From the NCBI RefSeq assembly GCF_007197995.1, contig NZ_VKKH01000001.1, forward strand, positions 372,001 to 436,000: DNA of 64,000 nucleotides, given 5' to 3'. Positions 1 to 64,000 of this stretch are shown in pieces. The stretch's first letter is position 1, and every line of letters starts with the position of its first letter. The DNA is from Aliiglaciecola sp. M165 (lineage in GTDB: Bacteria > Pseudomonadota > Gammaproteobacteria > Enterobacterales > Alteromonadaceae). Position numbers and translations under genes: made by a program. The notes beneath the pieces were generated by a model, which saw only the letters and a list, made by a program, of their open reading frames with translations, did no database searches and was not told the origin of the DNA.

Positions 1-1
1 T

Positions 2-1171
2 TATGATCTGCTAGCAAAATACAGACCAGTGGACCAGCTCGTTCATCATGTAAAAAGTCAGGATGGCAGTGGGATCGTGTACTGTAATAGCAGAGCAAAG
101 GTCGACGAACTTAGCTATAAACTGGCCAAGCAAGGCATCAACAGTGCTGGGTATCATGCCGGCATGGAACCAGAGATCCGCGAAAAAATTCAGCGCGACT
201 TCATCAAAGACAATATTGATGTCATCGTCGCTACGGTTGCATTTGGAATGGGCATAAACAAATCAAATGTGCGCTACGTTGTCCATTATGATTTGCCCAG
301 AAGTATCGAATCTTATTATCAGGAGACGGGCCGTGCTGGCCGTGATGGCATGCCCGCTCATGCTTTATTGTTATACAGTGAGAAAGATGCTGCGCGTATC
401 AAACAATGGATTGAAATGGGGGAAAACCCTCAACGACACGACATCGAGTTACAAAAATTTGCCGCAATGGAAGCCTTTGCCGATGCGCAAACCTGTCGAC
501 GACAAGTGCTACTCAACTATTTTTCAGAATACAGTGGCGCCCATTGTGGAAACTGCGATATTTGTATTAATCCCCCAAAGCGGTTTGATGGCACCGTCGA
601 TGCGCAAAAGGTTTTATCTTGCGTTTATCGCATTGGGCAAAGCGCTAGTTCTCAATATGTGATCGACGTATTACGTGGAAAAAATCATAAACGCATTGTC
701 GAACAACAGCACGATTCGCTCTCTACACATGGCATTGGAAAACAACAATCAGACGCTTTTTGGCACAACATCATTAGTCAGCTCATTCATCAAGGGTTGT
801 TACGAATTGATATCACCCAGCATGCTTGTTTGAAATTGACGGAAGCGGCTCGTGCGGTTTTGAAAGGTGAAATGCCATTGAGTTTGGCGGTGCCACGATT
901 AACTATCGATAACAAAAGGCCGTCTAAAGAAGATAAACGCATATACGACAGAGCCTTGTTTGCCAAGCTCAAGCATTTGCGCAAAACGATTGCACAGCAA
1001 GACGAAGTACCACCCTTTGTGGTATTTAGTGACGCGAGCTTAGCAGATATGGCTGAGCAGCTACCGCAAAACGATTCCGAGTTTCTGCAAGTCAGTGGGG
1101 TTGGTAATACCAAACTTGAACGTTACGGTGAACGATTCCTTAGCGCTATCAGTGAACATTTAGCCAACTAG
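2..1171 (+). CDS. recQ: ATP-dependent DNA helicase RecQ, 3' part (5' end outside window)
   Basis: C-terminal ~389 residues of RecQ, the 3'-5' superfamily 2 helicase used in recombination repair. The frame is open to the left edge, so the true start lies upstream; the GTG at 29 is internal. Visible in order are the end of helicase lobe 2 (GIVYCNSRAKVDEL, then GYHAGM, motif V VATVAFGMGINKSNVR and motif VI QETGRAGRDG), the RQC zinc site (CRRQVLLNYF then CGNCDIC, four Cys), the RQC winged helix and a C-terminal HRDC domain ending near the stop. Motifs I-III are outside the window. What remains fits the C-terminal two thirds of the usual ~600-residue protein and shows no damage. Confidence 0.96.
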   Translation, partial: YDLLAKYRPVDQLVHHVKSQDGSGIVYCNSRAKVDELSYKLAKQGINSAGYHAGMEPEIREKIQRDFIKDNIDVIVATVAFGMGINKSNVRYVVHYDLPRSIESYYQETGRAGRDGMPAHALLLYSEKDAARIKQWIEMGENPQRHDIELQKFAAMEAFADAQTCRRQVLLNYFSEYSGAHCGNCDICINPPKRFDGTVDAQKVLSCVYRIGQSASSQYVIDVLRGKNHKRIVEQQHDSLSTHGIGKQQSDAFWHNIISQLIHQGLLRIDITQHACLKLTEAARAVLKGEMPLSLAVPRLTIDNKRPSKEDKRIYDRALFAKLKHLRKTIAQQDEVPPFVVFSDASLADMAEQLPQNDSEFLQVSGVGNTKLERYGERFLSAISEHLAN

Positions 1172-1202
1172 TCTTTCGTTTTTCCCAGATTGAATGGGCG
1201 TG

Positions 1203-1865
1203 CTACGCGTAATCGTAGTCACCACCTTTGGCTAACGCGCGTTTGTAGCTGTCTAGTTGATGAATTCGTTGAACATATTCGGAAATCGCAGGTAATTGCG
1301 CACCTGCCCCTCTTGCAACTACAGCTTCTAACGGAAAACTCATCTGAAAATCTGCGCCACTTAGTTCATCACCGGCAAACCATTTATTGTTCTGTAGGTG
1401 TGTTTCGATAAACGACATGTTAGCTGCAGTAATGGGAGCGTAATAGCCTTCCATGACTTTGTCAGCAATTTTTTCAGCGAGCATTTTGACAAAAAACGGC
1501 TTAGCTTTTGTTTTCACTTTGTCAAAAACTAATTTAGCAACCATTGGCGGCATGAGTGAACCTTCGGCAAAGTGCAACCAGTAAGTATATTCACGCCTGG
1601 CTTGGCTGTGTTCTCCCGGCTTTAAGTGTTGTCCGTAGGTTTCAATTAAATACTCGATGATAGCTCCAGATTCAGCAACCGTTATATCGTTGTCGGTGAT
1701 CACCGGCGATTTTCCAAGTGGATGAATCAGCTTTAGCGTTTTTGGCGCCAGGTTGGTCGTTGCATCACGTTTGTAGGGCTTTATTTCATAGTCGACGCCA
1801 AGTTCTTCAAGTAGCCAAAGTATACGTTGCGAGCGCGAGTTGTTGAGATGATGAACGACAATCAT
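1203..1865 (-). CDS. Glutathione S-transferase family protein
   Basis: A 220-residue cytosolic GST-like protein. The N-terminal thioredoxin-like domain begins MIVVHHLNNSRSQRILWLLE, with Ser/Arg at the place where this GST group activates glutathione. The SNAIL/TRAIL-like segment is DNDITVAESGAIIEYL, followed by an all-helical C-terminal domain from about residue 90. Substrate cannot be predicted. The ATG at 1865 has a GGGA ribosome-binding stretch just upstream. It converges on recQ with about 30 bp between stops and stands as a single gene. Confidence 0.9.
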   Translation of the reverse strand: MIVVHHLNNSRSQRILWLLEELGVDYEIKPYKRDATTNLAPKTLKLIHPLGKSPVITDNDITVAESGAIIEYLIETYGQHLKPGEHSQARREYTYWLHFAEGSLMPPMVAKLVFDKVKTKAKPFFVKMLAEKIADKVMEGYYAPITAANMSFIETHLQNNKWFAGDELSGADFQMSFPLEAVVARGAGAQLPAISEYVQRIHQLDSYKRALAKGGDYDYA

Positions 1866-1938
1866 TGGAGTCCCGTTTATTTAACTGTAATAAAAGAGGT
1901 TACGTAACGAATTGAATATTAGATTGGAATTAATTTGT

Positions 1939-1965
1939 AAGGTGCCCGATTATTTTGGGCACCTT
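1939..1965 (-). terminator. Hairpin terminator of the cytochrome c gene
   Basis: Perfect 9-bp arms, AAGGTGCCC and GGGCACCTT, with a 9-nt loop, start 17 bp beyond the cytochrome c stop on the minus strand. The following tract is only moderately T-rich, so termination strength is uncertain. Confidence 0.6.
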
Positions 1966-1981
1966 TGAAAAAGATACGTGA

Positions 1982-2305
1982 TTAACCGGCAGGATTTAGG
2001 CCAGCATAGTATGCAGCTAGGTGTGCGATATCGTCATCACTTAAATTTGCTGCCATGGGTGCCATCACCATATTTTTTCTGTCACCATCGCGAAATGCTT
2101 TTAATTGCAGAACCAGATACTGCTCTTTCTGACCAGCTAAATTGGGATACATTGGGATCATTGAGATACCATTTGCACCATGGCAAGCAACACAGGTCGC
2201 TGACAGACCTTTGCCTTTAGCAGCGTCACCAGCGGCTAATGAAGATGCTGAGAAGCTTATTGCAGAAACGAAAGCGGAGAGAAGAACAGCTTTTTTAATT
2301 GTCAT
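1982..2305 (-). CDS. Periplasmic class I cytochrome c (single haem)
   Basis: A 107-residue protein with a Sec signal peptide (about residues 1-24, ending SLAAG). The haem attachment motif CVACHG comes near residue 38, and a methionine-rich segment ([10 protein letters not shown]) supplies the likely sixth haem ligand, followed by the C-terminal helix [14 protein letters not shown]. Size and motif spacing match small soluble c5/c553-type electron carriers. Its redox partner cannot be told from the neighbours. It is monocistronic, with its own hairpin downstream, and divergent from selO with a ~140-bp shared upstream region. Confidence 0.93.
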
Positions 2306-2443
2306 GATGTTGCCTCTTTTGAATAGGTTAATTGCAGTTTATACCAATAATATAACTGAACGAGATCACTTTTGCTTGGACACAAGTATTATTATTACGT
2401 CAGAATAAACTATACATTGGTGTAGTACTATACAGGTCGCAAC

Positions 2444-3880
2444 GTGTTTTTTAATCATTCCTATGCAAAAGATCTTCAAGATCTAGTCTCCCCGGTCAAG
2501 GTTGCGCCTTTGTTTAATGCTAAGTTGCGGCTTTTTAATAAAACCTTAGCTCAAGAGATTAAATTTCCTGAACATTTACATCAGCCAGAATCGTTGATTT
2601 CGGCTCTGTTCAACCCCCAAAGCGAATTAAATCGTCACTCGATAGCACAAAAATATGGCGGTCATCAGTTTGGCAGTTGGAACCCTGAGCTAGGTGACGG
2701 TCGCGGATTATTGCTAGCGGAATTACGAACGTCAGAAAGTCGTAATGTTGATTTGCATTTAAAAGGTGCAGGTAAAACTCCCTACTCTCGCTTTGGAGAC
2801 GGTCGAGCGGTTTTACGTTCAACCATCCGTGAATACCTTGCAAGCGAGGCACTTCATCATTTGGGAATTCCGACATCTCGGGCGTTGTGCCTGATTTCAA
2901 GCCAAGAACCTGTTTATCGAGAAAAGCAGGAGCATGGAGCTATGCTGATCCGAACTTGCCAAAGCCATTTGCGTTTTGGCCACTTCGAATATTTTTATCA
3001 CAGCAAACAACCAGAAAAGTTGGAAAAACTTTTTCAATACACGTTAGCGAATCATTTTCCTCAGTGTCTTGAACAAAAGAATGCGCACCAAGCCATGCTG
3101 TCACAGATTGTCAACGATACTGCCGATCTTGTCGCAAAGTGGCAAAGTTTTGGGTTTTGCCATGGGGTAATGAATACCGACAACATGTCAATTCATGGTA
3201 TCACGTTCGATTTTGGACCCTATGCGTTTCTCGATAACTTCGAACCTGGCTATATTTGCAATCATTCAGATCATCAAGGGCGTTATGCATTCGACCAACA
3301 ACCGGGTGTAGCATTATGGAATTTAAATGCTCTGGCCCATGCATTTACGCCTTACATGAGTATTGATGAGATCAAAGAAACCTTAGGCGAATATGAACCC
3401 AGGTTGACCGAGCAATATGCAAAGTTAATGCGCAAAAAACTGGGCCTGCAACAAGAAAAGCAGGCGGATATGACATTAGTCAACCAATGGCTGTCACTGC
3501 TTGAAAACGACAAACGTGATTATACTGCTTCTTTTAGACTATTAAGCCAGGCTAATCTTAGTCAGCAAGATGTTATCGATCACTTTATTGGCAGGGAGGC
3601 GGCTGGCACCTGGTTTAAGCAGTATAGTCGGCGCTTAGAACTGGAAACCCAATCCTGTGAACAAAGAGCAATGTTAATGCGTGCCGCTAACCCGAAATAT
3701 GTTTTAAGAAACTATCTTGCTCAAATCGCTATAGACAGAGCCGAAGAAGGGAATTTTGCGGAATGTGAGCGTTTACTGACAGTTTTACAATCGCCGTTTG
3801 AAGAACAACTAGAACACCAAGCATACGCAAAAACACCCCCGGATTGGGGCCAATCGATGGAAATATCATGCAGCAGTTGA
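2444..3880 (+). CDS. selO: Protein adenylyltransferase SelO (YdiU/UPF0061)
   Basis: A 478-residue pseudokinase-fold enzyme. The characterised SelO family transfers AMP from ATP to Ser/Thr/Tyr hydroxyls of proteins and helps with redox stress. Family signatures are present: YGGHQFGSWNPELGDGRG near residue 70, LKGAGKTPYSRFGDGRAVLR near 110, HGVMNTDNMS near 240 and TFDFGPYAFLD just after. The C-terminus ends SCSS with a conserved Cys (selenocysteine in animal homologues). The length equals the E. coli protein. The start is a GTG; no better in-frame start precedes it. The next gene overlaps its end, suggesting translational coupling. Confidence 0.95.
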   Translation: MFFNHSYAKDLQDLVSPVKVAPLFNAKLRLFNKTLAQEIKFPEHLHQPESLISALFNPQSELNRHSIAQKYGGHQFGSWNPELGDGRGLLLAELRTSESRNVDLHLKGAGKTPYSRFGDGRAVLRSTIREYLASEALHHLGIPTSRALCLISSQEPVYREKQEHGAMLIRTCQSHLRFGHFEYFYHSKQPEKLEKLFQYTLANHFPQCLEQKNAHQAMLSQIVNDTADLVAKWQSFGFCHGVMNTDNMSIHGITFDFGPYAFLDNFEPGYICNHSDHQGRYAFDQQPGVALWNLNALAHAFTPYMSIDEIKETLGEYEPRLTEQYAKLMRKKLGLQQEKQADMTLVNQWLSLLENDKRDYTASFRLLSQANLSQQDVIDHFIGREAAGTWFKQYSRRLELETQSCEQRAMLMRAANPKYVLRNYLAQIAIDRAEEGNFAECERLLTVLQSPFEEQLEHQAYAKTPPDWGQSMEISCSS

Positions 3881-4176
3881 TGATTGGACAATGGCACCCC
3901 GTAGACAAAAATTTTCAAGCTCATATTGTAAGTCATCAAACACACTTCCCCAGTCAACAAGAATTTGTATCTTGGGTGAATCACAAGGTTGAGATGTCAT
4001 CGCTTAAATTGATTGATTTAAGTACTGGCTCTGATCGTGCGCAAGCACACGTGGTTTTTAAAAAATCGGACTTTACGATATGTTTTGATGGCACTTGTGA
4101 AGCAATTTGGCTAGAACCGGTTGGCGGAATTCGACAAACAGATTTGGATAGCATCTTGGTTAAATTAACCCGTTAA
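3868..4176 (+). CDS. Small conserved protein downstream of selO (possibly DUF3630-like)
   Basis: About 102 residues, soluble, with no signal peptide or membrane segment. I do not recognise a function. Composition and position recall the short gammaproteobacterial DUF3630 proteins, but this is from memory and unverified. The ATG at 3868 lies inside the end of selO; a second ATG at 3880 shares its A with the selO TGA (TGATG), a typical coupling overlap, so either may be the start. A TTG at 3844 would lengthen it but is less likely. Being cotranslated with selO, it may act with it; that is inference. Confidence 0.6.
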   Translation: MQQLMIGQWHPVDKNFQAHIVSHQTHFPSQQEFVSWVNHKVEMSSLKLIDLSTGSDRAQAHVVFKKSDFTICFDGTCEAIWLEPVGGIRQTDLDSILVKLTR

Positions 4177-4216
4177 GGTATGGTTTAATCCTGTGATGAT
4201 TTAGGCGAAATTTGGA

Positions 4217-7078
4217 TTGAAATTACAACGCATTATTCTGTTAATTTGTGGCTTGTTTTGGTCAACATTTAGTGCCGCGCAAAGTTCAGATATACGCGCT
4301 ATTCAAATTACGGCTGAAACAGCGTATGTCAACTTGATCCCCCACATGCAAGCGCTACGAAGCGCTGAGCGCGATCAGCTTTCACAGATCCAATCGCTAA
4401 CGCAGTGGCAACAGAAAACGGACACCATGCCCTTGAATAAGAAGCGAGCGCTATGGTTGAGGTTCTCGCTGGATCATCAAGACACTCAAGAAGGCAAGTT
4501 TTCTATCGTTATTGATAATCCATCAATTAATTATATTGATGCATATGTTCTTGATGAAAAAGACCGAATTCTCGAGTCTTTCCTGATTGGTGCTAAAAGA
4601 CAAATTGAACCTGGCACCTACCAACACCGCAATTTTGTATTGCCTATAGACTTTTATGCTGATCAACAAAAGCAGGTTTACATCAGGATCCGAGATGATG
4701 GACCGACAGTTTTTTCTATTAGTCTATGGCGAGACACTTCATTAATTGCCCACGAACAATGGCATATGGCGTTTATTGGCGTAATAGGCGGTGCACTGGC
4801 CATTTTATTTTGTTATTTCCTTGTCACCTACATTATGCTTCGCAGCCCAGTGAGATTCTGGTTTGCGATTGCCAATTCCAGCTTACTACTCTTATTTCTC
4901 AATATCCAAGGGATCATCAGTCAGTTAACAGGCCTAGGAGCTTATTCTGCTCAACTAAATAGTCTGCTTGTGGCCATTACCATTTTTGCTGCGGCGAAAG
5001 TTTGTCATACCATGTTGGGAAAAGTGCCAGTTTACTGGCGTTTTATGTCTTATTTAATTGCCTTGGCGTTGATCATTATTGCGCCAATTTTCAACAGTTA
5101 TTGGCAAATTGTACTTGGATCGGCGCTGATCGCTGCGGCGGTTTTATTGCAATTGCTTTTGGCGATTCTTTACCATAATCGCGACCACAGCATGCCAAAT
5201 CGCTTATATGCCCTTGGCTGGCTTATTATTAGTGCAACGGCAATGTTAGATGTCAGTTTCTATTTGTCAGGCTCTGTAATAGACGCAGATTATGGCTTGT
5301 TGATGTCGTTTATTATTATGTTTGGTGTTCTGCTGATTGCAGTTGCAATAGAAAGTCATGAACAAGCAATACATCGTGCACTACAAGTCAGACAGCAAAG
5401 TGTCATCGACAACCTGCATCAATTTTATGACTTATTTAAAAATTCAGCTGAAGGACTCTATACGTCCAGTCTGGATGGAAAATTGGTTACCACAAACCCT
5501 GCCATGTGCCATCTGTTTGGCTACGAAAATGAAACACAGATGTTGCAGGAGATACAAGACACGTCACAGCTATATGCCAATCCCAGTGAGCGAGAGGACC
5601 TACTGAATGAAATATATCAGCATGGAATGCTACTCGGTAAAGAAGTTAAGGGGGTTCGAAGAGATGGAAGCGAATTTTGGTTTTGTCTGTCGGTTCAACT
5701 CACTCGAAACGAACATGAAGAGTATTTTTTCGGTTCGATTTTTGATGTTACCGAGAAAAAACAATCCAGTATCAGCCTGCAATATTTGGCAACCCATGAT
5801 TCTTTGACAGGCGTGTACAATCGACGGGAATTTGAGCAAACCTTGCGCGAGGGTATTAGGCGTTGTCGTCAAATTAAACAGGATCTCACTTTACTTTACA
5901 TGGACCTTGATCAATTTAAAGTGGTGAATGACACCTGTGGCCACAAAGCCGGTGACGCATTAATAAAACAACTATCACAATTGTTAAATGATGTCGTGAT
6001 TAACAAAGGCCTGCTTGCTCGATTAGGGGGTGATGAGTTTGGAGTCATTATTGAAGGCGAGCATACTGACTCGGCATTCACCCTTGCCAATCAACTTCTG
6101 ACGACCGTTAAGGAATTTCGATTCATTTGGGATAATCGAATATTTGCGATGGGGATCAGCATAGGCATGGCAAAGTGGCATGAAGATGTTGAAACCCCCG
6201 AGCAATTGATGAGTATGGCCGATGCCGCGTGTTACGTCGCAAAAGAGCAAGGTCGCAACAATATTCATATTTATTCCAGTGAAGATCAAAAGATGCAGCG
6301 TTATGAATCAGAGTTGCAATGGGTCTCGCAAATTAATCAAGCCTTAGAACACGATAGGTTTGTATTATATTATCAACACTACTACCCACTCTCACAGGTT
6401 GCCAACGGCTACCATTACGAAATTTTGCTCCGAATGTTGGACGCTGAAGATGCCGTAGTCCCACCGGCAGCATTTTTACCAGCAGCGGAGCGATATGGGC
6501 TGACCGCAGAAATCGACATTTGGGTAATATCGAACACTTTCAAATGGCTTTCAGAAAACCCTGAACATCTGGCCCAGCTACAACAATGCAACATTAATCT
6601 GAGTGGGCATTCATTGGCTGATAATGACCTAAAGCGAGAGGTATTGTTAGCGTTTGAAACATACAGCATTCCCTATGAGAAAATCTGTTTTGAGATAACA
6701 GAAAGTATGGCCATAGTGAAGATCGACGAGACTTTGCGATTCATCAACACTTTCAAAAAATTAGGATGTAGTTTTGCATTAGATGATTTTGGTAGTGGCT
6801 TTTCTTCTTACAGCTATTTAAAGAATTTACCCGTCAATTGTGTCAAAATAGATGGGAGCTTTGTCAGAGATTTACTAGCTGATCCTATCGACATGGCGAT
6901 GGTTTGCTCGATGAAGGATGTGGCTAAGGCAATGTCTATGACAACGGTCGCAGAGTTCGTCGAATCGAAAGAGATTATGATCGAACTGGGCAAAATGGGT
7001 GTAGACTTTGCCCAAGGCTACGGCGTAGCTAAGCCAGCACCCCTATCTGAATTTGTTGCATGTAAAACTATTAATTGA
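4217..7078 (+). CDS. 7TM sensor, PAS, GGDEF and EAL domain protein (c-di-GMP turnover)
   Basis: A 953-residue inner-membrane signalling protein. Order: signal peptide (1-22, SAAQ), periplasmic 7TMR-DISM extracellular domain (about 35-165), seven membrane helices (about 180-385), PAS (about 400-520), GGDEF (about 525-685) and EAL (about 700-950). The cyclase motif is intact (ARLGGDEFGV, residue ~605). The RxxD inhibitory site expected just before it is not seen. The phosphodiesterase domain has EILLR in place of EALLR but keeps the metal and loop residues NLSGHSL, FEITES, LDDFGSG, KIDGSFV, VAEFVES and AQGYG. Both activities are therefore possible. The start is TTG at 4217; the signal peptide supports it. 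The ligand of the sensor domain is unknown. Confidence 0.93.
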   Translation: MKLQRIILLICGLFWSTFSAAQSSDIRAIQITAETAYVNLIPHMQALRSAERDQLSQIQSLTQWQQKTDTMPLNKKRALWLRFSLDHQDTQEGKFSIVIDNPSINYIDAYVLDEKDRILESFLIGAKRQIEPGTYQHRNFVLPIDFYADQQKQVYIRIRDDGPTVFSISLWRDTSLIAHEQWHMAFIGVIGGALAILFCYFLVTYIMLRSPVRFWFAIANSSLLLLFLNIQGIISQLTGLGAYSAQLNSLLVAITIFAAAKVCHTMLGKVPVYWRFMSYLIALALIIIAPIFNSYWQIVLGSALIAAAVLLQLLLAILYHNRDHSMPNRLYALGWLIISATAMLDVSFYLSGSVIDADYGLLMSFIIMFGVLLIAVAIESHEQAIHRALQVRQQSVIDNLHQFYDLFKNSAEGLYTSSLDGKLVTTNPAMCHLFGYENETQMLQEIQDTSQLYANPSEREDLLNEIYQHGMLLGKEVKGVRRDGSEFWFCLSVQLTRNEHEEYFFGSIFDVTEKKQSSISLQYLATHDSLTGVYNRREFEQTLREGIRRCRQIKQDLTLLYMDLDQFKVVNDTCGHKAGDALIKQLSQLLNDVVINKGLLARLGGDEFGVIIEGEHTDSAFTLANQLLTTVKEFRFIWDNRIFAMGISIGMAKWHEDVETPEQLMSMADAACYVAKEQGRNNIHIYSSEDQKMQRYESELQWVSQINQALEHDRFVLYYQHYYPLSQVANGYHYEILLRMLDAEDAVVPPAAFLPAAERYGLTAEIDIWVISNTFKWLSENPEHLAQLQQCNINLSGHSLADNDLKREVLLAFETYSIPYEKICFEITESMAIVKIDETLRFINTFKKLGCSFALDDFGSGFSSYSYLKNLPVNCVKIDGSFVRDLLADPIDMAMVCSMKDVAKAMSMTTVAEFVESKEIMIELGKMGVDFAQGYGVAKPAPLSEFVACKTIN

Positions 7079-7153
7079 TCTTGTAAAACCTATCAACATG
7101 CCCATATTGAGTTTCTGCCCGCGAAAGAATAAACCTAAGGCGATTGAATATTA

Positions 7154-7792
7154 ATGAGCGACGAAATTGAAAAGTATGAATATGTAAGCTCTGCCTTGCT
7201 ACCCACTCGATTTGGCCAATTTACTATTCATGGCTTCGTAGAAACCGGAACAGAACAAGAACATGTCGCCCTTTCTTATGGGAAATGGAATGAAAACGAT
7301 ATCGTGCCGATTAGGATACACTCAGAATGCTTAACGGGTGATGCACTTTTTAGCACGCGCTGTGACTGTGGATTTCAGCTCGAAAAAGCACTGCAAAACA
7401 TAGTCGAACAGGGCAAAGGGGTGCTTTTGTATTTGCGACAAGAAGGTCGCGGTATTGGCTTGTTAAATAAGATCCGCGCATACAAATTGCAGGACAGTGG
7501 TCTGGATACCGTTGAGGCCAACGAGCACCTTGGTTTTGATGCAGATCTACGTGATTACGGAATTTGCAAATTAATGCTCGACGTTCTTAAAGTAAACCGT
7601 GTTAATCTAATGACCAATAATCCTAAGAAACGTGCTGCCCTAGAAATCATGGGAGTTGACGTTGTGTCTCGCACTCCCATCGATCATGGTTTGACTGACG
7701 ATAACCGTAATTATCTACGAACAAAAACGGAAAAATTGGGCCATCAATTTGACCCACATTTATTCAATCGCAAGGGCGATGATTTAAAGTAA
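7154..7792 (+). CDS. ribA: GTP cyclohydrolase II (riboflavin biosynthesis)
   Basis: A 212-residue enzyme opening GTP to 2,5-diamino-6-ribosylamino-4-pyrimidinone 5'-phosphate, formate and pyrophosphate, the first step to riboflavin. The zinc cysteines appear in HSECLTGDALFSTRCDCGF, the GTP-binding stretch is LRQEGRGIGLLNKIRAYKLQ, and the C-terminal NNPKKRAALE is typical. It is a stand-alone RibA, not fused to RibB. It converges with the efflux operon after a 42-bp gap that shows no clear terminator. Confidence 0.96.
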   Translation: MSDEIEKYEYVSSALLPTRFGQFTIHGFVETGTEQEHVALSYGKWNENDIVPIRIHSECLTGDALFSTRCDCGFQLEKALQNIVEQGKGVLLYLRQEGRGIGLLNKIRAYKLQDSGLDTVEANEHLGFDADLRDYGICKLMLDVLKVNRVNLMTNNPKKRAALEIMGVDVVSRTPIDHGLTDDNRNYLRTKTEKLGHQFDPHLFNRKGDDLK

Positions 7793-7834
7793 GATAAGTT
7801 ACCTGAACTCGGGATAAGTCGCGTCAATCAGATG

Positions 7835-10800
7835 CTATTCCCGTGCTTCTTTTAAAGGAACTTTGCCGTTCTCATCAAGTTTTTGGCCTTTAACCAACAT
7901 TGAGAGTTTTCTGCACAGCACATAGAATACCGGTGTAAATATCAGTCCAAAAAACAACACACCTAACATACCACTGAACACCGCAACACCGAGCGCCTGC
8001 CGCATTTCGGCCCCTGCACCGCTTGCTATGACCAAGGGTACAACGCCTAAGATAAATGCAAATGAGGTCATTAATATTGGGCGCAAACGCAAGCTGGCAG
8101 CGTCGGAAGCAGCTTTATACAAAGGTTCACCTTCGTGTTCTTTTTGCCTGGCGAACTCTACGATCAAAATCGCATTTTTACTGGCAAGCCCCACCAGCAC
8201 AATTAGCCCGACTTGGGTCAGAATATTGTTATCCATGCCAGCCAAAAACACCCCGGTAATTGCGCCAAGTAAACACATAGGCACAATTAAAATAACCGAT
8301 AAGGGTAACGTCCAACTTTCATAAAGCGCAACCAACAATAAAAACACAAACACTACGGCAAATACAAACGCCAGAATCGCTGAGCTGCCCGCTTGTTTTT
8401 GTTGGTAAGCCAACTCAGTCCATTCATAGCTGATCCCATCTGGCAATATTTCAGCCGCGAGCCTTTCCATGGTCGCAATCGCTTCACCTGAACTGTAACC
8501 CGGTGAAGTATCACCTATTAAGTCTGCGGCAGGATAAAGATTATAACGAGGAACTCTAGATGGCCCGGAGCGATATTCGAAGGTCGCTACTGAGCTCAAG
8601 GGCACCATGTCGCCTTGATTGTTACGCACGCGGATCCTGCCAATATCGTCCGAGGACATTCTAAATGGCGCATCGGCCTGTGCAGTCACTCTGAAGGTCC
8701 GTCCTAAGTAATTAAAGTCGTTAACAAAAGAGCTGCCTAAATATATCTCTAGAGCACTAAACACTTCCGATACGGGGACCCCCAGTCTTTCCACACGCTC
8801 ACGATCGATATCGGCATACAACTGTGGAGTGTTCGTTTCGAAAAAACTAAATACGGAGGTCGTTGCTGGCGCCTGATTTGCCGCCCCAGCCAACTCCCAC
8901 ATCGCCTGCTCTAGTACCGGTAAGCCACGGCCTCTGCGATCTTCTAACATCATCTTGAAACCACCGCCATTTCCAACGCCGCGCACTGACGGGGGTGGAA
9001 TGACTACCACAAAGGCTTCTTTGATTTGCGCCATTTCACCGCGTACTGAGTTAACCAATTGATCAAATTCAATGCCTTTTGCAGCCCTGTCTTCAAAGGA
9101 CGTCATTACTGGAAATATTGCTCCCGAATTTGACGCATTGGTGAATGTTGCTCCAGAAAAACCAGTAAAGCCCACTGAGTTTTCGATACCATCAATTTTC
9201 AATAGGCGCTCTACAGCCTCTTGCACCACCTTGTCTGTTCTTTCTAACGAAGCACCTGGTGGTAGTTGAATACCGACAATTAAATATCCCTGATCCTGAG
9301 CAGGAATGAAGCCTTGGGGCACCTTGGTAAAAAGAAAGCTGGTGAGTAACATTAATCCGACGTAAACAACAGACATGATCCCGCCCAAACGAACGAGCTT
9401 ACAAACTAATTTTCCATAGCCACTAGCTGTAGCATCCATACCTTTATTGAACCCATTAACAAAAAAGCCTAGAGGTCCGCTGCCTTTTTTCTGCTCATCA
9501 TGAGGTTTAAACAAGAGTGCCGCCAGCGCTGGGCTCAATATTAATGAAACGACAACAGAAATCATTGTCGCTACCGCAATGGTTATGCCAAATTGGCTAT
9601 AAAATTGACCTGAAATCCCCCCGACAAATGCGGTGGGCAAAAACACAGCTACTAAGACTAATCCCATGGCCACCAGCGCCCCGCCAACTTCAGTCATCGT
9701 CTGTCGGGCCGCGGCAAATGGTTTCATCCCTTGAGCTAACAGCCTTTCCATGTTTTCCACCACAACAATCGCATCATCAACAACAATCCCAATGGCCAAA
9801 ACGAGGCCAAATAGGGTGAGATTATTTAGCGAGAAACCTAAAGCACTCATGACCGCAAAGGTACCCACCAAAGAAATTGGAATGGCGAGAATGGGAATAA
9901 TTGCAGCACGCCAATTCTGCAAAAACAGTAAAATCACCAATACAACCAGCGCTACCGCTTCGTATATAGTGACTTCGACGGCAGTAATCGACTCAGCAAT
10001 GAATTCCGTGGGATTGTAAGCAATGTCGTAAGCTAAGTCTGGAGGAAAAGACTCAGCTAAGGTTTTCATTGTCGCTTGAATATTTGCAGCGGTTTCCAAA
10101 GCATTGGAGCCCGGGCGCTGAAAAATGGGTAATGCGACGGCTTTTTTGTCACCTAAATACCCACGAGTAGCATAGCTTTCAGCACCTAACTCGACTCGGC
10201 CAACATCTTTTAAACGAACAATGCGGCCGTCGGTATTTTTAATAATGACGTTGGCAAATTGCTCAGGTTCTATCAATCTACCCTGAGTTTGGACACTTAG
10301 TTCAAATGCCGTTTGACCATTTTCGACGGGTGCCTGATTCAAGATACCACTGGCTACCTGAATGTTTTGTCCGCGCAAGGCACCGATCACTTCTGAAGCG
10401 GTCATATCAATAGACGCAATCAGATCAGGATCTAACCAGATGCGCATAGAGTACTGACTGGCACCAAACACCAGAATATCTCCAACACCGTCGATGCGGG
10501 TTAGCTGGTCTTTTATTTGTAGCGTCACATAGTTGGCGATGTAAGTCTGATCATAAGTACCGTTGGGCGAAAACATGTTGACCACCATCATGAGATCAGG
10601 CGAGTTCTTTTTGGTGGTGATGCCAAGGCGTCTGACGGTTTCCGGTAATCGTGGCTCAGCGATGGCTACGCGATTTTGCACCTGAACCTGCGCTGTATCG
10701 AGATCGGTACCCAATTTGAACGTGACGGTAATGGTGACTCTGCCATCTGCAGTCGACTGTGATGACATGTAAAGCATATTCTCAATGCCATTGATTTCTT

Positions 10801-11005
10801 GTTCCAAAGGCGTTGCTACAGTTTTTGCGGCGATGTCCGCATTGGCACCGGGATAGGTTGCTGCAACCTGGATCGTCGGCGGTGCAATTTCCGGATATTG
10901 CTCAATCGGCAAAGTAAAATAGGCGAGGCCACCAATAATCAGGGTAATAATTGCCAGCACCGACGCAAATTTGGGTCGGTCGATAAAAAAGTGCGAAAAA
11001 TTCAT
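7835..11005 (-). CDS. RND multidrug efflux transporter, AcrB/MexB (HAE1) type
   Basis: A 1056-residue inner-membrane proton/drug antiporter, the usual HAE1 length. It begins MNFSHFFIDRPKFASVLAII, typical of AcrB/MexB. The proton-relay residues are present: paired Asp in GIVVDDAIVVVEN (about residue 411) in TM4 and Lys in GLASKNAILIVEF (about 940) in TM10. Two large periplasmic loops carry the porter and docking domains. The adaptor gene lies 14 bp upstream in the same operon. No outer-membrane channel or TetR repressor is adjacent, so a TolC encoded elsewhere is presumably used. Substrates are unknown. Confidence 0.95.
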   Translation of the reverse strand: MNFSHFFIDRPKFASVLAIITLIIGGLAYFTLPIEQYPEIAPPTIQVAATYPGANADIAAKTVATPLEQEINGIENMLYMSSQSTADGRVTITVTFKLGTDLDTAQVQVQNRVAIAEPRLPETVRRLGITTKKNSPDLMMVVNMFSPNGTYDQTYIANYVTLQIKDQLTRIDGVGDILVFGASQYSMRIWLDPDLIASIDMTASEVIGALRGQNIQVASGILNQAPVENGQTAFELSVQTQGRLIEPEQFANVIIKNTDGRIVRLKDVGRVELGAESYATRGYLGDKKAVALPIFQRPGSNALETAANIQATMKTLAESFPPDLAYDIAYNPTEFIAESITAVEVTIYEAVALVVLVILLFLQNWRAAIIPILAIPISLVGTFAVMSALGFSLNNLTLFGLVLAIGIVVDDAIVVVENMERLLAQGMKPFAAARQTMTEVGGALVAMGLVLVAVFLPTAFVGGISGQFYSQFGITIAVATMISVVVSLILSPALAALLFKPHDEQKKGSGPLGFFVNGFNKGMDATASGYGKLVCKLVRLGGIMSVVYVGLMLLTSFLFTKVPQGFIPAQDQGYLIVGIQLPPGASLERTDKVVQEAVERLLKIDGIENSVGFTGFSGATFTNASNSGAIFPVMTSFEDRAAKGIEFDQLVNSVRGEMAQIKEAFVVVIPPPSVRGVGNGGGFKMMLEDRRGRGLPVLEQAMWELAGAANQAPATTSVFSFFETNTPQLYADIDRERVERLGVPVSEVFSALEIYLGSSFVNDFNYLGRTFRVTAQADAPFRMSSDDIGRIRVRNNQGDMVPLSSVATFEYRSGPSRVPRYNLYPAADLIGDTSPGYSSGEAIATMERLAAEILPDGISYEWTELAYQQKQAGSSAILAFVFAVVFVFLLLVALYESWTLPLSVILIVPMCLLGAITGVFLAGMDNNILTQVGLIVLVGLASKNAILIVEFARQKEHEGEPLYKAASDAASLRLRPILMTSFAFILGVVPLVIASGAGAEMRQALGVAVFSGMLGVLFFGLIFTPVFYVLCRKLSMLVKGQKLDENGKVPLKEARE

Positions 11006-11019
11006 CTTATTTCTCCCAC

Positions 11020-12126
11020 CTAAAGGCTAAACTGTTCGCGAATATCCACCTCAACAGGCTCTGCAGGCATCCCTGGACGGATACGCATTAAGCCGTTAAC
11101 AATGATTCTATCGTTTGGTGCTAGCCCCGCTTCAATAACCCTCAACTCTGGCGTGTATAACTCACCAAGGGTAATGAATTTTCTACCTACTTGGTTTTCT
11201 TCATTTAGTGTGTAAACAAACTTGCGCGATTGGTCAGTACCAATCACCGCGTCAGGAATAAGCAGTGCCTCGACGTTTTCTCTCGCTAACAAACGCACTC
11301 GCCCAAAAATCCCCGGCAATAAAAACCCATCATCGTTTTCCAAAATCGCCCGAGCTAAAATTGTACCCGTGCTGCGTTCGACACGGTTGTCGACAAAATC
11401 CATCACACCCTCATGTGCATATTCAGTTTCATCCTGTAATTTAATTTTTACTGGATTTGGGGCAGTTCGCGAGCTCTCACGTTGAGCGGATTGGCTTAGA
11501 CGCATGTATTTGAGCAACGCCCCCTCACCGGCGTCAAAATAAAAGTGGATGGGATCAATGGATACAACAGTAGTTAAAAGGGTTGCGTTGTTGGCCGAAC
11601 CGTTGACTAAATTTCCAATATTGACTAAATCTCGAGAGACTAGGCCGTCTATTGGCGATTTAACTTCAGTGAATTCCATTTCTAATTTTGCGTTTTCGTA
11701 GCTGGCGCGGGCGTTTTCAAATTCGTTTAAGCGACGGTCAACTTCTTCCTGCGAAATCGAGTTTTTGCGACGCAAGTCATTGCCACGGTCAAGTTCTTTC
11801 TTGGCTAAATCAAACCTGGACTTGGCGCTTCGCAAAGCGATTTCAAAAGGTCTTTGATCGATCACAAATAACACATCGCCTTTGGCAACCGTTTGACCGT
11901 CTTTGAAATTAACCTTGTCCAGATAGCCACTTACCCGAGCACGGATCTCAACTTCTTCTACTGCACCAAAACGCCCGGTATATTCGTCCCATTGGGTGAT
12001 AACCGAAGTGATTGGCGTACTCACATCCACCTGCGGAGCTTGCATTTGAGGCTGTGTTTGCTGCTGTTCGGAGCAAGCTGATAATGTGATCACCGAAATG
12101 AGTAACGCTGTATGAACTAGACGCAT
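11020..12126 (-). CDS. RND periplasmic adaptor lipoprotein, MexA/AcrA type
   Basis: A 368-residue membrane fusion protein. The lipobox LSAC near residue 18 predicts a lipid-anchored mature Cys. It then shows the usual layout: beta-barrel and lipoyl halves around an alpha hairpin (about residues 95-165, rich in Lys/Glu/Arg), the lipoyl return EFTEVKSPIDGLVSRDLVN, then barrel and membrane-proximal domains. It links the transporter at 7835-11005 to an outer-membrane channel. It is the first gene of the operon and divergent from the molybdenum hydroxylase genes across a 241-bp gap. Confidence 0.94.
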   Translation of the reverse strand: MRLVHTALLISVITLSACSEQQQTQPQMQAPQVDVSTPITSVITQWDEYTGRFGAVEEVEIRARVSGYLDKVNFKDGQTVAKGDVLFVIDQRPFEIALRSAKSRFDLAKKELDRGNDLRRKNSISQEEVDRRLNEFENARASYENAKLEMEFTEVKSPIDGLVSRDLVNIGNLVNGSANNATLLTTVVSIDPIHFYFDAGEGALLKYMRLSQSAQRESSRTAPNPVKIKLQDETEYAHEGVMDFVDNRVERSTGTILARAILENDDGFLLPGIFGRVRLLARENVEALLIPDAVIGTDQSRKFVYTLNEENQVGRKFITLGELYTPELRVIEAGLAPNDRIIVNGLMRIRPGMPAEPVEVDIREQFSL

Positions 12127-12367
12127 TGCAAAAGTCCTTGGTCGCAGATTTAAGAGAGTTTATCGAAAAACGATTGAAGTGTTTTGAATTCAATAATTAG
12201 TTAGTGTAGCCAATACTATTTCGATCACTTAAATATTGCTTAATATTTTTTGTAATCGTCACACAGGTGTCTAAGAAAAAGACTATTCTTAATATTCAGA
12301 TTCTCGTAAGTTTCTTTATGCCTTAGAAACGTTTCATTACCACACACCCAAAAGATCGGAGGCCGTT
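12127..12367. promoter_or_regulatory. Divergent intergenic region, efflux operon / molybdenum hydroxylase
   Basis: This AT-rich 241-bp gap must hold promoters for both divergent operons. I see a small dyad GTTTCT (12310-12315) / AGAAAC (12325-12330) about 40 bp before the molybdenum hydroxylase start, and a strong GGAGG ribosome-binding site at its 3' end. No confident -35/-10 pair could be assigned. Confidence 0.4.
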
Positions 12368-12838
12368 ATGGCGATAACGTTAAATATCAATGGAACAAAA
12401 AAATCGGTGGATGTTCCTGCTGATACCCCATTGTTATGGGTCATAAGAGACGAACTCAAACTTACCGGCACAAAATTTGGTTGTGGTATGGCGCAGTGCG
12501 GAGCTTGCACTGTGCACTTAAATGGCGCTCCTCAGCGTTCATGTGTCATGCCCGTCGGCGCTGCAGCAAGTATGTCAATTACCACTATTGAGGCAGTTGA
12601 CGACCAATATAGCCAAGCCCTGCAAGCTGCGTGGGAAGAGCTCGATGTACCTCAATGCGGATATTGTCAGTCTGGGCAAATTATGAGCGCGATTGGCGTG
12701 TTGAAAAACCATCCTAATCCCACCGACCAAAATATTGATAATGGTATGTCTGGCAATATTTGTCGCTGTGCCAGCTATGGAAATATTCGCAAGGCAATCC
12801 TTTTGGCGGCTAGTAAAATTAAGACTACGGAGGTTTAA
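12368..12838 (+). CDS. iorA: [2Fe-2S] subunit of xanthine-dehydrogenase-family hydroxylase (IorA-like)
   Basis: A 156-residue electron-transfer subunit carrying two [2Fe-2S] clusters. The plant-ferredoxin cluster ligands are in FGCGMAQCGACTVHLNG, and the second cluster ligands in CGYCQSGQIM and GNICRCASYGNIRKAI. It matches the small subunit of isoquinoline 1-oxidoreductase-type enzymes, which pair with a large molybdopterin subunit and lack an FAD subunit. A strong GGAGG precedes the ATG. The large subunit starts 3 bp after the stop, with its own ribosome-binding site overlapping this gene's end. Confidence 0.92.
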   Translation: MAITLNINGTKKSVDVPADTPLLWVIRDELKLTGTKFGCGMAQCGACTVHLNGAPQRSCVMPVGAAASMSITTIEAVDDQYSQALQAAWEELDVPQCGYCQSGQIMSAIGVLKNHPNPTDQNIDNGMSGNICRCASYGNIRKAILLAASKIKTTEV

Positions 12839-12841
12839 GCG

Positions 12842-15028
12842 ATGGTTAACGACAACAAAACACTCAGTAGTTTAAGCCGACGCAGGTTTATCCAAGGTTC
12901 CGCAGCAGGATTGGTAATTGGCGTGCATCTGCCAATGTTTGTGGGGAAATCTGCCTTTGCTTCGCCAGCGAGTAACGATTTGGCAGCCAACGCTTTTGTG
13001 CGAGTTAACTCAGACAACACAGTTACGGTTTTAATCAAACACATTGAATTTGGTCAAGGCGCCTACACCGGGTTAGCGACGTTAGTTGCTGAGGACATGG
13101 AAGCCGCATGGTCACAAATGCGCGCTGAGCACGCACCCACTAATGTCGACTTATATAAAAATCTCGCGTTTGGCGTTCAAGGTACAGGTGGCTCCACAGG
13201 ATTGGCGAATTCCTATTTACAAATGCGTAGAGCAGGAGCCAATGCAAAACAGCTACTGGTCAATGCCGCGGCACAAGAATGGGGCGTGCCAGCTACCGAA
13301 ATTAGTGTAAATGAAGGTGTGGTTTCTCATTCTTCATCTGCAAAAAAGGCAACCTTTGGAGAGTTAGTCAAAACAGCTTCAACCCTTGAATTACCCAGTG
13401 AGGAACCTGTTCTCAAGTCTGCTGATTCGTTTCGCTTAATTGGTACTGACGTACCTAAAATCGATAGCATGGAAAAATCAACCGGTCAGGCTCAATACAC
13501 CTTGGATATTTATCAACCCAATATGCTTACCGCTGTCGTTGCACATGCGCCTGCATTTGGTGCCACAGTGAAATCTTTTGATGCAACTGGGGCTAAAAAA
13601 GTAGCTGGTGTGGTCGATGTTAAGCAAATTCCTTCGGGTATTGCTGTTTATGGGAAAAACACCCACGCGGCGATTAAAGGACGGCAAGCGTTACAGATAG
13701 ATTGGGATTTCTCCAAGGCTGAAACACGTAGTAGTGAACAACTCACCAAGGCTTTTCAGGCAGCTGTAAAACAGCCTGGCACTGAGGTGGTAAACCGTGG
13801 TGATGCAAAAAGTATTGTTGCAAATTCTAGCAACAGGTTGGAAGTCGAAATACTCTTCCCATATCTAGCCCATGCACCGATGGAAACCCTTGACGCGGTC
13901 ATGGTGTTTGAAGGTGACAAGTTGACAGCTTGGTTTGGCAGTCAAATTCCAACCATGGATCAGGGCTCAATTGCTGGCAACCTGGGATTAAAACCAGAAA
14001 ATGTCACCATTCACACTATGCTTGCTGGCGGCAGTTTTGGCCGTCGCACACAACCTGACGCTGGATTTGCTGTAGAGGCTGCGCAGGTTGCCAAGGCTGC
14101 GGGCAATGGGATACCCGTCAAAACTTTGTGGACCCGTGAAGATGATATTAAAGGCGGGCGGTACCGCCCAATGGCACTGCATAAAATGTCTGCTGCCATG
14201 GATCAACAAGGTAATATCACTGCTTGGCAACACGCAATCGCTACTCAATCTATTCTCAAAGGCACTATGTTTGAGAGCATGATGCAAAATGGCATTGACC
14301 CATCATCCGTTGAAGGGGTCAATGATTTGCAGTACGAAGTGCCCAATTTGTATGTGGATTTACATGATATGGAAGCGGGCGTACCAGTTCTTTGGTGGCG
14401 CTCAGTAGGGCATACCCACACAGCGTACGCAGTAGAAACCTTCATAGACATGCTTCTGGAAAAAGCCGAACAAGATCCAGTTCAAGGACGTCTTGCCTTA
14501 TTGGGCGACAGACCTCGAGAAAAAGGCGTATTAGAGCATGTCGCTAAAATGGAAGCTAAAGCAGGACCAGTGCCCGAAGGTCGTGCGAGAGGCGTTGCAG
14601 TCGTGAAGTCATTTGGAAGCTATGTGGCTCAGATTGCCGAAGTCAGTGTGGGTGATAATCAACTGCCTGTTGTACACCATGTATGGTGTGCGGTTGACTG
14701 TGGTTTAGCGGTCAATACAAATGTGGTTAGGGCGCAAATTGAAGGAGGCTTGGGCTATGGATTGGATGCTATGTTACATGGCGAAATCACTTTAGGTGAC
14801 AATGGTCAGGTAGAACAAAGCAACTTCCACGATTACACAGCATTGCGCATCAACCAAATGCCAAACGTGGAAATCGATATTATTAAATCAGCCGAGTCTC
14901 CCTCTGGCGTAGGCGAACCAGGAACGCCACCTATTGCCCCTGCAGTGAGTAACGCCTGGCGACGACTTACCGGTCAATATGTGCAAGTTTTGCCGTTCAC
15001 AAAAGGAATCAAACGACAAAATGCATAA
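12842..15028 (+). CDS. iorB: Molybdopterin-binding large subunit of aldehyde/isoquinoline oxidoreductase family (IorB-like)
   Basis: A 728-residue large subunit. The N-terminus has a twin-arginine motif SRRRFIQ followed by a hydrophobic stretch, so the cofactor-loaded complex is probably exported by Tat to the periplasm. Molybdopterin-contacting Gly/Arg motifs include AGGSFGRRTQPDAGFA (about residue 395), and the C-terminal GVGEPGTPPIAPAVSNA (about 695-710) has the active-site Glu. Substrate class is aldehydes or N-heterocycles; the exact one cannot be read. It forms an operon with the Fe-S subunit and probably with the AraC regulator 9 bp downstream. Cofactor insertion genes (XdhC type) are not nearby. 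Confidence 0.91.
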   Translation: MVNDNKTLSSLSRRRFIQGSAAGLVIGVHLPMFVGKSAFASPASNDLAANAFVRVNSDNTVTVLIKHIEFGQGAYTGLATLVAEDMEAAWSQMRAEHAPTNVDLYKNLAFGVQGTGGSTGLANSYLQMRRAGANAKQLLVNAAAQEWGVPATEISVNEGVVSHSSSAKKATFGELVKTASTLELPSEEPVLKSADSFRLIGTDVPKIDSMEKSTGQAQYTLDIYQPNMLTAVVAHAPAFGATVKSFDATGAKKVAGVVDVKQIPSGIAVYGKNTHAAIKGRQALQIDWDFSKAETRSSEQLTKAFQAAVKQPGTEVVNRGDAKSIVANSSNRLEVEILFPYLAHAPMETLDAVMVFEGDKLTAWFGSQIPTMDQGSIAGNLGLKPENVTIHTMLAGGSFGRRTQPDAGFAVEAAQVAKAAGNGIPVKTLWTREDDIKGGRYRPMALHKMSAAMDQQGNITAWQHAIATQSILKGTMFESMMQNGIDPSSVEGVNDLQYEVPNLYVDLHDMEAGVPVLWWRSVGHTHTAYAVETFIDMLLEKAEQDPVQGRLALLGDRPREKGVLEHVAKMEAKAGPVPEGRARGVAVVKSFGSYVAQIAEVSVGDNQLPVVHHVWCAVDCGLAVNTNVVRAQIEGGLGYGLDAMLHGEITLGDNGQVEQSNFHDYTALRINQMPNVEIDIIKSAESPSGVGEPGTPPIAPAVSNAWRRLTGQYVQVLPFTKGIKRQNA

Positions 15029-15037
15029 GGAAAAATC

Positions 15038-16189
15038 ATGTTAGAAAGCCCACAAGGTGTATTTTATGCACTGGCGTTAACCCTGTGTGTGTTTTCTTGT
15101 CTGGTGGTCAAAGGTGACGAAAAGTCGTCTTTTCGTGCGCCTTTTTTCTTTAGCATCTATTTGCTGCTAGAAGCCACAGGATTTGCGTTTGAATTCCTCG
15201 CACAAAGCCCTGGGTTGCCTCTAGGCGCGCTTTTTCTTGGATTGTTAATGGTCAGTTCATTTCTTGTAGCGCCCTGTCTTTATTTATTGGGCCGAGAATT
15301 GACCGAAGCTAGTCGCCCTGTTTTGCCCTCTTTGTTATCAAAACACGGACTGGTCATTATTGCGGGTTCAATTTTTACTCTGCCCTTGCTACACAGTGTC
15401 TATGTGAATAGTCTCGCGCCAGCTGGCACGACGCCAATTGGTTCAGCTCACAGCCTAGTCATACACACAACCATGTTGATTAGTATTGCCATTTTTAGCT
15501 TTCAAGTGCCCTACTACCTTGTTAAAACTCGCAAACTTGTCGTTCCCATGCAAAGCGATAATTTAAGCAAAAAAACATTGAATATCATGAATTTGCTTAT
15601 GCTGTTAGTGGTGACTAATTGGTTAATGAGCCTTTGTCGTGCGTTCAATTGTATGTTCATCAAGACAGACGGATTGCTGTTCGCCGCCATTGAAGTGGCG
15701 GTAACAGTTTGGGTATTGGTGCTTATCATTCGGCGCAGCCCCAATGCATTTGTTCAAGAGGAAACAACAGAGGCTCTCTTAAATAAAACACCATTGCAAT
15801 CAAAATACGCTAGAAGTGGTCTGGAAGCGCAGCAACACAAACGTATCGCAGATAAACTGCTCTATGCGATGGAAAAACAACAAGTTTACATCGATAGTAT
15901 GCTGACATTGCAGCGACTCAGCGCTCAAATAGGCGAAAAGTCCCATCATGTGTCCCAAGTGATCAATCAATCGTTCCATTGCAATTTTTTTGATTGGGTG
16001 AACCGCTACCGTATTACTCATGCACAAAATATGCTGTTGTCACAACCTAACATTACTATTTTAGAGGTAGCGATGGCATGCGGGTTTAATGCTAAATCAA
16101 CCTTCAATACTGCATTTAAAAAAGCTACATCTCAGACACCAAGTGAGTTTCGTCAACTCAATAAAAACACGGAATTCGTTGTTCAATAA
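15038..16189 (+). CDS. Membrane-anchored AraC-family transcriptional regulator
   Basis: A 383-residue protein with about seven hydrophobic helices in residues 8-230 and a C-terminal AraC/XylS DNA-binding domain (about 275-378). The first HTH contains LSAQIGEKSHHVSQVINQSF, and the second ends in the family signature EVAMACGFNAKSTFNTAFKK followed by TPSEFR. It is thus a one-component sensor whose DNA-binding domain is tethered to the inner membrane. Its position directly after the hydroxylase genes suggests that it controls them. AAGGA precedes the ATG. Confidence 0.88.
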   Translation: MLESPQGVFYALALTLCVFSCLVVKGDEKSSFRAPFFFSIYLLLEATGFAFEFLAQSPGLPLGALFLGLLMVSSFLVAPCLYLLGRELTEASRPVLPSLLSKHGLVIIAGSIFTLPLLHSVYVNSLAPAGTTPIGSAHSLVIHTTMLISIAIFSFQVPYYLVKTRKLVVPMQSDNLSKKTLNIMNLLMLLVVTNWLMSLCRAFNCMFIKTDGLLFAAIEVAVTVWVLVLIIRRSPNAFVQEETTEALLNKTPLQSKYARSGLEAQQHKRIADKLLYAMEKQQVYIDSMLTLQRLSAQIGEKSHHVSQVINQSFHCNFFDWVNRYRITHAQNMLLSQPNITILEVAMACGFNAKSTFNTAFKKATSQTPSEFRQLNKNTEFVVQ

Positions 16190-16279
16190 GTCATTTGCTG
16201 TATTAACCGATAAGACAGGACGCATCTAGCAAGTCATAGGGTTTTAATCCTTGCTCCTATTTCACCTTTGGAGCACCTC

Positions 16280-17356
16280 ATGGTTAATTCACTATTTGTT
16301 CGTCTTATTTTTACATTGCTAAATGTCTATTTACTTCTTTTTATCTTGGCTACTTCACAGGCTCATGCGCAAAGTCAAGTCGTGACTCGCCAGATAAATT
16401 CAACGATTTTACAAAACAATTTAATCGGTTTAGATACTAGCCGGCATATGACTATTTATTTGCCTGATGGATATGACACTCAAAACAAGCGTTACCCCGT
16501 TGTGTATTTTCTGCATAGCTTTTTTTGGAGTGATAAACAGATGTTTGAAGATGGCATTGTCAAGTCAATGCTGGATAAAAGCATTGCTAACGGCACGATC
16601 AAACCTTTCATACTCGTTGCCGCAGATTTTGGTAATCATCAAGTAGGAAGTTTCTACGAAAACTCCCCTGTTAGTGGAAGGTGGCTAGATTTTATCACTC
16701 AAGAATGGGTGCCCTATGTCGATTCTGAATTTCGCACGATTGCAAACAAAAATAGTCGTGGAGTTACCGGAGAAATGATTGGCGGTTACGGCGCGCTGAA
16801 ACTGGCGATGATGTTTCCAGACATCTTTTCCTCTGTGTATGCGCTGCACCCTGTTGGTACAGGGCTAGGATACAACCCAATGGTATCAAGACCAGATTGG
16901 CGGATCATCCATGAATCAAAATCCTTTGAAGAGCTGATGGCAAAAGGCAATATTTTTTCAACGATTTTTGCTGCGATGGCACAAGCCTATTCTCCCAATC
17001 CCAATCGTCCCCCATTGTATGCTGATTTTTTAGTGGAGCCTGTCGATGACGAATACAAAATCAATTATGAAACAGCGTACAAGTTAAGAAAGGCTTTTCT
17101 ACTGGACAGACAGATTCATCAGTATGCTGACAACTTACATCAATTGAGAGGGATTAAATTTGATTGGGGACGCTACGATACCAACCAGGACCATGTTCTA
17201 TCCAATCAAAACTTTACACGATTACTCGACGAATATGGCATTGAACACTCAGCCGAAGAATACAGAGGGGGTACGTTTGATAAAAATTGGATAGCAAATG
17301 GGCGCATAGAAGACAACGTACTACCGTTTTTTAATCGCTTACTTGAATTTGAATAA
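16280..17356 (+). CDS. Secreted esterase-fold (esterase D/Fes-like) protein lacking catalytic Ser
   Basis: About 358 residues with a signal peptide (to about residue 30, AHAQ) and the alpha/beta-hydrolase fold of the 'putative esterase' family: MTIYLPDGYDTQNKRYPVVY, then the strand leading to the nucleophile elbow. The elbow reads GEMIGGYGALKLAM where family members have G-x-S-x-G-G, so Ser is replaced by Met. The usual C-terminal G-G-H is GGTFDKNW, so His is also lost. An Asp-containing segment is kept. The protein is probably non-catalytic or uses a different mechanism. The ATG at 16280 has GGAG 8 nt upstream; a TTG at 16268 is less likely. Confidence 0.78.
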   Translation: MVNSLFVRLIFTLLNVYLLLFILATSQAHAQSQVVTRQINSTILQNNLIGLDTSRHMTIYLPDGYDTQNKRYPVVYFLHSFFWSDKQMFEDGIVKSMLDKSIANGTIKPFILVAADFGNHQVGSFYENSPVSGRWLDFITQEWVPYVDSEFRTIANKNSRGVTGEMIGGYGALKLAMMFPDIFSSVYALHPVGTGLGYNPMVSRPDWRIIHESKSFEELMAKGNIFSTIFAAMAQAYSPNPNRPPLYADFLVEPVDDEYKINYETAYKLRKAFLLDRQIHQYADNLHQLRGIKFDWGRYDTNQDHVLSNQNFTRLLDEYGIEHSAEEYRGGTFDKNWIANGRIEDNVLPFFNRLLEFE

Positions 17357-17384
17357 CCTGAGGTGACAATCAATTTTCAGATTC

Positions 17385-17419
17385 GGTTCAGCTAGGGTTA
17401 AGGCCCACTCCTCTATAAA
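17385..17419 (+). promoter_or_regulatory. Candidate OmpR-family (PhoP/PmrA-like) box plus -10 for the DUF3300 gene
   Basis: Two direct half-sites, GGTTCAG (17385-17391) and GGTTAAG (17396-17402), are spaced exactly 11 bp apart, one helical turn. A TATAAA (17414-17419) lies 11 bp further on. This is the geometry of promoters activated by PhoP/PmrA-like regulators, in which the box replaces the -35. A strong AGAGGAG ribosome-binding site follows. Confidence 0.45.
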
Positions 17420-17443
17420 TGAAGTATTAAAGAGGAGAAAACT

Positions 17444-18886
17444 ATGCAAAGTAAAACAAAATATGCGGTGATTTACCTTTGCTTGATTGGATTAACCGTC
17501 GCGTTGGCCGTTGACCTGGCCCAAGCACAAGAGTCACAGTCTGTGTCTGTAGAGGTGGTCGATGAATTTGATCAAAATGCTTCCTTAGCTGATTCTACCG
17601 AATCATCTGAAGCTAAAGTTCTGTTAAATCAAGCTGAACTCGACCAGATGTTGGCGCCCATTGCGCTGTATCCAGATACAGTGTTGTCACACGTTTTAGT
17701 TGCAGCGACTTATCCTCTGGAGCTTATTCAGGCTGCTAGGTGGCGTGAGGACAATCAAGATTTGACTGAAGATGAAGTATTAGACTCGATTGAAGATATG
17801 GATTGGGATCCGAGCGTTAAGGCTCTCACGCCTTTTCACGACTTACTTCAACAAATTACTGACGATTTAAACTGGTTGCAAGATTTAGGGGATGCCTTTC
17901 TTGTCAATGAAGAACAAGTGCTCAGTAGCATCCAGTCGTTGCGTCAAAAAGCCTATGCACAGGGCAATTTAAACAATAACGAATACATTGAAGTTATCGA
18001 AGAAGATGAAGATATTATCATAGAGCCCGTTGAGCGCGAGGTGGTATACATCCCTTACTACGATACACGCGTGGTATACGGCAATTGGTGGTGGAATGAT
18101 TATCCACCGAGATATTGGCATCGACCCGCACATTACTATTGGCATGCCGGTTTATATTGGAGCCCTAGGATCTACTTGCGCCATAGTATCTTTTTTGGTG
18201 CGTTTCATTGGAGCAACCGACACATCGTTGTAAACCATCATTATCCAAGAAGATATCGTTACGATGATGGTGTAAGACGAGTTGTCAATCACGAATATCA
18301 GCGCTGGCATCATAATCCTCATCACCGTAAAGGGGTGAGATACAGCCGCCACACACCTAAGTCGGTGTACCATCGTTCGCGTGTTAACAACAAGGTTGTG
18401 CGCTCTGTTGAGGGACAACGGCTAGTAAAAAGTTCACAAAATCGTCCGCCGCAAGTGAGAAACAGCCAAAGGCAGGTTCAAAAGCACGATAAAGTAGTGC
18501 GCACAAAACAAAGGCTGAATGAACAGAAGTATACAAAGTCATCCCAGCCAACGGTTAAACGCGGCCAAAGCCAGCGTAATCAGGTGGTAACGGCTTCTCG
18601 ACAGCAGCAAGGGCAAAGACAGGTTAAAACTCAGCAAAAATCATATCGCAGCAATTCCAGCCGAGAAGATGTGGTGAAGCGAGAGAAACAAAGGCAGCCG
18701 ACAACAAAACAGAATCGCCAGGCCGTTGTGCAAAGGCGTCCCGAACAGCGCAGAACTGTGCAACAGTCGAATAGACGGTCTGAGCAAAAAGTCCGAAGCA
18801 ATCGGTCCCATCAGCGCCCAAGTTCGCAACCCAGGCGCAGCTCGACGAATGTCAGAAGCTCACAACCCAAACAAAAACAGCGCTAA
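17444..18886 (+). CDS. DUF3300 domain-containing secreted protein
   Basis: 480 residues. The signal peptide is about 1-29 (AQAQ). DUF3300 spans about residues 60-280 with the hallmark LAPIALYPDTVLSHVLVAAT, YPLELIQAARW and an aromatic/His-rich segment (WHRPAHYYWHAGLYWSPR). From about residue 300 to the end it is low-complexity, Gln/Arg/Lys/Ser-rich and strongly basic, likely disordered and able to bind polyanions. The domain function is not known. The ribosome-binding site is strong, the upstream region has a candidate two-component operator, and a clean terminator follows. Confidence 0.88.
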   Translation: MQSKTKYAVIYLCLIGLTVALAVDLAQAQESQSVSVEVVDEFDQNASLADSTESSEAKVLLNQAELDQMLAPIALYPDTVLSHVLVAATYPLELIQAARWREDNQDLTEDEVLDSIEDMDWDPSVKALTPFHDLLQQITDDLNWLQDLGDAFLVNEEQVLSSIQSLRQKAYAQGNLNNNEYIEVIEEDEDIIIEPVEREVVYIPYYDTRVVYGNWWWNDYPPRYWHRPAHYYWHAGLYWSPRIYLRHSIFFGAFHWSNRHIVVNHHYPRRYRYDDGVRRVVNHEYQRWHHNPHHRKGVRYSRHTPKSVYHRSRVNNKVVRSVEGQRLVKSSQNRPPQVRNSQRQVQKHDKVVRTKQRLNEQKYTKSSQPTVKRGQSQRNQVVTASRQQQGQRQVKTQQKSYRSNSSREDVVKREKQRQPTTKQNRQAVVQRRPEQRRTVQQSNRRSEQKVRSNRSHQRPSSQPRRSSTNVRSSQPKQKQR

Positions 18887-18901
18887 TACTGGCGTAAGTT
18901 T

Positions 18902-18938
18902 AAAAAAGCCTATGGATTTTAAACCCATAGGCTTTTTT
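18902..18938 (+). terminator. Rho-independent terminator after the DUF3300 gene
   Basis: Perfect 14-bp arms AAAAAAGCCTATGG / CCATAGGCTTTTTT with a 9-nt loop, starting 15 bp after the stop and ending in a T run. The leading A run makes it bidirectional in form. Confidence 0.93.
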
Positions 18939-19048
18939 AGTGTTTCTAGCTCGCATAACAAATTCATATGATAAATAAGGCTTTTCGTTAGGTAAATTAT
19001 GCCTATAATGGAAAAAGTGTTAGGTAATAAGACGTTGGTAAACAGGAA

Positions 19049-20692
19049 GTGCTTAAAATCCCGCCGCAGAAGCCTTTAAATAAACTCAATGCATTAGTCA
19101 TTGATGCACAGGCATTGGTTCATGACAGTATCAAAGCTGCATTGGCTGAATTGGGGATTAGCAATTGCAAGAATGCAGAAAACGCATATTACGCATTGCG
19201 CTTATGTGATGAGATAAAATTTGACATAGTGCTTATTTCCTTTGACATCCGCAGTGACAAGGACGGTTTCAATTTACTTGAAGAAATGCGACTCAAGGGT
19301 CACATCACAAAAACCACTATGGTGATTTTCCTGAGTGCAGATACTTCAATGGAGTTGGTAAACTGTGTTGTTGAGCTGCAGCCAAGTGATTTTTGGGTCA
19401 AACCCCTTGATCGTTCCAAAGTCGAAAGTCGCTTTACCTACTTGTTTGGTATCAAAGAAAAACTCTACAAGCTCTCTTACTGCATTGATAAAGGCGAATA
19501 TCCAACTGCTATCTATTATGCTGAGAGGCAACTAAAAGACCCTGAGCTCACCCAATACTATCCGCAAATAAACCGCATGATAGGTGAATGTCTATTTAAT
19601 TTGATGGAATTTGCTCAGGCAGAAGAGTTTTACCGAGAGCTAGGCGAAAAATATAAATATGGTTGGGTCCAAGTTAACCTTGCACGTTGCCTCTTGAAGC
19701 AAAATAAAATGGCAGAAGCTACCGCTTTAACGGATGAGCTGCTAGAAAGGGATGACACACGCTTCAATACCTACGATGCACTTGCCGAATACTACATTGA
19801 AAAAGAAGATTACGAAAAGGGTTATGAAATTATCCAGGAGGCGACCAAACTTGCGCCTCGAAACCTTGATCGCAATAAAAAATCATGGAATTTGGCGCGC
19901 TTGAACCATGATAAAAAAGGGCAATATGTCGCTACCATGAATATGGCAAAATTTGCCAAGAATTCTATTCATGATTCTCCAGATCTCAATCTCAATGTGA
20001 TTAGAGCCGCGATTGACTTAGCAAGCTCACTCACAGGAGATGAGGCAAAACGGCTTCTGATTAAAACGGAAAGGGATATCGCTTTTTTTACCAAGGAGTT
20101 TGGTGCAGATTCACAAATTAAAGAACAATTGGCAGTTATCAATGCCCGGATGCTAAATCTAAAAAGCGATAAAAAGGGCGCCGAAAACGCAATTAAAGAC
20201 CATATGCACAGTCGCTCCAATATTTCTGTGGAAGACGGGTTAGACAAAGTTAAAGCATTCCACGAAATGGGCTATTGGGAAGAGTCTATTCGTTTGCTTG
20301 ATAATATTAAGTCGAAAATAGAGGGCGATTCATTTTTAGGCCAAGTCATAAACGAATATCTTGATCAGGAAACCCGTGAACGCACCGACATCCGTTATTC
20401 GCCAAAAGAGCTGGGCGAGATGGCGTCTTCACACTACAAAAACAGACGCTATGAACCCGCCTACGAGTTGTTAACACAAGCATTCACTCTGGCACCCAAA
20501 AATACCAATATTGCACTGAGTATTTTAAAGGTTATGGCGAAACTGATCGATGAAATCAACTTTCAAAATGAACATATACAATGCCTGCGTAATTGCAGAA
20601 AATTACTCGACGATTCGGCCTTGTCCCCCAACCAACAAAAAAAGCTAACGGAATACTTGAGTGTTATTGAGCCTCAATTAGAGACAGCTTAA
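19049..20692 (+). CDS. Response-regulator receiver domain with TPR repeats (degenerate receiver)
   Basis: 547 residues. The N-terminal CheY-like domain (about 12-135) keeps the first-strand acid (LNALVIDAQ), the switch Ser (MVIFLSADT) and the Lys (WVKPLD). At the phosphoacceptor position the strand reads DIVLISFDIRSDKDG, where related proteins read ...D-Y-x-L...KDG: Ser stands where Asp is expected, with an Asp two residues later. The rest is helical TPR-like repeats (about 145-545), a protein-interaction scaffold. No output domain is present. The GTG start follows an in-frame stop by six codons. It stands alone and its stop overlaps the convergent kynureninase-like gene by 4 bp. Confidence 0.83.
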   Translation: MLKIPPQKPLNKLNALVIDAQALVHDSIKAALAELGISNCKNAENAYYALRLCDEIKFDIVLISFDIRSDKDGFNLLEEMRLKGHITKTTMVIFLSADTSMELVNCVVELQPSDFWVKPLDRSKVESRFTYLFGIKEKLYKLSYCIDKGEYPTAIYYAERQLKDPELTQYYPQINRMIGECLFNLMEFAQAEEFYRELGEKYKYGWVQVNLARCLLKQNKMAEATALTDELLERDDTRFNTYDALAEYYIEKEDYEKGYEIIQEATKLAPRNLDRNKKSWNLARLNHDKKGQYVATMNMAKFAKNSIHDSPDLNLNVIRAAIDLASSLTGDEAKRLLIKTERDIAFFTKEFGADSQIKEQLAVINARMLNLKSDKKGAENAIKDHMHSRSNISVEDGLDKVKAFHEMGYWEESIRLLDNIKSKIEGDSFLGQVINEYLDQETRERTDIRYSPKELGEMASSHYKNRRYEPAYELLTQAFTLAPKNTNIALSILKVMAKLIDEINFQNEHIQCLRNCRKLLDDSALSPNQQKKLTEYLSVIEPQLETA

Positions 20693-21825
20693 TTCAAGCT
20701 TACTTGAGCAAAAGCGTCATTCAATGCCTGGCATTCCCTTTCGTTGTTATAAATGTGAAAAGACAATCGAAAAACATGTTTCCGTTGGTCGAAGAATATC
20801 TTTTGCTTATTCAATATTTCAGACAATTTGTTGACTAAATTTTCTTTGACCGGCAGGCATAGAGTACCGCCAATATGGTTGATATCAACAGCATGTGACG
20901 CTACAGACTCCGAGTTAGACAAGACGCGCCTCATCAATACTCTATTATGATCAAGGATATTTTCCACGCCAATCTCAGTTATGCATCGAATTCCTCCCAA
21001 GGCTATGGCGTAGGGTGCAATGCTGGGCGTCCCCCCCCAAAAACGCTTTGCTGTGCCCGCATATTCGAATGAGTTGATATCCATCTCAAAGGGATCTTCG
21101 TGAGAGAACCAACCAACATCACTAGGGCGCAATCGTTGTAATATATTTGGATTTGTCCAGATAAACCCGGCTCCAGGCCCACCACATAGCCATTTAACAC
21201 ATGAACCAAATACTGCGTCGGCATTCCAGGATGAAAGGCTTATCGGCAAAATCCCTGCTGATTGGGCGATATCAACGGTGCTGTATACATTTTTTCCGGC
21301 ACATAGTTTTACTATCTCGGACACGGGAGAGACGTGTCCAGTATTGGAATGAACATGAGTGATTAATGCGCAAAATATTGTGTCATTTAGGCTCTCTTCC
21401 CACATTTGCAATTGCTGTGTTGGCGCAGAGGGTTGGACATACGCCAACTCTAGACCCATTTTTTGCATTGCGTTGATAACAAACCCCATAGATGGAAATG
21501 CATCAGGGTGTATCAGCACCTTATTTCTTTTCGCGCTGGGCTTGGGTAATGACATGAGAAACTTGGTAAAGCCACTAGATAAATTCTGTTGTGGACAAAA
21601 GTAATCGGGATCCGAGTCCAGCAATCTAGCCAGTGCGGCGTCAAATTCGCCGATCAATTCTAGCCACGGACCCCAAGCATTTCCCCCTGACGTTTTCCAG
21701 GGCTCTAGAAAGTTTTGCGCCAACATAGATTCCGACAACTTACTTATACAACCCACTGAATGGCTTAAAAAATAAGGCGATTGGGGCAAATTAAAACGTT
21801 CGTAGTATTGGTTGGTATCAGCCAT
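20689..21825 (-). CDS. kynU: Kynureninase-like PLP enzyme (aminotransferase class V fold)
   Basis: About 378 residues, fold type I PLP enzyme. The PLP lysine is in GSCVKWLCGGPGAGFIW (near residue 207), which resembles the kynureninase K-x-L-x-G-G-x-G-x pattern. The Asp/His contacts are in STVDIAQSAG and ITHVHSNTG. Kynureninase cleaves kynurenine to anthranilate and alanine. The protein is shorter than typical kynureninases (~415-465), so the substrate is an inference supported mainly by the tryptophan dioxygenase gene just upstream. The ATG at 21825 lies 1 bp after the dioxygenase stop; a GTG at 21837 would overlap it. The two genes are clearly cotranscribed. Confidence 0.8.
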   Translation of the reverse strand: MADTNQYYERFNLPQSPYFLSHSVGCISKLSESMLAQNFLEPWKTSGGNAWGPWLELIGEFDAALARLLDSDPDYFCPQQNLSSGFTKFLMSLPKPSAKRNKVLIHPDAFPSMGFVINAMQKMGLELAYVQPSAPTQQLQMWEESLNDTIFCALITHVHSNTGHVSPVSEIVKLCAGKNVYSTVDIAQSAGILPISLSSWNADAVFGSCVKWLCGGPGAGFIWTNPNILQRLRPSDVGWFSHEDPFEMDINSFEYAGTAKRFWGGTPSIAPYAIALGGIRCITEIGVENILDHNRVLMRRVLSNSESVASHAVDINHIGGTLCLPVKENLVNKLSEILNKQKIFFDQRKHVFRLSFHIYNNERECQALNDAFAQVSLN

Positions 21826-21826
21826 A

Positions 21827-22582
21827 CTATTGTTCACTTTGCGAGGCTTTTTCCAATATTGATTCCCTTACTTTTCCGTAAGACTGGCCCCATGAATCTG
21901 TCATATTATTGCGTATTTCCCATAATTCAGGGAAAAATTGGTATTTTGCGCCTGACTTTAATAGATCCACAGGGCGCCCCTTTAACGAATGAGAGCCAAT
22001 GCCAATCGATCTCTGGATAAGAAACAGATGCTGCCAGCGAAATTTTTGCAATAATTCATCGAACTCTATCAAGGCTTCAGCGACGGTATAAGCATCATCA
22101 TGCTCGTATTCGCTATCATAGATTGCTTCCACTGACTTGTTACGCCCTTTAAGATATTGCTCACTAAATATATCCCACATATCCTTGGGCATTTTAACCA
22201 GAGTTCTAAACCCAGGGGATTCTTGCCCGCTGCCGTTGCCAAGCTGTAACCGTATTTCCTGATATTCTTTTGGTGACATTGTTTCGAGCAAATCCATTTG
22301 TTCAATCATCATCTTTTGGATCATGTGTACGCGCTTCATCAATGTAATGACTCTATGCGAATGTTGCTTTTCCATAAACTCTAAAACATCGATGAGAGTG
22401 TAAATCATCAACTTCATCCACAATTCCTCAACCTGGTGAACGATTTGGAATTGAAGCTCATCTTGGTTACACAAGCTCTTAAGAGGTTTTTGACACTGCA
22501 AAAGCGTGTCGCATTGCAGATAAGCGCCATAATCAAGAATTTCAGGGTTTTCCAACATGCTGGCGTATTTTTGTCGATACAT
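21827..22582 (-). CDS. kynA: Tryptophan 2,3-dioxygenase family haem protein
   Basis: 251 residues. TDO opens the indole ring of tryptophan to N-formylkynurenine using haem and O2. Family features seen: active-site His49 in QIVHQVEELWMKL, LQLGNGSGQESPGFRTL, predicted axial haem His185 in RWQHLFLIQRSIG, and FFPELWEIRNN near the end. The substrate loop, GTGGSSG in standard TDOs, reads GIGSHSLKGRPVDLL here, so activity on tryptophan is likely but not certain; TDO-fold relatives act on other indoles or tyrosines. It is the first gene of a two-gene operon, divergent from an Lrp-type regulator. Confidence 0.85.
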   Translation of the reverse strand: MYRQKYASMLENPEILDYGAYLQCDTLLQCQKPLKSLCNQDELQFQIVHQVEELWMKLMIYTLIDVLEFMEKQHSHRVITLMKRVHMIQKMMIEQMDLLETMSPKEYQEIRLQLGNGSGQESPGFRTLVKMPKDMWDIFSEQYLKGRNKSVEAIYDSEYEHDDAYTVAEALIEFDELLQKFRWQHLFLIQRSIGIGSHSLKGRPVDLLKSGAKYQFFPELWEIRNNMTDSWGQSYGKVRESILEKASQSEQ

Positions 22583-22635
22583 GGTCTTCTCTTGATTAAT
22601 TTGCTAAAAAAAGAATAGTACCGCCCTCAACACCA

Positions 22636-22712
22636 AACATTGTTCCTACTATGCCCAATATGGCACTATAATCAGAACAATGTTCCTATATATAGCAAAT
22701 CACAAGAACAAT
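22636..22712. promoter_or_regulatory. Three GAACAAT-type sites between TDO and Lrp-type regulator genes
   Basis: The 131-bp divergent gap contains the same core three times: AACATTGTTCC (22636-22646, inverted), the palindrome GAACAATGTTC (22675-22685) and GAACAAT (22706-22712), the last one directly before the regulator start. Repeated sites of this kind are expected for an Lrp/AsnC octamer that controls both itself and the kyn genes. Confidence 0.6.
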
Positions 22713-22713
22713 A

Positions 22714-23163
22714 ATGGATAATAATGATAAAAAAATAATTGCTGCACTAGAAGTAGATGGCCGGATGTCTTTTGCTTTACTGGGCGAAAAAGTAGGGGTC
22801 AGTAAAACGCCATGCTGGAATAGAGTAAAGAATCTCCAAGATAATGGCGTAATATGCGGTTACAGCGCGTTGATCGATCCTACGGCGATAGGTTTAAACA
22901 TTCGAGCACTTGTTCATGTGGTGGTTGACTTTGGTCAATATCAAGCCTTTGAGAAAGGCATAAATCAACATTGTGCGATCAGATCATGCCATGCGGTAAC
23001 AGGTGAGTTCGATTACGTGCTGGAAATACTGGCCCGTGATGTAGATCACTTTGATCAATTGCTACGCGGTGAACTAAGCCGGCTACCAGGCGTCATGCGC
23101 TTTAATACATCTATTTCAACCCGCATGGTGAAACAAAACGGTCGATACAGCGATATGTTGTAA
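22714..23163 (+). CDS. kynR: Lrp/AsnC-family regulator, KynR-like
   Basis: 149 residues, the normal Lrp size. The N-terminal winged HTH (about 5-60) contains DNNDKKIIAALEVDGRMSFA and VSKTPCWNRVKNLQDNGVI. The C-terminal RAM/ligand domain (about 65-145) contains HAVTGEFDYVLEIL. It is divergently transcribed from the TDO/kynureninase-like operon, as kynR is in Pseudomonas aeruginosa, where kynurenine is the effector. Repeated GAACAAT sites in the shared gap are likely operators. Symbol given by context. Confidence 0.82.
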   Translation: MDNNDKKIIAALEVDGRMSFALLGEKVGVSKTPCWNRVKNLQDNGVICGYSALIDPTAIGLNIRALVHVVVDFGQYQAFEKGINQHCAIRSCHAVTGEFDYVLEILARDVDHFDQLLRGELSRLPGVMRFNTSISTRMVKQNGRYSDML

Positions 23164-23207
23164 TGCTTTTAATTAGCCCCAATCCTGGATTAGAAATGTC
23201 GGTATAA

Positions 23208-24077
23208 CTAGCCTTCACCGTGTTTATCGAGAAATGCTTGAGCAAAACGCCTCGGTGAGTCGTTGTCCATATTGAAATAAAGTGAGGGCTCGATGAGTTC
23301 CACTTCCATCAACAAAAACGCGTTATTGTGTTTTACAAAGTCGACACGAACATAAAGAGGCATCTCCGGAATTGCTCGTATAACTTTTTCACTGGCTTCG
23401 AGGATAGCTTGATCTGCCTGAACAGAACGCAATTGGCCACCATGCTCCTCTTGGACGCGGAAATCATTGTTTTTCGGCACTTTTAAAATGCAATGGCTAA
23501 ACTGTCCGTTAAAGTAAAAAAGCGAATATTCTCCCTCGTTAACAATGTTTTGAATAAAGGGTTGAACCATATGAGGGCGAGTAGCAAACACCGACTGCAA
23601 AGCGTCTTTTTGTTCAACAACGTCGCTTTTACGCAATCGGTAGGTATGGTCAGCATTAGCACTTACCAGTGGTTTAATGACGATTTCAGAACAATCAAAA
23701 TCCTCAAACGCAGCCAACAGGCCAGCGAAATTTGATTCGCTAAACCACAAAGTAGGAACAATCTCGATACCCTGAGATTGAAGGGCTTTCAGATAATCTT
23801 TGCTAATATTCCATTGCACGGTTTGCAGACTATTTTCGAGAACAGCAGAACTATTTTCAATTGACTCAAGACAAGCGATAAACTTTTCGGGATCCTCTTG
23901 GTAATCCCAGGTACTGCGGATCACCACTACATCAAATTCGTTCCAGTTTACGGAATCATCTCTCCAAGAGACTTCTGTGCATTCCCAATTGTTCTTAACC
24001 AGAAACGGATAAAATAAATGGTCGTAGACAAAAAACTCTTCTAAATCATCGGTGGAAAGTATCGCGAGTTTGCGCAT
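23208..24077 (-). CDS. ATP-grasp domain protein (DcsG/RimK-like ligase)
   Basis: 289 residues. The N-terminal pre-ATP-grasp segment has VVVIRSTWDYQEDPEKF, a signature of the ATP-grasp group that includes D-cycloserine pathway DcsG and glutathione-synthetase-like proteins. ATP-grasp strands follow: EIVIKPLVSANADHTYRL, MVQPFIQNIVNEGEYSLFYF and the metal-binding LLMEVELIEPSLYFNM near the C-terminus. It should ligate a carboxylate to an amine through an acyl phosphate; the substrates are unknown. AAGGTGA is 7 nt before the ATG and lies inside a small hairpin. Confidence 0.85.
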   Translation of the reverse strand: MRKLAILSTDDLEEFFVYDHLFYPFLVKNNWECTEVSWRDDSVNWNEFDVVVIRSTWDYQEDPEKFIACLESIENSSAVLENSLQTVQWNISKDYLKALQSQGIEIVPTLWFSESNFAGLLAAFEDFDCSEIVIKPLVSANADHTYRLRKSDVVEQKDALQSVFATRPHMVQPFIQNIVNEGEYSLFYFNGQFSHCILKVPKNNDFRVQEEHGGQLRSVQADQAILEASEKVIRAIPEMPLYVRVDFVKHNNAFLLMEVELIEPSLYFNMDNDSPRRFAQAFLDKHGEG

Positions 24078-24085
24078 AGACGTTC

Positions 24086-24113
24086 ACCTTAATTAGATTA
24101 ATGCCATTAAGGT
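24086..24113 (-). promoter_or_regulatory. Hairpin covering the ribosome-binding site of the ATP-grasp gene
   Basis: On the minus strand ACCTTAAT and ATTAAGGT (8-bp perfect arms, 12-nt loop) form a stem whose 3' arm contains the AAGG of the ribosome-binding site. It could limit translation, or it could be a DNA operator. The stem is AU-rich and so weak. Confidence 0.35.
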
Positions 24114-24240
24114 TATCGAATTTCGACTCGCTTCTCCACTGTTTAGCGTAATATTCTAACTCGCTTAAATGATACGTTTGCAATCCTAAACAGATACCTT
24201 AGAAGTTCGGATATTTTTGTTAAACACGGCCAGCAAAAAA

Positions 24241-24843
24241 TCAACATTTTGGCCAGTTTTTAATTTCTTTTGCTCCGTTTTGTTCATATAAATCCAATTT
24301 ATCAACAACTTTGATGAAAGAACTTCGTGCGTCAGGTTTGAGAAAAATACTCACTAACAATTCGTCTTCTGGAAGCGATTTGTGCACACAGCTTCCATTA
24401 ACACCAACGCCAAAGCTGCCCTCGCCTTTTTCTTTGCTGCGTTGATGTTGTGAAATGAGTCGTTGAGATTCGCGAAGCTGATTGGCGTCTGCTTCCGATA
24501 AATGCATGATGGTTAGGGTCTGGTCTTCTTCCAACTGATTAGCTAGGTCTTTATCCAAATAGTTAGGGCCTTTTACCTCGACCAGATACACATCTTGAAT
24601 AACCAAACTGTCGTCTTCAGCGCGGTAGCCCAGACTCATTCTGACATCGCCTTTTTTAACCTGCAGCGCCTTGTGGGTAATAACTGCGATTTCGACTTGA
24701 TTGGGATCCATAGTAAAAGGATCGAGTTGGCTCAATCGGACCATACTAAAAATGGGAACGGAGGAACATCCAGATAAATAAAGAAGCAAAATAAGAGAAA
24801 ACAAAAGTGTGCGGTAAGACTTTGAAATAGGTAAGCAATGCAT
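24241..24843 (-). CDS. Predicted lipoprotein of unknown function
   Basis: About 200 residues. The N-terminus is a lipoprotein signal: basic start, long hydrophobic run (LLFSLILLLYLSGC), lipobox LSGC then SSVP. The mature part has mixed alpha/beta character with many charged residues, including VEIAVITHKALQVKKGDVRM and the C-terminal AKEIKNWPKC. I do not recognise a family. The ATG at 24843 has AAAGGA 8 nt upstream; longer open frames (to 24954) would spoil the signal peptide. It follows the membrane-protein gene by about 60 bp on the same strand and may be its partner. Confidence 0.68.
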   Translation of the reverse strand: MHCLPISKSYRTLLFSLILLLYLSGCSSVPIFSMVRLSQLDPFTMDPNQVEIAVITHKALQVKKGDVRMSLGYRAEDDSLVIQDVYLVEVKGPNYLDKDLANQLEEDQTLTIMHLSEADANQLRESQRLISQHQRSKEKGEGSFGVGVNGSCVHKSLPEDELLVSIFLKPDARSSFIKVVDKLDLYEQNGAKEIKNWPKC

Positions 24844-24905
24844 GATAACAATCCTTTGATAGCGCTGCATAGTGCGACCCGTTTTTTTACAATAAGTTCT
24901 AAAAA

Positions 24906-25907
24906 TCAGCTCATTAAAGTAACAAACCAAGTTAAAATACCGGACCACGCCCAAGTCACCGTTGGGATTAAAAATATCAATGCAAATCGTAGTGCTAAAT
25001 GAATATTTACCGGCCAGACTCTAGCTTTTAGGATTTCATCTTTGATGTTTGTAGTTTTACCTTGATGACGTTGATCAAGCCCCATATCCTCTAAACCGAC
25101 AGCATCAATTTTTGGTTTTCTAGGATGGTGATTTCGAGCTTGACGAAACGCATCAAGAGCTTTGGTCTTTTTTTCGATGATGATGTGCCTGACTCGAAAA
25201 AGAGGATAAAACATTAGGTTTATCAGAATGACCAATAATGTCATTGTCATTAAGAAGTCTTTCATATGCGGAGGACCGCCCAACCAAAACAGTGGAGCCA
25301 ATGCTACGCAGAAAGAAAAGAAAAAAGCGTTCCAAAAGACTGTGTTTGCAATTGGAAAAAGCTCTTCTGCACTAAATAAATCAACGTTCAGATGCAATTC
25401 AACGAACTCAGTAACTAGTCGAGTAATTCTATAGATTGTCAAAACGCCTAGTATAATACCCGTCCACATAAACACGGCTTGTGGCGCTAAGGGGAATCGA
25501 ATCAGGTTCTTTTCGAATCCCAATTCCTCAACGTAAAACAGCCCTTCGGTGTAAAAATAAAAAAACATCATTACGACGGCCAGCGCTACTGATTTAAGCA
25601 GATTTTTTTTCGGTAAGCCTTTTATTTTATCTACAAACTGCTGGGCAACAACGGGATCTGAATTGGTCATTTGCGCACTTTCCACAATCGCTGCGCAAGC
25701 TTTCCTTATCAAAACGGGTAATACAACTAAGCTAAAGCCACCAATAATGGGTAGTGCAAAGGCCGCACCAATATCTCTTACTTGAATCGGGTGCAATCCT
25801 GAGTGAGGGCTCACTATCACACCGAGGATATAATTAAGGAGAACAAAGAAAAACGTTGTTAAACATGCAGCCCACTGCCACTTGTCGAATAAAGAACCTT
25901 TTATCAC
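24906..25907 (-). CDS. Polytopic inner-membrane protein of unknown function
   Basis: 333 residues with about seven hydrophobic segments: two N-terminal (about 12-30, 47-67), one at 100-115, one at 140-160, two at 190-240 and one close to the C-terminus (about 308-330). A charged cytoplasmic-looking loop (about 250-300) is rich in Lys, Arg and His. I do not recognise the family, and no catalytic motif stands out. The start is a GTG at 25907 without a clear ribosome-binding site, so it is uncertain. It lies upstream of the lipoprotein at 24241-24843. Confidence 0.68.
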   Translation of the reverse strand: MIKGSLFDKWQWAACLTTFFFVLLNYILGVIVSPHSGLHPIQVRDIGAAFALPIIGGFSLVVLPVLIRKACAAIVESAQMTNSDPVVAQQFVDKIKGLPKKNLLKSVALAVVMMFFYFYTEGLFYVEELGFEKNLIRFPLAPQAVFMWTGIILGVLTIYRITRLVTEFVELHLNVDLFSAEELFPIANTVFWNAFFFSFCVALAPLFWLGGPPHMKDFLMTMTLLVILINLMFYPLFRVRHIIIEKKTKALDAFRQARNHHPRKPKIDAVGLEDMGLDQRHQGKTTNIKDEILKARVWPVNIHLALRFALIFLIPTVTWAWSGILTWFVTLMS

Positions 25908-26009
25908 TGATATACTACTTTTTGGTTACAAGGCTTTTGTCGGCGGTTATCGCGTTAAACCCAAGAACAGCGCAGTATACATTTAAATTTGTGGTAGAAA
26001 AACCTCTCA

Positions 26010-26552
26010 CTAAAAAGGGTTGTGAGTGAATCCTCTTTGACTCAATTGCGCATTGGCAGTCATTGCTGAAAGAGACATGGTAACCCCTTCAATCAAATGT
26101 TGATTTTCAATCCCATAATATGCCGCTGATTGACCACATAGGTATATCTCTACGTTGTTTTCGAGAAGCGCCTGTATGAGTGGAAGATTTTCATTGTTAT
26201 TATCAAATTTGTCAGAATGTTGCTTAGCATTCAATAGGTCGAAACCTGCTTTTCCATGGACAACAAGCGCTAGCTGAATATTCTTAGGATTTACTCCATT
26301 AGCTACGTGCATATTGAGAAAGCGTGCCAGAGAATCAAATTTCCTATTCAACTGGCCATCACCGGCTGTTTGGCTGACATCAAAAGCAATTTTAAACGCG
26401 CTATTTTGATTGAGTGGCTGCGTTAAATTCACTGCAGCATGGCGGCCAAACTCCTTAATCAAAGGTCCATCAGCAAATCCCTCTTGAGCTAAACTGCAAG
26501 GAGCGCCCAATATTGAACAGAACAGGATCACAACAACGAATAAATGTTTCAT
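26010..26552 (-). CDS. Secreted DsrE-like protein
   Basis: 180 residues with a signal peptide (about 1-22, SLAQ) and a DsrE/DsrF-like domain. The Rossmann-like strands are FKIAFDVSQ, IQLALVVHG and VEIYLCGQSAAYYG, the last with a single Cys at the usual DsrE sulfur-relay position, though this protein is exported. Periplasmic DsrE-like proteins of this form are widespread in Proteobacteria and mostly uncharacterised. No sulfur-oxidation genes are near. Confidence 0.8.
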   Translation of the reverse strand: MKHLFVVVILFCSILGAPCSLAQEGFADGPLIKEFGRHAAVNLTQPLNQNSAFKIAFDVSQTAGDGQLNRKFDSLARFLNMHVANGVNPKNIQLALVVHGKAGFDLLNAKQHSDKFDNNNENLPLIQALLENNVEIYLCGQSAAYYGIENQHLIEGVTMSLSAMTANAQLSQRGFTHNPF

Positions 26553-27054
26553 GGCAAAATCAATTTTTTGATTAAAACGACAGTGTAAAGGTACAGCAAT
26601 ATTTTGTCATTTACGCAAATTAATAGTGAAATCAACCAACAAGCACTTGAACTAACTTGAATGCATACCCAAAAGGGTCGATCCCATTGCACAATTAGAA
26701 ACAAGAAAATATCGCTATAACAACTAGTTAAGACTTTCTTGATGCATTTAATAGGCGTAACATAATGGACTTGGTATGGTTACTGCGTACACCAGATGGA
26801 TTAGAGGTGTAACTGAGTGCTACTGCGAGCCTGAAAGCCGCAACCGCTCAATACGATATAAGCGCACTCGCTTTGTTTGAGACGTTAAATGAATGGCTAA
26901 TGACTTTCGGCACATTCATTTTGCTGAAACTTAGTTACACTCTAAACAACAGATTGCTTTCGAAAATCACGAATAGTTACAAATGATCAGCATCACCAAC
27001 GTACGGAAGTCGATATAATTGGTGATGTAATAAACGGATGAAATGTGAACGACT
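26553..27054. other. 502-bp non-coding gap with nested inverted repeats
   Basis: No convincing ORF. The first ~250 bp show nothing clear. The second half holds a structured element (26801-26945) described separately. The last ~100 bp must contain the promoter of the RND operon that starts at 27055. Confidence 0.5.
26801..26945. repeat. Structured element with terminal and nested inverted repeats
   Basis: Outer arms TTAGAGGTGTAACT (26801-26814) and AGTTACACTCTAA (from 26933) pair over ~14 bp with one bulged G, about 117 bp apart. Inside are GAGTGC/GCACTC and a perfect 9-bp hairpin AAATGAATG / CATTCATTT (about 26887-26922). The layout suggests a MITE-like remnant or a folded RNA; no direct evidence separates these. 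Confidence 0.45.
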
Positions 27055-28218
27055 ATGAATAACCCTTGGATAAAAGCACTATTATTTTTTGTTGTTGTCG
27101 GTATCGGCTTTGGCGGCATGATGGCAGTTGGCGCTTCTGGCGGAAACGAAGAAGAAAGAGAGGAAGTTGATACTAGACCTATCGTTAGAGTTGAATCTGC
27201 GGAATCAATGGACTATCAAGTTCTTATTCATAGTTTTGGCGAAGTCACACCTCTGGAAAGCACCAATTTGTCCGCACAAGTATCGGGTGAAGTTACCAGT
27301 TGGAACCCTAAATTTGTGGCCGGTGGACTGGTTAAGCGTGGTGAAGTCTTATTTAGTATAGAACGAGACACCTACGAAGCCGCATTGCTGCAAGCTGAGG
27401 CAGAATTGTCCCAGGCACAAGCGAATTTAATCGAAGAACAGGCGCGAGCTGAAGTTGCAAAACGCGAAGCAAAAAACCTTCCTGCAAATCAGGTTAGCGA
27501 TTTGTATTTGAGAAAGCCGCAACTACTCAGTGCTAAAGCATCGCTCAAGTCCGCTGAGGCGCGACTTAAAATCGCCCAACGAGATTTAGACGATTGTGAA
27601 ATCAGAGCACCTTATGATGCGTTGGTTGTCTCTCGAGAGATTGGTGTCGGAGAGTTTGTCAATCGTGGTGCTCCTGTGGGAATTATCAATAGTATCGAAA
27701 AAGCTGAAATTCATTTTCCAATTGCTGGGTTTGATAGTGCCTTTTTGCCTTCTACTTTGGAAAACCAAGAAGCCATTGTTATTAACAAGGGCGTTAAAAC
27801 ATTTAGCCGCGTAGGTGAAATCTCTCGTGATTTAGGGGTTATCGATCAAAGCACACGAATGAGCCAACTAGTCGTCACGGTCAATGATCCATATGGATTA
27901 AACGAAAATTTACCTGCACTGAAATTTGGCAGCTATGTAGAAGTAAACATCTCAGGGCAAACACTACAGAACGTGTATCGCCTACCTCAGGATTTAGTCA
28001 CTAATCGCATCGTTTGGGTAGTCGGCGACGACAACAAGTTGGTGCCTAAACCTGTAGAAATTATTCGCGAAGAAGGCGCTCATTTTATTGTCAGCAGTGG
28101 TATTAGTGAAAACGACAAAGTTGTTGTGACTGTGCCTGAATACCCTCAAAGAGGGATGGAAGTGCGTCTTTCTACTGAAGTAGAAGATGACGCATTAGTC
28201 GCACAACAGCCTAACTAA
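27055..28218 (+). CDS. RND periplasmic adaptor (HlyD/AcrA family)
   Basis: 387 residues with an uncleaved N-terminal membrane helix (IKALLFFVVVGIGFGGMMAV), then an acidic linker. The lipoyl domain follows (SAQVSGEVTSWNPKFVAGG, return CEIRAPYDALVVSREIGVG) around a coiled hairpin (about 105-170, Ala/Glu-rich), then barrel and membrane-proximal domains. Unlike the adaptor at 11020 it is not a lipoprotein. The transporter gene starts 13 bp downstream. Confidence 0.92.
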   Translation: MNNPWIKALLFFVVVGIGFGGMMAVGASGGNEEEREEVDTRPIVRVESAESMDYQVLIHSFGEVTPLESTNLSAQVSGEVTSWNPKFVAGGLVKRGEVLFSIERDTYEAALLQAEAELSQAQANLIEEQARAEVAKREAKNLPANQVSDLYLRKPQLLSAKASLKSAEARLKIAQRDLDDCEIRAPYDALVVSREIGVGEFVNRGAPVGIINSIEKAEIHFPIAGFDSAFLPSTLENQEAIVINKGVKTFSRVGEISRDLGVIDQSTRMSQLVVTVNDPYGLNENLPALKFGSYVEVNISGQTLQNVYRLPQDLVTNRIVWVVGDDNKLVPKPVEIIREEGAHFIVSSGISENDKVVVTVPEYPQRGMEVRLSTEVEDDALVAQQPN

Positions 28219-28231
28219 TAGGTCACAGCTC

Positions 28232-31200
28232 ATGACGACTGAAACAAAACAAACCGGACTCATTGCATACTTTGCAAATAACTCTGTAGCGGCCAACTTA
28301 TTGATGGGCTTTATCATCATCATGGGCATCATCAGCTACTTTACTATCCAACGTCAAATGTTCCCCAATATTGAGATTAACTACATCAATATTGAAGCTA
28401 ATTACCGCGGTGCGTCACCTCAAGAAATTGAGGAAGGCATCATGGTGAAAGTGGAAGAAGCATTAAAAGATGTAACCGAAATCAAAAAGATTTGGGCCCG
28501 ATCATTCCGTAACAGTGGACGGGTAACCCTTGAAATCAATCCCGATGAAGATCTTACCGACGTGCTCGATAAGGTTAAACTCAGGGTGGATGGCATAGCG
28601 ACCTTTCCTGCTGACATGGAACCACTCACCATTTCACAGGTGGAATTTAATCAAGACGTGATTGAAATGTCTTTGGTAGGGGATTTACCCCTGACAGAGC
28701 TTAAACCCGTGGCGAAACAGGTAGAAGATGAATTGCTGCAGTTGGGCAACGTTTCGTTGGTCAATCTCGATGCGCCCGATGACGAAATCGCGATCGAAAT
28801 TCAACCTGGTGAACTGCGCAAATATAATCTCACGCTGGATGAGGTGACGCGTGCCATCCGTCGTTATTCGGCAAACTTTTCCGCCGGTCAGTTGCGCACT
28901 GACTCAGGCATTATCTCAGTACGTGTAGAAAATCAGTCTTACAATGGTGATGAATTTAGACGCATTCCCATAAAAATTGGTAACAATGGCTCGCGGGTAA
29001 TGCTCAGTGACGTTGCTATCATCAAAGATGGTTTTACAGAAGGCGAACGTTACTTCAAGTATTCAGGAAAAAATGCAATTTTCCTTTCAGTAAAAGCTAC
29101 CAAAGAACAAAACATGGTACCCGTTGCCCAATCGGTAAAGGATTTTATTGCTCAGCGTAATGAAACCCTTCCCGACGGCATGGAGCTGAAAATCTTGGTA
29201 GATATGACCTTCTACCTCAATGCTCGCTTGGACATGATGTTGTCTAATCTATTCCAAGGCGCGATCTTGGTTGCGCTCATGTTGACCGTATTTTTGCGTT
29301 TCAGGTTAGCGCTTTGGGTGATGGTTGGTTTACCTGTGTGCTTCCTGGGCGCAGTGATGTCAATGAGTCTGTTTGGGATCAGTATTAATATTCTGTCGCT
29401 GTTTGCGTTCATTATGGTGTTGGGTATCGTGGTAGATGATGCCATAGTCATTGGTGAGGCGGCCTACACCGAGGTCGAGAAAAAAGGCGGAGGCGTTGAA
29501 AATGTCGTCCGCGGTGCTCGGCGAGTCGCGGTACCCGCAACCTTTGGTGTCCTGACAACCATTGCAGTGTTTGCTCCTTTTACCCAATCAAGTGGTCCAG
29601 AGGGCGCATTTTTCTACAACATAGCCACCGTTGTCATATTCTGTCTGATCTTTAGCTTAGTCGAATCTAAACTTATTTTGCCCGCTCATTTGGCGCATAC
29701 AAATTTTAAACCCATTAAAGAAGGCAGTTGGCGTGATCGTTTCAACAAGCGCTTCTTTGGATTTGTTAACGGCACTTATCGTAATTTTGTTGCAAAATGT
29801 ACCGAATTTAGATGGGTAGTTTTAGGTTTCTTCATTGCTATGTTACTCATTGCCTTTGGCTTGATCCAAGCCAATCATGTACGCATGGTACCCACACCTA
29901 AAGTCCCCCACGATTTCCCCGACATTCGCATTGAAATGAATGAGAACGTCTCTGACGCGGCAACAATCGAAGCACTACAAACTATCGAAGGCGTTGTTAA
30001 TCGCATTGAACGCGACATCGTAGAAGAGTACGGCTCGGGTATGATCAAAGACATGCTGGTGTTTAACCAGGGGCGCACAAGTGGTCGTCTTGTCATCCCC
30101 CTTGTGGATGAAGAAGAGCGCCATTTTGATACCTTCGAACTAGCACGACGCTGGAGACAGGCCATACCGGAAATCCCCGGCATGCGTTCGTTCACAGTGC
30201 GAGATGATGTGAATGGTGGCGGTGATGACGGTGATTTTGGTTACTTACTGTACGGTTCAGACATCAATACTCTTAATGCTGCGGGACGTGCATTTATTGA
30301 TATGTTGCAGCAAGAAAAGGGATTGTTTGACGTCAGTTCGACCATCGACCCAGCTAGCAAAGAAATTCAGATGACCCTATTACCTGTTGCTTACGATTTG
30401 GGCTTAGATTTGGCCACAATCGCTAATCAGGTAGGCGCAAGCTTCTTCGGTGGCGAAGCACAACGTGTGATCCGTAACGGCGAAGAAGTTCGAGTGATGG
30501 TGCGCTATCCAAGACTCACCAGAGAGCGCTTTGCGGAACTCAAATACACGGTAGTTACCACGCCAGGTGGGCGTGAAGTAATGCTTGGTGATGTAGTTCA
30601 GCTCGATGAGAAGCCCGGTATTAGCTACATCCGCCGAGAGGGTGGCTATCGCAGCGTTTATGTCTGGGGGGCCATCGATGAAGAAGCGGTTGAACCCAAT
30701 GAAGTGGTTGAGAATATAAAAGAGAACTTGCTGCCTGACCTTCAAGCCAAGTTCCCTGGTGTGAAAACCGAGCTGGGTGGTGCCATAGAGGAACAGCAAT
30801 CTCAGCAAAATGAACAACTGCTGTTTTTTGTTGCGGGTATCATCATGATGTATATCCTGCTGGCCGTGCCATTGAAAAGTTATTCTCAGCCATGGATGAT
30901 TCTGATGGTTATTCCATTTAGTTTCACCGGGGCAATCTGGGGCCATTTCTTCTTCGGTGTAGACATTAGCATGATGTCGACATTTGGCTTGATTGCCGCG
31001 GCAGGGGTTGTGATCAACGACTCGCTGTTAATGACCGACTATGTCAATCAACGGCGAAAAGAAGGTTATCATGTCAAAGAAGCGGTTTTAGACGCTGGTT
31101 GTGCGCGTTTTAGAGCCATTACCCTGACGTCAATCACCACCTTCGCTGGGGTGTTACCCATCATGTTTGAAACCAGTTTGCAGGCTAGATTCGTCATTCC

Positions 31201-31381
31201 AATGGCCATAGCACTGGGCTTCTCGGTACTTTACGCGACGATTGTGACCCTTATTCTTGTCCCTTCTATGTATCTCATCATTGAAGATATCAAGCGTCCA
31301 TTTAGATGGCTTATCAACAAGGTAAAAAACCGCAAAAGCGGAAGTTTACCGGTATCTGTGTCAATAGATGCCGATGCGTAA
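28232..31381 (+). CDS. RND efflux transporter permease
   Basis: 1049 residues, 12 membrane helices with two large periplasmic loops. It starts MTTETKQTGLIAYFANNSVA. The TM4 acidic pair is in GIVVDDAIVIGEAAY, and TM10 has GVVINDSLLMTDYV instead of the Lys-containing form of the AcrB group, so it belongs to a different branch from the pump at 7835-11005. Substrates unknown. It is the second gene of a two-gene operon with no outer-membrane partner. Confidence 0.93.
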   Translation: MTTETKQTGLIAYFANNSVAANLLMGFIIIMGIISYFTIQRQMFPNIEINYINIEANYRGASPQEIEEGIMVKVEEALKDVTEIKKIWARSFRNSGRVTLEINPDEDLTDVLDKVKLRVDGIATFPADMEPLTISQVEFNQDVIEMSLVGDLPLTELKPVAKQVEDELLQLGNVSLVNLDAPDDEIAIEIQPGELRKYNLTLDEVTRAIRRYSANFSAGQLRTDSGIISVRVENQSYNGDEFRRIPIKIGNNGSRVMLSDVAIIKDGFTEGERYFKYSGKNAIFLSVKATKEQNMVPVAQSVKDFIAQRNETLPDGMELKILVDMTFYLNARLDMMLSNLFQGAILVALMLTVFLRFRLALWVMVGLPVCFLGAVMSMSLFGISINILSLFAFIMVLGIVVDDAIVIGEAAYTEVEKKGGGVENVVRGARRVAVPATFGVLTTIAVFAPFTQSSGPEGAFFYNIATVVIFCLIFSLVESKLILPAHLAHTNFKPIKEGSWRDRFNKRFFGFVNGTYRNFVAKCTEFRWVVLGFFIAMLLIAFGLIQANHVRMVPTPKVPHDFPDIRIEMNENVSDAATIEALQTIEGVVNRIERDIVEEYGSGMIKDMLVFNQGRTSGRLVIPLVDEEERHFDTFELARRWRQAIPEIPGMRSFTVRDDVNGGGDDGDFGYLLYGSDINTLNAAGRAFIDMLQQEKGLFDVSSTIDPASKEIQMTLLPVAYDLGLDLATIANQVGASFFGGEAQRVIRNGEEVRVMVRYPRLTRERFAELKYTVVTTPGGREVMLGDVVQLDEKPGISYIRREGGYRSVYVWGAIDEEAVEPNEVVENIKENLLPDLQAKFPGVKTELGGAIEEQQSQQNEQLLFFVAGIIMMYILLAVPLKSYSQPWMILMVIPFSFTGAIWGHFFFGVDISMMSTFGLIAAAGVVINDSLLMTDYVNQRRKEGYHVKEAVLDAGCARFRAITLTSITTFAGVLPIMFETSLQARFVIPMAIALGFSVLYATIVTLILVPSMYLIIEDIKRPFRWLINKVKNRKSGSLPVSVSIDADA

Positions 31382-31410
31382 TCAATAGAATAACCTAGAC
31401 CATGTCCATT

Positions 31411-31434
31411 GCCGGTCAGCAAAATCTGACCGGC
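31411..31434. terminator. Hairpin between convergent RND operons
   Basis: Perfect 9-bp GC-rich arms GCCGGTCAG / CTGACCGGC with a 6-nt loop lie midway between two convergent stops. Neither side has a T run, so Rho-independent activity is doubtful; it may act as a shared transcript-end structure. Confidence 0.5.
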
Positions 31435-31463
31435 ACTCCACTATCCAACCCGTTTTCAAAGAA

Positions 31464-34400
31464 TTACTGCATTGGTATTTGTCTTTTTCGCCAGAGCAAG
31501 TACACAACAGGAAGGATAAATAGAGACAACAGCAACGCACTTGCCATTCCACCCACCATAGGCGCAGCTATTCTGCTCATTACCTCTGAACCTGTACCGT
31601 CACCGTATAAAACCGGCAGCAACCCCAAAATAACCGTTAGAACAGTCATGAAAATAGGACGAACTCTTTGCGACGCTCCCTGGCTTATGGAATCAATAAT
31701 CTCTTGTTCTGTGTAAGACACTTTTTTGGTTTGCAACAATTCTTCATAGGATTGATTCAAATAAACGATCATCAATACACCAATTTCAACAGCCACTCCG
31801 GCAAGGGCAATGAATCCGACACCCACTGCAACAGACAAGTTAAAGCCTTCTAGATGCAGGAGCCCAATCCCACCAATCAATGCGAAAGGCAAGGTGATGA
31901 TAATGATCAGCACTTCGGCGATACTGCGAAAATTAACGTACAACAAAAAAACAATCAGCACTAACGTGAGAGGAACCACATAGGTCAACTTTTCTTTTGC
32001 TCGTTCAATGTACTCGTATTGCCCTGCCCAGTTGAGACTATAACCAGGCGGCATATCTAACGATTGTGCTAAGCGCTTTTTCGCATTTTCAACATAGTTC
32101 CCCACGTCGATGTTTTGAGTATCAATGTACGTCCAGCCATTTATTCGCGCATTTTCACTTTTAATCCCTGGCGGCCCGTCTTCAATATAAACATTGGCAA
32201 CATCAGCCAGTGCGATGCGCTGACCACTAGGCGTGACGACAGGCAACATTTCTAAGGCCTCGGGGGAATCACGATAGGCCTGCGGGTAACGTAAATTAAC
32301 CGGGTAGCGCTCCAAGCCTTCGACAGTGTGGGTGATATTCATTCCGCCGATTGCTGTCGCGACAACTTGCTGCACATCACTAATATTCAAGCCATAACGC
32401 GCTGCTTTGTCTCGGTCTATATCTACTTTTATGTATCTGCCCCCCACGACGCGCTCAGAGTATACCGACGCGGTGCCGGGCATATCAGAAAGAATCGTTT
32501 CTATGTCTTGACCAATTTTTTGAATGACATTTAAATCTGCCCCAGCGATTTTGATCCCAACAGGGGTCTTGATACCAGTCGCCAACATGTCGATTCGCGT
32601 TTTGATTGGCATTACCCATGCGTTTGTCAAACCAGGGATCTTCACCACAGCATCTAGTTCTTCGCGGAGTTTTTCAGTTGTCAGCCCCTCTCGCCATTTA
32701 TCTTTGGGTTTGAGTTGAATGAAGGTTTCAATCATGGTTAGCGGTGCCGGATCGGTTGCTGTTTCAGCTCGGCCAATTTTGCCAAACACGTTTTGAACCT
32801 CTGGGATCGTGTATATGAGCTTATCGGTTTGTTGCAAAAGCTCTCGTGCCTTACCGATAGACAAGCCAGCATAAGTGGTGGGCATATACATCAAATCGCC
32901 TTCATCAAGAGGAGGAATAAATTCCGTTCCCATGTTTTTCAGCGGTAGAAAGCCAAGCCAACAAATAATTACCGCCATAAAAATCGTGCTTTTGGGAAAA
33001 CGCAAAACGACGCTTAACAACGGCAAGTAAATAGCTTTTATCCATCGATTTATCGGGTTCTTATCCTCGCTGAGTATTTTGCCTTTTACAAAATAGCCCA
33101 TTAGCACCGGGATAAGCGTTACCGCTATCCCTGCTGATGCCGCCATCGCATAAGTTTTTGTATAAGCCAAAGGTGAAAACATCTTGCCTTCCTGAGCCTC
33201 TAAAATGAATACAGGCAGAAAACTTACGGTGATAATAAGTAAGCTGTAAAAAAGTGCAGGGCCGACTTCGGAAGCGGCTTTACCGACGATTTCCCAACGG
33301 TTTTTATCATTGATGGGGGTTTTTAACATGTGTTTGTGCATGTTTTCTATGAGCACAATTGCCCCATCTGTCATCGCTCCGATGGCAATTGCAATACCGC
33401 CTAGTGACATAATGTTGGCGTTGATGCCCTGGAAGTACATTATCGTAAACGCTACTAAAATCCCTAAAGGTAAGCTCACCACAGCGACCAATGCGGAACG
33501 AAGATGGAACAAAAACAACGCACATATCAGCGCAACGATGGCGATTTCGCTTAAGAGTTTTGACCAAAGATTGTCGACAGCGCGTTTGATCAAGTCAGAG
33601 CGGTCATAAACCGTCACCACTTCAACGCCTTCTGGCAGACTCGACTGTAATGAGGCCAACTTAGCTTTTACTCCGTCTATGGTTTTTTGCGCATTCTCAC
33701 CATAGCGCATCACCACAATGCCACCAGCAACCTCCCCCTCACCATTGAGTTCGGCTATGCCACGGCGCATTTGTGGGCCTAACCTGACGTCAGCCACATC
33801 TCGCAGCTGCAATGCCGTGCCTTGGTCGTTAATACCTAATGGCACTGATTCTATGTCTTCAATGCCTTTGAAGTAGCCCGTGGCAGTCACCATATATTCC
33901 GCCTCAGCCATTTCGATGACCGAAGCGCCTACCTCCTGGTTTCCTTTACGAATGGCGGTTTGGATCAGGCTTAACGGTATGCCAAAAGCGCGTAATTTGT
34001 CGGGATCTATATTGACTTGGTACTGTTTAACCATACCGCCCACAGAGGCGACTTCTGATACACCATCAACAGTTTGCAACTCAAATTTTAGAAACCAGTC
34101 CTGAATGGAACGCAATTGGCTGATGTCGTGCTTACCCGTACGGTCTACTAGCGCATACAGAAATACCCAACCTACACCTGATGCATCAGGCCCCAGTTGT
34201 GGCTTAGCCGTTGCTGGCAGGTTTGAAGCGACTTGGGACAAGTACTCTAACACGCGGCTACGAGCCCAATATAGATCGGTGCCGTCTTCAAAAATCACGT
34301 AGACATAAGAATCCCCAAAGAATGAAAAACCTCTCACTGTCTTTGCGCCTGGCACTGAAAGCATAGCGGTGGTAATAGGATAAGTGACCTGATCTTCCAC

Positions 34401-34577
34401 CACCTTGGGTGACTGCCCTGGATAGGAAGTTTTCACAATCACTTGGATATCGGACAGGTCTGGGATTGCATCAACCGGCGTATTTTTAACGGAATACACA
34501 CCAACAGCGATTAAAAACAATGTCGCCAGCAACACTAAAAAGCGATTTTTAATCGACCACAGGATCACACTGACCAT
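31464..34577 (-). CDS. cusA: Cus-type heavy-metal RND transporter
   Basis: 1037 residues, heavy-metal efflux (HME) RND protein exporting Cu(I)/Ag(I) or related metals. HME hallmarks: TPVDAIPDLSDIQVIVKT near the start, GAMTDGAIVLIENMHKH in TM4 (family GAM-x-D-A/G), and Met-bearing porter segments LTMIETFIQLKPK and RIDMLATGIKTPVGIK as in CusA. The end, GTGSEVMSRIAAPMVGGM, is also typical. Copper/silver is favoured over Co/Zn/Cd by the CusA-like sequence and the Cus-style operon. Its start is 2 bp after the adaptor stop. Confidence 0.92.
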   Translation of the reverse strand: MVSVILWSIKNRFLVLLATLFLIAVGVYSVKNTPVDAIPDLSDIQVIVKTSYPGQSPKVVEDQVTYPITTAMLSVPGAKTVRGFSFFGDSYVYVIFEDGTDLYWARSRVLEYLSQVASNLPATAKPQLGPDASGVGWVFLYALVDRTGKHDISQLRSIQDWFLKFELQTVDGVSEVASVGGMVKQYQVNIDPDKLRAFGIPLSLIQTAIRKGNQEVGASVIEMAEAEYMVTATGYFKGIEDIESVPLGINDQGTALQLRDVADVRLGPQMRRGIAELNGEGEVAGGIVVMRYGENAQKTIDGVKAKLASLQSSLPEGVEVVTVYDRSDLIKRAVDNLWSKLLSEIAIVALICALFLFHLRSALVAVVSLPLGILVAFTIMYFQGINANIMSLGGIAIAIGAMTDGAIVLIENMHKHMLKTPINDKNRWEIVGKAASEVGPALFYSLLIITVSFLPVFILEAQEGKMFSPLAYTKTYAMAASAGIAVTLIPVLMGYFVKGKILSEDKNPINRWIKAIYLPLLSVVLRFPKSTIFMAVIICWLGFLPLKNMGTEFIPPLDEGDLMYMPTTYAGLSIGKARELLQQTDKLIYTIPEVQNVFGKIGRAETATDPAPLTMIETFIQLKPKDKWREGLTTEKLREELDAVVKIPGLTNAWVMPIKTRIDMLATGIKTPVGIKIAGADLNVIQKIGQDIETILSDMPGTASVYSERVVGGRYIKVDIDRDKAARYGLNISDVQQVVATAIGGMNITHTVEGLERYPVNLRYPQAYRDSPEALEMLPVVTPSGQRIALADVANVYIEDGPPGIKSENARINGWTYIDTQNIDVGNYVENAKKRLAQSLDMPPGYSLNWAGQYEYIERAKEKLTYVVPLTLVLIVFLLYVNFRSIAEVLIIIITLPFALIGGIGLLHLEGFNLSVAVGVGFIALAGVAVEIGVLMIVYLNQSYEELLQTKKVSYTEQEIIDSISQGASQRVRPIFMTVLTVILGLLPVLYGDGTGSEVMSRIAAPMVGGMASALLLSLFILPVVYLLWRKRQIPMQ

Positions 34578-34579
34578 AA

Positions 34580-36085
34580 CTATTTCACTCCCGACAATTC
34601 GATGGGCGTGAGCTCCACAATGACAAAATCGCCCTCGCGTATCTCGAAAGTAAAGCGGATGATTGTGACATTTTCTATGCTTCCAATGTCAATACTTTCA
34701 CTTAGGTAAAAGTCCATGGTCGCTGGTCCCCGCCCCCATTTTTCGATAGCTCCTCGGGTAATATTTATCAAGCGATTTGAGAGATCGATTGTGTTTATCT
34801 CGCCCTCCACCGTTGCTGTTGGGAAAACATCAGGATCGTCTGATGCTTCGGACTCGTTGGGCATTGCGCTCATCCGCAAAAAGTCCGAATGGATGCTGCT
34901 CTCAGAGTCCAGTAAAAACTGTGCTGAAATGACCACTTCATCGCCTTCTTTTAAGCCCGACAAAATTTGTGCTTTGCCCGCTCTGACAAACCCTAAGTTG
35001 ACCTCTACAGACTTAAACTCTCCATCACCCAACGCCAGTACTACGCGATCCTGGCTGCCTGTGCGAATAACAGCCTCTTTGGGAATAATGAGCGAAGGAT
35101 CTTGCTGTTCTACATGAATAATAATTTGCGCAAACATATTCGGTTTCAGCTGCCTGTCTTGATTGTCAAAACGCAGTCGCGCACGCAGTGTCCGAGTCTG
35201 TTCGTCTAGATTTGGGTAAATATAGTCAACTAATCCCTGCCATTGCCGCCCAGGAAGGTAATCCATCGTCATGGTCACTTGCTGACCGACCTTTACTTGG
35301 CCAGCCATACGCTCTAACACTTCCGTCTCGACCCACACATCATCTAAGGACGCTATCGACATTAACGTCTTGTCGGGTTTAACATAAAACCCCTCTCGAA
35401 TATTCAAATTATCAACGACGCCTGTTTGAGGTGCATAAAAAGTGATGGACTGCATCACTTGTCGATTTCGTTGCAATTGCGCAATTGCCTGTTGTGGCAT
35501 TTGCAATGCTTTCAACCTGCCGATCGCTGCTTCAGTCAATGTCTCGCTTTTACGGCTCGCTGCAAGCAGAAACTCTTCTTGTGCATTGACCAACTGGGGC
35601 GAATAAAGTGTGTACAGTGGCTGATCTTTTGTGACTTTTTCACCCGCAGAATTAACAAAAATTGCATCCACCCACCCTTCTGCCCGGGGGTGAATATGGA
35701 TAAGCTTATCTTGGTTGTATTTCACGTAACCGACGGTTTTAATCGGTAAACTAAGCCTTTGTTTACTTGCAGTTTGTGTTCTAACGCCCAGATTATTCAC
35801 CACACTCGGATTAATTTTAACTGTGCCTGGTGACAAATCCTTGGCGGGCTCTTCGTAGACTGGAACCAAATCCATTCCCATAGGCGACTTACCTGGCCGG
35901 TCTCTACGAAAGTTTGCATCCATGGGTGCAACCCAGTACAGAGGCTTCTTCCCATTTTCAGATACGTCAGTATGTGTTGCTGTTTTGGGATTCAATAACC
36001 AAGTGAGCGCCGCGCCAATACCTATCCCAATTGCTAGTGCAGCGAACAACACCAACTTGGTTGTTTTATTGTTATCGACAGGCAT
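34580..36085 (-). CDS. cusB: Cus-type adaptor with N-terminal metal-binding and C-terminal CusF-like domains
   Basis: 501 residues. N-terminal anchor helix (about 10-30). A heavy-metal-binding domain follows (YWVAPMDANFRRDRPGKSPM, then GMDLVPVY), then barrel-sandwich/hairpin adaptor domains (about 90-390). The C-terminal ~75 residues (about 425-498) look like a fused CusF domain (GEINTIDLSNRLINITRGAI, then GPATMDFYL). CusF normally binds Cu(I) with His, Trp and two Met; here only the Met of ATMDF is clear, so this domain seems degenerate. It sits between cusC-like and cusA-like genes with 1-2 bp gaps. Confidence 0.9.
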   Translation of the reverse strand: MPVDNNKTTKLVLFAALAIGIGIGAALTWLLNPKTATHTDVSENGKKPLYWVAPMDANFRRDRPGKSPMGMDLVPVYEEPAKDLSPGTVKINPSVVNNLGVRTQTASKQRLSLPIKTVGYVKYNQDKLIHIHPRAEGWVDAIFVNSAGEKVTKDQPLYTLYSPQLVNAQEEFLLAASRKSETLTEAAIGRLKALQMPQQAIAQLQRNRQVMQSITFYAPQTGVVDNLNIREGFYVKPDKTLMSIASLDDVWVETEVLERMAGQVKVGQQVTMTMDYLPGRQWQGLVDYIYPNLDEQTRTLRARLRFDNQDRQLKPNMFAQIIIHVEQQDPSLIIPKEAVIRTGSQDRVVLALGDGEFKSVEVNLGFVRAGKAQILSGLKEGDEVVISAQFLLDSESSIHSDFLRMSAMPNESEASDDPDVFPTATVEGEINTIDLSNRLINITRGAIEKWGRGPATMDFYLSESIDIGSIENVTIIRFTFEIREGDFVIVELTPIELSGVK

Positions 36086-36086
36086 G

Positions 36087-37436
36087 TTATTGGCCCTCCA
36101 ATAGATTTATATTTTCGTTTCCTGGTTCCATTGATACGTGGCCCAAGTAATAAAGTAAGTGCTTACGCACTTTATATATTTCGATTCTTATATTTATCAT
36201 TGCCAGCCGTCCATTGAGTTCAGCGATTTTGGCTTGCATCACTTCCGAAAAAGGTTTGTCGTCGCTTGTGTATGCCGTCAAGCTTGCCTCAGCTTGTTGC
36301 CTCAATTGAGGCAAAATGTCAGTTTGGTAACCATTGAAGCGTTCTATCAGGCGAGAATGTTTTGAAATAAGCACGTTAAGTTGAGAGATCATTTGTCGGA
36401 TCATCAGTCTTTTCTGAGTTTCGATAGCGGCAGATTGATGTTTGGCAGACTGAATTTGACCATCTTGTTGCTGTGTGCCAAAAATTGGCATTTCCAAGCT
36501 TACTCCGATTGAAAAGAAGTCTGCCCGGCTCTGGCCTAATTGATTATCCTGGCGATAACTGTAACTGGCATCAAGCGCCCATTTTGGCCGATAAGCCTGT
36601 TGAGCGATTTCAATGGACGTTTTGCTTGCGGTAATCTTTTGTTGTAACGCCTGTATTGCTGGGTGCGTCATCAAAAAGCCCGAAACGAGTCGAGTGTCTA
36701 AATGAGCTGATTGGGTCAAGACCTGTGGGAAGGGAATCTCTAAGGGTGCGTCGGGAAAAACAATGTCTACGTCTTGTAGGTTTGCATCGTCCATTAGCCA
36801 CAGACTCAAATTAGCAATTGACGCATCGCGCTGCTCTCGCAGTATCAAAAGTCTGTCGTTAAGTTTAGAAACCTCTAACTTGGCCCTGATAACATCGTCC
36901 TGCCGGGTATTTCCTTGAGCTGAGGAATATTGCGCTTCTACCGTTGAAGCAAGCTGTTCGAAAAGCCCTCTATCTTCTTCCAACACAGAAAGACTTAACT
37001 GAGCTCCGTAACCCTCTAACCACAATTGTGCGACTTTGGCAGCCACGTTGGCTTGACGGTCATCGCTGAGATAAGGGTATTGGCTCGCCATTGCCAAAAG
37101 CTGTTGCCGCTTCAGTTCTGCACTTTGTCCTCGATTAAACGCCTGTGATATGCCGATTCGCGCTTGTGTCATGGGTTCTTGGTCCAATGCAAACCCGTCA
37201 GTTGGCATATTCAGCAATCCAAAGGACAATTTAGGATCAGGCAAAGTGTTGACGGACTCACTTTGCGCAGTGAGTGCTTTTTGAGTTAGCCCATTAGAAT
37301 GTTGCCACGGGTCAATCGTCACAGCTCTTTCGATAGCTTGGTCAAGAGTACGAATAGTAATTTGTGCGTTAGCTGTAACAGCTGTTAATGCAGTCACACA
37401 GGCTACAAAAATAAGTTTAAAACCTTTAATAAACAT
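36087..37436 (-). CDS. cusC: TolC-family outer-membrane efflux protein, CusC-like
   Basis: 449 residues with a signal peptide (about 1-24, ANAQ) and two OEP repeats rich in long helices with heptad character (about 50-250, 260-440), the TolC alpha-barrel pattern. It precedes cusB and cusA in one operon and so supplies the outer-membrane channel for metal export. It has no lipobox, unlike E. coli CusC. It could perhaps also serve the two RND pumps nearby that lack a channel gene; this is speculative. Confidence 0.87.
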   Translation of the reverse strand: MFIKGFKLIFVACVTALTAVTANAQITIRTLDQAIERAVTIDPWQHSNGLTQKALTAQSESVNTLPDPKLSFGLLNMPTDGFALDQEPMTQARIGISQAFNRGQSAELKRQQLLAMASQYPYLSDDRQANVAAKVAQLWLEGYGAQLSLSVLEEDRGLFEQLASTVEAQYSSAQGNTRQDDVIRAKLEVSKLNDRLLILREQRDASIANLSLWLMDDANLQDVDIVFPDAPLEIPFPQVLTQSAHLDTRLVSGFLMTHPAIQALQQKITASKTSIEIAQQAYRPKWALDASYSYRQDNQLGQSRADFFSIGVSLEMPIFGTQQQDGQIQSAKHQSAAIETQKRLMIRQMISQLNVLISKHSRLIERFNGYQTDILPQLRQQAEASLTAYTSDDKPFSEVMQAKIAELNGRLAMINIRIEIYKVRKHLLYYLGHVSMEPGNENINLLEGQ

Positions 37437-37540
37437 TGCTTTATCTCAAGAGAAATCACTGCACCATGCAGCGTAAAAAAAAACAACTTCAAAACACGCA
37501 CAGGTCACCTGTGACGAATTTCAGACGGATCTATCTTGGG

Positions 37541-37927
37541 TTAAGCAAAAATGGGGGGTTTGAACTGAGATAAGGCATGTGCATCGAGCACAGTATGTAA
37601 CACTTCCGATATTGAATGAGAATCTATCAAAAAATCTTGGATGGAATCATTAGCAAGAAGCGCATTGGAAAAACCAGTACTCATTGGGCACTGACAGTTT
37701 TCTCCACAACAATCTCCAGACAAATTCATTGAATGAGTGCTCTCGTCTGTACTGACGTTGTCACCATGCATCATATGACGGTCATGTGAGTCACTTGCAG
37801 TGGATTTTAGACTTTCAACTTTGAGTTCTTGTGAATTTGGCATTTCACACGCCATAACAGGCACAGCGAAGCTTTGCATTACAAGCAAAACAACAATCGC
37901 AAAACCTATTAAGGATTGAACTCTCAT
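37541..37927 (-). CDS. Small exported Cys/His/Met-rich protein, CopL-like
   Basis: 128 residues with an N-terminal signal (about 1-27, VPVMAC). The mature part is rich in metal ligands: SHDRHMMHGDN, then GDCCGENCQCPMSTG. Position at the head of the cus operon and composition recall CopL-type proteins that help copper response. The family assignment is tentative; the metal-binding role is inferred from the Cys cluster. A 104-bp gap separates it from cusC, so it may share the promoter. Confidence 0.65.
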   Translation of the reverse strand: MRVQSLIGFAIVVLLVMQSFAVPVMACEMPNSQELKVESLKSTASDSHDRHMMHGDNVSTDESTHSMNLSGDCCGENCQCPMSTGFSNALLANDSIQDFLIDSHSISEVLHTVLDAHALSQFKPPIFA

Positions 37928-38013
37928 GTAAATCTCTCTAAAAAAATATTCCCAATACAGGGTTCTTAGAGTTTAGATGAAATATCGCTGGCTTCCAAGT
38001 GTCATCTAGTTCA

Positions 38014-38811
38014 CTAATGTGCTGATGTTGTCTTTATCAGGGCCTTTAGCTCGTTAGACAGAAAATTCGCATGCTCTGACCATCGCGAGTTTTTGGATAC
38101 GGCAATGTACACACCTCTTTTTTCCTCCACAGTGAAATTGCTTTGTACTAACACCCCTTGCTTATCAAAATCTGCCACGATTTCTGGCGTTAGCGACCGT
38201 TCAACAATAATAGTGTCAACACGTTTATTTATCGCCATACTTAATAAATTTTGATGATTGATGAGTGGTATTTTTTTAAGACCACTGCTTAAGTCAAATC
38301 TTGAAAAGTAGATATTTCCTCGCACATGCCCAACATCAAGCGGCAGTAAATCTTCAAAAGAATTAATCACAAAACGCGCGTTTTTGTGTTTGTAAAACCG
38401 AAATTTTGCGTTTTGAATAACATAAGGAGGATCAAGATAAATCAGGAAACTTTGTCTTTGAGGCGTAAGGTACAAGTGATCAACAATGTCTGCCTGACCA
38501 CTTTCAAGCAACTTTAAACACCTTGCCCAAGGGCAGTATAAAATCTCAAGTTTTACATTAAGCCGGTCTATTAATTGATCGATAACAGGTTGTTCTGCCA
38601 ATTCAATCGAACCATGATCGTGAGTTTGTTCTTTTACGAGTTTAATGATGGCAGGTAACTCATCTGCAAAACTGTTATTAATCGGTAACGAAAAAACGAA
38701 AATTGCTGTTACCAAGCAGATGTTTTTAATGCGAAGACTGTATTTTCGATTTCTGAACAAGATGTCTTCCTGGTTACCAACAGGTATCATGAAGATATTA
38801 AGTATATGCAC
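38014..38811 (-). CDS. Periplasmic solute-binding-like protein (SBP family 3)
   Basis: Up to 265 residues: a signal peptide (hydrophobic CLVTAIFVFSLP, cut near NSFA) and a two-lobed binding-protein domain with LLESGQADIVDHLYLTPQRQ, LIYLDPPYVIQ and KRGVYIAVSKNSRWSEH. Such orphan proteins, found without ABC permease genes, are common in Alteromonadales. The start is uncertain: the GTG at 38811 and ATG at 38790 lack ribosome-binding sites, while a TTG at 38760 is preceded by AGGAAG at good distance and still leaves a full signal peptide. Confidence 0.72.
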   Translation of the reverse strand: MHILNIFMIPVGNQEDILFRNRKYSLRIKNICLVTAIFVFSLPINNSFADELPAIIKLVKEQTHDHGSIELAEQPVIDQLIDRLNVKLEILYCPWARCLKLLESGQADIVDHLYLTPQRQSFLIYLDPPYVIQNAKFRFYKHKNARFVINSFEDLLPLDVGHVRGNIYFSRFDLSSGLKKIPLINHQNLLSMAINKRVDTIIVERSLTPEIVADFDKQGVLVQSNFTVEEKRGVYIAVSKNSRWSEHANFLSNELKALIKTTSAH

Positions 38812-38830
38812 GAAAGTAAAATACTCAATA

Positions 38831-38852
38831 AAAACCCCGCCAGTTGGCGGGG
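38831..38852 (-). terminator. Rho-independent terminator of the large lipoprotein gene
   Basis: On the minus strand CCCCGCC-AACT-GGCGGGG (7-bp GC arms, 4-nt loop) is followed directly by TTTTTATT. It lies ~30 bp after the stop of the 803-residue lipoprotein gene. Confidence 0.92.
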
Positions 38853-38880
38853 CTTAGCAAATCAAGTCCGCTTTAAAAAA

Positions 38881-41292
38881 TTAATCCAAACTTCCCCTAT
38901 CCAGAGTTTCTTGCCATGCATCTGGATAGTCGCTTAGGTTTATTCTCTCCAACATTTGCAACCTAGGTTGTATGACGAAGAGGGTGTTGTAGGGTGCGTC
39001 AGGATTGCTTGGATCAGTGGAAGACAATTGAGCATCGTGTTCAACCACATAAATGCGACCATTCTCATCCACCGTAACAATATGCCATTCTCTTTGGCGA
39101 AGAGATTGCCCCTCAAATCTGTTAAATTCGTAAACTATATTATTGCCTGTTTGAGACCAAGACCAATCCATCGAGTCCTGTGTGAAATACTGTAGTTCTG
39201 TGGACTCAGCGAAACCAGTTGAAAAAACGCGTCTCATCGTAAAGTTGTCTCTAAGGTGAAAGGAAAATATGTAATCTAGGTCTAATAAATCACCATCCCA
39301 ATTTTGACCGTCATCGGCATTGATTAGCGTGGTATAAACAAAAGGCAAATCGCCGGTCAAAGAAGAAGCTTGTAGATCATTGCTTTCATCAAACTTTGCC
39401 ATTTTTGCCGTATAGATTGAAACGAGACGGTTGTTTTGAAAATACCTAACCTGGGCAGAATATTCGATGCCATTGCTAATAAAAGGGGTGAATTCAAACC
39501 TTTCAGAATCTGAGCTTAAGGTTATTACCCCTTCGGAGATTGAAGATACAAACTGCCCTCCACTGAACTGGCCGGCCGCAGAGCCATCATCAAAAATGGT
39601 AACGATTTCCATTTTTTCACCTTGGCCAAAATCAGGGTCTGTATCAATGCCTAATACTTGACCAATGTATTCATAAACCAGAGGCAGTGCCCATTTACCA
39701 ACTAAATCAGCCGCTGTCATGTCTTTAACAATGGATTCTACGCCAGCGAACACATCACGGTTTTGCGAATCTGATGAATCTAGTGAGAAAGAGACACCCT
39801 CTATGATATCGATTTTCTCTTGTTCAGTAGTTTCTATGACAACCTGCAATGGAGTACCACTTGCGATAAGTTTAAACGTTTGGGAAACAATACGTTGAGT
39901 GGACAAATACTGTCCACCGTCAAACAAACCATTTTGAATTAACGATTCAATCTCCGTGACTGCGTCAGCACCAAATCGTGCAGAAATTACGGGCGGATCA
40001 TAAAATTCAATATTCTCAGACCCATTTCCATCTTCAAAAGAAAGGTGCAATTGACCATTTTCTACTACCCAAGTGAAAGGGTAATAATGCTCAAGCTGGT
40101 TAAAGTTCTCTGCATGGTAAACACCGGTGCCATCTGCATTAAATTCATAATTAACGCCACGATAGTAAACAAAGCCATCACGCAGTTCATCATTCACTGT
40201 GGTAATGATTTTCCCTGCAACCATGTCGGCGGTGAACTGCTGAGCAACATTGGGGTCATTGATGGTTTCAGTGATGGCTACATTCAGATCTTCTGTGTAG
40301 CTGGCTAATGGGTTGCCTTGCTCATCAACTCTACCCGTTTGTGCGAGATAGCTACTGACAGCCTCTTCAACATTTTCTACCACATCATTTCGCAGTTGAG
40401 AAAATGTGGTTTGGCCTTGCTGCACTTCGTAGTCAGGGTTATCTACAAGAAGTTTGATAAAGGCAGCTGTTTCCAGCAGACGGGTTGAACCAACTCTGGC
40501 AATGATTTCCCGGAATACTTCTGCATTGGCTGGAAGGGTATTCTCGTTATTCTCAAGGGCTAACAAATAGGCTGCAGTTGAAAGATGCGTTACGTTGACC
40601 GCGCGCAATTGCTCCGGCGTGATCTGTCTATCTTCCAGCGCTAATTGCAAGACTTCGTTAACGTTACCAAGGTAGCTGGTAAGTTCAATAAACTGCTGCT
40701 GATTGTCTTGTGCACCAACGGCAGATAAAACGACTTGAGAGGTTAATTCACGGATCACGATTGGTAACTGGTATTCACCATTTTGATCAGCGACCGTTTC
40801 AAAAACTTCACCGCCTAGTTGCAATGTCACTGTGGCGCCGGCAATAGGACTGTCTGTAACGATACCCGATAGGGTGGCCGTTTGTTCGTTTTGCAAAGTA
40901 ACTTGAGCTTCAGCGGTTAATTCACTGTCGCTGATTTCATAGGTCATTGAATCAGTTCCTACATGCCCTGCATTGGGCGTGTAAACCAATTGACCATTTG
41001 CAATGGAAACTGTGCCGTTCGTTGGCTCTTGCACTATCCGCAATATGGTTAAGGTATCGTTTTCTCCATCGCTGTCATTTGCCAATACGTCAATGGTGAC
41101 CGACAAATTATCGCGGGCAGAAGCCTGATCATTTGTGGCAACAGGCGCTGTATTTGGTGGTGGAGGTGGTGGTGGCGGAGGAGGAGTAGGCTCTCCACCA
41201 CCGCCGCTGCATGCGGTCAACGTTGTGGACATCAACAACCCGAGCATTGTTAACTTAAACGGATTGATCTTTTTAAAGTTATTATTTCCCAT
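38881..41292 (-). CDS. Large surface lipoprotein with Ig-like and carboxypeptidase-regulatory-like domains
   Basis: 803 residues. The lipobox LTAC makes Cys28 the lipidated residue, followed by GGGG and a run of ten prolines. An Ig-like/cadherin-like domain (about 50-140: IDVLANDSDGENDTLTI, then LVYTPNAGHVGTDSMTYEIS) is followed by a beta-sandwich repeat (about 145-215: LSGIVTDSPIAGATVTL). The remaining ~580 residues have no domain I recognise and are rich in Tyr/Phe/Asp. Likely anchored to the outer membrane and exposed. Single gene with its own terminator. Confidence 0.85.
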   Translation of the reverse strand: MGNNNFKKINPFKLTMLGLLMSTTLTACSGGGGEPTPPPPPPPPPPNTAPVATNDQASARDNLSVTIDVLANDSDGENDTLTILRIVQEPTNGTVSIANGQLVYTPNAGHVGTDSMTYEISDSELTAEAQVTLQNEQTATLSGIVTDSPIAGATVTLQLGGEVFETVADQNGEYQLPIVIRELTSQVVLSAVGAQDNQQQFIELTSYLGNVNEVLQLALEDRQITPEQLRAVNVTHLSTAAYLLALENNENTLPANAEVFREIIARVGSTRLLETAAFIKLLVDNPDYEVQQGQTTFSQLRNDVVENVEEAVSSYLAQTGRVDEQGNPLASYTEDLNVAITETINDPNVAQQFTADMVAGKIITTVNDELRDGFVYYRGVNYEFNADGTGVYHAENFNQLEHYYPFTWVVENGQLHLSFEDGNGSENIEFYDPPVISARFGADAVTEIESLIQNGLFDGGQYLSTQRIVSQTFKLIASGTPLQVVIETTEQEKIDIIEGVSFSLDSSDSQNRDVFAGVESIVKDMTAADLVGKWALPLVYEYIGQVLGIDTDPDFGQGEKMEIVTIFDDGSAAGQFSGGQFVSSISEGVITLSSDSERFEFTPFISNGIEYSAQVRYFQNNRLVSIYTAKMAKFDESNDLQASSLTGDLPFVYTTLINADDGQNWDGDLLDLDYIFSFHLRDNFTMRRVFSTGFAESTELQYFTQDSMDWSWSQTGNNIVYEFNRFEGQSLRQREWHIVTVDENGRIYVVEHDAQLSSTDPSNPDAPYNTLFVIQPRLQMLERINLSDYPDAWQETLDRGSLD

Positions 41293-41423
41293 GTACTGCT
41301 TCCCTTTGATCTAGATTTGTATGCAATGACAACATTGCCAGCGGAGATTCTAAAGTAAGTGGTTTAAAAAATAAAATAATGCCTTAAAAACCGAACTCTT
41401 AACGTCGGTTCAGTAAGAGAAGA

Positions 41424-42770
41424 CTAAGCAATCTGTGCATTAGTTTTTGCATACGGTAACCAACACTCTGCAATGCACCCTGATTGATCGCTGCGGTTAA
41501 TCAATCGCAACGTGCCATTATGCGCTTCGGCAATTTGGCGGCACAAAAACAGCCCAATGCCGTTGCCGTCTGGTTTGGTTGTGTAAAAGGGGACAAAGAG
41601 GTTGTCTGAACTGGGAAGACCAATGCCTTGGTCAATAATTTGAATTCGAACACCTTGATTAAAACCTTGCCACTGTATGCTCACCGGAGTTTTTGCGCTT
41701 GAGGCCTCCACGGCATTTTTCATTAGATTTATCAAAAGCTGCTGAAGCTGATCTGGGTCAACGTCTATTGCCAAAGGTTCTGTGTTTTTGATCGCAAACT
41801 CGCCTTCCAATAATTCGCTCAGCCCTTGCACCAATTGCAGTAAGTCGGTTTTGCGTTTTTCAGGTGTGGGTAATTTGGCAAGTTTTGTATAGGCTTCAGT
41901 AAACTTCAGGAGACTTTTACTTCGTTCCTGCATCAGCGATAGGGCTTTTTCGTAACTTTGATGCCAGGCCTGTGTCTTTTCATCATACAAACGCGTTATT
42001 AAGGTCTCGCTTACCGAAATCATTGAGGCCAGAGAGTTATTTAACTCATGACCCAGCACTCTTATCAAACGAAGCCATGCACTCCGCTCTTCCTCTCTGA
42101 GCGTTCGAGACAAGTCATTCACCAATAGCAATGAATAGCGCTGTTCGCCCTGGATAAAATAGTTTTTACGCAATTCCCACCGGCCGCCGCGACTTGGAAA
42201 CCAATGTTCTACCACATCTCCTGAAGCATGCTCAATTAGTTGGTTTAAGTGCAGTTGTATTAAGTTCATACCCAATAACGAAGACTTGGATTTGGCAAAC
42301 AGCTCACATCCCATGTCATTGATGTTTTTCAAGATATCATTGCGATCAAATACAAATACGGGAACATCGAATTCAGCAAGGAGTTTGTCGAGCAATATGT
42401 CTGTTTCAACAAATTGCAGGCGTTTTTTTTGGTGACCTTCTGCCAGAAGGTTAATCTCTCGATAAACATCGCTCCAGGCACTGTCTGAATTTTGCGCGGC
42501 TATTCTCATGCTGTAGTCGCCCATACGCAGACTTTCGATCACATTGGCCAGACTATAAAAATGCCGTTCCAAAACACTTTTTATATGAAAGGCAATCAAT
42601 AACCAAACAACCACGATTAAGGGAATAAAAGTGAAGACGCTCAGCCAACTAGCTTCGGCGTACCAAAATAGAAAAATAACCACTATTAGGAATACTGAAC
42701 CCATGAGTAACACCCATCGAAAAATCGTGGTTTCAAGGGTGTGAGATGGTTTATCGAGTTTTACATCCAA
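41424..42770 (-). CDS. Sensor histidine kinase, NtrY-like
   Basis: 448 residues. Two membrane helices (about 18-35, 42-62), a HAMP-like linker, a PAS-like region (about 120-215), a dimerisation domain with phospho-His241 in VLGHELNNSLASM and a full ATPase domain: N-box LINLMKNAVEAS, G1 IIDQGIGLP, G2 GNGIGLFLCRQIAEAHNG. It should phosphorylate the sigma-54 response regulator whose stop is 9 bp upstream of its TTG start; AAAGGA overlapping the regulator stop serves as ribosome-binding site. Last gene of a five-gene operon with an ABC exporter. Confidence 0.91.
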   Translation of the reverse strand: MDVKLDKPSHTLETTIFRWVLLMGSVFLIVVIFLFWYAEASWLSVFTFIPLIVVVWLLIAFHIKSVLERHFYSLANVIESLRMGDYSMRIAAQNSDSAWSDVYREINLLAEGHQKKRLQFVETDILLDKLLAEFDVPVFVFDRNDILKNINDMGCELFAKSKSSLLGMNLIQLHLNQLIEHASGDVVEHWFPSRGGRWELRKNYFIQGEQRYSLLLVNDLSRTLREEERSAWLRLIRVLGHELNNSLASMISVSETLITRLYDEKTQAWHQSYEKALSLMQERSKSLLKFTEAYTKLAKLPTPEKRKTDLLQLVQGLSELLEGEFAIKNTEPLAIDVDPDQLQQLLINLMKNAVEASSAKTPVSIQWQGFNQGVRIQIIDQGIGLPSSDNLFVPFYTTKPDGNGIGLFLCRQIAEAHNGTLRLINRSDQSGCIAECWLPYAKTNAQIA

Positions 42771-42779
42771 GATTTTCAG

Positions 42780-44150
42780 TCATCCTTTCAAATCTAGATC
42801 GTTTAAATCCTCATATTTATCTAACCGACGATACAGTGCAGCGCGAGAAATGCCAAGCTTTTCAGCAGCCAGTAAAATATTGCCATCACTTGATTTGATT
42901 GCGTTGGAAATCAGCAGTTTCTCAGCTTCCTCCAGGGTCATCTGAGTCAAATCCGATTGTTTTGTTGACGACGTTAAACCTAAGTCTTCTGCAACGATTG
43001 ACTGAGCCGACGCCATCAGTACCGCCCGCTCTATGCAGTGGGACAACTCTCTGACATTTCCCGGCCAGGAGTGCTGAATAAGTGCTTTTTTAGCATCATC
43101 AGACAAGTCAAGTTCTGGACGTCGATACTTTGATTTCAATTTATTCAGGAATGACTCAGCTAGCGGCACTATGTCAGCATTTCGCTTGCGAAGAGGTGGT
43201 ATTTCAATTGTGATGGTATTTAGTCTGTATAGAAGATCCTGGCGAAACCGACCTTCTTCAACCTCTAAGCCAAAATCAACATTACTTGCCGATATTATTC
43301 TCACATCCGCTTTTTTCGTTTTAGAAGAACCGAGCTGTTCAAATTCCCCAGATTCAAGCACTCTTAACATTTTGCCTTGCAATGCCATGGGAATATTTGC
43401 AATTTCATCTAAAAACAAAGTGCCTTTGTCTGCCATTTCAAAACGCCCCATGCGATTCGCCTTGGCATCGGTAAAAGCACCTTTTTGATGACCGAATAAC
43501 TCACTTTCAAAAAGTGAATCGGAGAGTGCTCCCATATTCACACTCACCATTGGGGCGTTATTTCGTGGACTTAGGTTATGTATCAGGGTTGCAAACAGGC
43601 TTTTTCCAACACCACTTTCTCCTGTGAGCAAAATATTGGCATCGCTCGAAGCCGTGCGTTCTATAAGCTGCATGACTGGCTGCATGGCTTCGTCCACCGC
43701 TATGACGCTTTCAGACGTCTGCGGTTTCTTGGCTAGCTCGGTCAAGCGGCGATTGTTTAATTTTTCTTGGGCAAGGGAAATGTGGTTATTTATAAGTGAA
43801 AGTAAACGCGCGTTATTCCAGGGTTTCTCGATAAAATCATTAGCACCTGATTTTATCGCAGAAACACTAAGTTCGATGTTTGCCCACGCTGTCATGACAA
43901 TGATGGGCAACGCTTGATCGATTAGACGAATCTGTTTTATTAACGCAATTCCCTCATCTCCAGATGTGGTGTCTTTCGCGTAGTTCATGTCCATCAGCAC
44001 TAAGTCAAAGCTTTGCTTATCCAAGACATGCAGCGCACTCTGCGGCGTATCGACCTCCGTTATTTCGAACCCTTCGGGTTCAAGCAATAAGGCTAGCGAT
44101 TGGCGTATGTGCGCTTGGTCATCAGCAATGAGTATTCTAGTGTTAGGCAT
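42780..44150 (-). CDS. Sigma-54-dependent response regulator, NtrC family
   Basis: 456 residues. Receiver (about 4-120) with phosphoacceptor Asp54 in DLVLMDMNYAKD. AAA+ domain (about 155-385) with Walker A LLTGESGVGKS and Walker B GTLFLDEIANIP. The sigma-54-contact loop reads GAFTDA rather than the canonical GAFTGA. A Fis-type HTH closes the protein (about 410-450: LLAAEKLGISRAALYRRLDK). It activates sigma-54 promoters; a good candidate lies before its own operon at 48631-48646. It overlaps nothing and lies 19 bp after the permease gene. Confidence 0.92.
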   Translation of the reverse strand: MPNTRILIADDQAHIRQSLALLLEPEGFEITEVDTPQSALHVLDKQSFDLVLMDMNYAKDTTSGDEGIALIKQIRLIDQALPIIVMTAWANIELSVSAIKSGANDFIEKPWNNARLLSLINNHISLAQEKLNNRRLTELAKKPQTSESVIAVDEAMQPVMQLIERTASSDANILLTGESGVGKSLFATLIHNLSPRNNAPMVSVNMGALSDSLFESELFGHQKGAFTDAKANRMGRFEMADKGTLFLDEIANIPMALQGKMLRVLESGEFEQLGSSKTKKADVRIISASNVDFGLEVEEGRFRQDLLYRLNTITIEIPPLRKRNADIVPLAESFLNKLKSKYRRPELDLSDDAKKALIQHSWPGNVRELSHCIERAVLMASAQSIVAEDLGLTSSTKQSDLTQMTLEEAEKLLISNAIKSSDGNILLAAEKLGISRAALYRRLDKYEDLNDLDLKG

Positions 44151-44169
44151 AGGTTAAACGTCTTATTTT

Positions 44170-46563
44170 TTATTCATATTGTAAAGCTTGTTGGGGATGA
44201 ACTCTGGTCGCTCGTCGGGCAGGTATCCAGGTAGCAAATAGCCCAACTAGAAACAACACAATAGGAACCGCCGCAAAGGTTATTGGATCCAAGGTATTCA
44301 CTCCATAGAGTACACTAGCGATAAATTGACTGAAAATAAATGCCAGTATCATGCCGACTATCGCCCCTACTAAAACGGGTCGCGCTGTATCTCGAATAAT
44401 CCAGCGTTTAATGACGTTGGGCCTTGCGCCGATGGCCATGCGAATGCCAATTTCGTTAGTGCGTTGACTAACCATGTTGTCGCTAATGCCGTAAACGCCT
44501 ATGCTGGCTAACAATAATGCTATAGCAGCAAAAATGGCCAAAACGGTTAACAGCAATTTTTCTTCGACAATAGAAGTACGGGTCAACTCTTCTAAGGTTT
44601 CGATTAGGATCATGGGCGCCGTCGCTTCCAATTGAATAGAGGTCTGAAGCATATGATTTTTAATCGCGCCAATAGAATCCGCGTCTGTTTTTACCAAAAC
44701 CGTCATACCTGGATAGTTTAGTTGTGTGATCGGCAAGAAAAATTCAGCTACGGGTGCTGCCCTCAGGCCACGATGTTTAACATTTCCCACCACGCCGACA
44801 ACAGTATGGTCCCCGCCCATCCATTCAGGCAAACTTAAAATATTGCCGATTACCTGTTGATTTGGCCAGGCCTGTTCCGCAAGTTTTTGGTTTATTACAA
44901 CCACTTTGGGACTTTCTTTGGTATCCCGTAAATCAAACTCACGACCTTCGAGCAAAGGAATTTCTAACAGATTGAAATATCCACTGGTAATGGTGCGAAC
45001 ATGACCAGATGGTTCTTCGCCTCGAGGTACTGATGGCGCACCAGGGAATGAATAGTTAATTGAAAAATCGATGCCAGTTCTTCCCATTGGCATAGTAGAC
45101 GTACCCGCCACTTCTAAAATTTTGGGGTGTTGTTTCAAGGTTTCTACAACGTTAAACCAAAAACCGGCGCGAGTAGGTTGTGGCTCAAAATTATCAGGTA
45201 GCCAAATATGTCCTGTCACAACATTAGTTGTATTGAATCCGGTGGCTTGGTTAGACAATTGAATATAACTTCGCATAAGTAGCCCAGCGCAAATAAGCAA
45301 TACAACTGCCACACAGACTTCACCAGAGACAAGCAATCGACGTACGCGCTGACTTTTTTCGTCACCGGTTACCTTGCGCCCGGCAGATTTAATCGCATCG
45401 GATAGTTTGTTGGGATTAACAATCGAGTATGCAGGGATCAATGTGGTTGCAAGGGTCGATAAAGTAATCAGTACCATTACAGCAATAACTGTATTGTGAT
45501 CAATACCGACCTCATACAACCTCGGAAGTCTTGAACCCATTAGACTCTGAATCCATTCGATCGACCAAGCCGAAAGTAATAGCCCCAATATTCCGCCAAC
45601 TGAACATAAAAGTAAGCTTTCAGTTAGCAGCTGACGCAGCAGCCGTGAGCGAGAAGCACCCACAGATACCCGTACTGCAAGTTCTTGAGTTCGATTGGCG
45701 TATTGTGCAAAAGTTAAATTGACCACATTTAACACAGCAATTAGGAAAACGGCGAGTACTGAAGCCAATAACAGATACAGGGAAGGCTTGGAATCACCCA
45801 CTATCCGTTCTAGGATGGGCACATAATGAATTTCCCATACGTAATCTGTGTCTCCTCCGGACTGATTGATAAGACGCTGAATACCAGCAGATTGTTGCTT
45901 GGCTTGTTCTACATTCAGGCCTGATTGGAACCTGCTAACGACCAACACGGGTCTATCCAGCTGGTCAATAGGCATCCATAAATCGACCGATGTATAGCCT
46001 GTACTGGAGTAATTCGGTGGCATCACACCGATAACCTGAAAATCCTGATTGTTAAGTTTTATCATTCGATTGAGGATGTCAGGATCGCCGCTGAAATCTC
46101 GCTGCCAAACCTTGTGACTGATAAGCAGTGATTGAGTGTTGATATCGCTTTGCTCGTACCATCTTCCTAAGAATGGCTTAACGCCAAACATCGACAAGTA
46201 ATTGTGGCTGGTAATAAGCATCGTCAGCGGTTTTTGTTGCTCTCCTTGGGCAAGCGTCGCTTGATCAAATGCGTAGTAGGCCATTTCTTTTAACGGCGAT
46301 TGTGTATCTTGTATCTGTTTATAAAAATCGAGGTTGAAGCTGTTATTCAATTCGTTCTTCTTCACATTCATTGTACCGACAAACACCAGCTCCTCAGCAT
46401 TTGGAAACGGCAAAGGTTTGAGTAACACGTTGTTTACAAGGGTAAACATCGCGGTAGTGATTCCAATACCCAGTGCCAGAGTCAAAATGGCGATGAACGA
46501 AAAAATGGGGCTAGCTTTCAAACTACGAAAACCAAATTCAATGTCCCCTAATAACCTTTCCAT
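44170..46563 (-). CDS. ABC transporter permease, duplicated MacB/FtsX (ADOP-like)
   Basis: 797 residues, two FtsX-like modules in one chain. Each has a MacB periplasmic core domain and an FtsX helix set, giving about eight membrane helices. The start has the pattern SLKASPIFSFIAILTLALG then NNVLLKPLPFPNAEELV, a signature of 'acidobacterial duplicated orphan permeases'; the end is ARRATRVHPQQALQYE. Unlike orphan members it sits with its own ATPase and adaptor. MacB-type complexes move substrates from periplasm outward rather than across the inner membrane. Substrate unknown; toxic peptide, lipid or antibiotic are possible. Confidence 0.9.
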   Translation of the reverse strand: MERLLGDIEFGFRSLKASPIFSFIAILTLALGIGITTAMFTLVNNVLLKPLPFPNAEELVFVGTMNVKKNELNNSFNLDFYKQIQDTQSPLKEMAYYAFDQATLAQGEQQKPLTMLITSHNYLSMFGVKPFLGRWYEQSDINTQSLLISHKVWQRDFSGDPDILNRMIKLNNQDFQVIGVMPPNYSSTGYTSVDLWMPIDQLDRPVLVVSRFQSGLNVEQAKQQSAGIQRLINQSGGDTDYVWEIHYVPILERIVGDSKPSLYLLLASVLAVFLIAVLNVVNLTFAQYANRTQELAVRVSVGASRSRLLRQLLTESLLLCSVGGILGLLLSAWSIEWIQSLMGSRLPRLYEVGIDHNTVIAVMVLITLSTLATTLIPAYSIVNPNKLSDAIKSAGRKVTGDEKSQRVRRLLVSGEVCVAVVLLICAGLLMRSYIQLSNQATGFNTTNVVTGHIWLPDNFEPQPTRAGFWFNVVETLKQHPKILEVAGTSTMPMGRTGIDFSINYSFPGAPSVPRGEEPSGHVRTITSGYFNLLEIPLLEGREFDLRDTKESPKVVVINQKLAEQAWPNQQVIGNILSLPEWMGGDHTVVGVVGNVKHRGLRAAPVAEFFLPITQLNYPGMTVLVKTDADSIGAIKNHMLQTSIQLEATAPMILIETLEELTRTSIVEEKLLLTVLAIFAAIALLLASIGVYGISDNMVSQRTNEIGIRMAIGARPNVIKRWIIRDTARPVLVGAIVGMILAFIFSQFIASVLYGVNTLDPITFAAVPIVLFLVGLFATWIPARRATRVHPQQALQYE

Positions 46564-46572
46564 ATGCGCCTC

Positions 46573-47292
46573 CTATTGATTTGCTGCCATGGGATGAAGA
46601 GGAATTTGCTCGTCTACCATTTTGCCGTCGAATAATTGCACCACACGATCCGTAAGATCGGCGTAGCGCGTATCGTGGGTCACCATGCAAATCGTCGTGC
46701 CTTGTTGATTAAGGTCACTGAGTAACTGGATGACCGCCTCACCATTCTTAGAATCCAGATTCCCAGTTGGTTCATCCGCAAGCAACAGTGTGGGCTCACT
46801 GACCAAGGCTCTGGCAACCGCAACACGCTGTTGTTGCCCGCCAGATAATTGTCCAGGGAAATGCCGATTACGGTGACTCATACCAACTTTTTCTAACGCA
46901 ACGTTTACTTTTTCAAGACGTTGGGATTTGGACATGTCATCACGATAAGTAAGTGGCAATTCAACGTTCTCAAACACACTCAGGTTGCCGATTAGATTGA
47001 AGGCCTGGAACACGAAGCCTATGGATTCGCAACGAAGACGGGCACGTTGGTCTAAATCCAAATTTTCAGTGGATTGCCCGTTAATTAAATAGCTACCTGA
47101 GCTGGGCACATCCAGTAGGCCTAAAATGGACAACAATGTCGATTTTCCGCACCCTGAGGGCCCGGCTATAGATAAAAATTCGCCTTTTTGAATATCGAAA
47201 CCAATGTTAGACAAGGCATGGGTTTCGATTTCATCTGTTCGAAAAACCTTGCTCACATTTTGAAGTGAAATGATTGTGTTTGAATTCGTCAT
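46573..47292 (-). CDS. ABC transporter ATP-binding protein, MacB/LolD type
   Basis: 239 residues, a complete nucleotide-binding domain: Walker A GPSGCGKST, Q-loop region GFVFQAFNLIGNLSVFENVE, signature LSGGQQQRVAVARAL, Walker B LLLADEPTGNLD and H-loop TICMVTHDTRYA. This is the MacB/LolD/FtsE class that powers mechanotransmission permeases. It lies 9 bp before the permease gene and 21 bp after the adaptor gene. Confidence 0.94.
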   Translation of the reverse strand: MTNSNTIISLQNVSKVFRTDEIETHALSNIGFDIQKGEFLSIAGPSGCGKSTLLSILGLLDVPSSGSYLINGQSTENLDLDQRARLRCESIGFVFQAFNLIGNLSVFENVELPLTYRDDMSKSQRLEKVNVALEKVGMSHRNRHFPGQLSGGQQQRVAVARALVSEPTLLLADEPTGNLDSKNGEAVIQLLSDLNQQGTTICMVTHDTRYADLTDRVVQLFDGKMVDEQIPLHPMAANQ

Positions 47293-47313
47293 GAGGGTCT
47301 CCGAGTTTGCTGT

Positions 47314-48570
47314 TTATTGCGTTAATCTAATGGCATCGTGTTGGGTAAATTCAGACATATCTGAAACAATTACCGAATCACCTTGCTGTAAACCTGCGAT
47401 GATTTGAATGGATGATACCGATGCTTTTCCAAGTTTAATTTTGCGTTGTTGTGCTAACCGTTGATCGCTATCTAATGTAAACAATCGGGTATCGGTCAGC
47501 GCAACTGCACCGGCTGGACGATCAATATAAAGTGCGTTTTCAATCTGTTCGACAATGATGGTGCCAGTTACGCTTAAATCTGGACGGGCGCCGTTAGGAA
47601 GCTGCCCTGTCAATTCAACGTCTACTTGCACATTGCCGTTTTGCACTCGTGGATCAATGCGCTTCACTACGCCCTCAACCAATCCGTTTCGGGTGTCGAT
47701 CGTCGCGACAAAACCCAGCTGTAAGTCCTGCACAAGATTCTCTTGAATCTGCAGCTCCGCCATAAGTGAATCTGGACGAGCGACTCGCGCAATATTCCCA
47801 CCAACTTCAACCCGTTGACCGACATCGACCGATATTTGTTGTAAAACACCGTCGATATCAGCAGTAATTTTTAAGGCATTCAATTGGGACTCGAAGCGGT
47901 TGAGCATATTCCTGAATTTGCGTACTTTCGCTTCTTCCGCTGCCAACTTGGCACTGACCACATCCGCTCTACGCTTCTGGGTTTTTAATCGAATATCCAA
48001 TTCCGCTTGCCTTTGCTTGGTGTTCAGTTGGGTCGTCGCAAAATCCAAATCAGAAATGATGTGTTTATCTGCTAAGGGCTGCTCAGCCTTTTGCTTTAAT
48101 TTGGCAGTTTCCAGAAACATTCTGGATTGAGTAACCATTAGCTCTTGTTCTAATGTTTGTTCTTCGAGCTGCGCCGCCAGGGCCAATAAGTTTGCTTCAG
48201 CAGCATCCAACTCCCACTGTGCCTGCTCGTATTGGCTTAAAATGTCTGGATTAGATAGCTCAGCAATAACTGTATCGCGACTAACCAGTGCGCCGGGTTT
48301 GATCAATAGACGTTCAACCCGCCCTGCTGACGCTGCAGCAATCCAGCGTATTTCTGAGGGAGCAAGCACACCTACTCCACGAACTTTACGGGTAAACTCA
48401 CCTTGTTTGACTTCGCTGATCCAAACATCCGTTTGTTTGACAGAAGGTACAGCCGGGTCGAAATAGCTAGCAGAGATAAAAGCAATCGCAATTAGCCCTG
48501 CAAGAATATATGCAAACCGGTACTTCTTTTTAAAAAGCGATTTGCTAGTAGTTTCAATTGGCATATCCAC
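47314..48570 (-). CDS. HlyD/MacA-like periplasmic adaptor
   Basis: 418 residues with one N-terminal membrane helix (about 16-34), a split lipoyl domain (VRGVGVLAPSEIRWIAAASA ... KITADIDGVLQQISVDVGQ) around a long coiled hairpin (about 110-225) and barrel domains. It is the adaptor of the ABC exporter and the first gene of the operon. The GTG at 48570 follows GGGAGGAG with 6-nt spacing; an ATG two codons later is the alternative. A sigma-54-type promoter lies about 60 bp upstream. Confidence 0.91.
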   Translation of the reverse strand: MDMPIETTSKSLFKKKYRFAYILAGLIAIAFISASYFDPAVPSVKQTDVWISEVKQGEFTRKVRGVGVLAPSEIRWIAAASAGRVERLLIKPGALVSRDTVIAELSNPDILSQYEQAQWELDAAEANLLALAAQLEEQTLEQELMVTQSRMFLETAKLKQKAEQPLADKHIISDLDFATTQLNTKQRQAELDIRLKTQKRRADVVSAKLAAEEAKVRKFRNMLNRFESQLNALKITADIDGVLQQISVDVGQRVEVGGNIARVARPDSLMAELQIQENLVQDLQLGFVATIDTRNGLVEGVVKRIDPRVQNGNVQVDVELTGQLPNGARPDLSVTGTIIVEQIENALYIDRPAGAVALTDTRLFTLDSDQRLAQQRKIKLGKASVSSIQIIAGLQQGDSVIVSDMSEFTQHDAIRLTQ

Positions 48571-48630
48571 AATATGCTCCTCCCATTTGAAAGCACTTTT
48601 CTAATGCTATGAATGTTTGGGTTCACTATT

Positions 48631-48646
48631 GCGAGTTCTGTGCCAA
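48631..48646 (-). promoter_or_regulatory. Sigma-54 (-24/-12) promoter candidate of the ABC/two-component operon
   Basis: On the minus strand the sequence is TTGGCACAGAACTCGC. It matches the consensus TTGGCACg-N4-TTGC in the whole -24 element, with exact spacing and one change (TCGC for TTGC) in the -12 element. It points at the adaptor gene, whose start is about 60 bp downstream, and the operon encodes a sigma-54 activator. Confidence 0.65.
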
Positions 48647-48718
48647 CCAGATAACGAAACTTAATCGATTGAAACATATAGAAAAAATAATTTTCAGAGG
48701 TTTTAGGCTAAGATAGTG

Positions 48719-48755
48719 TGTCCGATTTCGTAAATGAGGTTTACGGAATCGGACA
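48719..48755. repeat. Palindrome with 16-bp arms upstream of the sigma-54 promoter
   Basis: Arms TGTCCGATTTCGTAAA (48719-48734) and TTTACGGAATCGGACA (48740-48755) pair fully as RNA with one G-U; the loop is 5 nt. It starts 4 bp after the kinase gene stop and is centred ~100 bp upstream of the -12 element. It may be an activator site, a transcript end for the kinase gene, or both. No T run follows. Confidence 0.7.
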
Positions 48756-48758
48756 GTG

Positions 48759-51392
48759 TTATTGCATCGACTTAATTCGATTTACAAAATCTCGGTATTG
48801 AGTCGTGTCAATATCATAGGTTTGTTTAAAACTCTCTACTGACGCAGTGAGGGCCTCTTGTAGCATTTCGTCAGACAATTTTTTCTCCCGCCATGCTATT
48901 AATGCGCCATATGCCTTTATGATGGAAAAACGATAATTGTCTTTTTCATCCAAGTGCTTTTCTGCATTTATTATTGCCATATCGAGGGCTTTTGAAGCCT
49001 CAGCATAACTATTTTGAAAGTACAAAGATGCACTAAGCTCAAGTGACATGACAATAATATCTGCTGAGCCATTTGGGTTGATTTCATTAAAACGGGAAAG
49101 GGCTTCCGTAAGGATATTCTCCGCTTCTTTGATATTGCCAGCAAGCAAATGAATCCTTCCAATCACACTTAATGAAATAGGATAAAAGGGATGTTGTTTC
49201 CCCACGGTCTGTCCTACAACCTCCAGCATTGCTTCTCTGCTTTCAATCGCCTTAGCATAGTTTTGCTGCGCTACAAGTATGTTGGCTACCATGCCCATAC
49301 TTGCTGCAATCTCTATGCTTGGGCCTTTGTGTATATCTTGGCGAATTTTCAGACCTTTTTTCGCATAATCCAGGGCTTCGTCGTATTCGTTAAGCTGAAG
49401 AAGTGTATTAGAAAATTGATTCAAACCGTGAGCGAGATCCAAAGTAGGCTTCACATCATATTTGTTGTTAAATGCCAACCCCTTAAGCATATATTCCTTG
49501 GACTCTTCGAATCTAGACATATCACGAAGCACTGCACCTGCACCAAAATATGCACTCGCGGTATATTCTTCTTCGTATTGCGTATTTTCAGAAAGCGCAA
49601 TCACTTGTTCAAAATTTTGCAAACTAGGCGCGTTTTTTAAGGTATAGGTTTGAGCCGCAGCCAAACTATAGTGAGCGGCTATTTTATAGTAATTGAGGTC
49701 TAAATTTACTACATCACGCAGTGAACTGATTATTTCCAAATTTTTGCGGTGAGAGTTGCTTGCACTTAGATAGTCACCTGTTACAACCTGTAAAGCACCG
49801 AGTTGGTATAGTGACATCACTCTTAGCCGCTGCTGCGCGCTGCCAGATAATGAATTCTCTGCAAGCTGAGTTTCAACATGTTGAATCAGCTCAAATGCTT
49901 TATCCACCTCATTTATTTGCTGATAAACTCCCGCCAAAACAATCAACAACTCTGCTTGAATAGCAGGTGCTCCATCCAACGCCAAAGCAGAAGCATAGGC
50001 TTCATCAATCAATGTCGCTGCACTAATGACCTCACCATCATTAACGTTTGGATCAGCAGATACAAATATATCGGTCAAGTATCGAGTAGTCTCTTGCGCA
50101 ATTGAGGCTTGTTGCACTGCCCTGTCTCGTTGCTGTTGAATTTGGGCCGACTGATAAGACACTACAACAGCGAAACTCACCAGACCTATCACCAATACAC
50201 CCGCTAAACTTGAACTGAGTTTATTACGCTGTACGAACTTTGAAAAACCGTACCATCGGCTGGGTGGTCTGGAAATTATCGGAAAATTAGAGCGGTAACA
50301 CTGAATGTCATAAGCCAAGGCTTCAACACTCACGTAGCGCTTATCGGCTGCTTTGTTCAGCGCTTTTAAAACAATAGTATCTAAATCACCTTTTACGGCA
50401 GATAGCCTGGATTGTATGGTTAAATCTGAAGATTCCTTGCATCGTTGGCTCGGCTTTACAGGTGTTTGCTCGAGAATTTTAGTTTCAAGCTCACGTTGAG
50501 TAGAGTCCGTAAAATCAAACACTGGCGTGTTTGTCAGTAACTGCATCAATAGACTACCGAGACCATACACGTCGGTAGAGGTCGTAACGGGCTCTCCGAG
50601 TACCTGTTCAGGGGCAGCATTACTGTGAGTTAATACACGGATAGAAACTTGAGTGAGATGATTATTGGTATTTTCTTTGTCTTCTTCGAGAAGCTTTGCG
50701 ATACCAAAATCAAGCAGCTTCACTCTGCCCCCTTTAGTTACCAAAACGTTACTTGGCTTGATATCCCGATGTACAACTAAATTTTGGTGAGAATAGGTTA
50801 CAGCACTAAGCACTTGTTGATATAAATCGAGGACTTGATCTGTTGTTAACTTATTCTGTCGGCAATATTCACTAATATTTACCCCATCAACATATTCTAA
50901 AATGATATAGGGAAAACCTTCATGGGTTTGCCCACCGCCAATAAAACCTGCGATGTTAGGATGTTTTAGAGAAGCTAGTATTTGGCGTTCAAGCTTAAAA
51001 CGTTGCTCGTTGAGTTGGCCAAGCATTCTTTGATGTATAACTTTTATCGCAACAAGTTGGCTAAAATCTGAGTTTTCGCGTTCAGCAAGAAACACGCTAC
51101 CCATACCACCTTCACCTATAGGTGACACAATCCTAAACTGCTCGATGGTGTCTCCCACCGTTAGTTTTGCTTCAGATTCCAAAAATTGTGCGGCGTTGAC
51201 ATCAACGATCTTAGATATCTCGTTACCACTATCACTGATAGCCGTGCTTTCATTTAGCATAGCGAGTACTCGCTCAGCAAGTTCATCATCACCTTTTGTA
51301 TGTCCTTGAATAAAGGCTTCTCGCTCGTCAGGTTCAAGTGTTAGTGCTTCGTTGAATAAATCCTTAATACGATCCCACTTGTGTTTATCCAT
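48759..51392 (-). CDS. Membrane Ser/Thr protein kinase with C-terminal TPR repeats
   Basis: 877 residues. An N-terminal helical segment (1-85) is followed by a Hanks-type kinase (about 88-370): Gly loop IGEGGMGSVFLAE, Lys in LVAIKVIHQ, catalytic loop VVHRDIKPSNVLV (about residue 205), DFG in KLLDFGIAKLL and APEQVLGEP. One membrane helix follows (about 391-411, SLAGVLVIGLVSFAVVVSY), then ~450 residues of TPR-like repeats predicted to be periplasmic. So a periplasmic sensor arm is joined to a cytoplasmic kinase. The gene starts 3 bp after the ECF sigma gene, so the kinase very likely controls that sigma factor. Confidence 0.92.
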   Translation of the reverse strand: MDKHKWDRIKDLFNEALTLEPDEREAFIQGHTKGDDELAERVLAMLNESTAISDSGNEISKIVDVNAAQFLESEAKLTVGDTIEQFRIVSPIGEGGMGSVFLAERENSDFSQLVAIKVIHQRMLGQLNEQRFKLERQILASLKHPNIAGFIGGGQTHEGFPYIILEYVDGVNISEYCRQNKLTTDQVLDLYQQVLSAVTYSHQNLVVHRDIKPSNVLVTKGGRVKLLDFGIAKLLEEDKENTNNHLTQVSIRVLTHSNAAPEQVLGEPVTTSTDVYGLGSLLMQLLTNTPVFDFTDSTQRELETKILEQTPVKPSQRCKESSDLTIQSRLSAVKGDLDTIVLKALNKAADKRYVSVEALAYDIQCYRSNFPIISRPPSRWYGFSKFVQRNKLSSSLAGVLVIGLVSFAVVVSYQSAQIQQQRDRAVQQASIAQETTRYLTDIFVSADPNVNDGEVISAATLIDEAYASALALDGAPAIQAELLIVLAGVYQQINEVDKAFELIQHVETQLAENSLSGSAQQRLRVMSLYQLGALQVVTGDYLSASNSHRKNLEIISSLRDVVNLDLNYYKIAAHYSLAAAQTYTLKNAPSLQNFEQVIALSENTQYEEEYTASAYFGAGAVLRDMSRFEESKEYMLKGLAFNNKYDVKPTLDLAHGLNQFSNTLLQLNEYDEALDYAKKGLKIRQDIHKGPSIEIAASMGMVANILVAQQNYAKAIESREAMLEVVGQTVGKQHPFYPISLSVIGRIHLLAGNIKEAENILTEALSRFNEINPNGSADIIVMSLELSASLYFQNSYAEASKALDMAIINAEKHLDEKDNYRFSIIKAYGALIAWREKKLSDEMLQEALTASVESFKQTYDIDTTQYRDFVNRIKSMQ

Positions 51393-51395
51393 TAA

Positions 51396-51938
51396 TTAAC
51401 CTTTTCCTAATTTCGCCATTTCAACCTTCAGCCACGCTCTAGCAGCTTTCAAATCTCGCTCTAAGGTTGCGTGCGACACATTCATGACAGAAGCAACTTC
51501 ATTATTGCTCAACTCTGAAAACAATTTTAATTCAAAGGCTTGCGCACTTCTTTTATCAAACGCAGCTAGTTCCGTGAGCAATTTGTCCAAATAAATTAAC
51601 TCTACCGTGTTGATATCTGACTGATCCGCTATCTCGCTGATTGTCACCAATACTGATTTTCCACTGCGCTTGTTTGTCAGTTTTTTACGAGCATGATCCA
51701 CAAGGATTCGGCGCATTTGCCTGGCCGCAATGGCGATAAAATGTGCTTTATTGTCAACGTCTATCTCTTTACCCGCTAAATTAACATAGGCCTCATTCAC
51801 CAATGCAGTAGCTTGCAGAGTGTGCCCGGAACGCTCTTTGAACATATAACGTCTAGCAATCTTTTTGAGCTCATCTAGTAACGCAGATTGCTGTTGTTCG
51901 CTTAGCTCCTTAAAACCGTCGTCGAAGCATATTTCCAT
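51396..51938 (-). CDS. ECF sigma factor (TIGR02999 / ECF43-like)
   Basis: 180 residues with sigma-2 (about 20-95: TALVNEAYVNLAG, HFIAIAARQMRRILVDHARK) and sigma-4 (about 115-175: ELKLFSELSNNEVASVMNVS, ATLERDLKAARAWLK). The HTLQATALVNEAY and ARQMRRILVDHARKK segments are typical of ECF sigma factors paired with Ser/Thr kinases instead of anti-sigma factors. None of the neighbours looks like an anti-sigma factor. In the characterised EcfP/PknT pair of Vibrio parahaemolyticus, phosphorylation by the kinase activates the sigma factor; the same is inferred here. First gene of the operon. Confidence 0.92.
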   Translation of the reverse strand: MEICFDDGFKELSEQQQSALLDELKKIARRYMFKERSGHTLQATALVNEAYVNLAGKEIDVDNKAHFIAIAARQMRRILVDHARKKLTNKRSGKSVLVTISEIADQSDINTVELIYLDKLLTELAAFDKRSAQAFELKLFSELSNNEVASVMNVSHATLERDLKAARAWLKVEMAKLGKG

Positions 51939-52234
51939 CTAGAAACACCGTTGTGTATTTTTTAGGCAAAAATTGACTTTACTGCAAAAGTAAGGATTTG
52001 AATAGCTTGGCAAAACACACCAGACCACATGATTCTTCGCCTAATCAGATAATACTGTGGAAATACACTTTTTCTCTCACTTTCTAACTGCGAGAAATCT
52101 CCGATTTAGCCCTCAAAAACTTTTTTGAGGGCGTTTTAACACTTTTCACGCATTGGGTTAGTGAACATGAAAATAACTGTCAAACCGACGGTCTCGATTG
52201 CGCAGCAATCACGCTCATGTAAAAGGAGAAAAAT
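51939..52234. promoter_or_regulatory. Divergent region, ECF operon / Gly-rich lipoprotein
   Basis: This 296-bp gap has no ORF of note. It holds promoters in both directions, a terminator-like hairpin at 52109-52132 in the plus orientation, and a good ribosome-binding site (AAAAGGAG) before the lipoprotein start. A TTGACT at 51973-51978 could be a -35, but no convincing -10 follows. Confidence 0.45.
52109..52137 (+). terminator. Terminator-like hairpin in the lipoprotein leader
   Basis: Arms GCCCTCAAAAA (52109-52119) and TTTTTGAGGGC (52122-52132) form a long stem followed by GTTTTAAC. As both flanking genes point away from it, it cannot end either of them: it may be a leader attenuator or the end of a small RNA starting near 52000. 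Confidence 0.55.
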
Positions 52235-54229
52235 ATGAAAAGCTTACAAATAACAGCCCAAGAGAAGGGTATATATAAATTATCTTTGTTAACTAGCGCC
52301 ATCCTTGGTGCCTTACTCTTAAGTGCATGTGGAGGCGGCGGTGGTGACAGTTCTACGTCGACACCGGTAACACCCCCTCCACCACCTCCTCCACCTGATA
52401 CCCCACCAAGCGTTAGCGTAGACTCCCGTATTATTGTCAGCGTGGGGGATTCCGTGAGCTTTAGTGCCTCGGCATCTGATCCCGATGGAGACGACATATC
52501 TTATGAGTGGGTGCAGCAAAGCGGCGAGCCAGTGTCGAACTCTAGCGGCTTCGACACTGCTACCGCGAGTTTTAGCGCTCCAGACAGCGTGAGTAGTTTT
52601 ACCTTTGAAGTGACCGCTACTGCTAATGGACAATCTGATTCAGCGTCCATTTTGGTAATCGTGTTAGAAGATGTCGACACGGCCGTGTTTATTGATGCGC
52701 AGTTTACCGGTGCATCTGATGGCTCAATCGATGCTCCGTATAAAGAGTTTGCTAGCGTCCTTGAGCAAAACCTCGACGACAACACTGACGTCGATTTCTA
52801 TATCAAAACGCCTACAGATGATACGGTGTTTTCGTTGTGGGAAGGTGACACTAGGACAATCAGCCAAAACATCAGCTTTTATGGTGGCTACTTAGAAGAT
52901 TGGCACCGAGATGCCACCAACCAACGTACCCCAATAATGACCGAGAATGAAGCGGGTATTCGCTATTCTAGCACTGACCAATACGTTGAAGTGTCAGGCA
53001 TCGACTTAATGCTAAATCTAGATGCAGTCGACAACGGTACTAGTGTGGTCGGAATTCAGGGTGTCTCTCTTGATCACCTTATGATCCGAGATAACACTAT
53101 CAGCTTGAGTGACTATCCCTTCGATAACTCATCGGCATCAGTTTATGGTGTTATATCTGACCAAATCACCTCTTTCAGCTTACTCAATAATACCATAACA
53201 AGTGGTTCGGCCCCGGCGAGCGCAAGAGATGCAGTGCAAAACAATCGAGGTGCTGGTGCTGATGGGCGAAATGGCAGTAATGGCGATGGTGCCGATGGTG
53301 GTATTGGCGGTGACTCAGATACGGGAATAAGCGGTGGCGGACAAGGGGGAGATGGAGGCAGAGGCTCTTCTGAAGATGGCGAAAGAGGTGAAGATTCCAG
53401 GCTGGGTTTCTCAACTGGTCCGGGCGCAGGTGGCGCTGGCGGCGATGCATCTGAAGATGAAGACGATGGTGTAAATGGTGTAAATGGAAACAATGGAATC
53501 ACTGGTTCAGCAGGTAATGGTGGTACTGGGTTTGGCCGTTTTACTAATGGAGGTCGATTCGCTACGTCTAGCGGCTCTCTTGGGCGGAGTGGTTCTGATG
53601 GCGCGGGCGGCGGTGGAGGCGGAGGCGGCGGTTCGTCGACCTTAGGCTTTAATGGCGGCGGCGGTGGCGGCGGTGGCGAAGGTGGCGAAGGTGGTGAAGG
53701 TGGCTTTGGAGCCAATTCAGGCGGCGCATCCATTGGCGTTTATGTCATTCAAGGCGCGCTCAACGACATCGCGGGCAATACCATCACGACTAGCAATGGC
53801 GGTATTGGGGGCATCGGTGGCTTGGGAGCTAGCGGTGGCGACGGAGGTTCAGGCGGTAGCGGCGCAGACGGTAACTCAAGCAACTCTGGTGACGGCGGAA
53901 ATGGTGGTAATGGCGGTGACGGTGGCGACGGCGGCATCGGCGGTTCAGGTGGCGGTGGCCCAACATTTGGCATATTACTTAACTCTGACACCTTTGCCAC
54001 GATTAGTAATAATCAAATCACCACGGGTAATGGTGGTAACGGAGGTAGCGCAATCATTGCAATCGAGCAAGCCGCAGGCAAAGGTGGTTGGAGTATTGGC
54101 ATTTTTGATGCGAACACAGAGGATGCGTCAACTCCTACTCTCGATGGTAACACCTTTACCATTGGCGAGGCAGGTGATGATGGCAACCCTTCTGCAGGAA
54201 CCGGAACGGCTGCGGACACTAATTTTTAA
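52235..54229 (+). CDS. Lipoprotein with Ig/PKD-like domain and Gly-rich inserts in a beta-helix-like fold
   Basis: 664 residues. Signal with lipobox LLLSAC (Cys32), then GGGGG and a Thr/Pro spacer. An Ig/PKD-like domain (about 52-145: VSVGDSVSFSASASDPDGD, then ISYEWVQQSG) precedes a parallel-beta-helix-like region (about 150-330). From about residue 335 to 575 come long tracts of Gly with Asn/Asp/Ser, interrupted by rung-like segments: LLNNTITSG, DIAGNTITTSNGG, TISNNQITTGNGG and LDGNTFTIGEAGDDG. Very likely exported and surface-exposed; function unknown. Divergent from the ECF/kinase operon, of which it is a plausible target. Strong AAGGAG and a terminator frame the gene. Confidence 0.85.
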   Translation: MKSLQITAQEKGIYKLSLLTSAILGALLLSACGGGGGDSSTSTPVTPPPPPPPPDTPPSVSVDSRIIVSVGDSVSFSASASDPDGDDISYEWVQQSGEPVSNSSGFDTATASFSAPDSVSSFTFEVTATANGQSDSASILVIVLEDVDTAVFIDAQFTGASDGSIDAPYKEFASVLEQNLDDNTDVDFYIKTPTDDTVFSLWEGDTRTISQNISFYGGYLEDWHRDATNQRTPIMTENEAGIRYSSTDQYVEVSGIDLMLNLDAVDNGTSVVGIQGVSLDHLMIRDNTISLSDYPFDNSSASVYGVISDQITSFSLLNNTITSGSAPASARDAVQNNRGAGADGRNGSNGDGADGGIGGDSDTGISGGGQGGDGGRGSSEDGERGEDSRLGFSTGPGAGGAGGDASEDEDDGVNGVNGNNGITGSAGNGGTGFGRFTNGGRFATSSGSLGRSGSDGAGGGGGGGGGSSTLGFNGGGGGGGGEGGEGGEGGFGANSGGASIGVYVIQGALNDIAGNTITTSNGGIGGIGGLGASGGDGGSGGSGADGNSSNSGDGGNGGNGGDGGDGGIGGSGGGGPTFGILLNSDTFATISNNQITTGNGGNGGSAIIAIEQAAGKGGWSIGIFDANTEDASTPTLDGNTFTIGEAGDDGNPSAGTGTAADTNF

Positions 54230-54259
54230 ACCTAGGTTTCATTACTAGTTTAAAGAATG

Positions 54260-54284
54260 AAAAAGCACCTACGGGTGCTTTTTT
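54260..54284. terminator. Bidirectional terminator between lipoprotein and flavoprotein genes
   Basis: Perfect arms AAAAAGCACC / GGTGCTTTTT with a TACG loop, A-run before and T-run after. It ends the Gly-rich lipoprotein transcript (30 bp after its stop) and, read in reverse, the convergent flavoprotein transcript. Confidence 0.93.
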
Positions 54285-54303
54285 AATATGTGTATCTACT
54301 GGT

Positions 54304-55485
54304 TCAAACCACCTGCCCAGCAACCCACCCTGAGCTCCAGGCCCATTGGAAGTTGTACCCACCGAGCCAGCCAGTGACATCGACAACTTCACCGATGAAG
54401 TAAAGCCCCTCGACGTCTTTGGCCATCATGGTTTTGGATGAAAGCTGGTTGGTATCGACACCACCTAGAGTCACTTCGGCAGTGCGATAGCCTTCGGTGC
54501 CGTTGGGTTTGAGTTGCCAGTGATGGAAAGCGTCGGATACTTGTTGTAGTTGTTTGCCTTGGTACTGTTTTAGCGGTTTGTTGTCCAATCCCAAATATGG
54601 CAATGCGGTTTGAACATAACGTTTTGGATAGTATTTTGCCAAAGCTGTGGCTAATTGCGCGTCGGGTGATTGATTTTGTGCGCTGACAAGTTCTTGATGA
54701 AGGTCGCCATTGGGAAATAGATCGAATTCCACCGCTTGGCCTGGCTCCCAAAAAGACGAGATTTGTAGCACGGCGGGGCCACTTAGCCCGCGATGGGTAA
54801 ACAAGATGTTTTCGTTGAAACTGGTGTCATTACAACTGGCTCGTGCATCTAAAGAGATACCGCTTAGATCGGCAAACACGGCTTTGTCGTGATCGTGCAA
54901 GGTGAAGGGCACCAGCCCTGCTCTTGTGGGTTTAACCGCCAATCCAAACTGCTCCGCAACTTTATAACCAAAAGGCGAAGCACCAAGCTTTGGCATCGAC
55001 AAGCCGCCTGTTGCAACGACTAGAGATCCACACGCAAAATCTCCATGAGCGGTAGTCAGAGCGAATCCATTAACGGTTTTTTGTATATCGGTTATTTCAC
55101 ATTGGGTTTTGACCTGAGCGCCGGCTTTATCACACTCTTTTAATAGCATATTGAGAATGTCTTTTGCCGAGTTATCGCAAAACAGCTGTCCTAAGGTTTT
55201 TTCATGGTAAGCAATGCCATAGTCATTGACCAAGCCAATAAAATCCCATTGGGTATAACGGCTAAGTGCTGACTTGCAGTAGTGGGGGTTGTCAGATAAA
55301 AAGTTCTCTGGAGAGGCGTACATGTTAGTGAAGTTGCACCGCCCTCCACCTGACATAAGGATTTTCCCGCCGATGCGTTTAGCGTGATCAATGACTAACA
55401 CTGAGCGACCACGTTTGCCCGCTTCAGCTGCACAAAACAACCCAGCAGCACCCGCACCTACGACAATAACATCTTTTTGAATCAA
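54304..55485 (-). CDS. NAD(P)/FAD-dependent oxidoreductase, BaiN/HI0933 family
   Basis: 393 residues. N-terminal FAD-binding VIVVGAGAAGLFCAAEAGKRG, then GGKILMSGGGRCNFTNMYAS, LVVATGGLSMPKLGASPFGY and the C-terminal LYFIGEVVDVTGWLGGYNFQ, all hallmarks of the HI0933/YhiN family. Members reduce or handle unsaturated substrates, but most, including this one, have no known physiological role. The start is TTG at 55485 with GAGGAAAAG before it. Confidence 0.92.
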   Translation of the reverse strand: MIQKDVIVVGAGAAGLFCAAEAGKRGRSVLVIDHAKRIGGKILMSGGGRCNFTNMYASPENFLSDNPHYCKSALSRYTQWDFIGLVNDYGIAYHEKTLGQLFCDNSAKDILNMLLKECDKAGAQVKTQCEITDIQKTVNGFALTTAHGDFACGSLVVATGGLSMPKLGASPFGYKVAEQFGLAVKPTRAGLVPFTLHDHDKAVFADLSGISLDARASCNDTSFNENILFTHRGLSGPAVLQISSFWEPGQAVEFDLFPNGDLHQELVSAQNQSPDAQLATALAKYYPKRYVQTALPYLGLDNKPLKQYQGKQLQQVSDAFHHWQLKPNGTEGYRTAEVTLGGVDTNQLSSKTMMAKDVEGLYFIGEVVDVTGWLGGYNFQWAWSSGWVAGQVV

Positions 55486-55499
55486 TTCTTTTCCTCAAC

Positions 55500-55527
55500 A
55501 AAAAGGAGCGATAATACGCTCCTTTTT
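55500..55527 (-). terminator. Rho-independent terminator of the peroxiredoxin gene
   Basis: Perfect 11-bp arms AAAAAGGAGCG / CGCTCCTTTTT with a 6-nt loop, ~40 bp beyond the peroxiredoxin stop on the minus strand and ahead of the flavoprotein start. Confidence 0.9.
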
Positions 55528-55567
55528 CACATCTCTTAAAGCTGGGTTTTACCCAGCGTCAACACCA

Positions 55568-56041
55568 CTATAAGGATTTTAACATGGTTTCCGCATCACT
55601 GACTTCAAAACGACCAGGATCTTCAATATTGATTTTTTTCACCACACCATCCTCGATCAACATGCTGTAACGTACGGAGCGAATACCACCAAAGGTGTCT
55701 GTGTCCATATCCAAACCAATTTTCTGGGTAAAGTCGCCGTTACCGTCGGCCAACATCAATATCTCGTCAGCGTTGTGCTGTTTACCCCATTCTGACATGA
55801 CAAACGCATCGTTTACTGACAAACAAATTATTGTGTCTACACCTTTGGCTTTAATTTTATCTGCCAACGCCACATAGCCTGGTAAATGGGCTTGGGAGCA
55901 GGTTGGCGTAAACGCACCGGGAACTGCAAACATCACAACTTTCTTGTCATTAAACAGGTTGTTTGTATGTAGGTTCTGCATCTCACCATCCACCAGCGCG
56001 GATAATGTGGCTTCTGGCATAGTGGCGCCTTCTGAAATCAT
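55568..56041 (-). CDS. Peroxiredoxin (Prx5 type)
   Basis: 157 residues, cytoplasmic thiol peroxidase reducing H2O2 and organic peroxides. Peroxidatic Cys in VPGAFTPTCSQAHLPGYV (near residue 50) and the Prx5-type SVNDAFVMSEWGKQHNADE. No glutaredoxin fusion. An AAGGA ribosome-binding site precedes the ATG. It lies 16 bp after rsmJ on the same strand and has its own terminator. Confidence 0.94.
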   Translation of the reverse strand: MISEGATMPEATLSALVDGEMQNLHTNNLFNDKKVVMFAVPGAFTPTCSQAHLPGYVALADKIKAKGVDTIICLSVNDAFVMSEWGKQHNADEILMLADGNGDFTQKIGLDMDTDTFGGIRSVRYSMLIEDGVVKKINIEDPGRFEVSDAETMLKSL

Positions 56042-56057
56042 CTGTCATTCCTTATAT

Positions 56058-56831
56058 TTATAGTAATTGGGTAAAATACACGTCAAAACGCAGTTTCTTA
56101 CCCTTTATTTGCATATTTGGTTCTTTACCATCTAAAAAAGGCGCAGATTCTGGACGCTTCACCACCACGCGTTTTGTCGCTAATTTCAGTGCAGGTGCTA
56201 ACAGTTTATCCGCATCTTCATCCGGTCCCAACATCTGCTGGAAGAGACGCATCTCTTTTTTTACCAGTGCAGATTTTTTCCGGTGTGGGAACATTGGATC
56301 TAAATACACTACATCAGGTAGGTTACCTTGCCAATCATTTAGTAGAGTATAGCTAGGTCCATGAAACAACTTCATTCGCTCGGGTAACCACTGGGACAAT
56401 TCTGTTGACTGGCCTGCGCGATTTAAGCCATCCTCTAACAGGGCAGCAACAACAGGTGAGCGTTCTATCATCTCAACATGGCAACCTAAACTAGCCAACA
56501 CAAAAGCATCTTTTCCTAGGCCAGCGGTCGCATCTATAACCGAGGGCGCATACGCGCCCTTAACACCAACAGCTTTAGCAATGGATTCTTTTTTTCCGCC
56601 ACTGTGTAAACGCCTAAAGGTCAACGCATCTGAAGCAAAATCGACAAATACAGCACCTAACTTGGGTTCATCAAGTTGCCGCAATGACAACTGATGGCGC
56701 TCCAAAAACAACACCAAGCCCGATGACATAGAAGGTTCTTTTTTTAACCCCCAATTTTTTTCCAAAGCGGCTGCTTTGGCTTGCAAGTCTGCACTTTGCG
56801 GATCTGCCAATACCAGACTAAGCGTGTCCAT
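56058..56831 (-). CDS. rsmJ: 16S rRNA (guanine-1516-N2)-methyltransferase
   Basis: 257 residues, SAM-dependent methyltransferase. SAM-binding [38 protein letters not shown] and the family motif [19 protein letters not shown]. It methylates 16S rRNA G1516 in the small ribosomal subunit. Its start overlaps the end of recG by 14 bp, so it is translated from the recG mRNA. Confidence 0.94.
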
Positions 56832-58893
56832 AACGCTCCTTGTGACCTAACCAGCGGTTAATAATAGCTTGTGACTGTGCAGGGTAATTTTCCCACATGT
56901 GATTGGCAATGTTTTGCACTTGAGGAATGAGATGTGCGTCGCGGACTAGGTCAGCAATACGCATGTCTGCTAAGCCGGTTTGTTTGGTGCCGAGCAATTC
57001 CCCCGGTCCACGAATCTCTAAGTCTTGCTGCGCGATATAAAAACCATCGTGTGACTCACGTAACACACTTAGTCGTTTGCTGGCCGTTTTTGAAAGCGGG
57101 CTTTGATACATCAACACACAGTGACTTTCGACTGAGCCTCGCCCGACACGACCTCTGAGTTGATGAAGCTGAGCAAGCCCTAAACGTTCAGGATTTTCGA
57201 TAATCATCAAACTCGCATTTGGAACATCTACGCCTACCTCTATGACCGTGGTAGCCACTAATAAATCCAAATTACCTTGTTTAAACTCATCCATCATTTG
57301 CTGTTTTTCTGCTGACTTTAAACGGCCATGAACCAGCCCAACTGATAACTCAGGTAGTGCTGTGCGAAGCGCAATTGCGGTGTCCTCAGCAGCCTGACAT
57401 TGCAATACTTCAGACTCATCTATTAGTGTACAGACCCAATAGGTTTGACGTTTGTCTTCAATCGCGGCACGGCGCACTCGCTCAATCACCTCTCCTCTGC
57501 GGGTATCAGGCAATACAACAGTCGTAACAGGTGTTCGCCCGGGCGGTAATTCATCGATAATCGATGTATCTAAATCTGCATAAGCTGTCATTGCCAAGGT
57601 TCTGGGGATGGGCGTAGCGGTCATAATCAGCTGATGTGGAAATGCCCCTTGTTGTTCGCCTTTTTCACGCAGAGCGAGTCTTTGGTGCACACCAAATCTG
57701 TGCTGTTCATCAACGATCACCAATGCCAAATTATGATACTGCACGGCTTCTTGAAACACCGCATGGGTGCCAATCAATAGATCGATTTGTCCGGTTTTTA
57801 GCTCTTCAAGTACGGCATCTCGTGCCTTGCCTTTCAGTTTGCCCGCTAACCAGCCAATTCGAATATTTAGTGGCGTGAGCCATTGACTGAAGTTGTTTGC
57901 ATGCTGTTCTGCCAGTAATTCTGTTGGTGCCATCATGACTGCTTGAAATCCCGCGCCTATGGCCGACAGCGCGGCGAGTGCTGCGACTAAGGTTTTACCG
58001 GACCCCACATCACCTTGCACCAAACGCATCATTGGAGAGGGCTGTTGCATGTCGAACTGGATTTCTTCAACAACACGCTGTTGTGCACCTGTGGGCTGAA
58101 AAGGCAAGGTTTCCAAGAATCGTTTTATGAGGATATTGTCGGGCTTTATTGCTGTTGTTTGTTGGCGCTTACTTTGATGACGAACTTTTAAAACACTGAG
58201 ATGGTGTGCCAAAAGCTCCTCAATGATTAATCGGTTTTGTGCAGGATGTTGCCCTTCTTCCAACGACGATAGCACAATATCGGGTGGCGGCCGATGCACT
58301 AACTTTAAAGCATCTGACAAACTAATTTGGTTGGCATATAGTTTTTCTGGCAACAGCTCTGCCAATCCACCATTTTTCAGCGATTTAAGCGCCTGTTCAG
58401 TCAAATTTCTTAAAGTGATTTGTTTGATGCCTTCGGTCGTTGGGTAAACAGGTGTCAGAGACTCCTCTAATTGAGCAATTCCATTATCTTTAATCACTTT
58501 ATATTCAGGGTGCATCATTTCCAGCCCATGCTTTCCAGCGCGCACCTCGCCAAACGCGCGGATCTTTGCGCCGATCTCCAGACTGTTTTTCTGCGCAGCT
58601 GAAAAATGGAAAAAACGCATGGTCAAGGTCGAAGATTTATCACTGACCCGAACCACTAGCATTCTTTTGCGCCCAAATTGCACATCACACGACATGACTT
58701 CACCCTCAATACTTGCATGTAAAAAAGGTTGCAGGTCTGCGATAGGGTAAATGCGAGTTCGATCTTCATAACGAGAGGGTAAGTGGAAGAGAAGATCTTG
58801 AACCGTAGCCAACCCGAGCTTTAATAATTTTTCGGCAACTTTACCGCCAACACCTTTAAGTTCGGTGAGCGAAGTTTGGGCAAGTAATTGCAT
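56818..58893 (-). CDS. recG: ATP-dependent DNA helicase RecG
   Basis: 691 residues, the normal length. The N-terminal wedge/OB domain (about 1-200) is followed by helicase lobes: Walker [19 protein letters not shown] box [15 protein letters not shown], motif [30 protein letters not shown] and [15 protein letters not shown]. It regresses stalled forks and branch-migrates Holliday junctions. It follows the spoT-trmH block as in other gammaproteobacteria, but here two peroxiredoxin-like genes and a repeat array are inserted between trmH and recG. Confidence 0.97.
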
Positions 58894-58921
58894 TACGTCC
58901 TTGAGTCGTTGGTATGGAAGA

Positions 58922-59587
58922 TTATTTGGCTACACGAGCAGCATAATACAATAACTGCGGCTCTATTCTTACTTTATAGTTTGGATTGGCATATTGAAAT
59001 TTGATTAACCCGGTGTTGTCGACAATAAATGCCGAAGGTACTGGCAATGCCCGGCGACTCGTCCCTTCAACCGTAACAAGTTCTGCGCCCAGCTCGGACT
59101 GATATTTTTGCACCGTACTTTCTGGTAGATAATACGCAAGACCAAATGCACGGGTCGCGACTAACTTGCTGTCGGACAAGCGCACAACATCGAATTCAGA
59201 GCTGGTCTGCTGCTCTTTTAAGCGCTTTGGGGAATCTGGTGATATAACAACGATTTGATAACCTAGGTCGAGAATCTGCTGCTCTACTTCTATTAAGCCA
59301 GCCATTTGCCGGTTGCAATATGGACACCAGCCACCTCGATAAAAGAGGATGACACTAGGCCGGCTTTCAACGATGTCTAATAGTCTAATGTCTTTGCCAA
59401 ATGCGGTTTGTACAATGACATCCGGTACAAATTGACCGTTTAAAAGTGGGGAAATATGTTCAGGGGATTCGTTAACACGAGTCCGGTCAAATGCCAATGC
59501 ACTAGCACAAACCGCTAACGTGCACAGCGTTATTAAAAACAACCTCAATAATAGCTTTTTAACATTTGAATAGACTGAGACGAGCAT
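58922..59587 (-). CDS. Secreted peroxiredoxin-like (AhpC/TSA) protein, paralogue 1
   Basis: About 221 residues with an N-terminal signal/anchor (LRLFLITLCTLAVCASALAF). The thioredoxin-fold domain has SVILFYRGGWCPYCNRQMAG, a C-x-x-C site at the redox position, and FIVDNTGLIKFQYANPNYKV near the end. Likely a periplasmic thiol peroxidase or disulfide reductase. The ATG at 59587 is preferred over an upstream start at 59656 because it gives a proper signal peptide. It is about half identical by eye to the next gene, so a tandem duplication. Confidence 0.85.
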   Translation of the reverse strand: MLVSVYSNVKKLLLRLFLITLCTLAVCASALAFDRTRVNESPEHISPLLNGQFVPDVIVQTAFGKDIRLLDIVESRPSVILFYRGGWCPYCNRQMAGLIEVEQQILDLGYQIVVISPDSPKRLKEQQTSSEFDVVRLSDSKLVATRAFGLAYYLPESTVQKYQSELGAELVTVEGTSRRALPVPSAFIVDNTGLIKFQYANPNYKVRIEPQLLYYAARVAK

Positions 59588-59611
59588 GTCAGTTCCCACT
59601 TTGATAGTGTT

Positions 59612-59664
59612 ATTAGGGTGTGCAATAAACCTTGTACGGCATAAAATGTTCTGCACACCCTAAT
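59612..59664. repeat. 13-bp perfect inverted repeat between the peroxiredoxin-like paralogues
   Basis: ATTAGGGTGTGCA (59612-59624) and TGCACACCCTAAT (59652-59664) are exact complements 27 bp apart, just upstream of paralogue 1. It may be a regulator site pair or a transcript-end structure of paralogue 2; no T run is seen. Confidence 0.7.
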
Positions 59665-59750
59665 GTTTACCAAGAATCGGGGCAATTGCCAACTAATTCA
59701 CTCAATCGACCCAATGCCGAATGCTAATTAGGTTGAAGTTGTATAAAGCC

Positions 59751-60380
59751 TCACAGACTAAGTTTGGCTGCCTGAAGCAATAGCTCAACGGAAGGCCGCA
59801 CCTTGTAATTAGGGTTCACATAATTAAATTTAATCAAACCGGTTTTATCAGCAATGAACATTGCTGGGGCGGGTAGCACTGCTCTGTCGCTGCCTGCTTC
59901 GTCGGTCAATTGGATATTCCATTTCGATTTGTACCGATCCTTAGTTTCTGCAGGTACATAAAATCCAACGCCAAATCCTCGAATGACGTCAAGACTCTCA
60001 TCAGATAATAACTGCACAGCAAATTCAGTCTCCAATTTCTGTTCCTGAAGTTTGGCTGGAGACTCAGGAGAAATAGCAAGTACTTGATAGCCCATGTCTA
60101 TAAGCTCTTGCTCAATGTCTTTCAATCCGGCAAGTTGACGATTGCAATAAGGACACCAACCACCGCGGTAAAACAAAATGATAGAAGGCTTTTGCATGAT
60201 CATGGCTTGCAAACTTACTGGTGCGCCATCGGCAGTGCGCAATGTGCCTTTAGGCACCATCTGTCCGTTAAGAAGCGGCGTAACATCTTCAGCCGAGTCG
60301 GCAATTTGAGTGCGATCCAAAGCAAAAGATTGAAAAGATAAAATGACCAGCAGTGTTGCCAGTGTGTGAAATATATGCAT
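59751..60380 (-). CDS. Secreted peroxiredoxin-like (AhpC/TSA) protein, paralogue 2
   Basis: 209 residues with a signal peptide (about 1-20, SFQSFA) and the same thioredoxin-fold layout as its neighbour: SIILFYRGGWCPYCNRQLAG and FIADKTGLIKFNYVNPNYKV. Both keep the C-x-x-C. The gene precedes paralogue 1 on the same strand with a 163-bp gap that contains an inverted repeat. A ribosome-binding AGGA lies upstream of the ATG. Confidence 0.86.
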   Translation of the reverse strand: MHIFHTLATLLVILSFQSFALDRTQIADSAEDVTPLLNGQMVPKGTLRTADGAPVSLQAMIMQKPSIILFYRGGWCPYCNRQLAGLKDIEQELIDMGYQVLAISPESPAKLQEQKLETEFAVQLLSDESLDVIRGFGVGFYVPAETKDRYKSKWNIQLTDEAGSDRAVLPAPAMFIADKTGLIKFNYVNPNYKVRPSVELLLQAAKLSL

Positions 60381-60498
60381 GTAGAAATCCTGGATTTTTA
60401 GATAGTTGGCGACCTAGACCTTGCAGAGTGCATTTTGATTTCACTTTATTACTAATATTTCAGAATTCTATGTCTTTCCAGTACTGATTCTATTCCCA

Positions 60499-60619
60499 CG
60501 TCATTCCGCAGATGCTCTTTATGCGGAATCTCTTACTAAAGGGCGCAATTCCTTGAGTTGGGCGGTGGAGGTCAGAGATCCCCCACTGCGTGCGCGACAA
60601 AGAGCACTCGGGGATGACG
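60499..60619. repeat. Array copy 1 (long form)
   Basis: 121 bp. Left hairpin ATTCCGCA...TGCGGAAT, right part ATCCCCCACTGCGTGCGCG then GAGCACTCGGGGATGACG. Confidence 0.88.
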
Positions 60620-60661
60620 TTGTTAATGGTTTAGATGACGGGTTTGATGTTCCTTCTACCA

Positions 60662-60769
60662 CGTCATTCCTCAGATGCTCTTTATGCGGAATCTCTTACT
60701 ACGGAGTGCAGTCCTTAACGCTCGTCGGAATAGGTCAGAGATCCCCGAAAAGAGCACTCGGGGATGACG
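60662..60769. repeat. Array copy 2 (short form)
   Basis: 108 bp. One change (CCTCAG for CCGCAG) breaks a pair in the left hairpin; the right part is ATCCCCGAAAAGAGCACTCG. Confidence 0.88.
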
Positions 60770-60810
60770 TTGTTAAAGGTTTGATGACGGGTTTGATGTA
60801 CCTTCTACCA

Positions 60811-60918
60811 CGTCATTCCGCAGATGTTCTTTATGCGGAATCTCTTACTACAGAGTGCAGTCCTTAACGCTCGTCGGAATAGGTAAAAGATCCCCGAAAA
60901 GAGCACTCGGGGATGACG
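60811..60918. repeat. Array copy 3 (short form)
   Basis: 108 bp, nearly identical to copy 2, including the segment GAGTGCAGTCCTTAACGCTC, so a recent duplication. Confidence 0.88.
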
Positions 60919-60960
60919 TTGTTAAAGGTTTGGATAACGGGGTTGACGTTCCTTTTACCA

Positions 60961-61079
60961 CGTCATTCCGCAGATGCTCTTTATGCGGAATCTCTTACTA
61001 CAGAGTGCAGTCCTTAATGCTCGTCGGAATAGGTAAAAGATCCCCCACTCCGCACGCGACAAAGAGCACTCGGGGATGA
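60961..61079. repeat. Array copy 4 (long form, end truncated)
   Basis: 119 bp. It resembles copy 1 in its right part but ends GGGGATGA instead of GGGGATGACG, 2 bp before the trmH stop codon (minus strand). It could supply a transcript-end hairpin to trmH. Confidence 0.85.
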
Positions 61080-61081
61080 AT

Positions 61082-61762
61082 TTATTTATGCTGAATCGCG
61101 TGCCACCAATCTTCATCTGCGACAATCTGACCGTTTTCATCGATTTGAGGATAAGGCAGGTTTTTGCGGTCGCACATGTGTCTGAATTTTGGGTAGCCCC
61201 CTTCAAATAACATTTTCTGACAGGCTGCTTCGTCGAGTTGCTGTTGATCATACATACCGGCGATCTCCCGCTGACGTTGTGCTTCATAAAGCACTAAGGC
61301 TGCTGCAACACTGACGTTCAATGATTGCACCATGCCAACCATTGGAATAACAATATCTTGGTCAGCTAATTCAATGGCTTGCTCCGTAGCGCCATGCTTT
61401 TCTTGGCCTAAAATTATCGCAGTTGGCTTGGTATAATCGATTTCACGAAAATCGACCGCCTCATCGGATAAATGCGTGACAAGCACCTGCATATTTTGTG
61501 CTTTCAAATGAAACACCGCTTGAGAAATATCCTTATGGGTTTTCATATATACCCAGTTTTGGCTACCCATCGCGGTCCCGCCGCGCAATCGTTCGGTTTC
61601 ATCGTCCCACACAGCATGTACCTGGTGAACACCAACGGCATCGCAGCTACGCACTACTGCCGAAACATTATGAGACTTATGCACTTGCTCCATGAGTACA
61701 GTAAGACTGGTTTGGCGCTTACTCAAAATTTGACGGATTTTGGCGTAACGTTCAGGCGACAC
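61082..61762 (-). CDS. trmH: tRNA (guanosine-18-2'-O)-methyltransferase
   Basis: 226 residues, SPOUT-class methyltransferase adding 2'-O-methyl to G18 of tRNA. The N-terminus SPERYAKIRQILSKRQTSLT and MEQVHKSHNVSAVVRSCDAV are typical. The SAM-knot motifs are ILGQEKHGATEQAI and VIPMVGMVQSLNVSVAAALV. The start is GTG at 61762 preceded by AGAGG. It follows ridA and spoT as in the classical spoT-trmH order. Confidence 0.95.
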   Translation of the reverse strand: MSPERYAKIRQILSKRQTSLTVLMEQVHKSHNVSAVVRSCDAVGVHQVHAVWDDETERLRGGTAMGSQNWVYMKTHKDISQAVFHLKAQNMQVLVTHLSDEAVDFREIDYTKPTAIILGQEKHGATEQAIELADQDIVIPMVGMVQSLNVSVAAALVLYEAQRQREIAGMYDQQQLDEAACQKMLFEGGYPKFRHMCDRKNLPYPQIDENGQIVADEDWWHAIQHK

Positions 61763-61792
61763 AGCTTAAACCTCTGGATTGAAGCCTAACTA

Positions 61793-62179
61793 TCATTCAG
61801 GCAATTCCATCACGCCGTCAATTTCAATTTGAGCACCTTTTGGCAACGCTTTGACACCAATCGCTGCTCTTGCTGGGTAAGGTTGCTTGAAATAATCACT
61901 CATGATTTCGTTTACAGTCGCGAAATTCGACAGATCGGTTAAGAAGATATTAACTTTAACCAAATCATTGGTACCACCACCAGCGGCTTCGCAAACAGCT
62001 GTCACATTTTTAAATACTTGTACTGCTTGCTCGGTAAAATCTTCCGAAACCATTTCCATCGTTTCAGGAACCAACGGGATTTGCCCTGACAGGTAAACGG
62101 TTGTGCCTGATTTAACAGCTTGGCTGTAAGTACCAATAGCTTGTGGGGCCCGGTCGGTATGAATAACGGACTTTGACAT
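61793..62179 (-). CDS. ridA: RidA-family enamine/imine deaminase
   Basis: 128 residues, YjgF/YER057c/UK114 fold; hydrolyses reactive 2-aminoacrylate and related imines made by PLP enzymes. Signature features: [20 protein letters not shown], catalytic Arg in [25 protein letters not shown] ribosome-binding site before the ATG. It lies 11 bp after spoT and 30 bp before trmH, so cotranscribed with them. Confidence 0.95.
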
Positions 62180-62190
62180 AATGAATTATC

Positions 62191-63999
62191 CTAATTTTGT
62201 CTGTTTTTACTGTGGCGAGAGACTTTTTGAACTTCTGGCATCGATCTTATCTTGCGCATGACCTTGGCAAGGTGAACTCGATTTTTGGTCGTCAATTCAA
62301 TGTCGATGTAATAAACGTTACTTTCTTTTTCTTCGGTTTGTAGGCCGATTATATTTGAATCGCAGGATGCTACCGCATTGGTTAATGTCGCCAGCGTACC
62401 CTGATGATTAATCAATTCTATTCTCACTGACGCTTTAAACTCTCCCTGGGCTTCGCTATCCCATTGCATCGGCAAAACTCGTTGAGGCTCTTCTTTGCTC
62501 AATTTGCGAATATTGCTACAACCCACTTGGTGGATAACCATGCCGCGACCTGGGCTCAAAATTGCGATAATTTCATCATCTGGGATCGGATAACAACATC
62601 TTGGATAGGTCACCAATAAGCCTTCCGTGCCTTTAATCGCCACATTGCGATTCTTATCAGGCAATTCTTCTGATTCGCCGAGTAGCCGACGGGCGACAAT
62701 GGCACTCAATTCGTTTCCTAAGCCAATATCAGAGAGTAGTTCATCAAAGGTGTTGTGTTTAGTTTCGGCGACAACGCGGTCTTTATCTTGTTGCGAGATG
62801 TCGTCAAGTTTAACCGCCCCCAAAGCATGGCGCAGCAGGCGATTTCCCATGCTGACAGCTTCTTCTGAGTGCTGCCGTTTAAGATAATGACGAATATTCG
62901 CTCTGGCTCTGGCGCTCACCACAAAGTTGAGCCAGTTGGCATTAGGTTTAGCTCGAGGAGAGGTAATAATTTCTACCGTTTGGCCATTTTCCAAAGGTCT
63001 GTTCAAAGAATAGTTTCGCCTTTCTACACGCACCCCAACACATGAATTTCCCACATCGGTATGCACTGCGTAGGCAAAATCGACGGGCGTCGCTCCCATC
63101 GGCAGCTCGATGATCCGGCCATCTGGGGTAAATACGTAAATTTCATCAGGAAAAAGGTCGGTTTTAACATTTTCAATAAATTCGAAAGATGAGCTGGCGC
63201 TTTGTTGTAATTCTAACAGGGACTGCATCCATTTCCGTGCTCGTACTTGCGCCGTAGTGCCTTGTTTTGACTCGCCATCATCTTTGTACAACCAATGCGC
63301 AGCAACACCTTTGTCGGCCATTTGGTCCATTTCATGGGTACGAATTTGAATCTCAACAGGAATGCCATGAGGACCAATTAACGAAGTGTGCAATGATTGA
63401 TAACCATTGGTTCGAGGAATTGCCACATAGTCTTTAAAGCGCCCTTCAATAGGCTTATACAACGCATGCATGGCACCCAAGGCACGGTAACAACTGTCAA
63501 CAGAATCCACGATCACGCGAAACGCGTAGATGTCCATGACTTCATTGAACATCAGCTCTTTGTTCTTCATTTTTCGATAAATGGAGTAGAGGTGTTTTTC
63601 ACGGCCAACCACTTCAGCTTCGATATTATTTGCGGCCAAACGGGTTTCGACTTCTTTGCGGGTATTTTCGATGATTTCCTTTCGATTGCCCCTGGCCTGT
63701 TTCACCGCACCTTTTAACGCCCGATGACGCATGGGATACATCGCCTGAAACCCCAGATCTTCCAATTCGTTTTTAATGTCGTGAATACCTAAACGGTGGG
63801 CAATTGGAGCGTAAATCTCTAAGGTCTCTCGTGCAATACGTCGACGTTTTTCTGGGCGCAGTGACCCTAGGGTTCGCATGTTATGAGTGCGATCGGCCAA
63901 TTTGATCAGGATAACTCGAATATCCTGCACCATCGCCATCATCATTTTTCGGAAATTTTCGGCCTGAGCTTCTTGTTTACTGCTAAATTGAATTTTGTC
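62191..63999 (-). CDS. spoT: Bifunctional (p)ppGpp synthetase/hydrolase SpoT, 3' part (5' end outside window)
   Basis: The C-terminal ~602 residues; the frame is open to the right edge, and the ATG at 63945 is internal. Visible: end of the HD hydrolase domain (MVQDIRVILIKLADRTHNMR), synthetase domain (RFKDYVAIPRTNGYQSLHTS), TGS (IYVFTPDGRIIELPMGATPV), the CC/zinc-finger region with YPRCCYPIPDDEII and HQVGCSNI, and a C-terminal ACT domain. The hydrolase-region sequence marks it as SpoT rather than RelA. It controls the stringent-response alarmone. First of the spoT-ridA-trmH genes. Confidence 0.96.
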   Translation of the reverse strand, partial: DKIQFSSKQEAQAENFRKMMMAMVQDIRVILIKLADRTHNMRTLGSLRPEKRRRIARETLEIYAPIAHRLGIHDIKNELEDLGFQAMYPMRHRALKGAVKQARGNRKEIIENTRKEVETRLAANNIEAEVVGREKHLYSIYRKMKNKELMFNEVMDIYAFRVIVDSVDSCYRALGAMHALYKPIEGRFKDYVAIPRTNGYQSLHTSLIGPHGIPVEIQIRTHEMDQMADKGVAAHWLYKDDGESKQGTTAQVRARKWMQSLLELQQSASSSFEFIENVKTDLFPDEIYVFTPDGRIIELPMGATPVDFAYAVHTDVGNSCVGVRVERRNYSLNRPLENGQTVEIITSPRAKPNANWLNFVVSARARANIRHYLKRQHSEEAVSMGNRLLRHALGAVKLDDISQQDKDRVVAETKHNTFDELLSDIGLGNELSAIVARRLLGESEELPDKNRNVAIKGTEGLLVTYPRCCYPIPDDEIIAILSPGRGMVIHQVGCSNIRKLSKEEPQRVLPMQWDSEAQGEFKASVRIELINHQGTLATLTNAVASCDSNIIGLQTEEKESNVYYIDIELTTKNRVHLAKVMRKIRSMPEVQKVSRHSKNRQN

Positions 64000-64000
64000 G

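Follow-up and report, generated by a model that had tools for sequence, protein, structure and literature searches.

The 64,000-nucleotide stretch of the Aliiglaciecola sp. M165 genome analyzed here (the window) encodes a lipoprotein in which glycine-rich tracts, with glycine recurring at every third position, are inserted between the rungs of a beta-helix-like domain. The overall explanation that we lean towards is that of a lipid-anchored beta-helix with ordered polyglycine-II (PGII) arms, which probably serves as an adhesin or shield and would be induced through an ECF43-like switch. The product would then be an envelope protein with a signal peptide, Cys32 for lipid anchoring and a flexible Gly/Ser/Pro linker, followed by a PKD domain and then by a beta-helix-like domain, predicted to be most likely right-handed. 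At one corner of this helix, one turn after another would be drawn out into long Gly-rich hairpin arms. The features of the gene are the following:

52235..54229, + strand: lipoprotein coding sequence, 664 residues (ORF list and translation)
52235..52330, + strand: signal sequence and lipobox LLSAC with Cys32, then the Gly/Ser/Pro linker (read by eye)
52436..52663, + strand: PKD domain, residues 68-143 (Pfam PF22352, E 2.7e-10; PF00801, E 2.5e-5)
52670..53041, + strand: putative N-terminal part of the beta-helix-like domain, residues 146-269 (from position and conserved residues)
53042..53113, + strand: rung 1, residues 270-293 (gap-free rung alignment)
53138..53209, + strand: rung 2, residues 302-325 (gap-free rung alignment)
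53210..53725, + strand: insert 1, 172 residues, Gly-rich (rung alignment, Gly periodicity, triplet runs)
53726..53797, + strand: rung 3, residues 498-521 (rung alignment, fragment model)
53798..53872, + strand: insert 2, arm A, residues 522-546 (Gly-triplet runs)
53873..53887, + strand: insert 2, apex, residues 547-551 (holds all five indel columns of insert 2)
53888..53959, + strand: insert 2, arm B, residues 552-575 (Gly-triplet runs)
53960..54031, + strand: rung 4, residues 576-599 (rung alignment, fragment model)
54032..54088, + strand: insert 3, 19 residues, weakly Gly-rich, periodicity not significant (autocorrelation, rung alignment)
54089..54169, + strand: rung 5, residues 619-645, with three extra residues (rung alignment, fragment model)

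Cys32 is invariant in all four aligned proteins, and the matches of the PKD domain to PF22352 and PF00801 each lie above the respective cut-off. Within residues 146-269 the residues of GSIDAP and YGG..DW are conserved in the four-protein alignment, and C-terminal to the PKD domain no Pfam family is matched. Sequence searches of solved structures returned Ig-like, PKD-like or low-complexity matches, none of them convincing. Elsewhere in the window (38881-41292, - strand) an 803-residue protein with Big_9/cadherin-like domains is encoded, the N-terminal part of which matches residues 15-127 of the lipoprotein (33% identity, E 7e-9). A Pro-rich antisense frame of 196 residues (53143-53733, - strand) was discounted as the mere reverse complement of the Gly tract.

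The four 24-residue rungs (1 to 4 above) align without gaps on the pattern G-[IV] ... N-x-I, and the segments separating the five rungs measure 8, 172, 54 and 19 residues; with the rungs in register, the inserts thus emerge at the same corner. Summed over the four rungs, the BLOSUM62 score amounts to 142, compared with at most 28 for shuffled rungs (n=5000), at most 35 for random 24-mers from the non-tract part of the protein (n=20000) and at most 55 when any of rungs 2-4 is slid by one to five residues, and because the register was picked by eye these controls overstate the significance. Turns extended at one side of the beta-helix are accordingly found at the level of sequence, and the rungs recur in the alignment, with strands in equivalent places in a model of low pLDDT. 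The initial annotation, which covered positions 53240-54190 (residues about 336-652), had proposed that Gly tracts alternate with beta-helix-like rungs, and both the rung score and the Gly periodicity described below bear this out. The extent given for the alternation, residues 335-575, does hold rungs and tracts but is too narrow, as rungs are also found at 270-325 and 619-645. Likewise, the tracts were said to start right after an N-x-I-T turn; the inserts do share one corner, but 14 non-Gly residues (325-338) lie between NNTITSG and the first tract.

Gly autocorrelation across residues 333-589 gave z = 7.3 at lag 3, a value reached by none of 2000 shuffles, with z of 4.6 at lag 6 and 2.9 at lag 9; N-terminal Gly linkers were excluded from the periodicity test. 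The main tracts of three homologues (L026, L027 and L023) show lag-3 z values of 7.2, 8.4 and 7.3, and the two main tracts of a fourth (L025) values of 5.4 and 6.1, again reached by 0 of 2000 shuffles in each case. Period 3 was not significant in the short Gly-rich stretches at residues 596-622 of the window protein (17% of shuffles reach it), 640-667 of L027 (11%) and 1121-1150 of L025 (58%). Insert 1 holds runs of seven or eight Gly-every-third triplets at residues 412-432, 447-467 and 471-494, and insert 2 consists of two such runs, its arms, flanking the short apex. In all five proteins compared, insert 2 contains two runs, each 8 to 10 triplets long. The longest unbroken run in the window protein, nine triplets, is weak evidence when taken alone, being reached by 34 of 1000 shuffles; the corresponding numbers are 0 for L026, L027 and L023 and 8 for L025. 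The pattern of rungs and tracts looked for in relatives is present in L026, L027, L023 and L025 as far as Gly periodicity is concerned and in part as regards the rungs: a strict rung pattern derived from the lipoprotein of the window occurs four times in that protein, three times each in L027 and L023 and twice each in L026 and L025.

Identity to the window lipoprotein is 51% for L026 (674 residues as cut), 45% for L027 (667) and 46% for L023 (682), the three homologues aligned with it. Glycines of tract 1 are retained at 62 of 71, 58 of 71 and 56 of 70 positions in L026, L027 and L023, and those of tract 2 at 32, 31 and 32 of 32; overall, 80-100% of tract glycines are retained and 53-69% of their codons have changed. 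Retained glycines with a different codon number 40 of 62, 40 of 58 and 36 of 56 in tract 1 and 17 of 32, 17 of 31 and 18 of 32 in tract 2 (same order), compared with codon changes of 48-84% at conserved Gly, Ala, Pro, Thr and Val residues outside the tracts. In the three-way alignment, Gly is invariant at 58 of 71 positions of tract 1 and 31 of 32 of tract 2, and non-Gly residues at only 10 of 96 and 5 of 24. An octaglycine in insert 1 (residues 458-465) is invariant in all four aligned proteins. All 22 indel columns listed for residues 331-620 fall outside five runs of at least seven triplets, each run being counted from its first to its last Gly and the places depending on the MAFFT alignment. 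Those of insert 1 sit between Gly-triplet runs. In insert 2 length variation between the homologues is confined, in the four-way alignment, to the apex between the arms (five indel columns). Retention of Gly positions despite codon divergence points to a fold that requires Gly at fixed places, and is poorly explained by recent slippage or a free tail. Judged from these sequence patterns, ordered PGII hairpins would fit the tracts better than a disordered tail.

The hairpin arms would be clearest in insert 2, with two arms of about eight triplets each. Such arms most likely would be left-handed PGII helices packed against one another along one face, as in the adhesin gp38 of phages, and the variable apex and the non-Gly side chains may be left free for contact with a partner. 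A full-length single-sequence AlphaFold2 model of the lipoprotein reached a pLDDT of 35 and was unusable, and a model of residues 494-664 together with one relative (L014, two sequences) reached 46. In the latter, each of three rungs has three strands whose positions correspond between the rungs (fragment residues 7-11, 17-20 and 23-25; 84-89, 95-98 and 101-103; 127-132, 142-144 and 147-149, all at low confidence), and no regular structure is assigned in the Gly tracts. Structure prediction agrees, at low confidence, with the rungs proposed earlier. The suggestion that the tracts pack as PGII arms agrees with the alignment of the rungs, the common corner and the Gly pattern and arm lengths conserved between species. 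A Foldseek search of the fragment model against PDB and viral models returned nothing at E 0.001 or better, and the best PDB matches were SufC-SufD chains and pectate lyase 4hwv (E above 6; Z 3.1 for 4hwv). The absence of gp38 from the matches listed for this low-confidence fragment model excludes nothing. As the models are of low confidence and the fold searches gave no significant match, we infer packed PGII helices from the sequence.

The snow flea antifreeze protein has glycine at every third position, and resembles the tracts described here in this and in its richness in Gly, and differs from them in being a small isolated bundle. An ice- or water-binding role, which the initial annotation had raised as a possibility, finds neither support nor contradiction in these data and was set aside. 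The snow flea protein is a Gly-rich PPII/PGII bundle and one of the few solved PGII bundles named in the papers cited here, along with phage gp38 and other phage spikes and ALK/LTK (PMC13243192). Among these, the beta-helix case is the phage adhesin (PMC6851490, PMC12892980). In S16 gp38 (PDB 6F45) two turns of the beta-helix, of 18 and 77 residues, are described as extended into a PGII sandwich of ten Gly-rich helices, one of which is an octaglycine, residues 151-158 (PMC6851490). PP01 gp38 is reported to be similar, with loop residues that cross-link to OmpC (PMC12892980), and loops between the PGII helices are variable in gp38 (PMC6851490, PMC12892980). The initial annotation regarded a beta-helix carrying PGII bundles as an unusual architecture; since S16 gp38, which that annotation itself names, and PP01 gp38 are described in these papers as such, the architecture exists already, in phages. 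The window protein is like gp38, as described there, in having beta-helix turns extended into Gly-rich segments and an octaglycine. Unlike gp38, it is a lipoprotein of a cell, carries a PKD domain and matches no phage family, and its Gly runs span 7-9 triplets, compared with PPII segments of 6-9 residues tabulated in PMC13243192. A sequence relation to phage tail adhesins is not recognizable in Pfam (no phage-tail family match), in PHROGs at E up to 1 (a single match, to a tape-measure family, E 0.75) or by tblastn against 50,697 phage records (no match at 1e-5, low-complexity filter on).

The GGX repeats of mycobacterial PE_PGRS proteins have been proposed and predicted to form PGII sandwiches, with helices of three to five triplets in PE_PGRS33 (PMC10216338). 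The lipoprotein shares the period-3 Gly repeats with this family as it is described there, but its Gly arms interrupt a beta-helix-like domain, where PE_PGRS proteins have a separate sail built from helices of 3-5 triplets. Hallmarks of PE_PGRS proteins are absent, with no PE domain match in Pfam and no GRPLI in the translation, and a lipobox and PKD domain are present instead. The idea that myxobacterial beta-helix proteins with Gly inserts are alike gained no support from a literature search. Among the papers listed for polyglycine and beta-helix terms and for Alteromonas surface proteins, none appeared to deal with a bacterial protein of such a plan. The combination of beta-helix and PGII is known from phages, and the window protein would be its counterpart in a lipoprotein encoded on a bacterial chromosome. 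If so, a bacterial lipoprotein of gp38-like plan with arms of about eight triplets would widen the known range of the PGII fold.

Other explanations of the tracts have to be weighed against this. They could be disordered low-complexity linkers that arose by DNA repeat slippage and have no fold, as the low confidence of AlphaFold2 on both occasions (pLDDT 35 and 46) would suggest; DNA repeats within the gene are few and short (five rows), and those in the tracts have units of 9 or 18 bases. Nevertheless, this is unlikely given that Gly positions are conserved between species although their codons have diverged, that indels avoid the long runs and that the main tracts keep a strict Gly period of 3. 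Collagen-like triple helices, through which the protein would trimerize, are a very improbable alternative: in L026, L027 and L023, 15 or 16 Gly-X-X triplets do follow one another without a break, but residues 331-576 of the window protein hold only two Pro, GGX and GGG triplets are frequent, and the tracts begin and finish at neighboring beta-helix rungs, which would favor hairpins.

It is also conceivable, though we consider it improbable, that the protein is a beta-helix that binds or degrades polysaccharides and that the Gly loops are decorative. The fold match to pectate lyase (Z 3.1) is a weak one, and the resemblance of the PKD stretch to the cellulose-binding protein domain PF21027 is sub-threshold (21.2 bits, cut-off 27), with PDB 2yhg matched at E 0.011 in the sequence search of solved structures. 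Against this, no polysaccharide lyase or glycosidase model of Pfam or NCBIfam is matched at E up to 1, and most non-Gly residues of 146-330 vary, only 33 of 173 being invariant in the three-way alignment. The sole enzyme models matched by the lipoprotein are two M36 metallopeptidases, via the PKD-like stretch and far below cut-off. We therefore retain the lipid-anchored beta-helix with ordered PGII arms, probably exposed at the cell surface, as the preferred reading.

The region upstream of the lipoprotein gene and the divergently oriented genes beyond it may bear on its expression:

52126..52154, + strand: promoter-like element TGANGGNNTTTTN11CGCNT (80 bp before the start codon)
51396..51938, - strand: ECF sigma factor, ECF43-like (TIGR02999, 166 bits against a cut-off of 126; QATA, Thr44)
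48759..51392, - strand: Ser/Thr kinase with C-terminal TPRs and a hydrophobic segment at residues 392-412 (Pfam Pkinase, E 2.4e-43; TPR)

The element occurs with identical spacing in all four upstream regions compared (window, L026, L027 and L023), which are the same four sequences on which it was defined; the stretch from L026 includes 21 bases after the listed start, and those from L027 and L023 were cut to 329 and 250 bases. A 29-base comparison of these regions, which came from a greedy search, begins five bases before the element and ignores the relatedness of the sequences, yielded 13 invariant columns, a number reached by none of 400 shuffled sets (largest 11). The spacing of its two halves presumably resembles that of an ECF promoter, and no sigma-70-like site was found in the intergenic region upstream of the gene. 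The genomes G121, G144 and G211 each contain one perfect match, directly upstream of the lipoprotein homologue. The gene was not found in G009, begins off the contig in G237 and persists only as a remnant in G140, and none of these three genomes has a perfect match. The copy at 52126-52154 is the sole perfect one among four matches in the window at up to two mismatches, the average for shuffled sequence being 2.2. The genome of the strain itself contains three perfect matches. The copy at 52126-52154 alone is completely clear of predicted frames; of the other two, one is inside a frame (L030) and one overlaps a frame start at the first ATG (L031). At up to one mismatch, 13 matches were counted in this genome (ten with one mismatch), compared with four for the reversed pattern. 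An autoregulatory copy at the sigma factor gene was considered and rejected, as the window holds no second perfect match. At about 52108-52132, the TGAGGG half of the element forms one arm of an inverted repeat seen by eye (CCCTCAAAAA ... TTTTTTGAGGG), which is seemingly absent upstream in L026, L027 and L023 and was not listed by the terminator scan.

Homologues of both the sigma factor and the kinase are found, in varying gene order, at three of the five other homologue loci (L025, L026 and L027). At L024 a kinase-like C-terminal TPR fragment lies about 3 kb away (3556-4572; 27% identity, E 2e-26). At L023 neither gene is matched within 6.5 and 7.4 kb on the two sides (16 kb read), and the same genome has a sigma factor of 58% identity on another contig, adjoined by a kinase frame. 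The region 2.2 phosphosite Thr is present in all four sigma factors, as QATA in the window, L025 and L027 and as QATE in L026; the label ECF43-like rests on this motif and the TIGR02999 match. The Thr of the QAT(A/E) motif is described as phosphorylated in ECF43 members (PMC13147305, PMC8999054), and EcfK is reported to retain an acidic residue at the motif, as does QATE of L026 (PMC13147305). The pair resembles EcfP-PknT and EcfK-PknS in the adjacency of sigma factor and kinase and in the Thr phosphosite (PMC13147305, PMC8999054). In contrast, the targets of ECF43/Hanks-type pairs named in these sources are type VI secretion or polymyxin resistance, and here the neighbor is a Gly-rich lipoprotein. 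A close sigma factor was found in five of six carriers and in 14 of 236 other family genomes (Fisher p about 1e-5, for two separately drawn samples, with kinship ignored and G140 assumed to belong to the second sample). Such sigma factor genes also occur without a Gly-rich neighbor: at eight of 18 other sigma factor places, which were read, no frame has more than 12 Gly per 30 residues, and a kinase motif is present at five of the eight.

The lipoprotein gene is probably transcribed from the conserved element by the ECF43-like sigma factor, which its Ser/Thr kinase would activate, and production of the lipoprotein as an adhesin or shield may be a response to envelope or predator cues. For the kinase and sigma factor pair, the one conserved promoter-like site provides an output open to direct testing. 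Only tentatively do we suggest the wider possibility that in Alteromonadaceae a phospho-switched sigma factor serves one target through a dedicated promoter, namely a beta-helix/PGII surface lipoprotein whose induction would provide adhesion or shield the cell from predators, phages or antimicrobials. Following the kinase at L027 (13429-14178), L064 (11499-12245) and L065 (11519-12220) is a frame with an ADGMGGH motif, which by eye may encode a PP2C phosphatase, and some loci may therefore hold a trio of sigma factor, kinase and phosphatase. In the window, an operon-like run on the - strand (41424-48570) encodes an HlyD-type adaptor, an ABC ATPase, a MacB/FtsX permease, a sigma-54-activating response regulator and a histidine-kinase-like protein; the adaptor matches a darobactin-export adaptor model with E 3.3e-27 and 95 bits (cut-off 450).

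Full-length relatives are present in three of nine genomes of the genus (own included). A whole-protein search of the family sample at 1e-15 matched seven of 196 genomes, three (own included) along the whole length and four within residues 13-179 only, and a C-terminal profile matched six of 246 family genomes. In the phylum sample the same profile at 1e-8 found one of 299, the own genome. An N-terminal search of the class sample matched two of 274 genomes; the second match (L028) is weak (E 5.8e-5) and belongs to a 568-residue frame with 8% Gly. Scans of genome contigs yielded only L014, whose contig (CANLWS010000004.1), judging by the translated protein, seems to be that of L008/L026, and no relatives were found in the viral contigs, plasmids or phages searched. 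In G140 (L024) a 111-residue frame matches about the last 103 residues and represents a remnant of the 3' end only. This remnant (L024 7544-8279) is adjoined by a 106-residue frame that, judged by eye, may encode an IS-element protein. In G237 (L025 2-3532) a frame of 1177 residues, open at the contig end, shares the layout of the C-terminal part and includes a PKD domain; its long extension at the N-terminus comprises a putative Ig domain and a bacterial TSP3 repeat.
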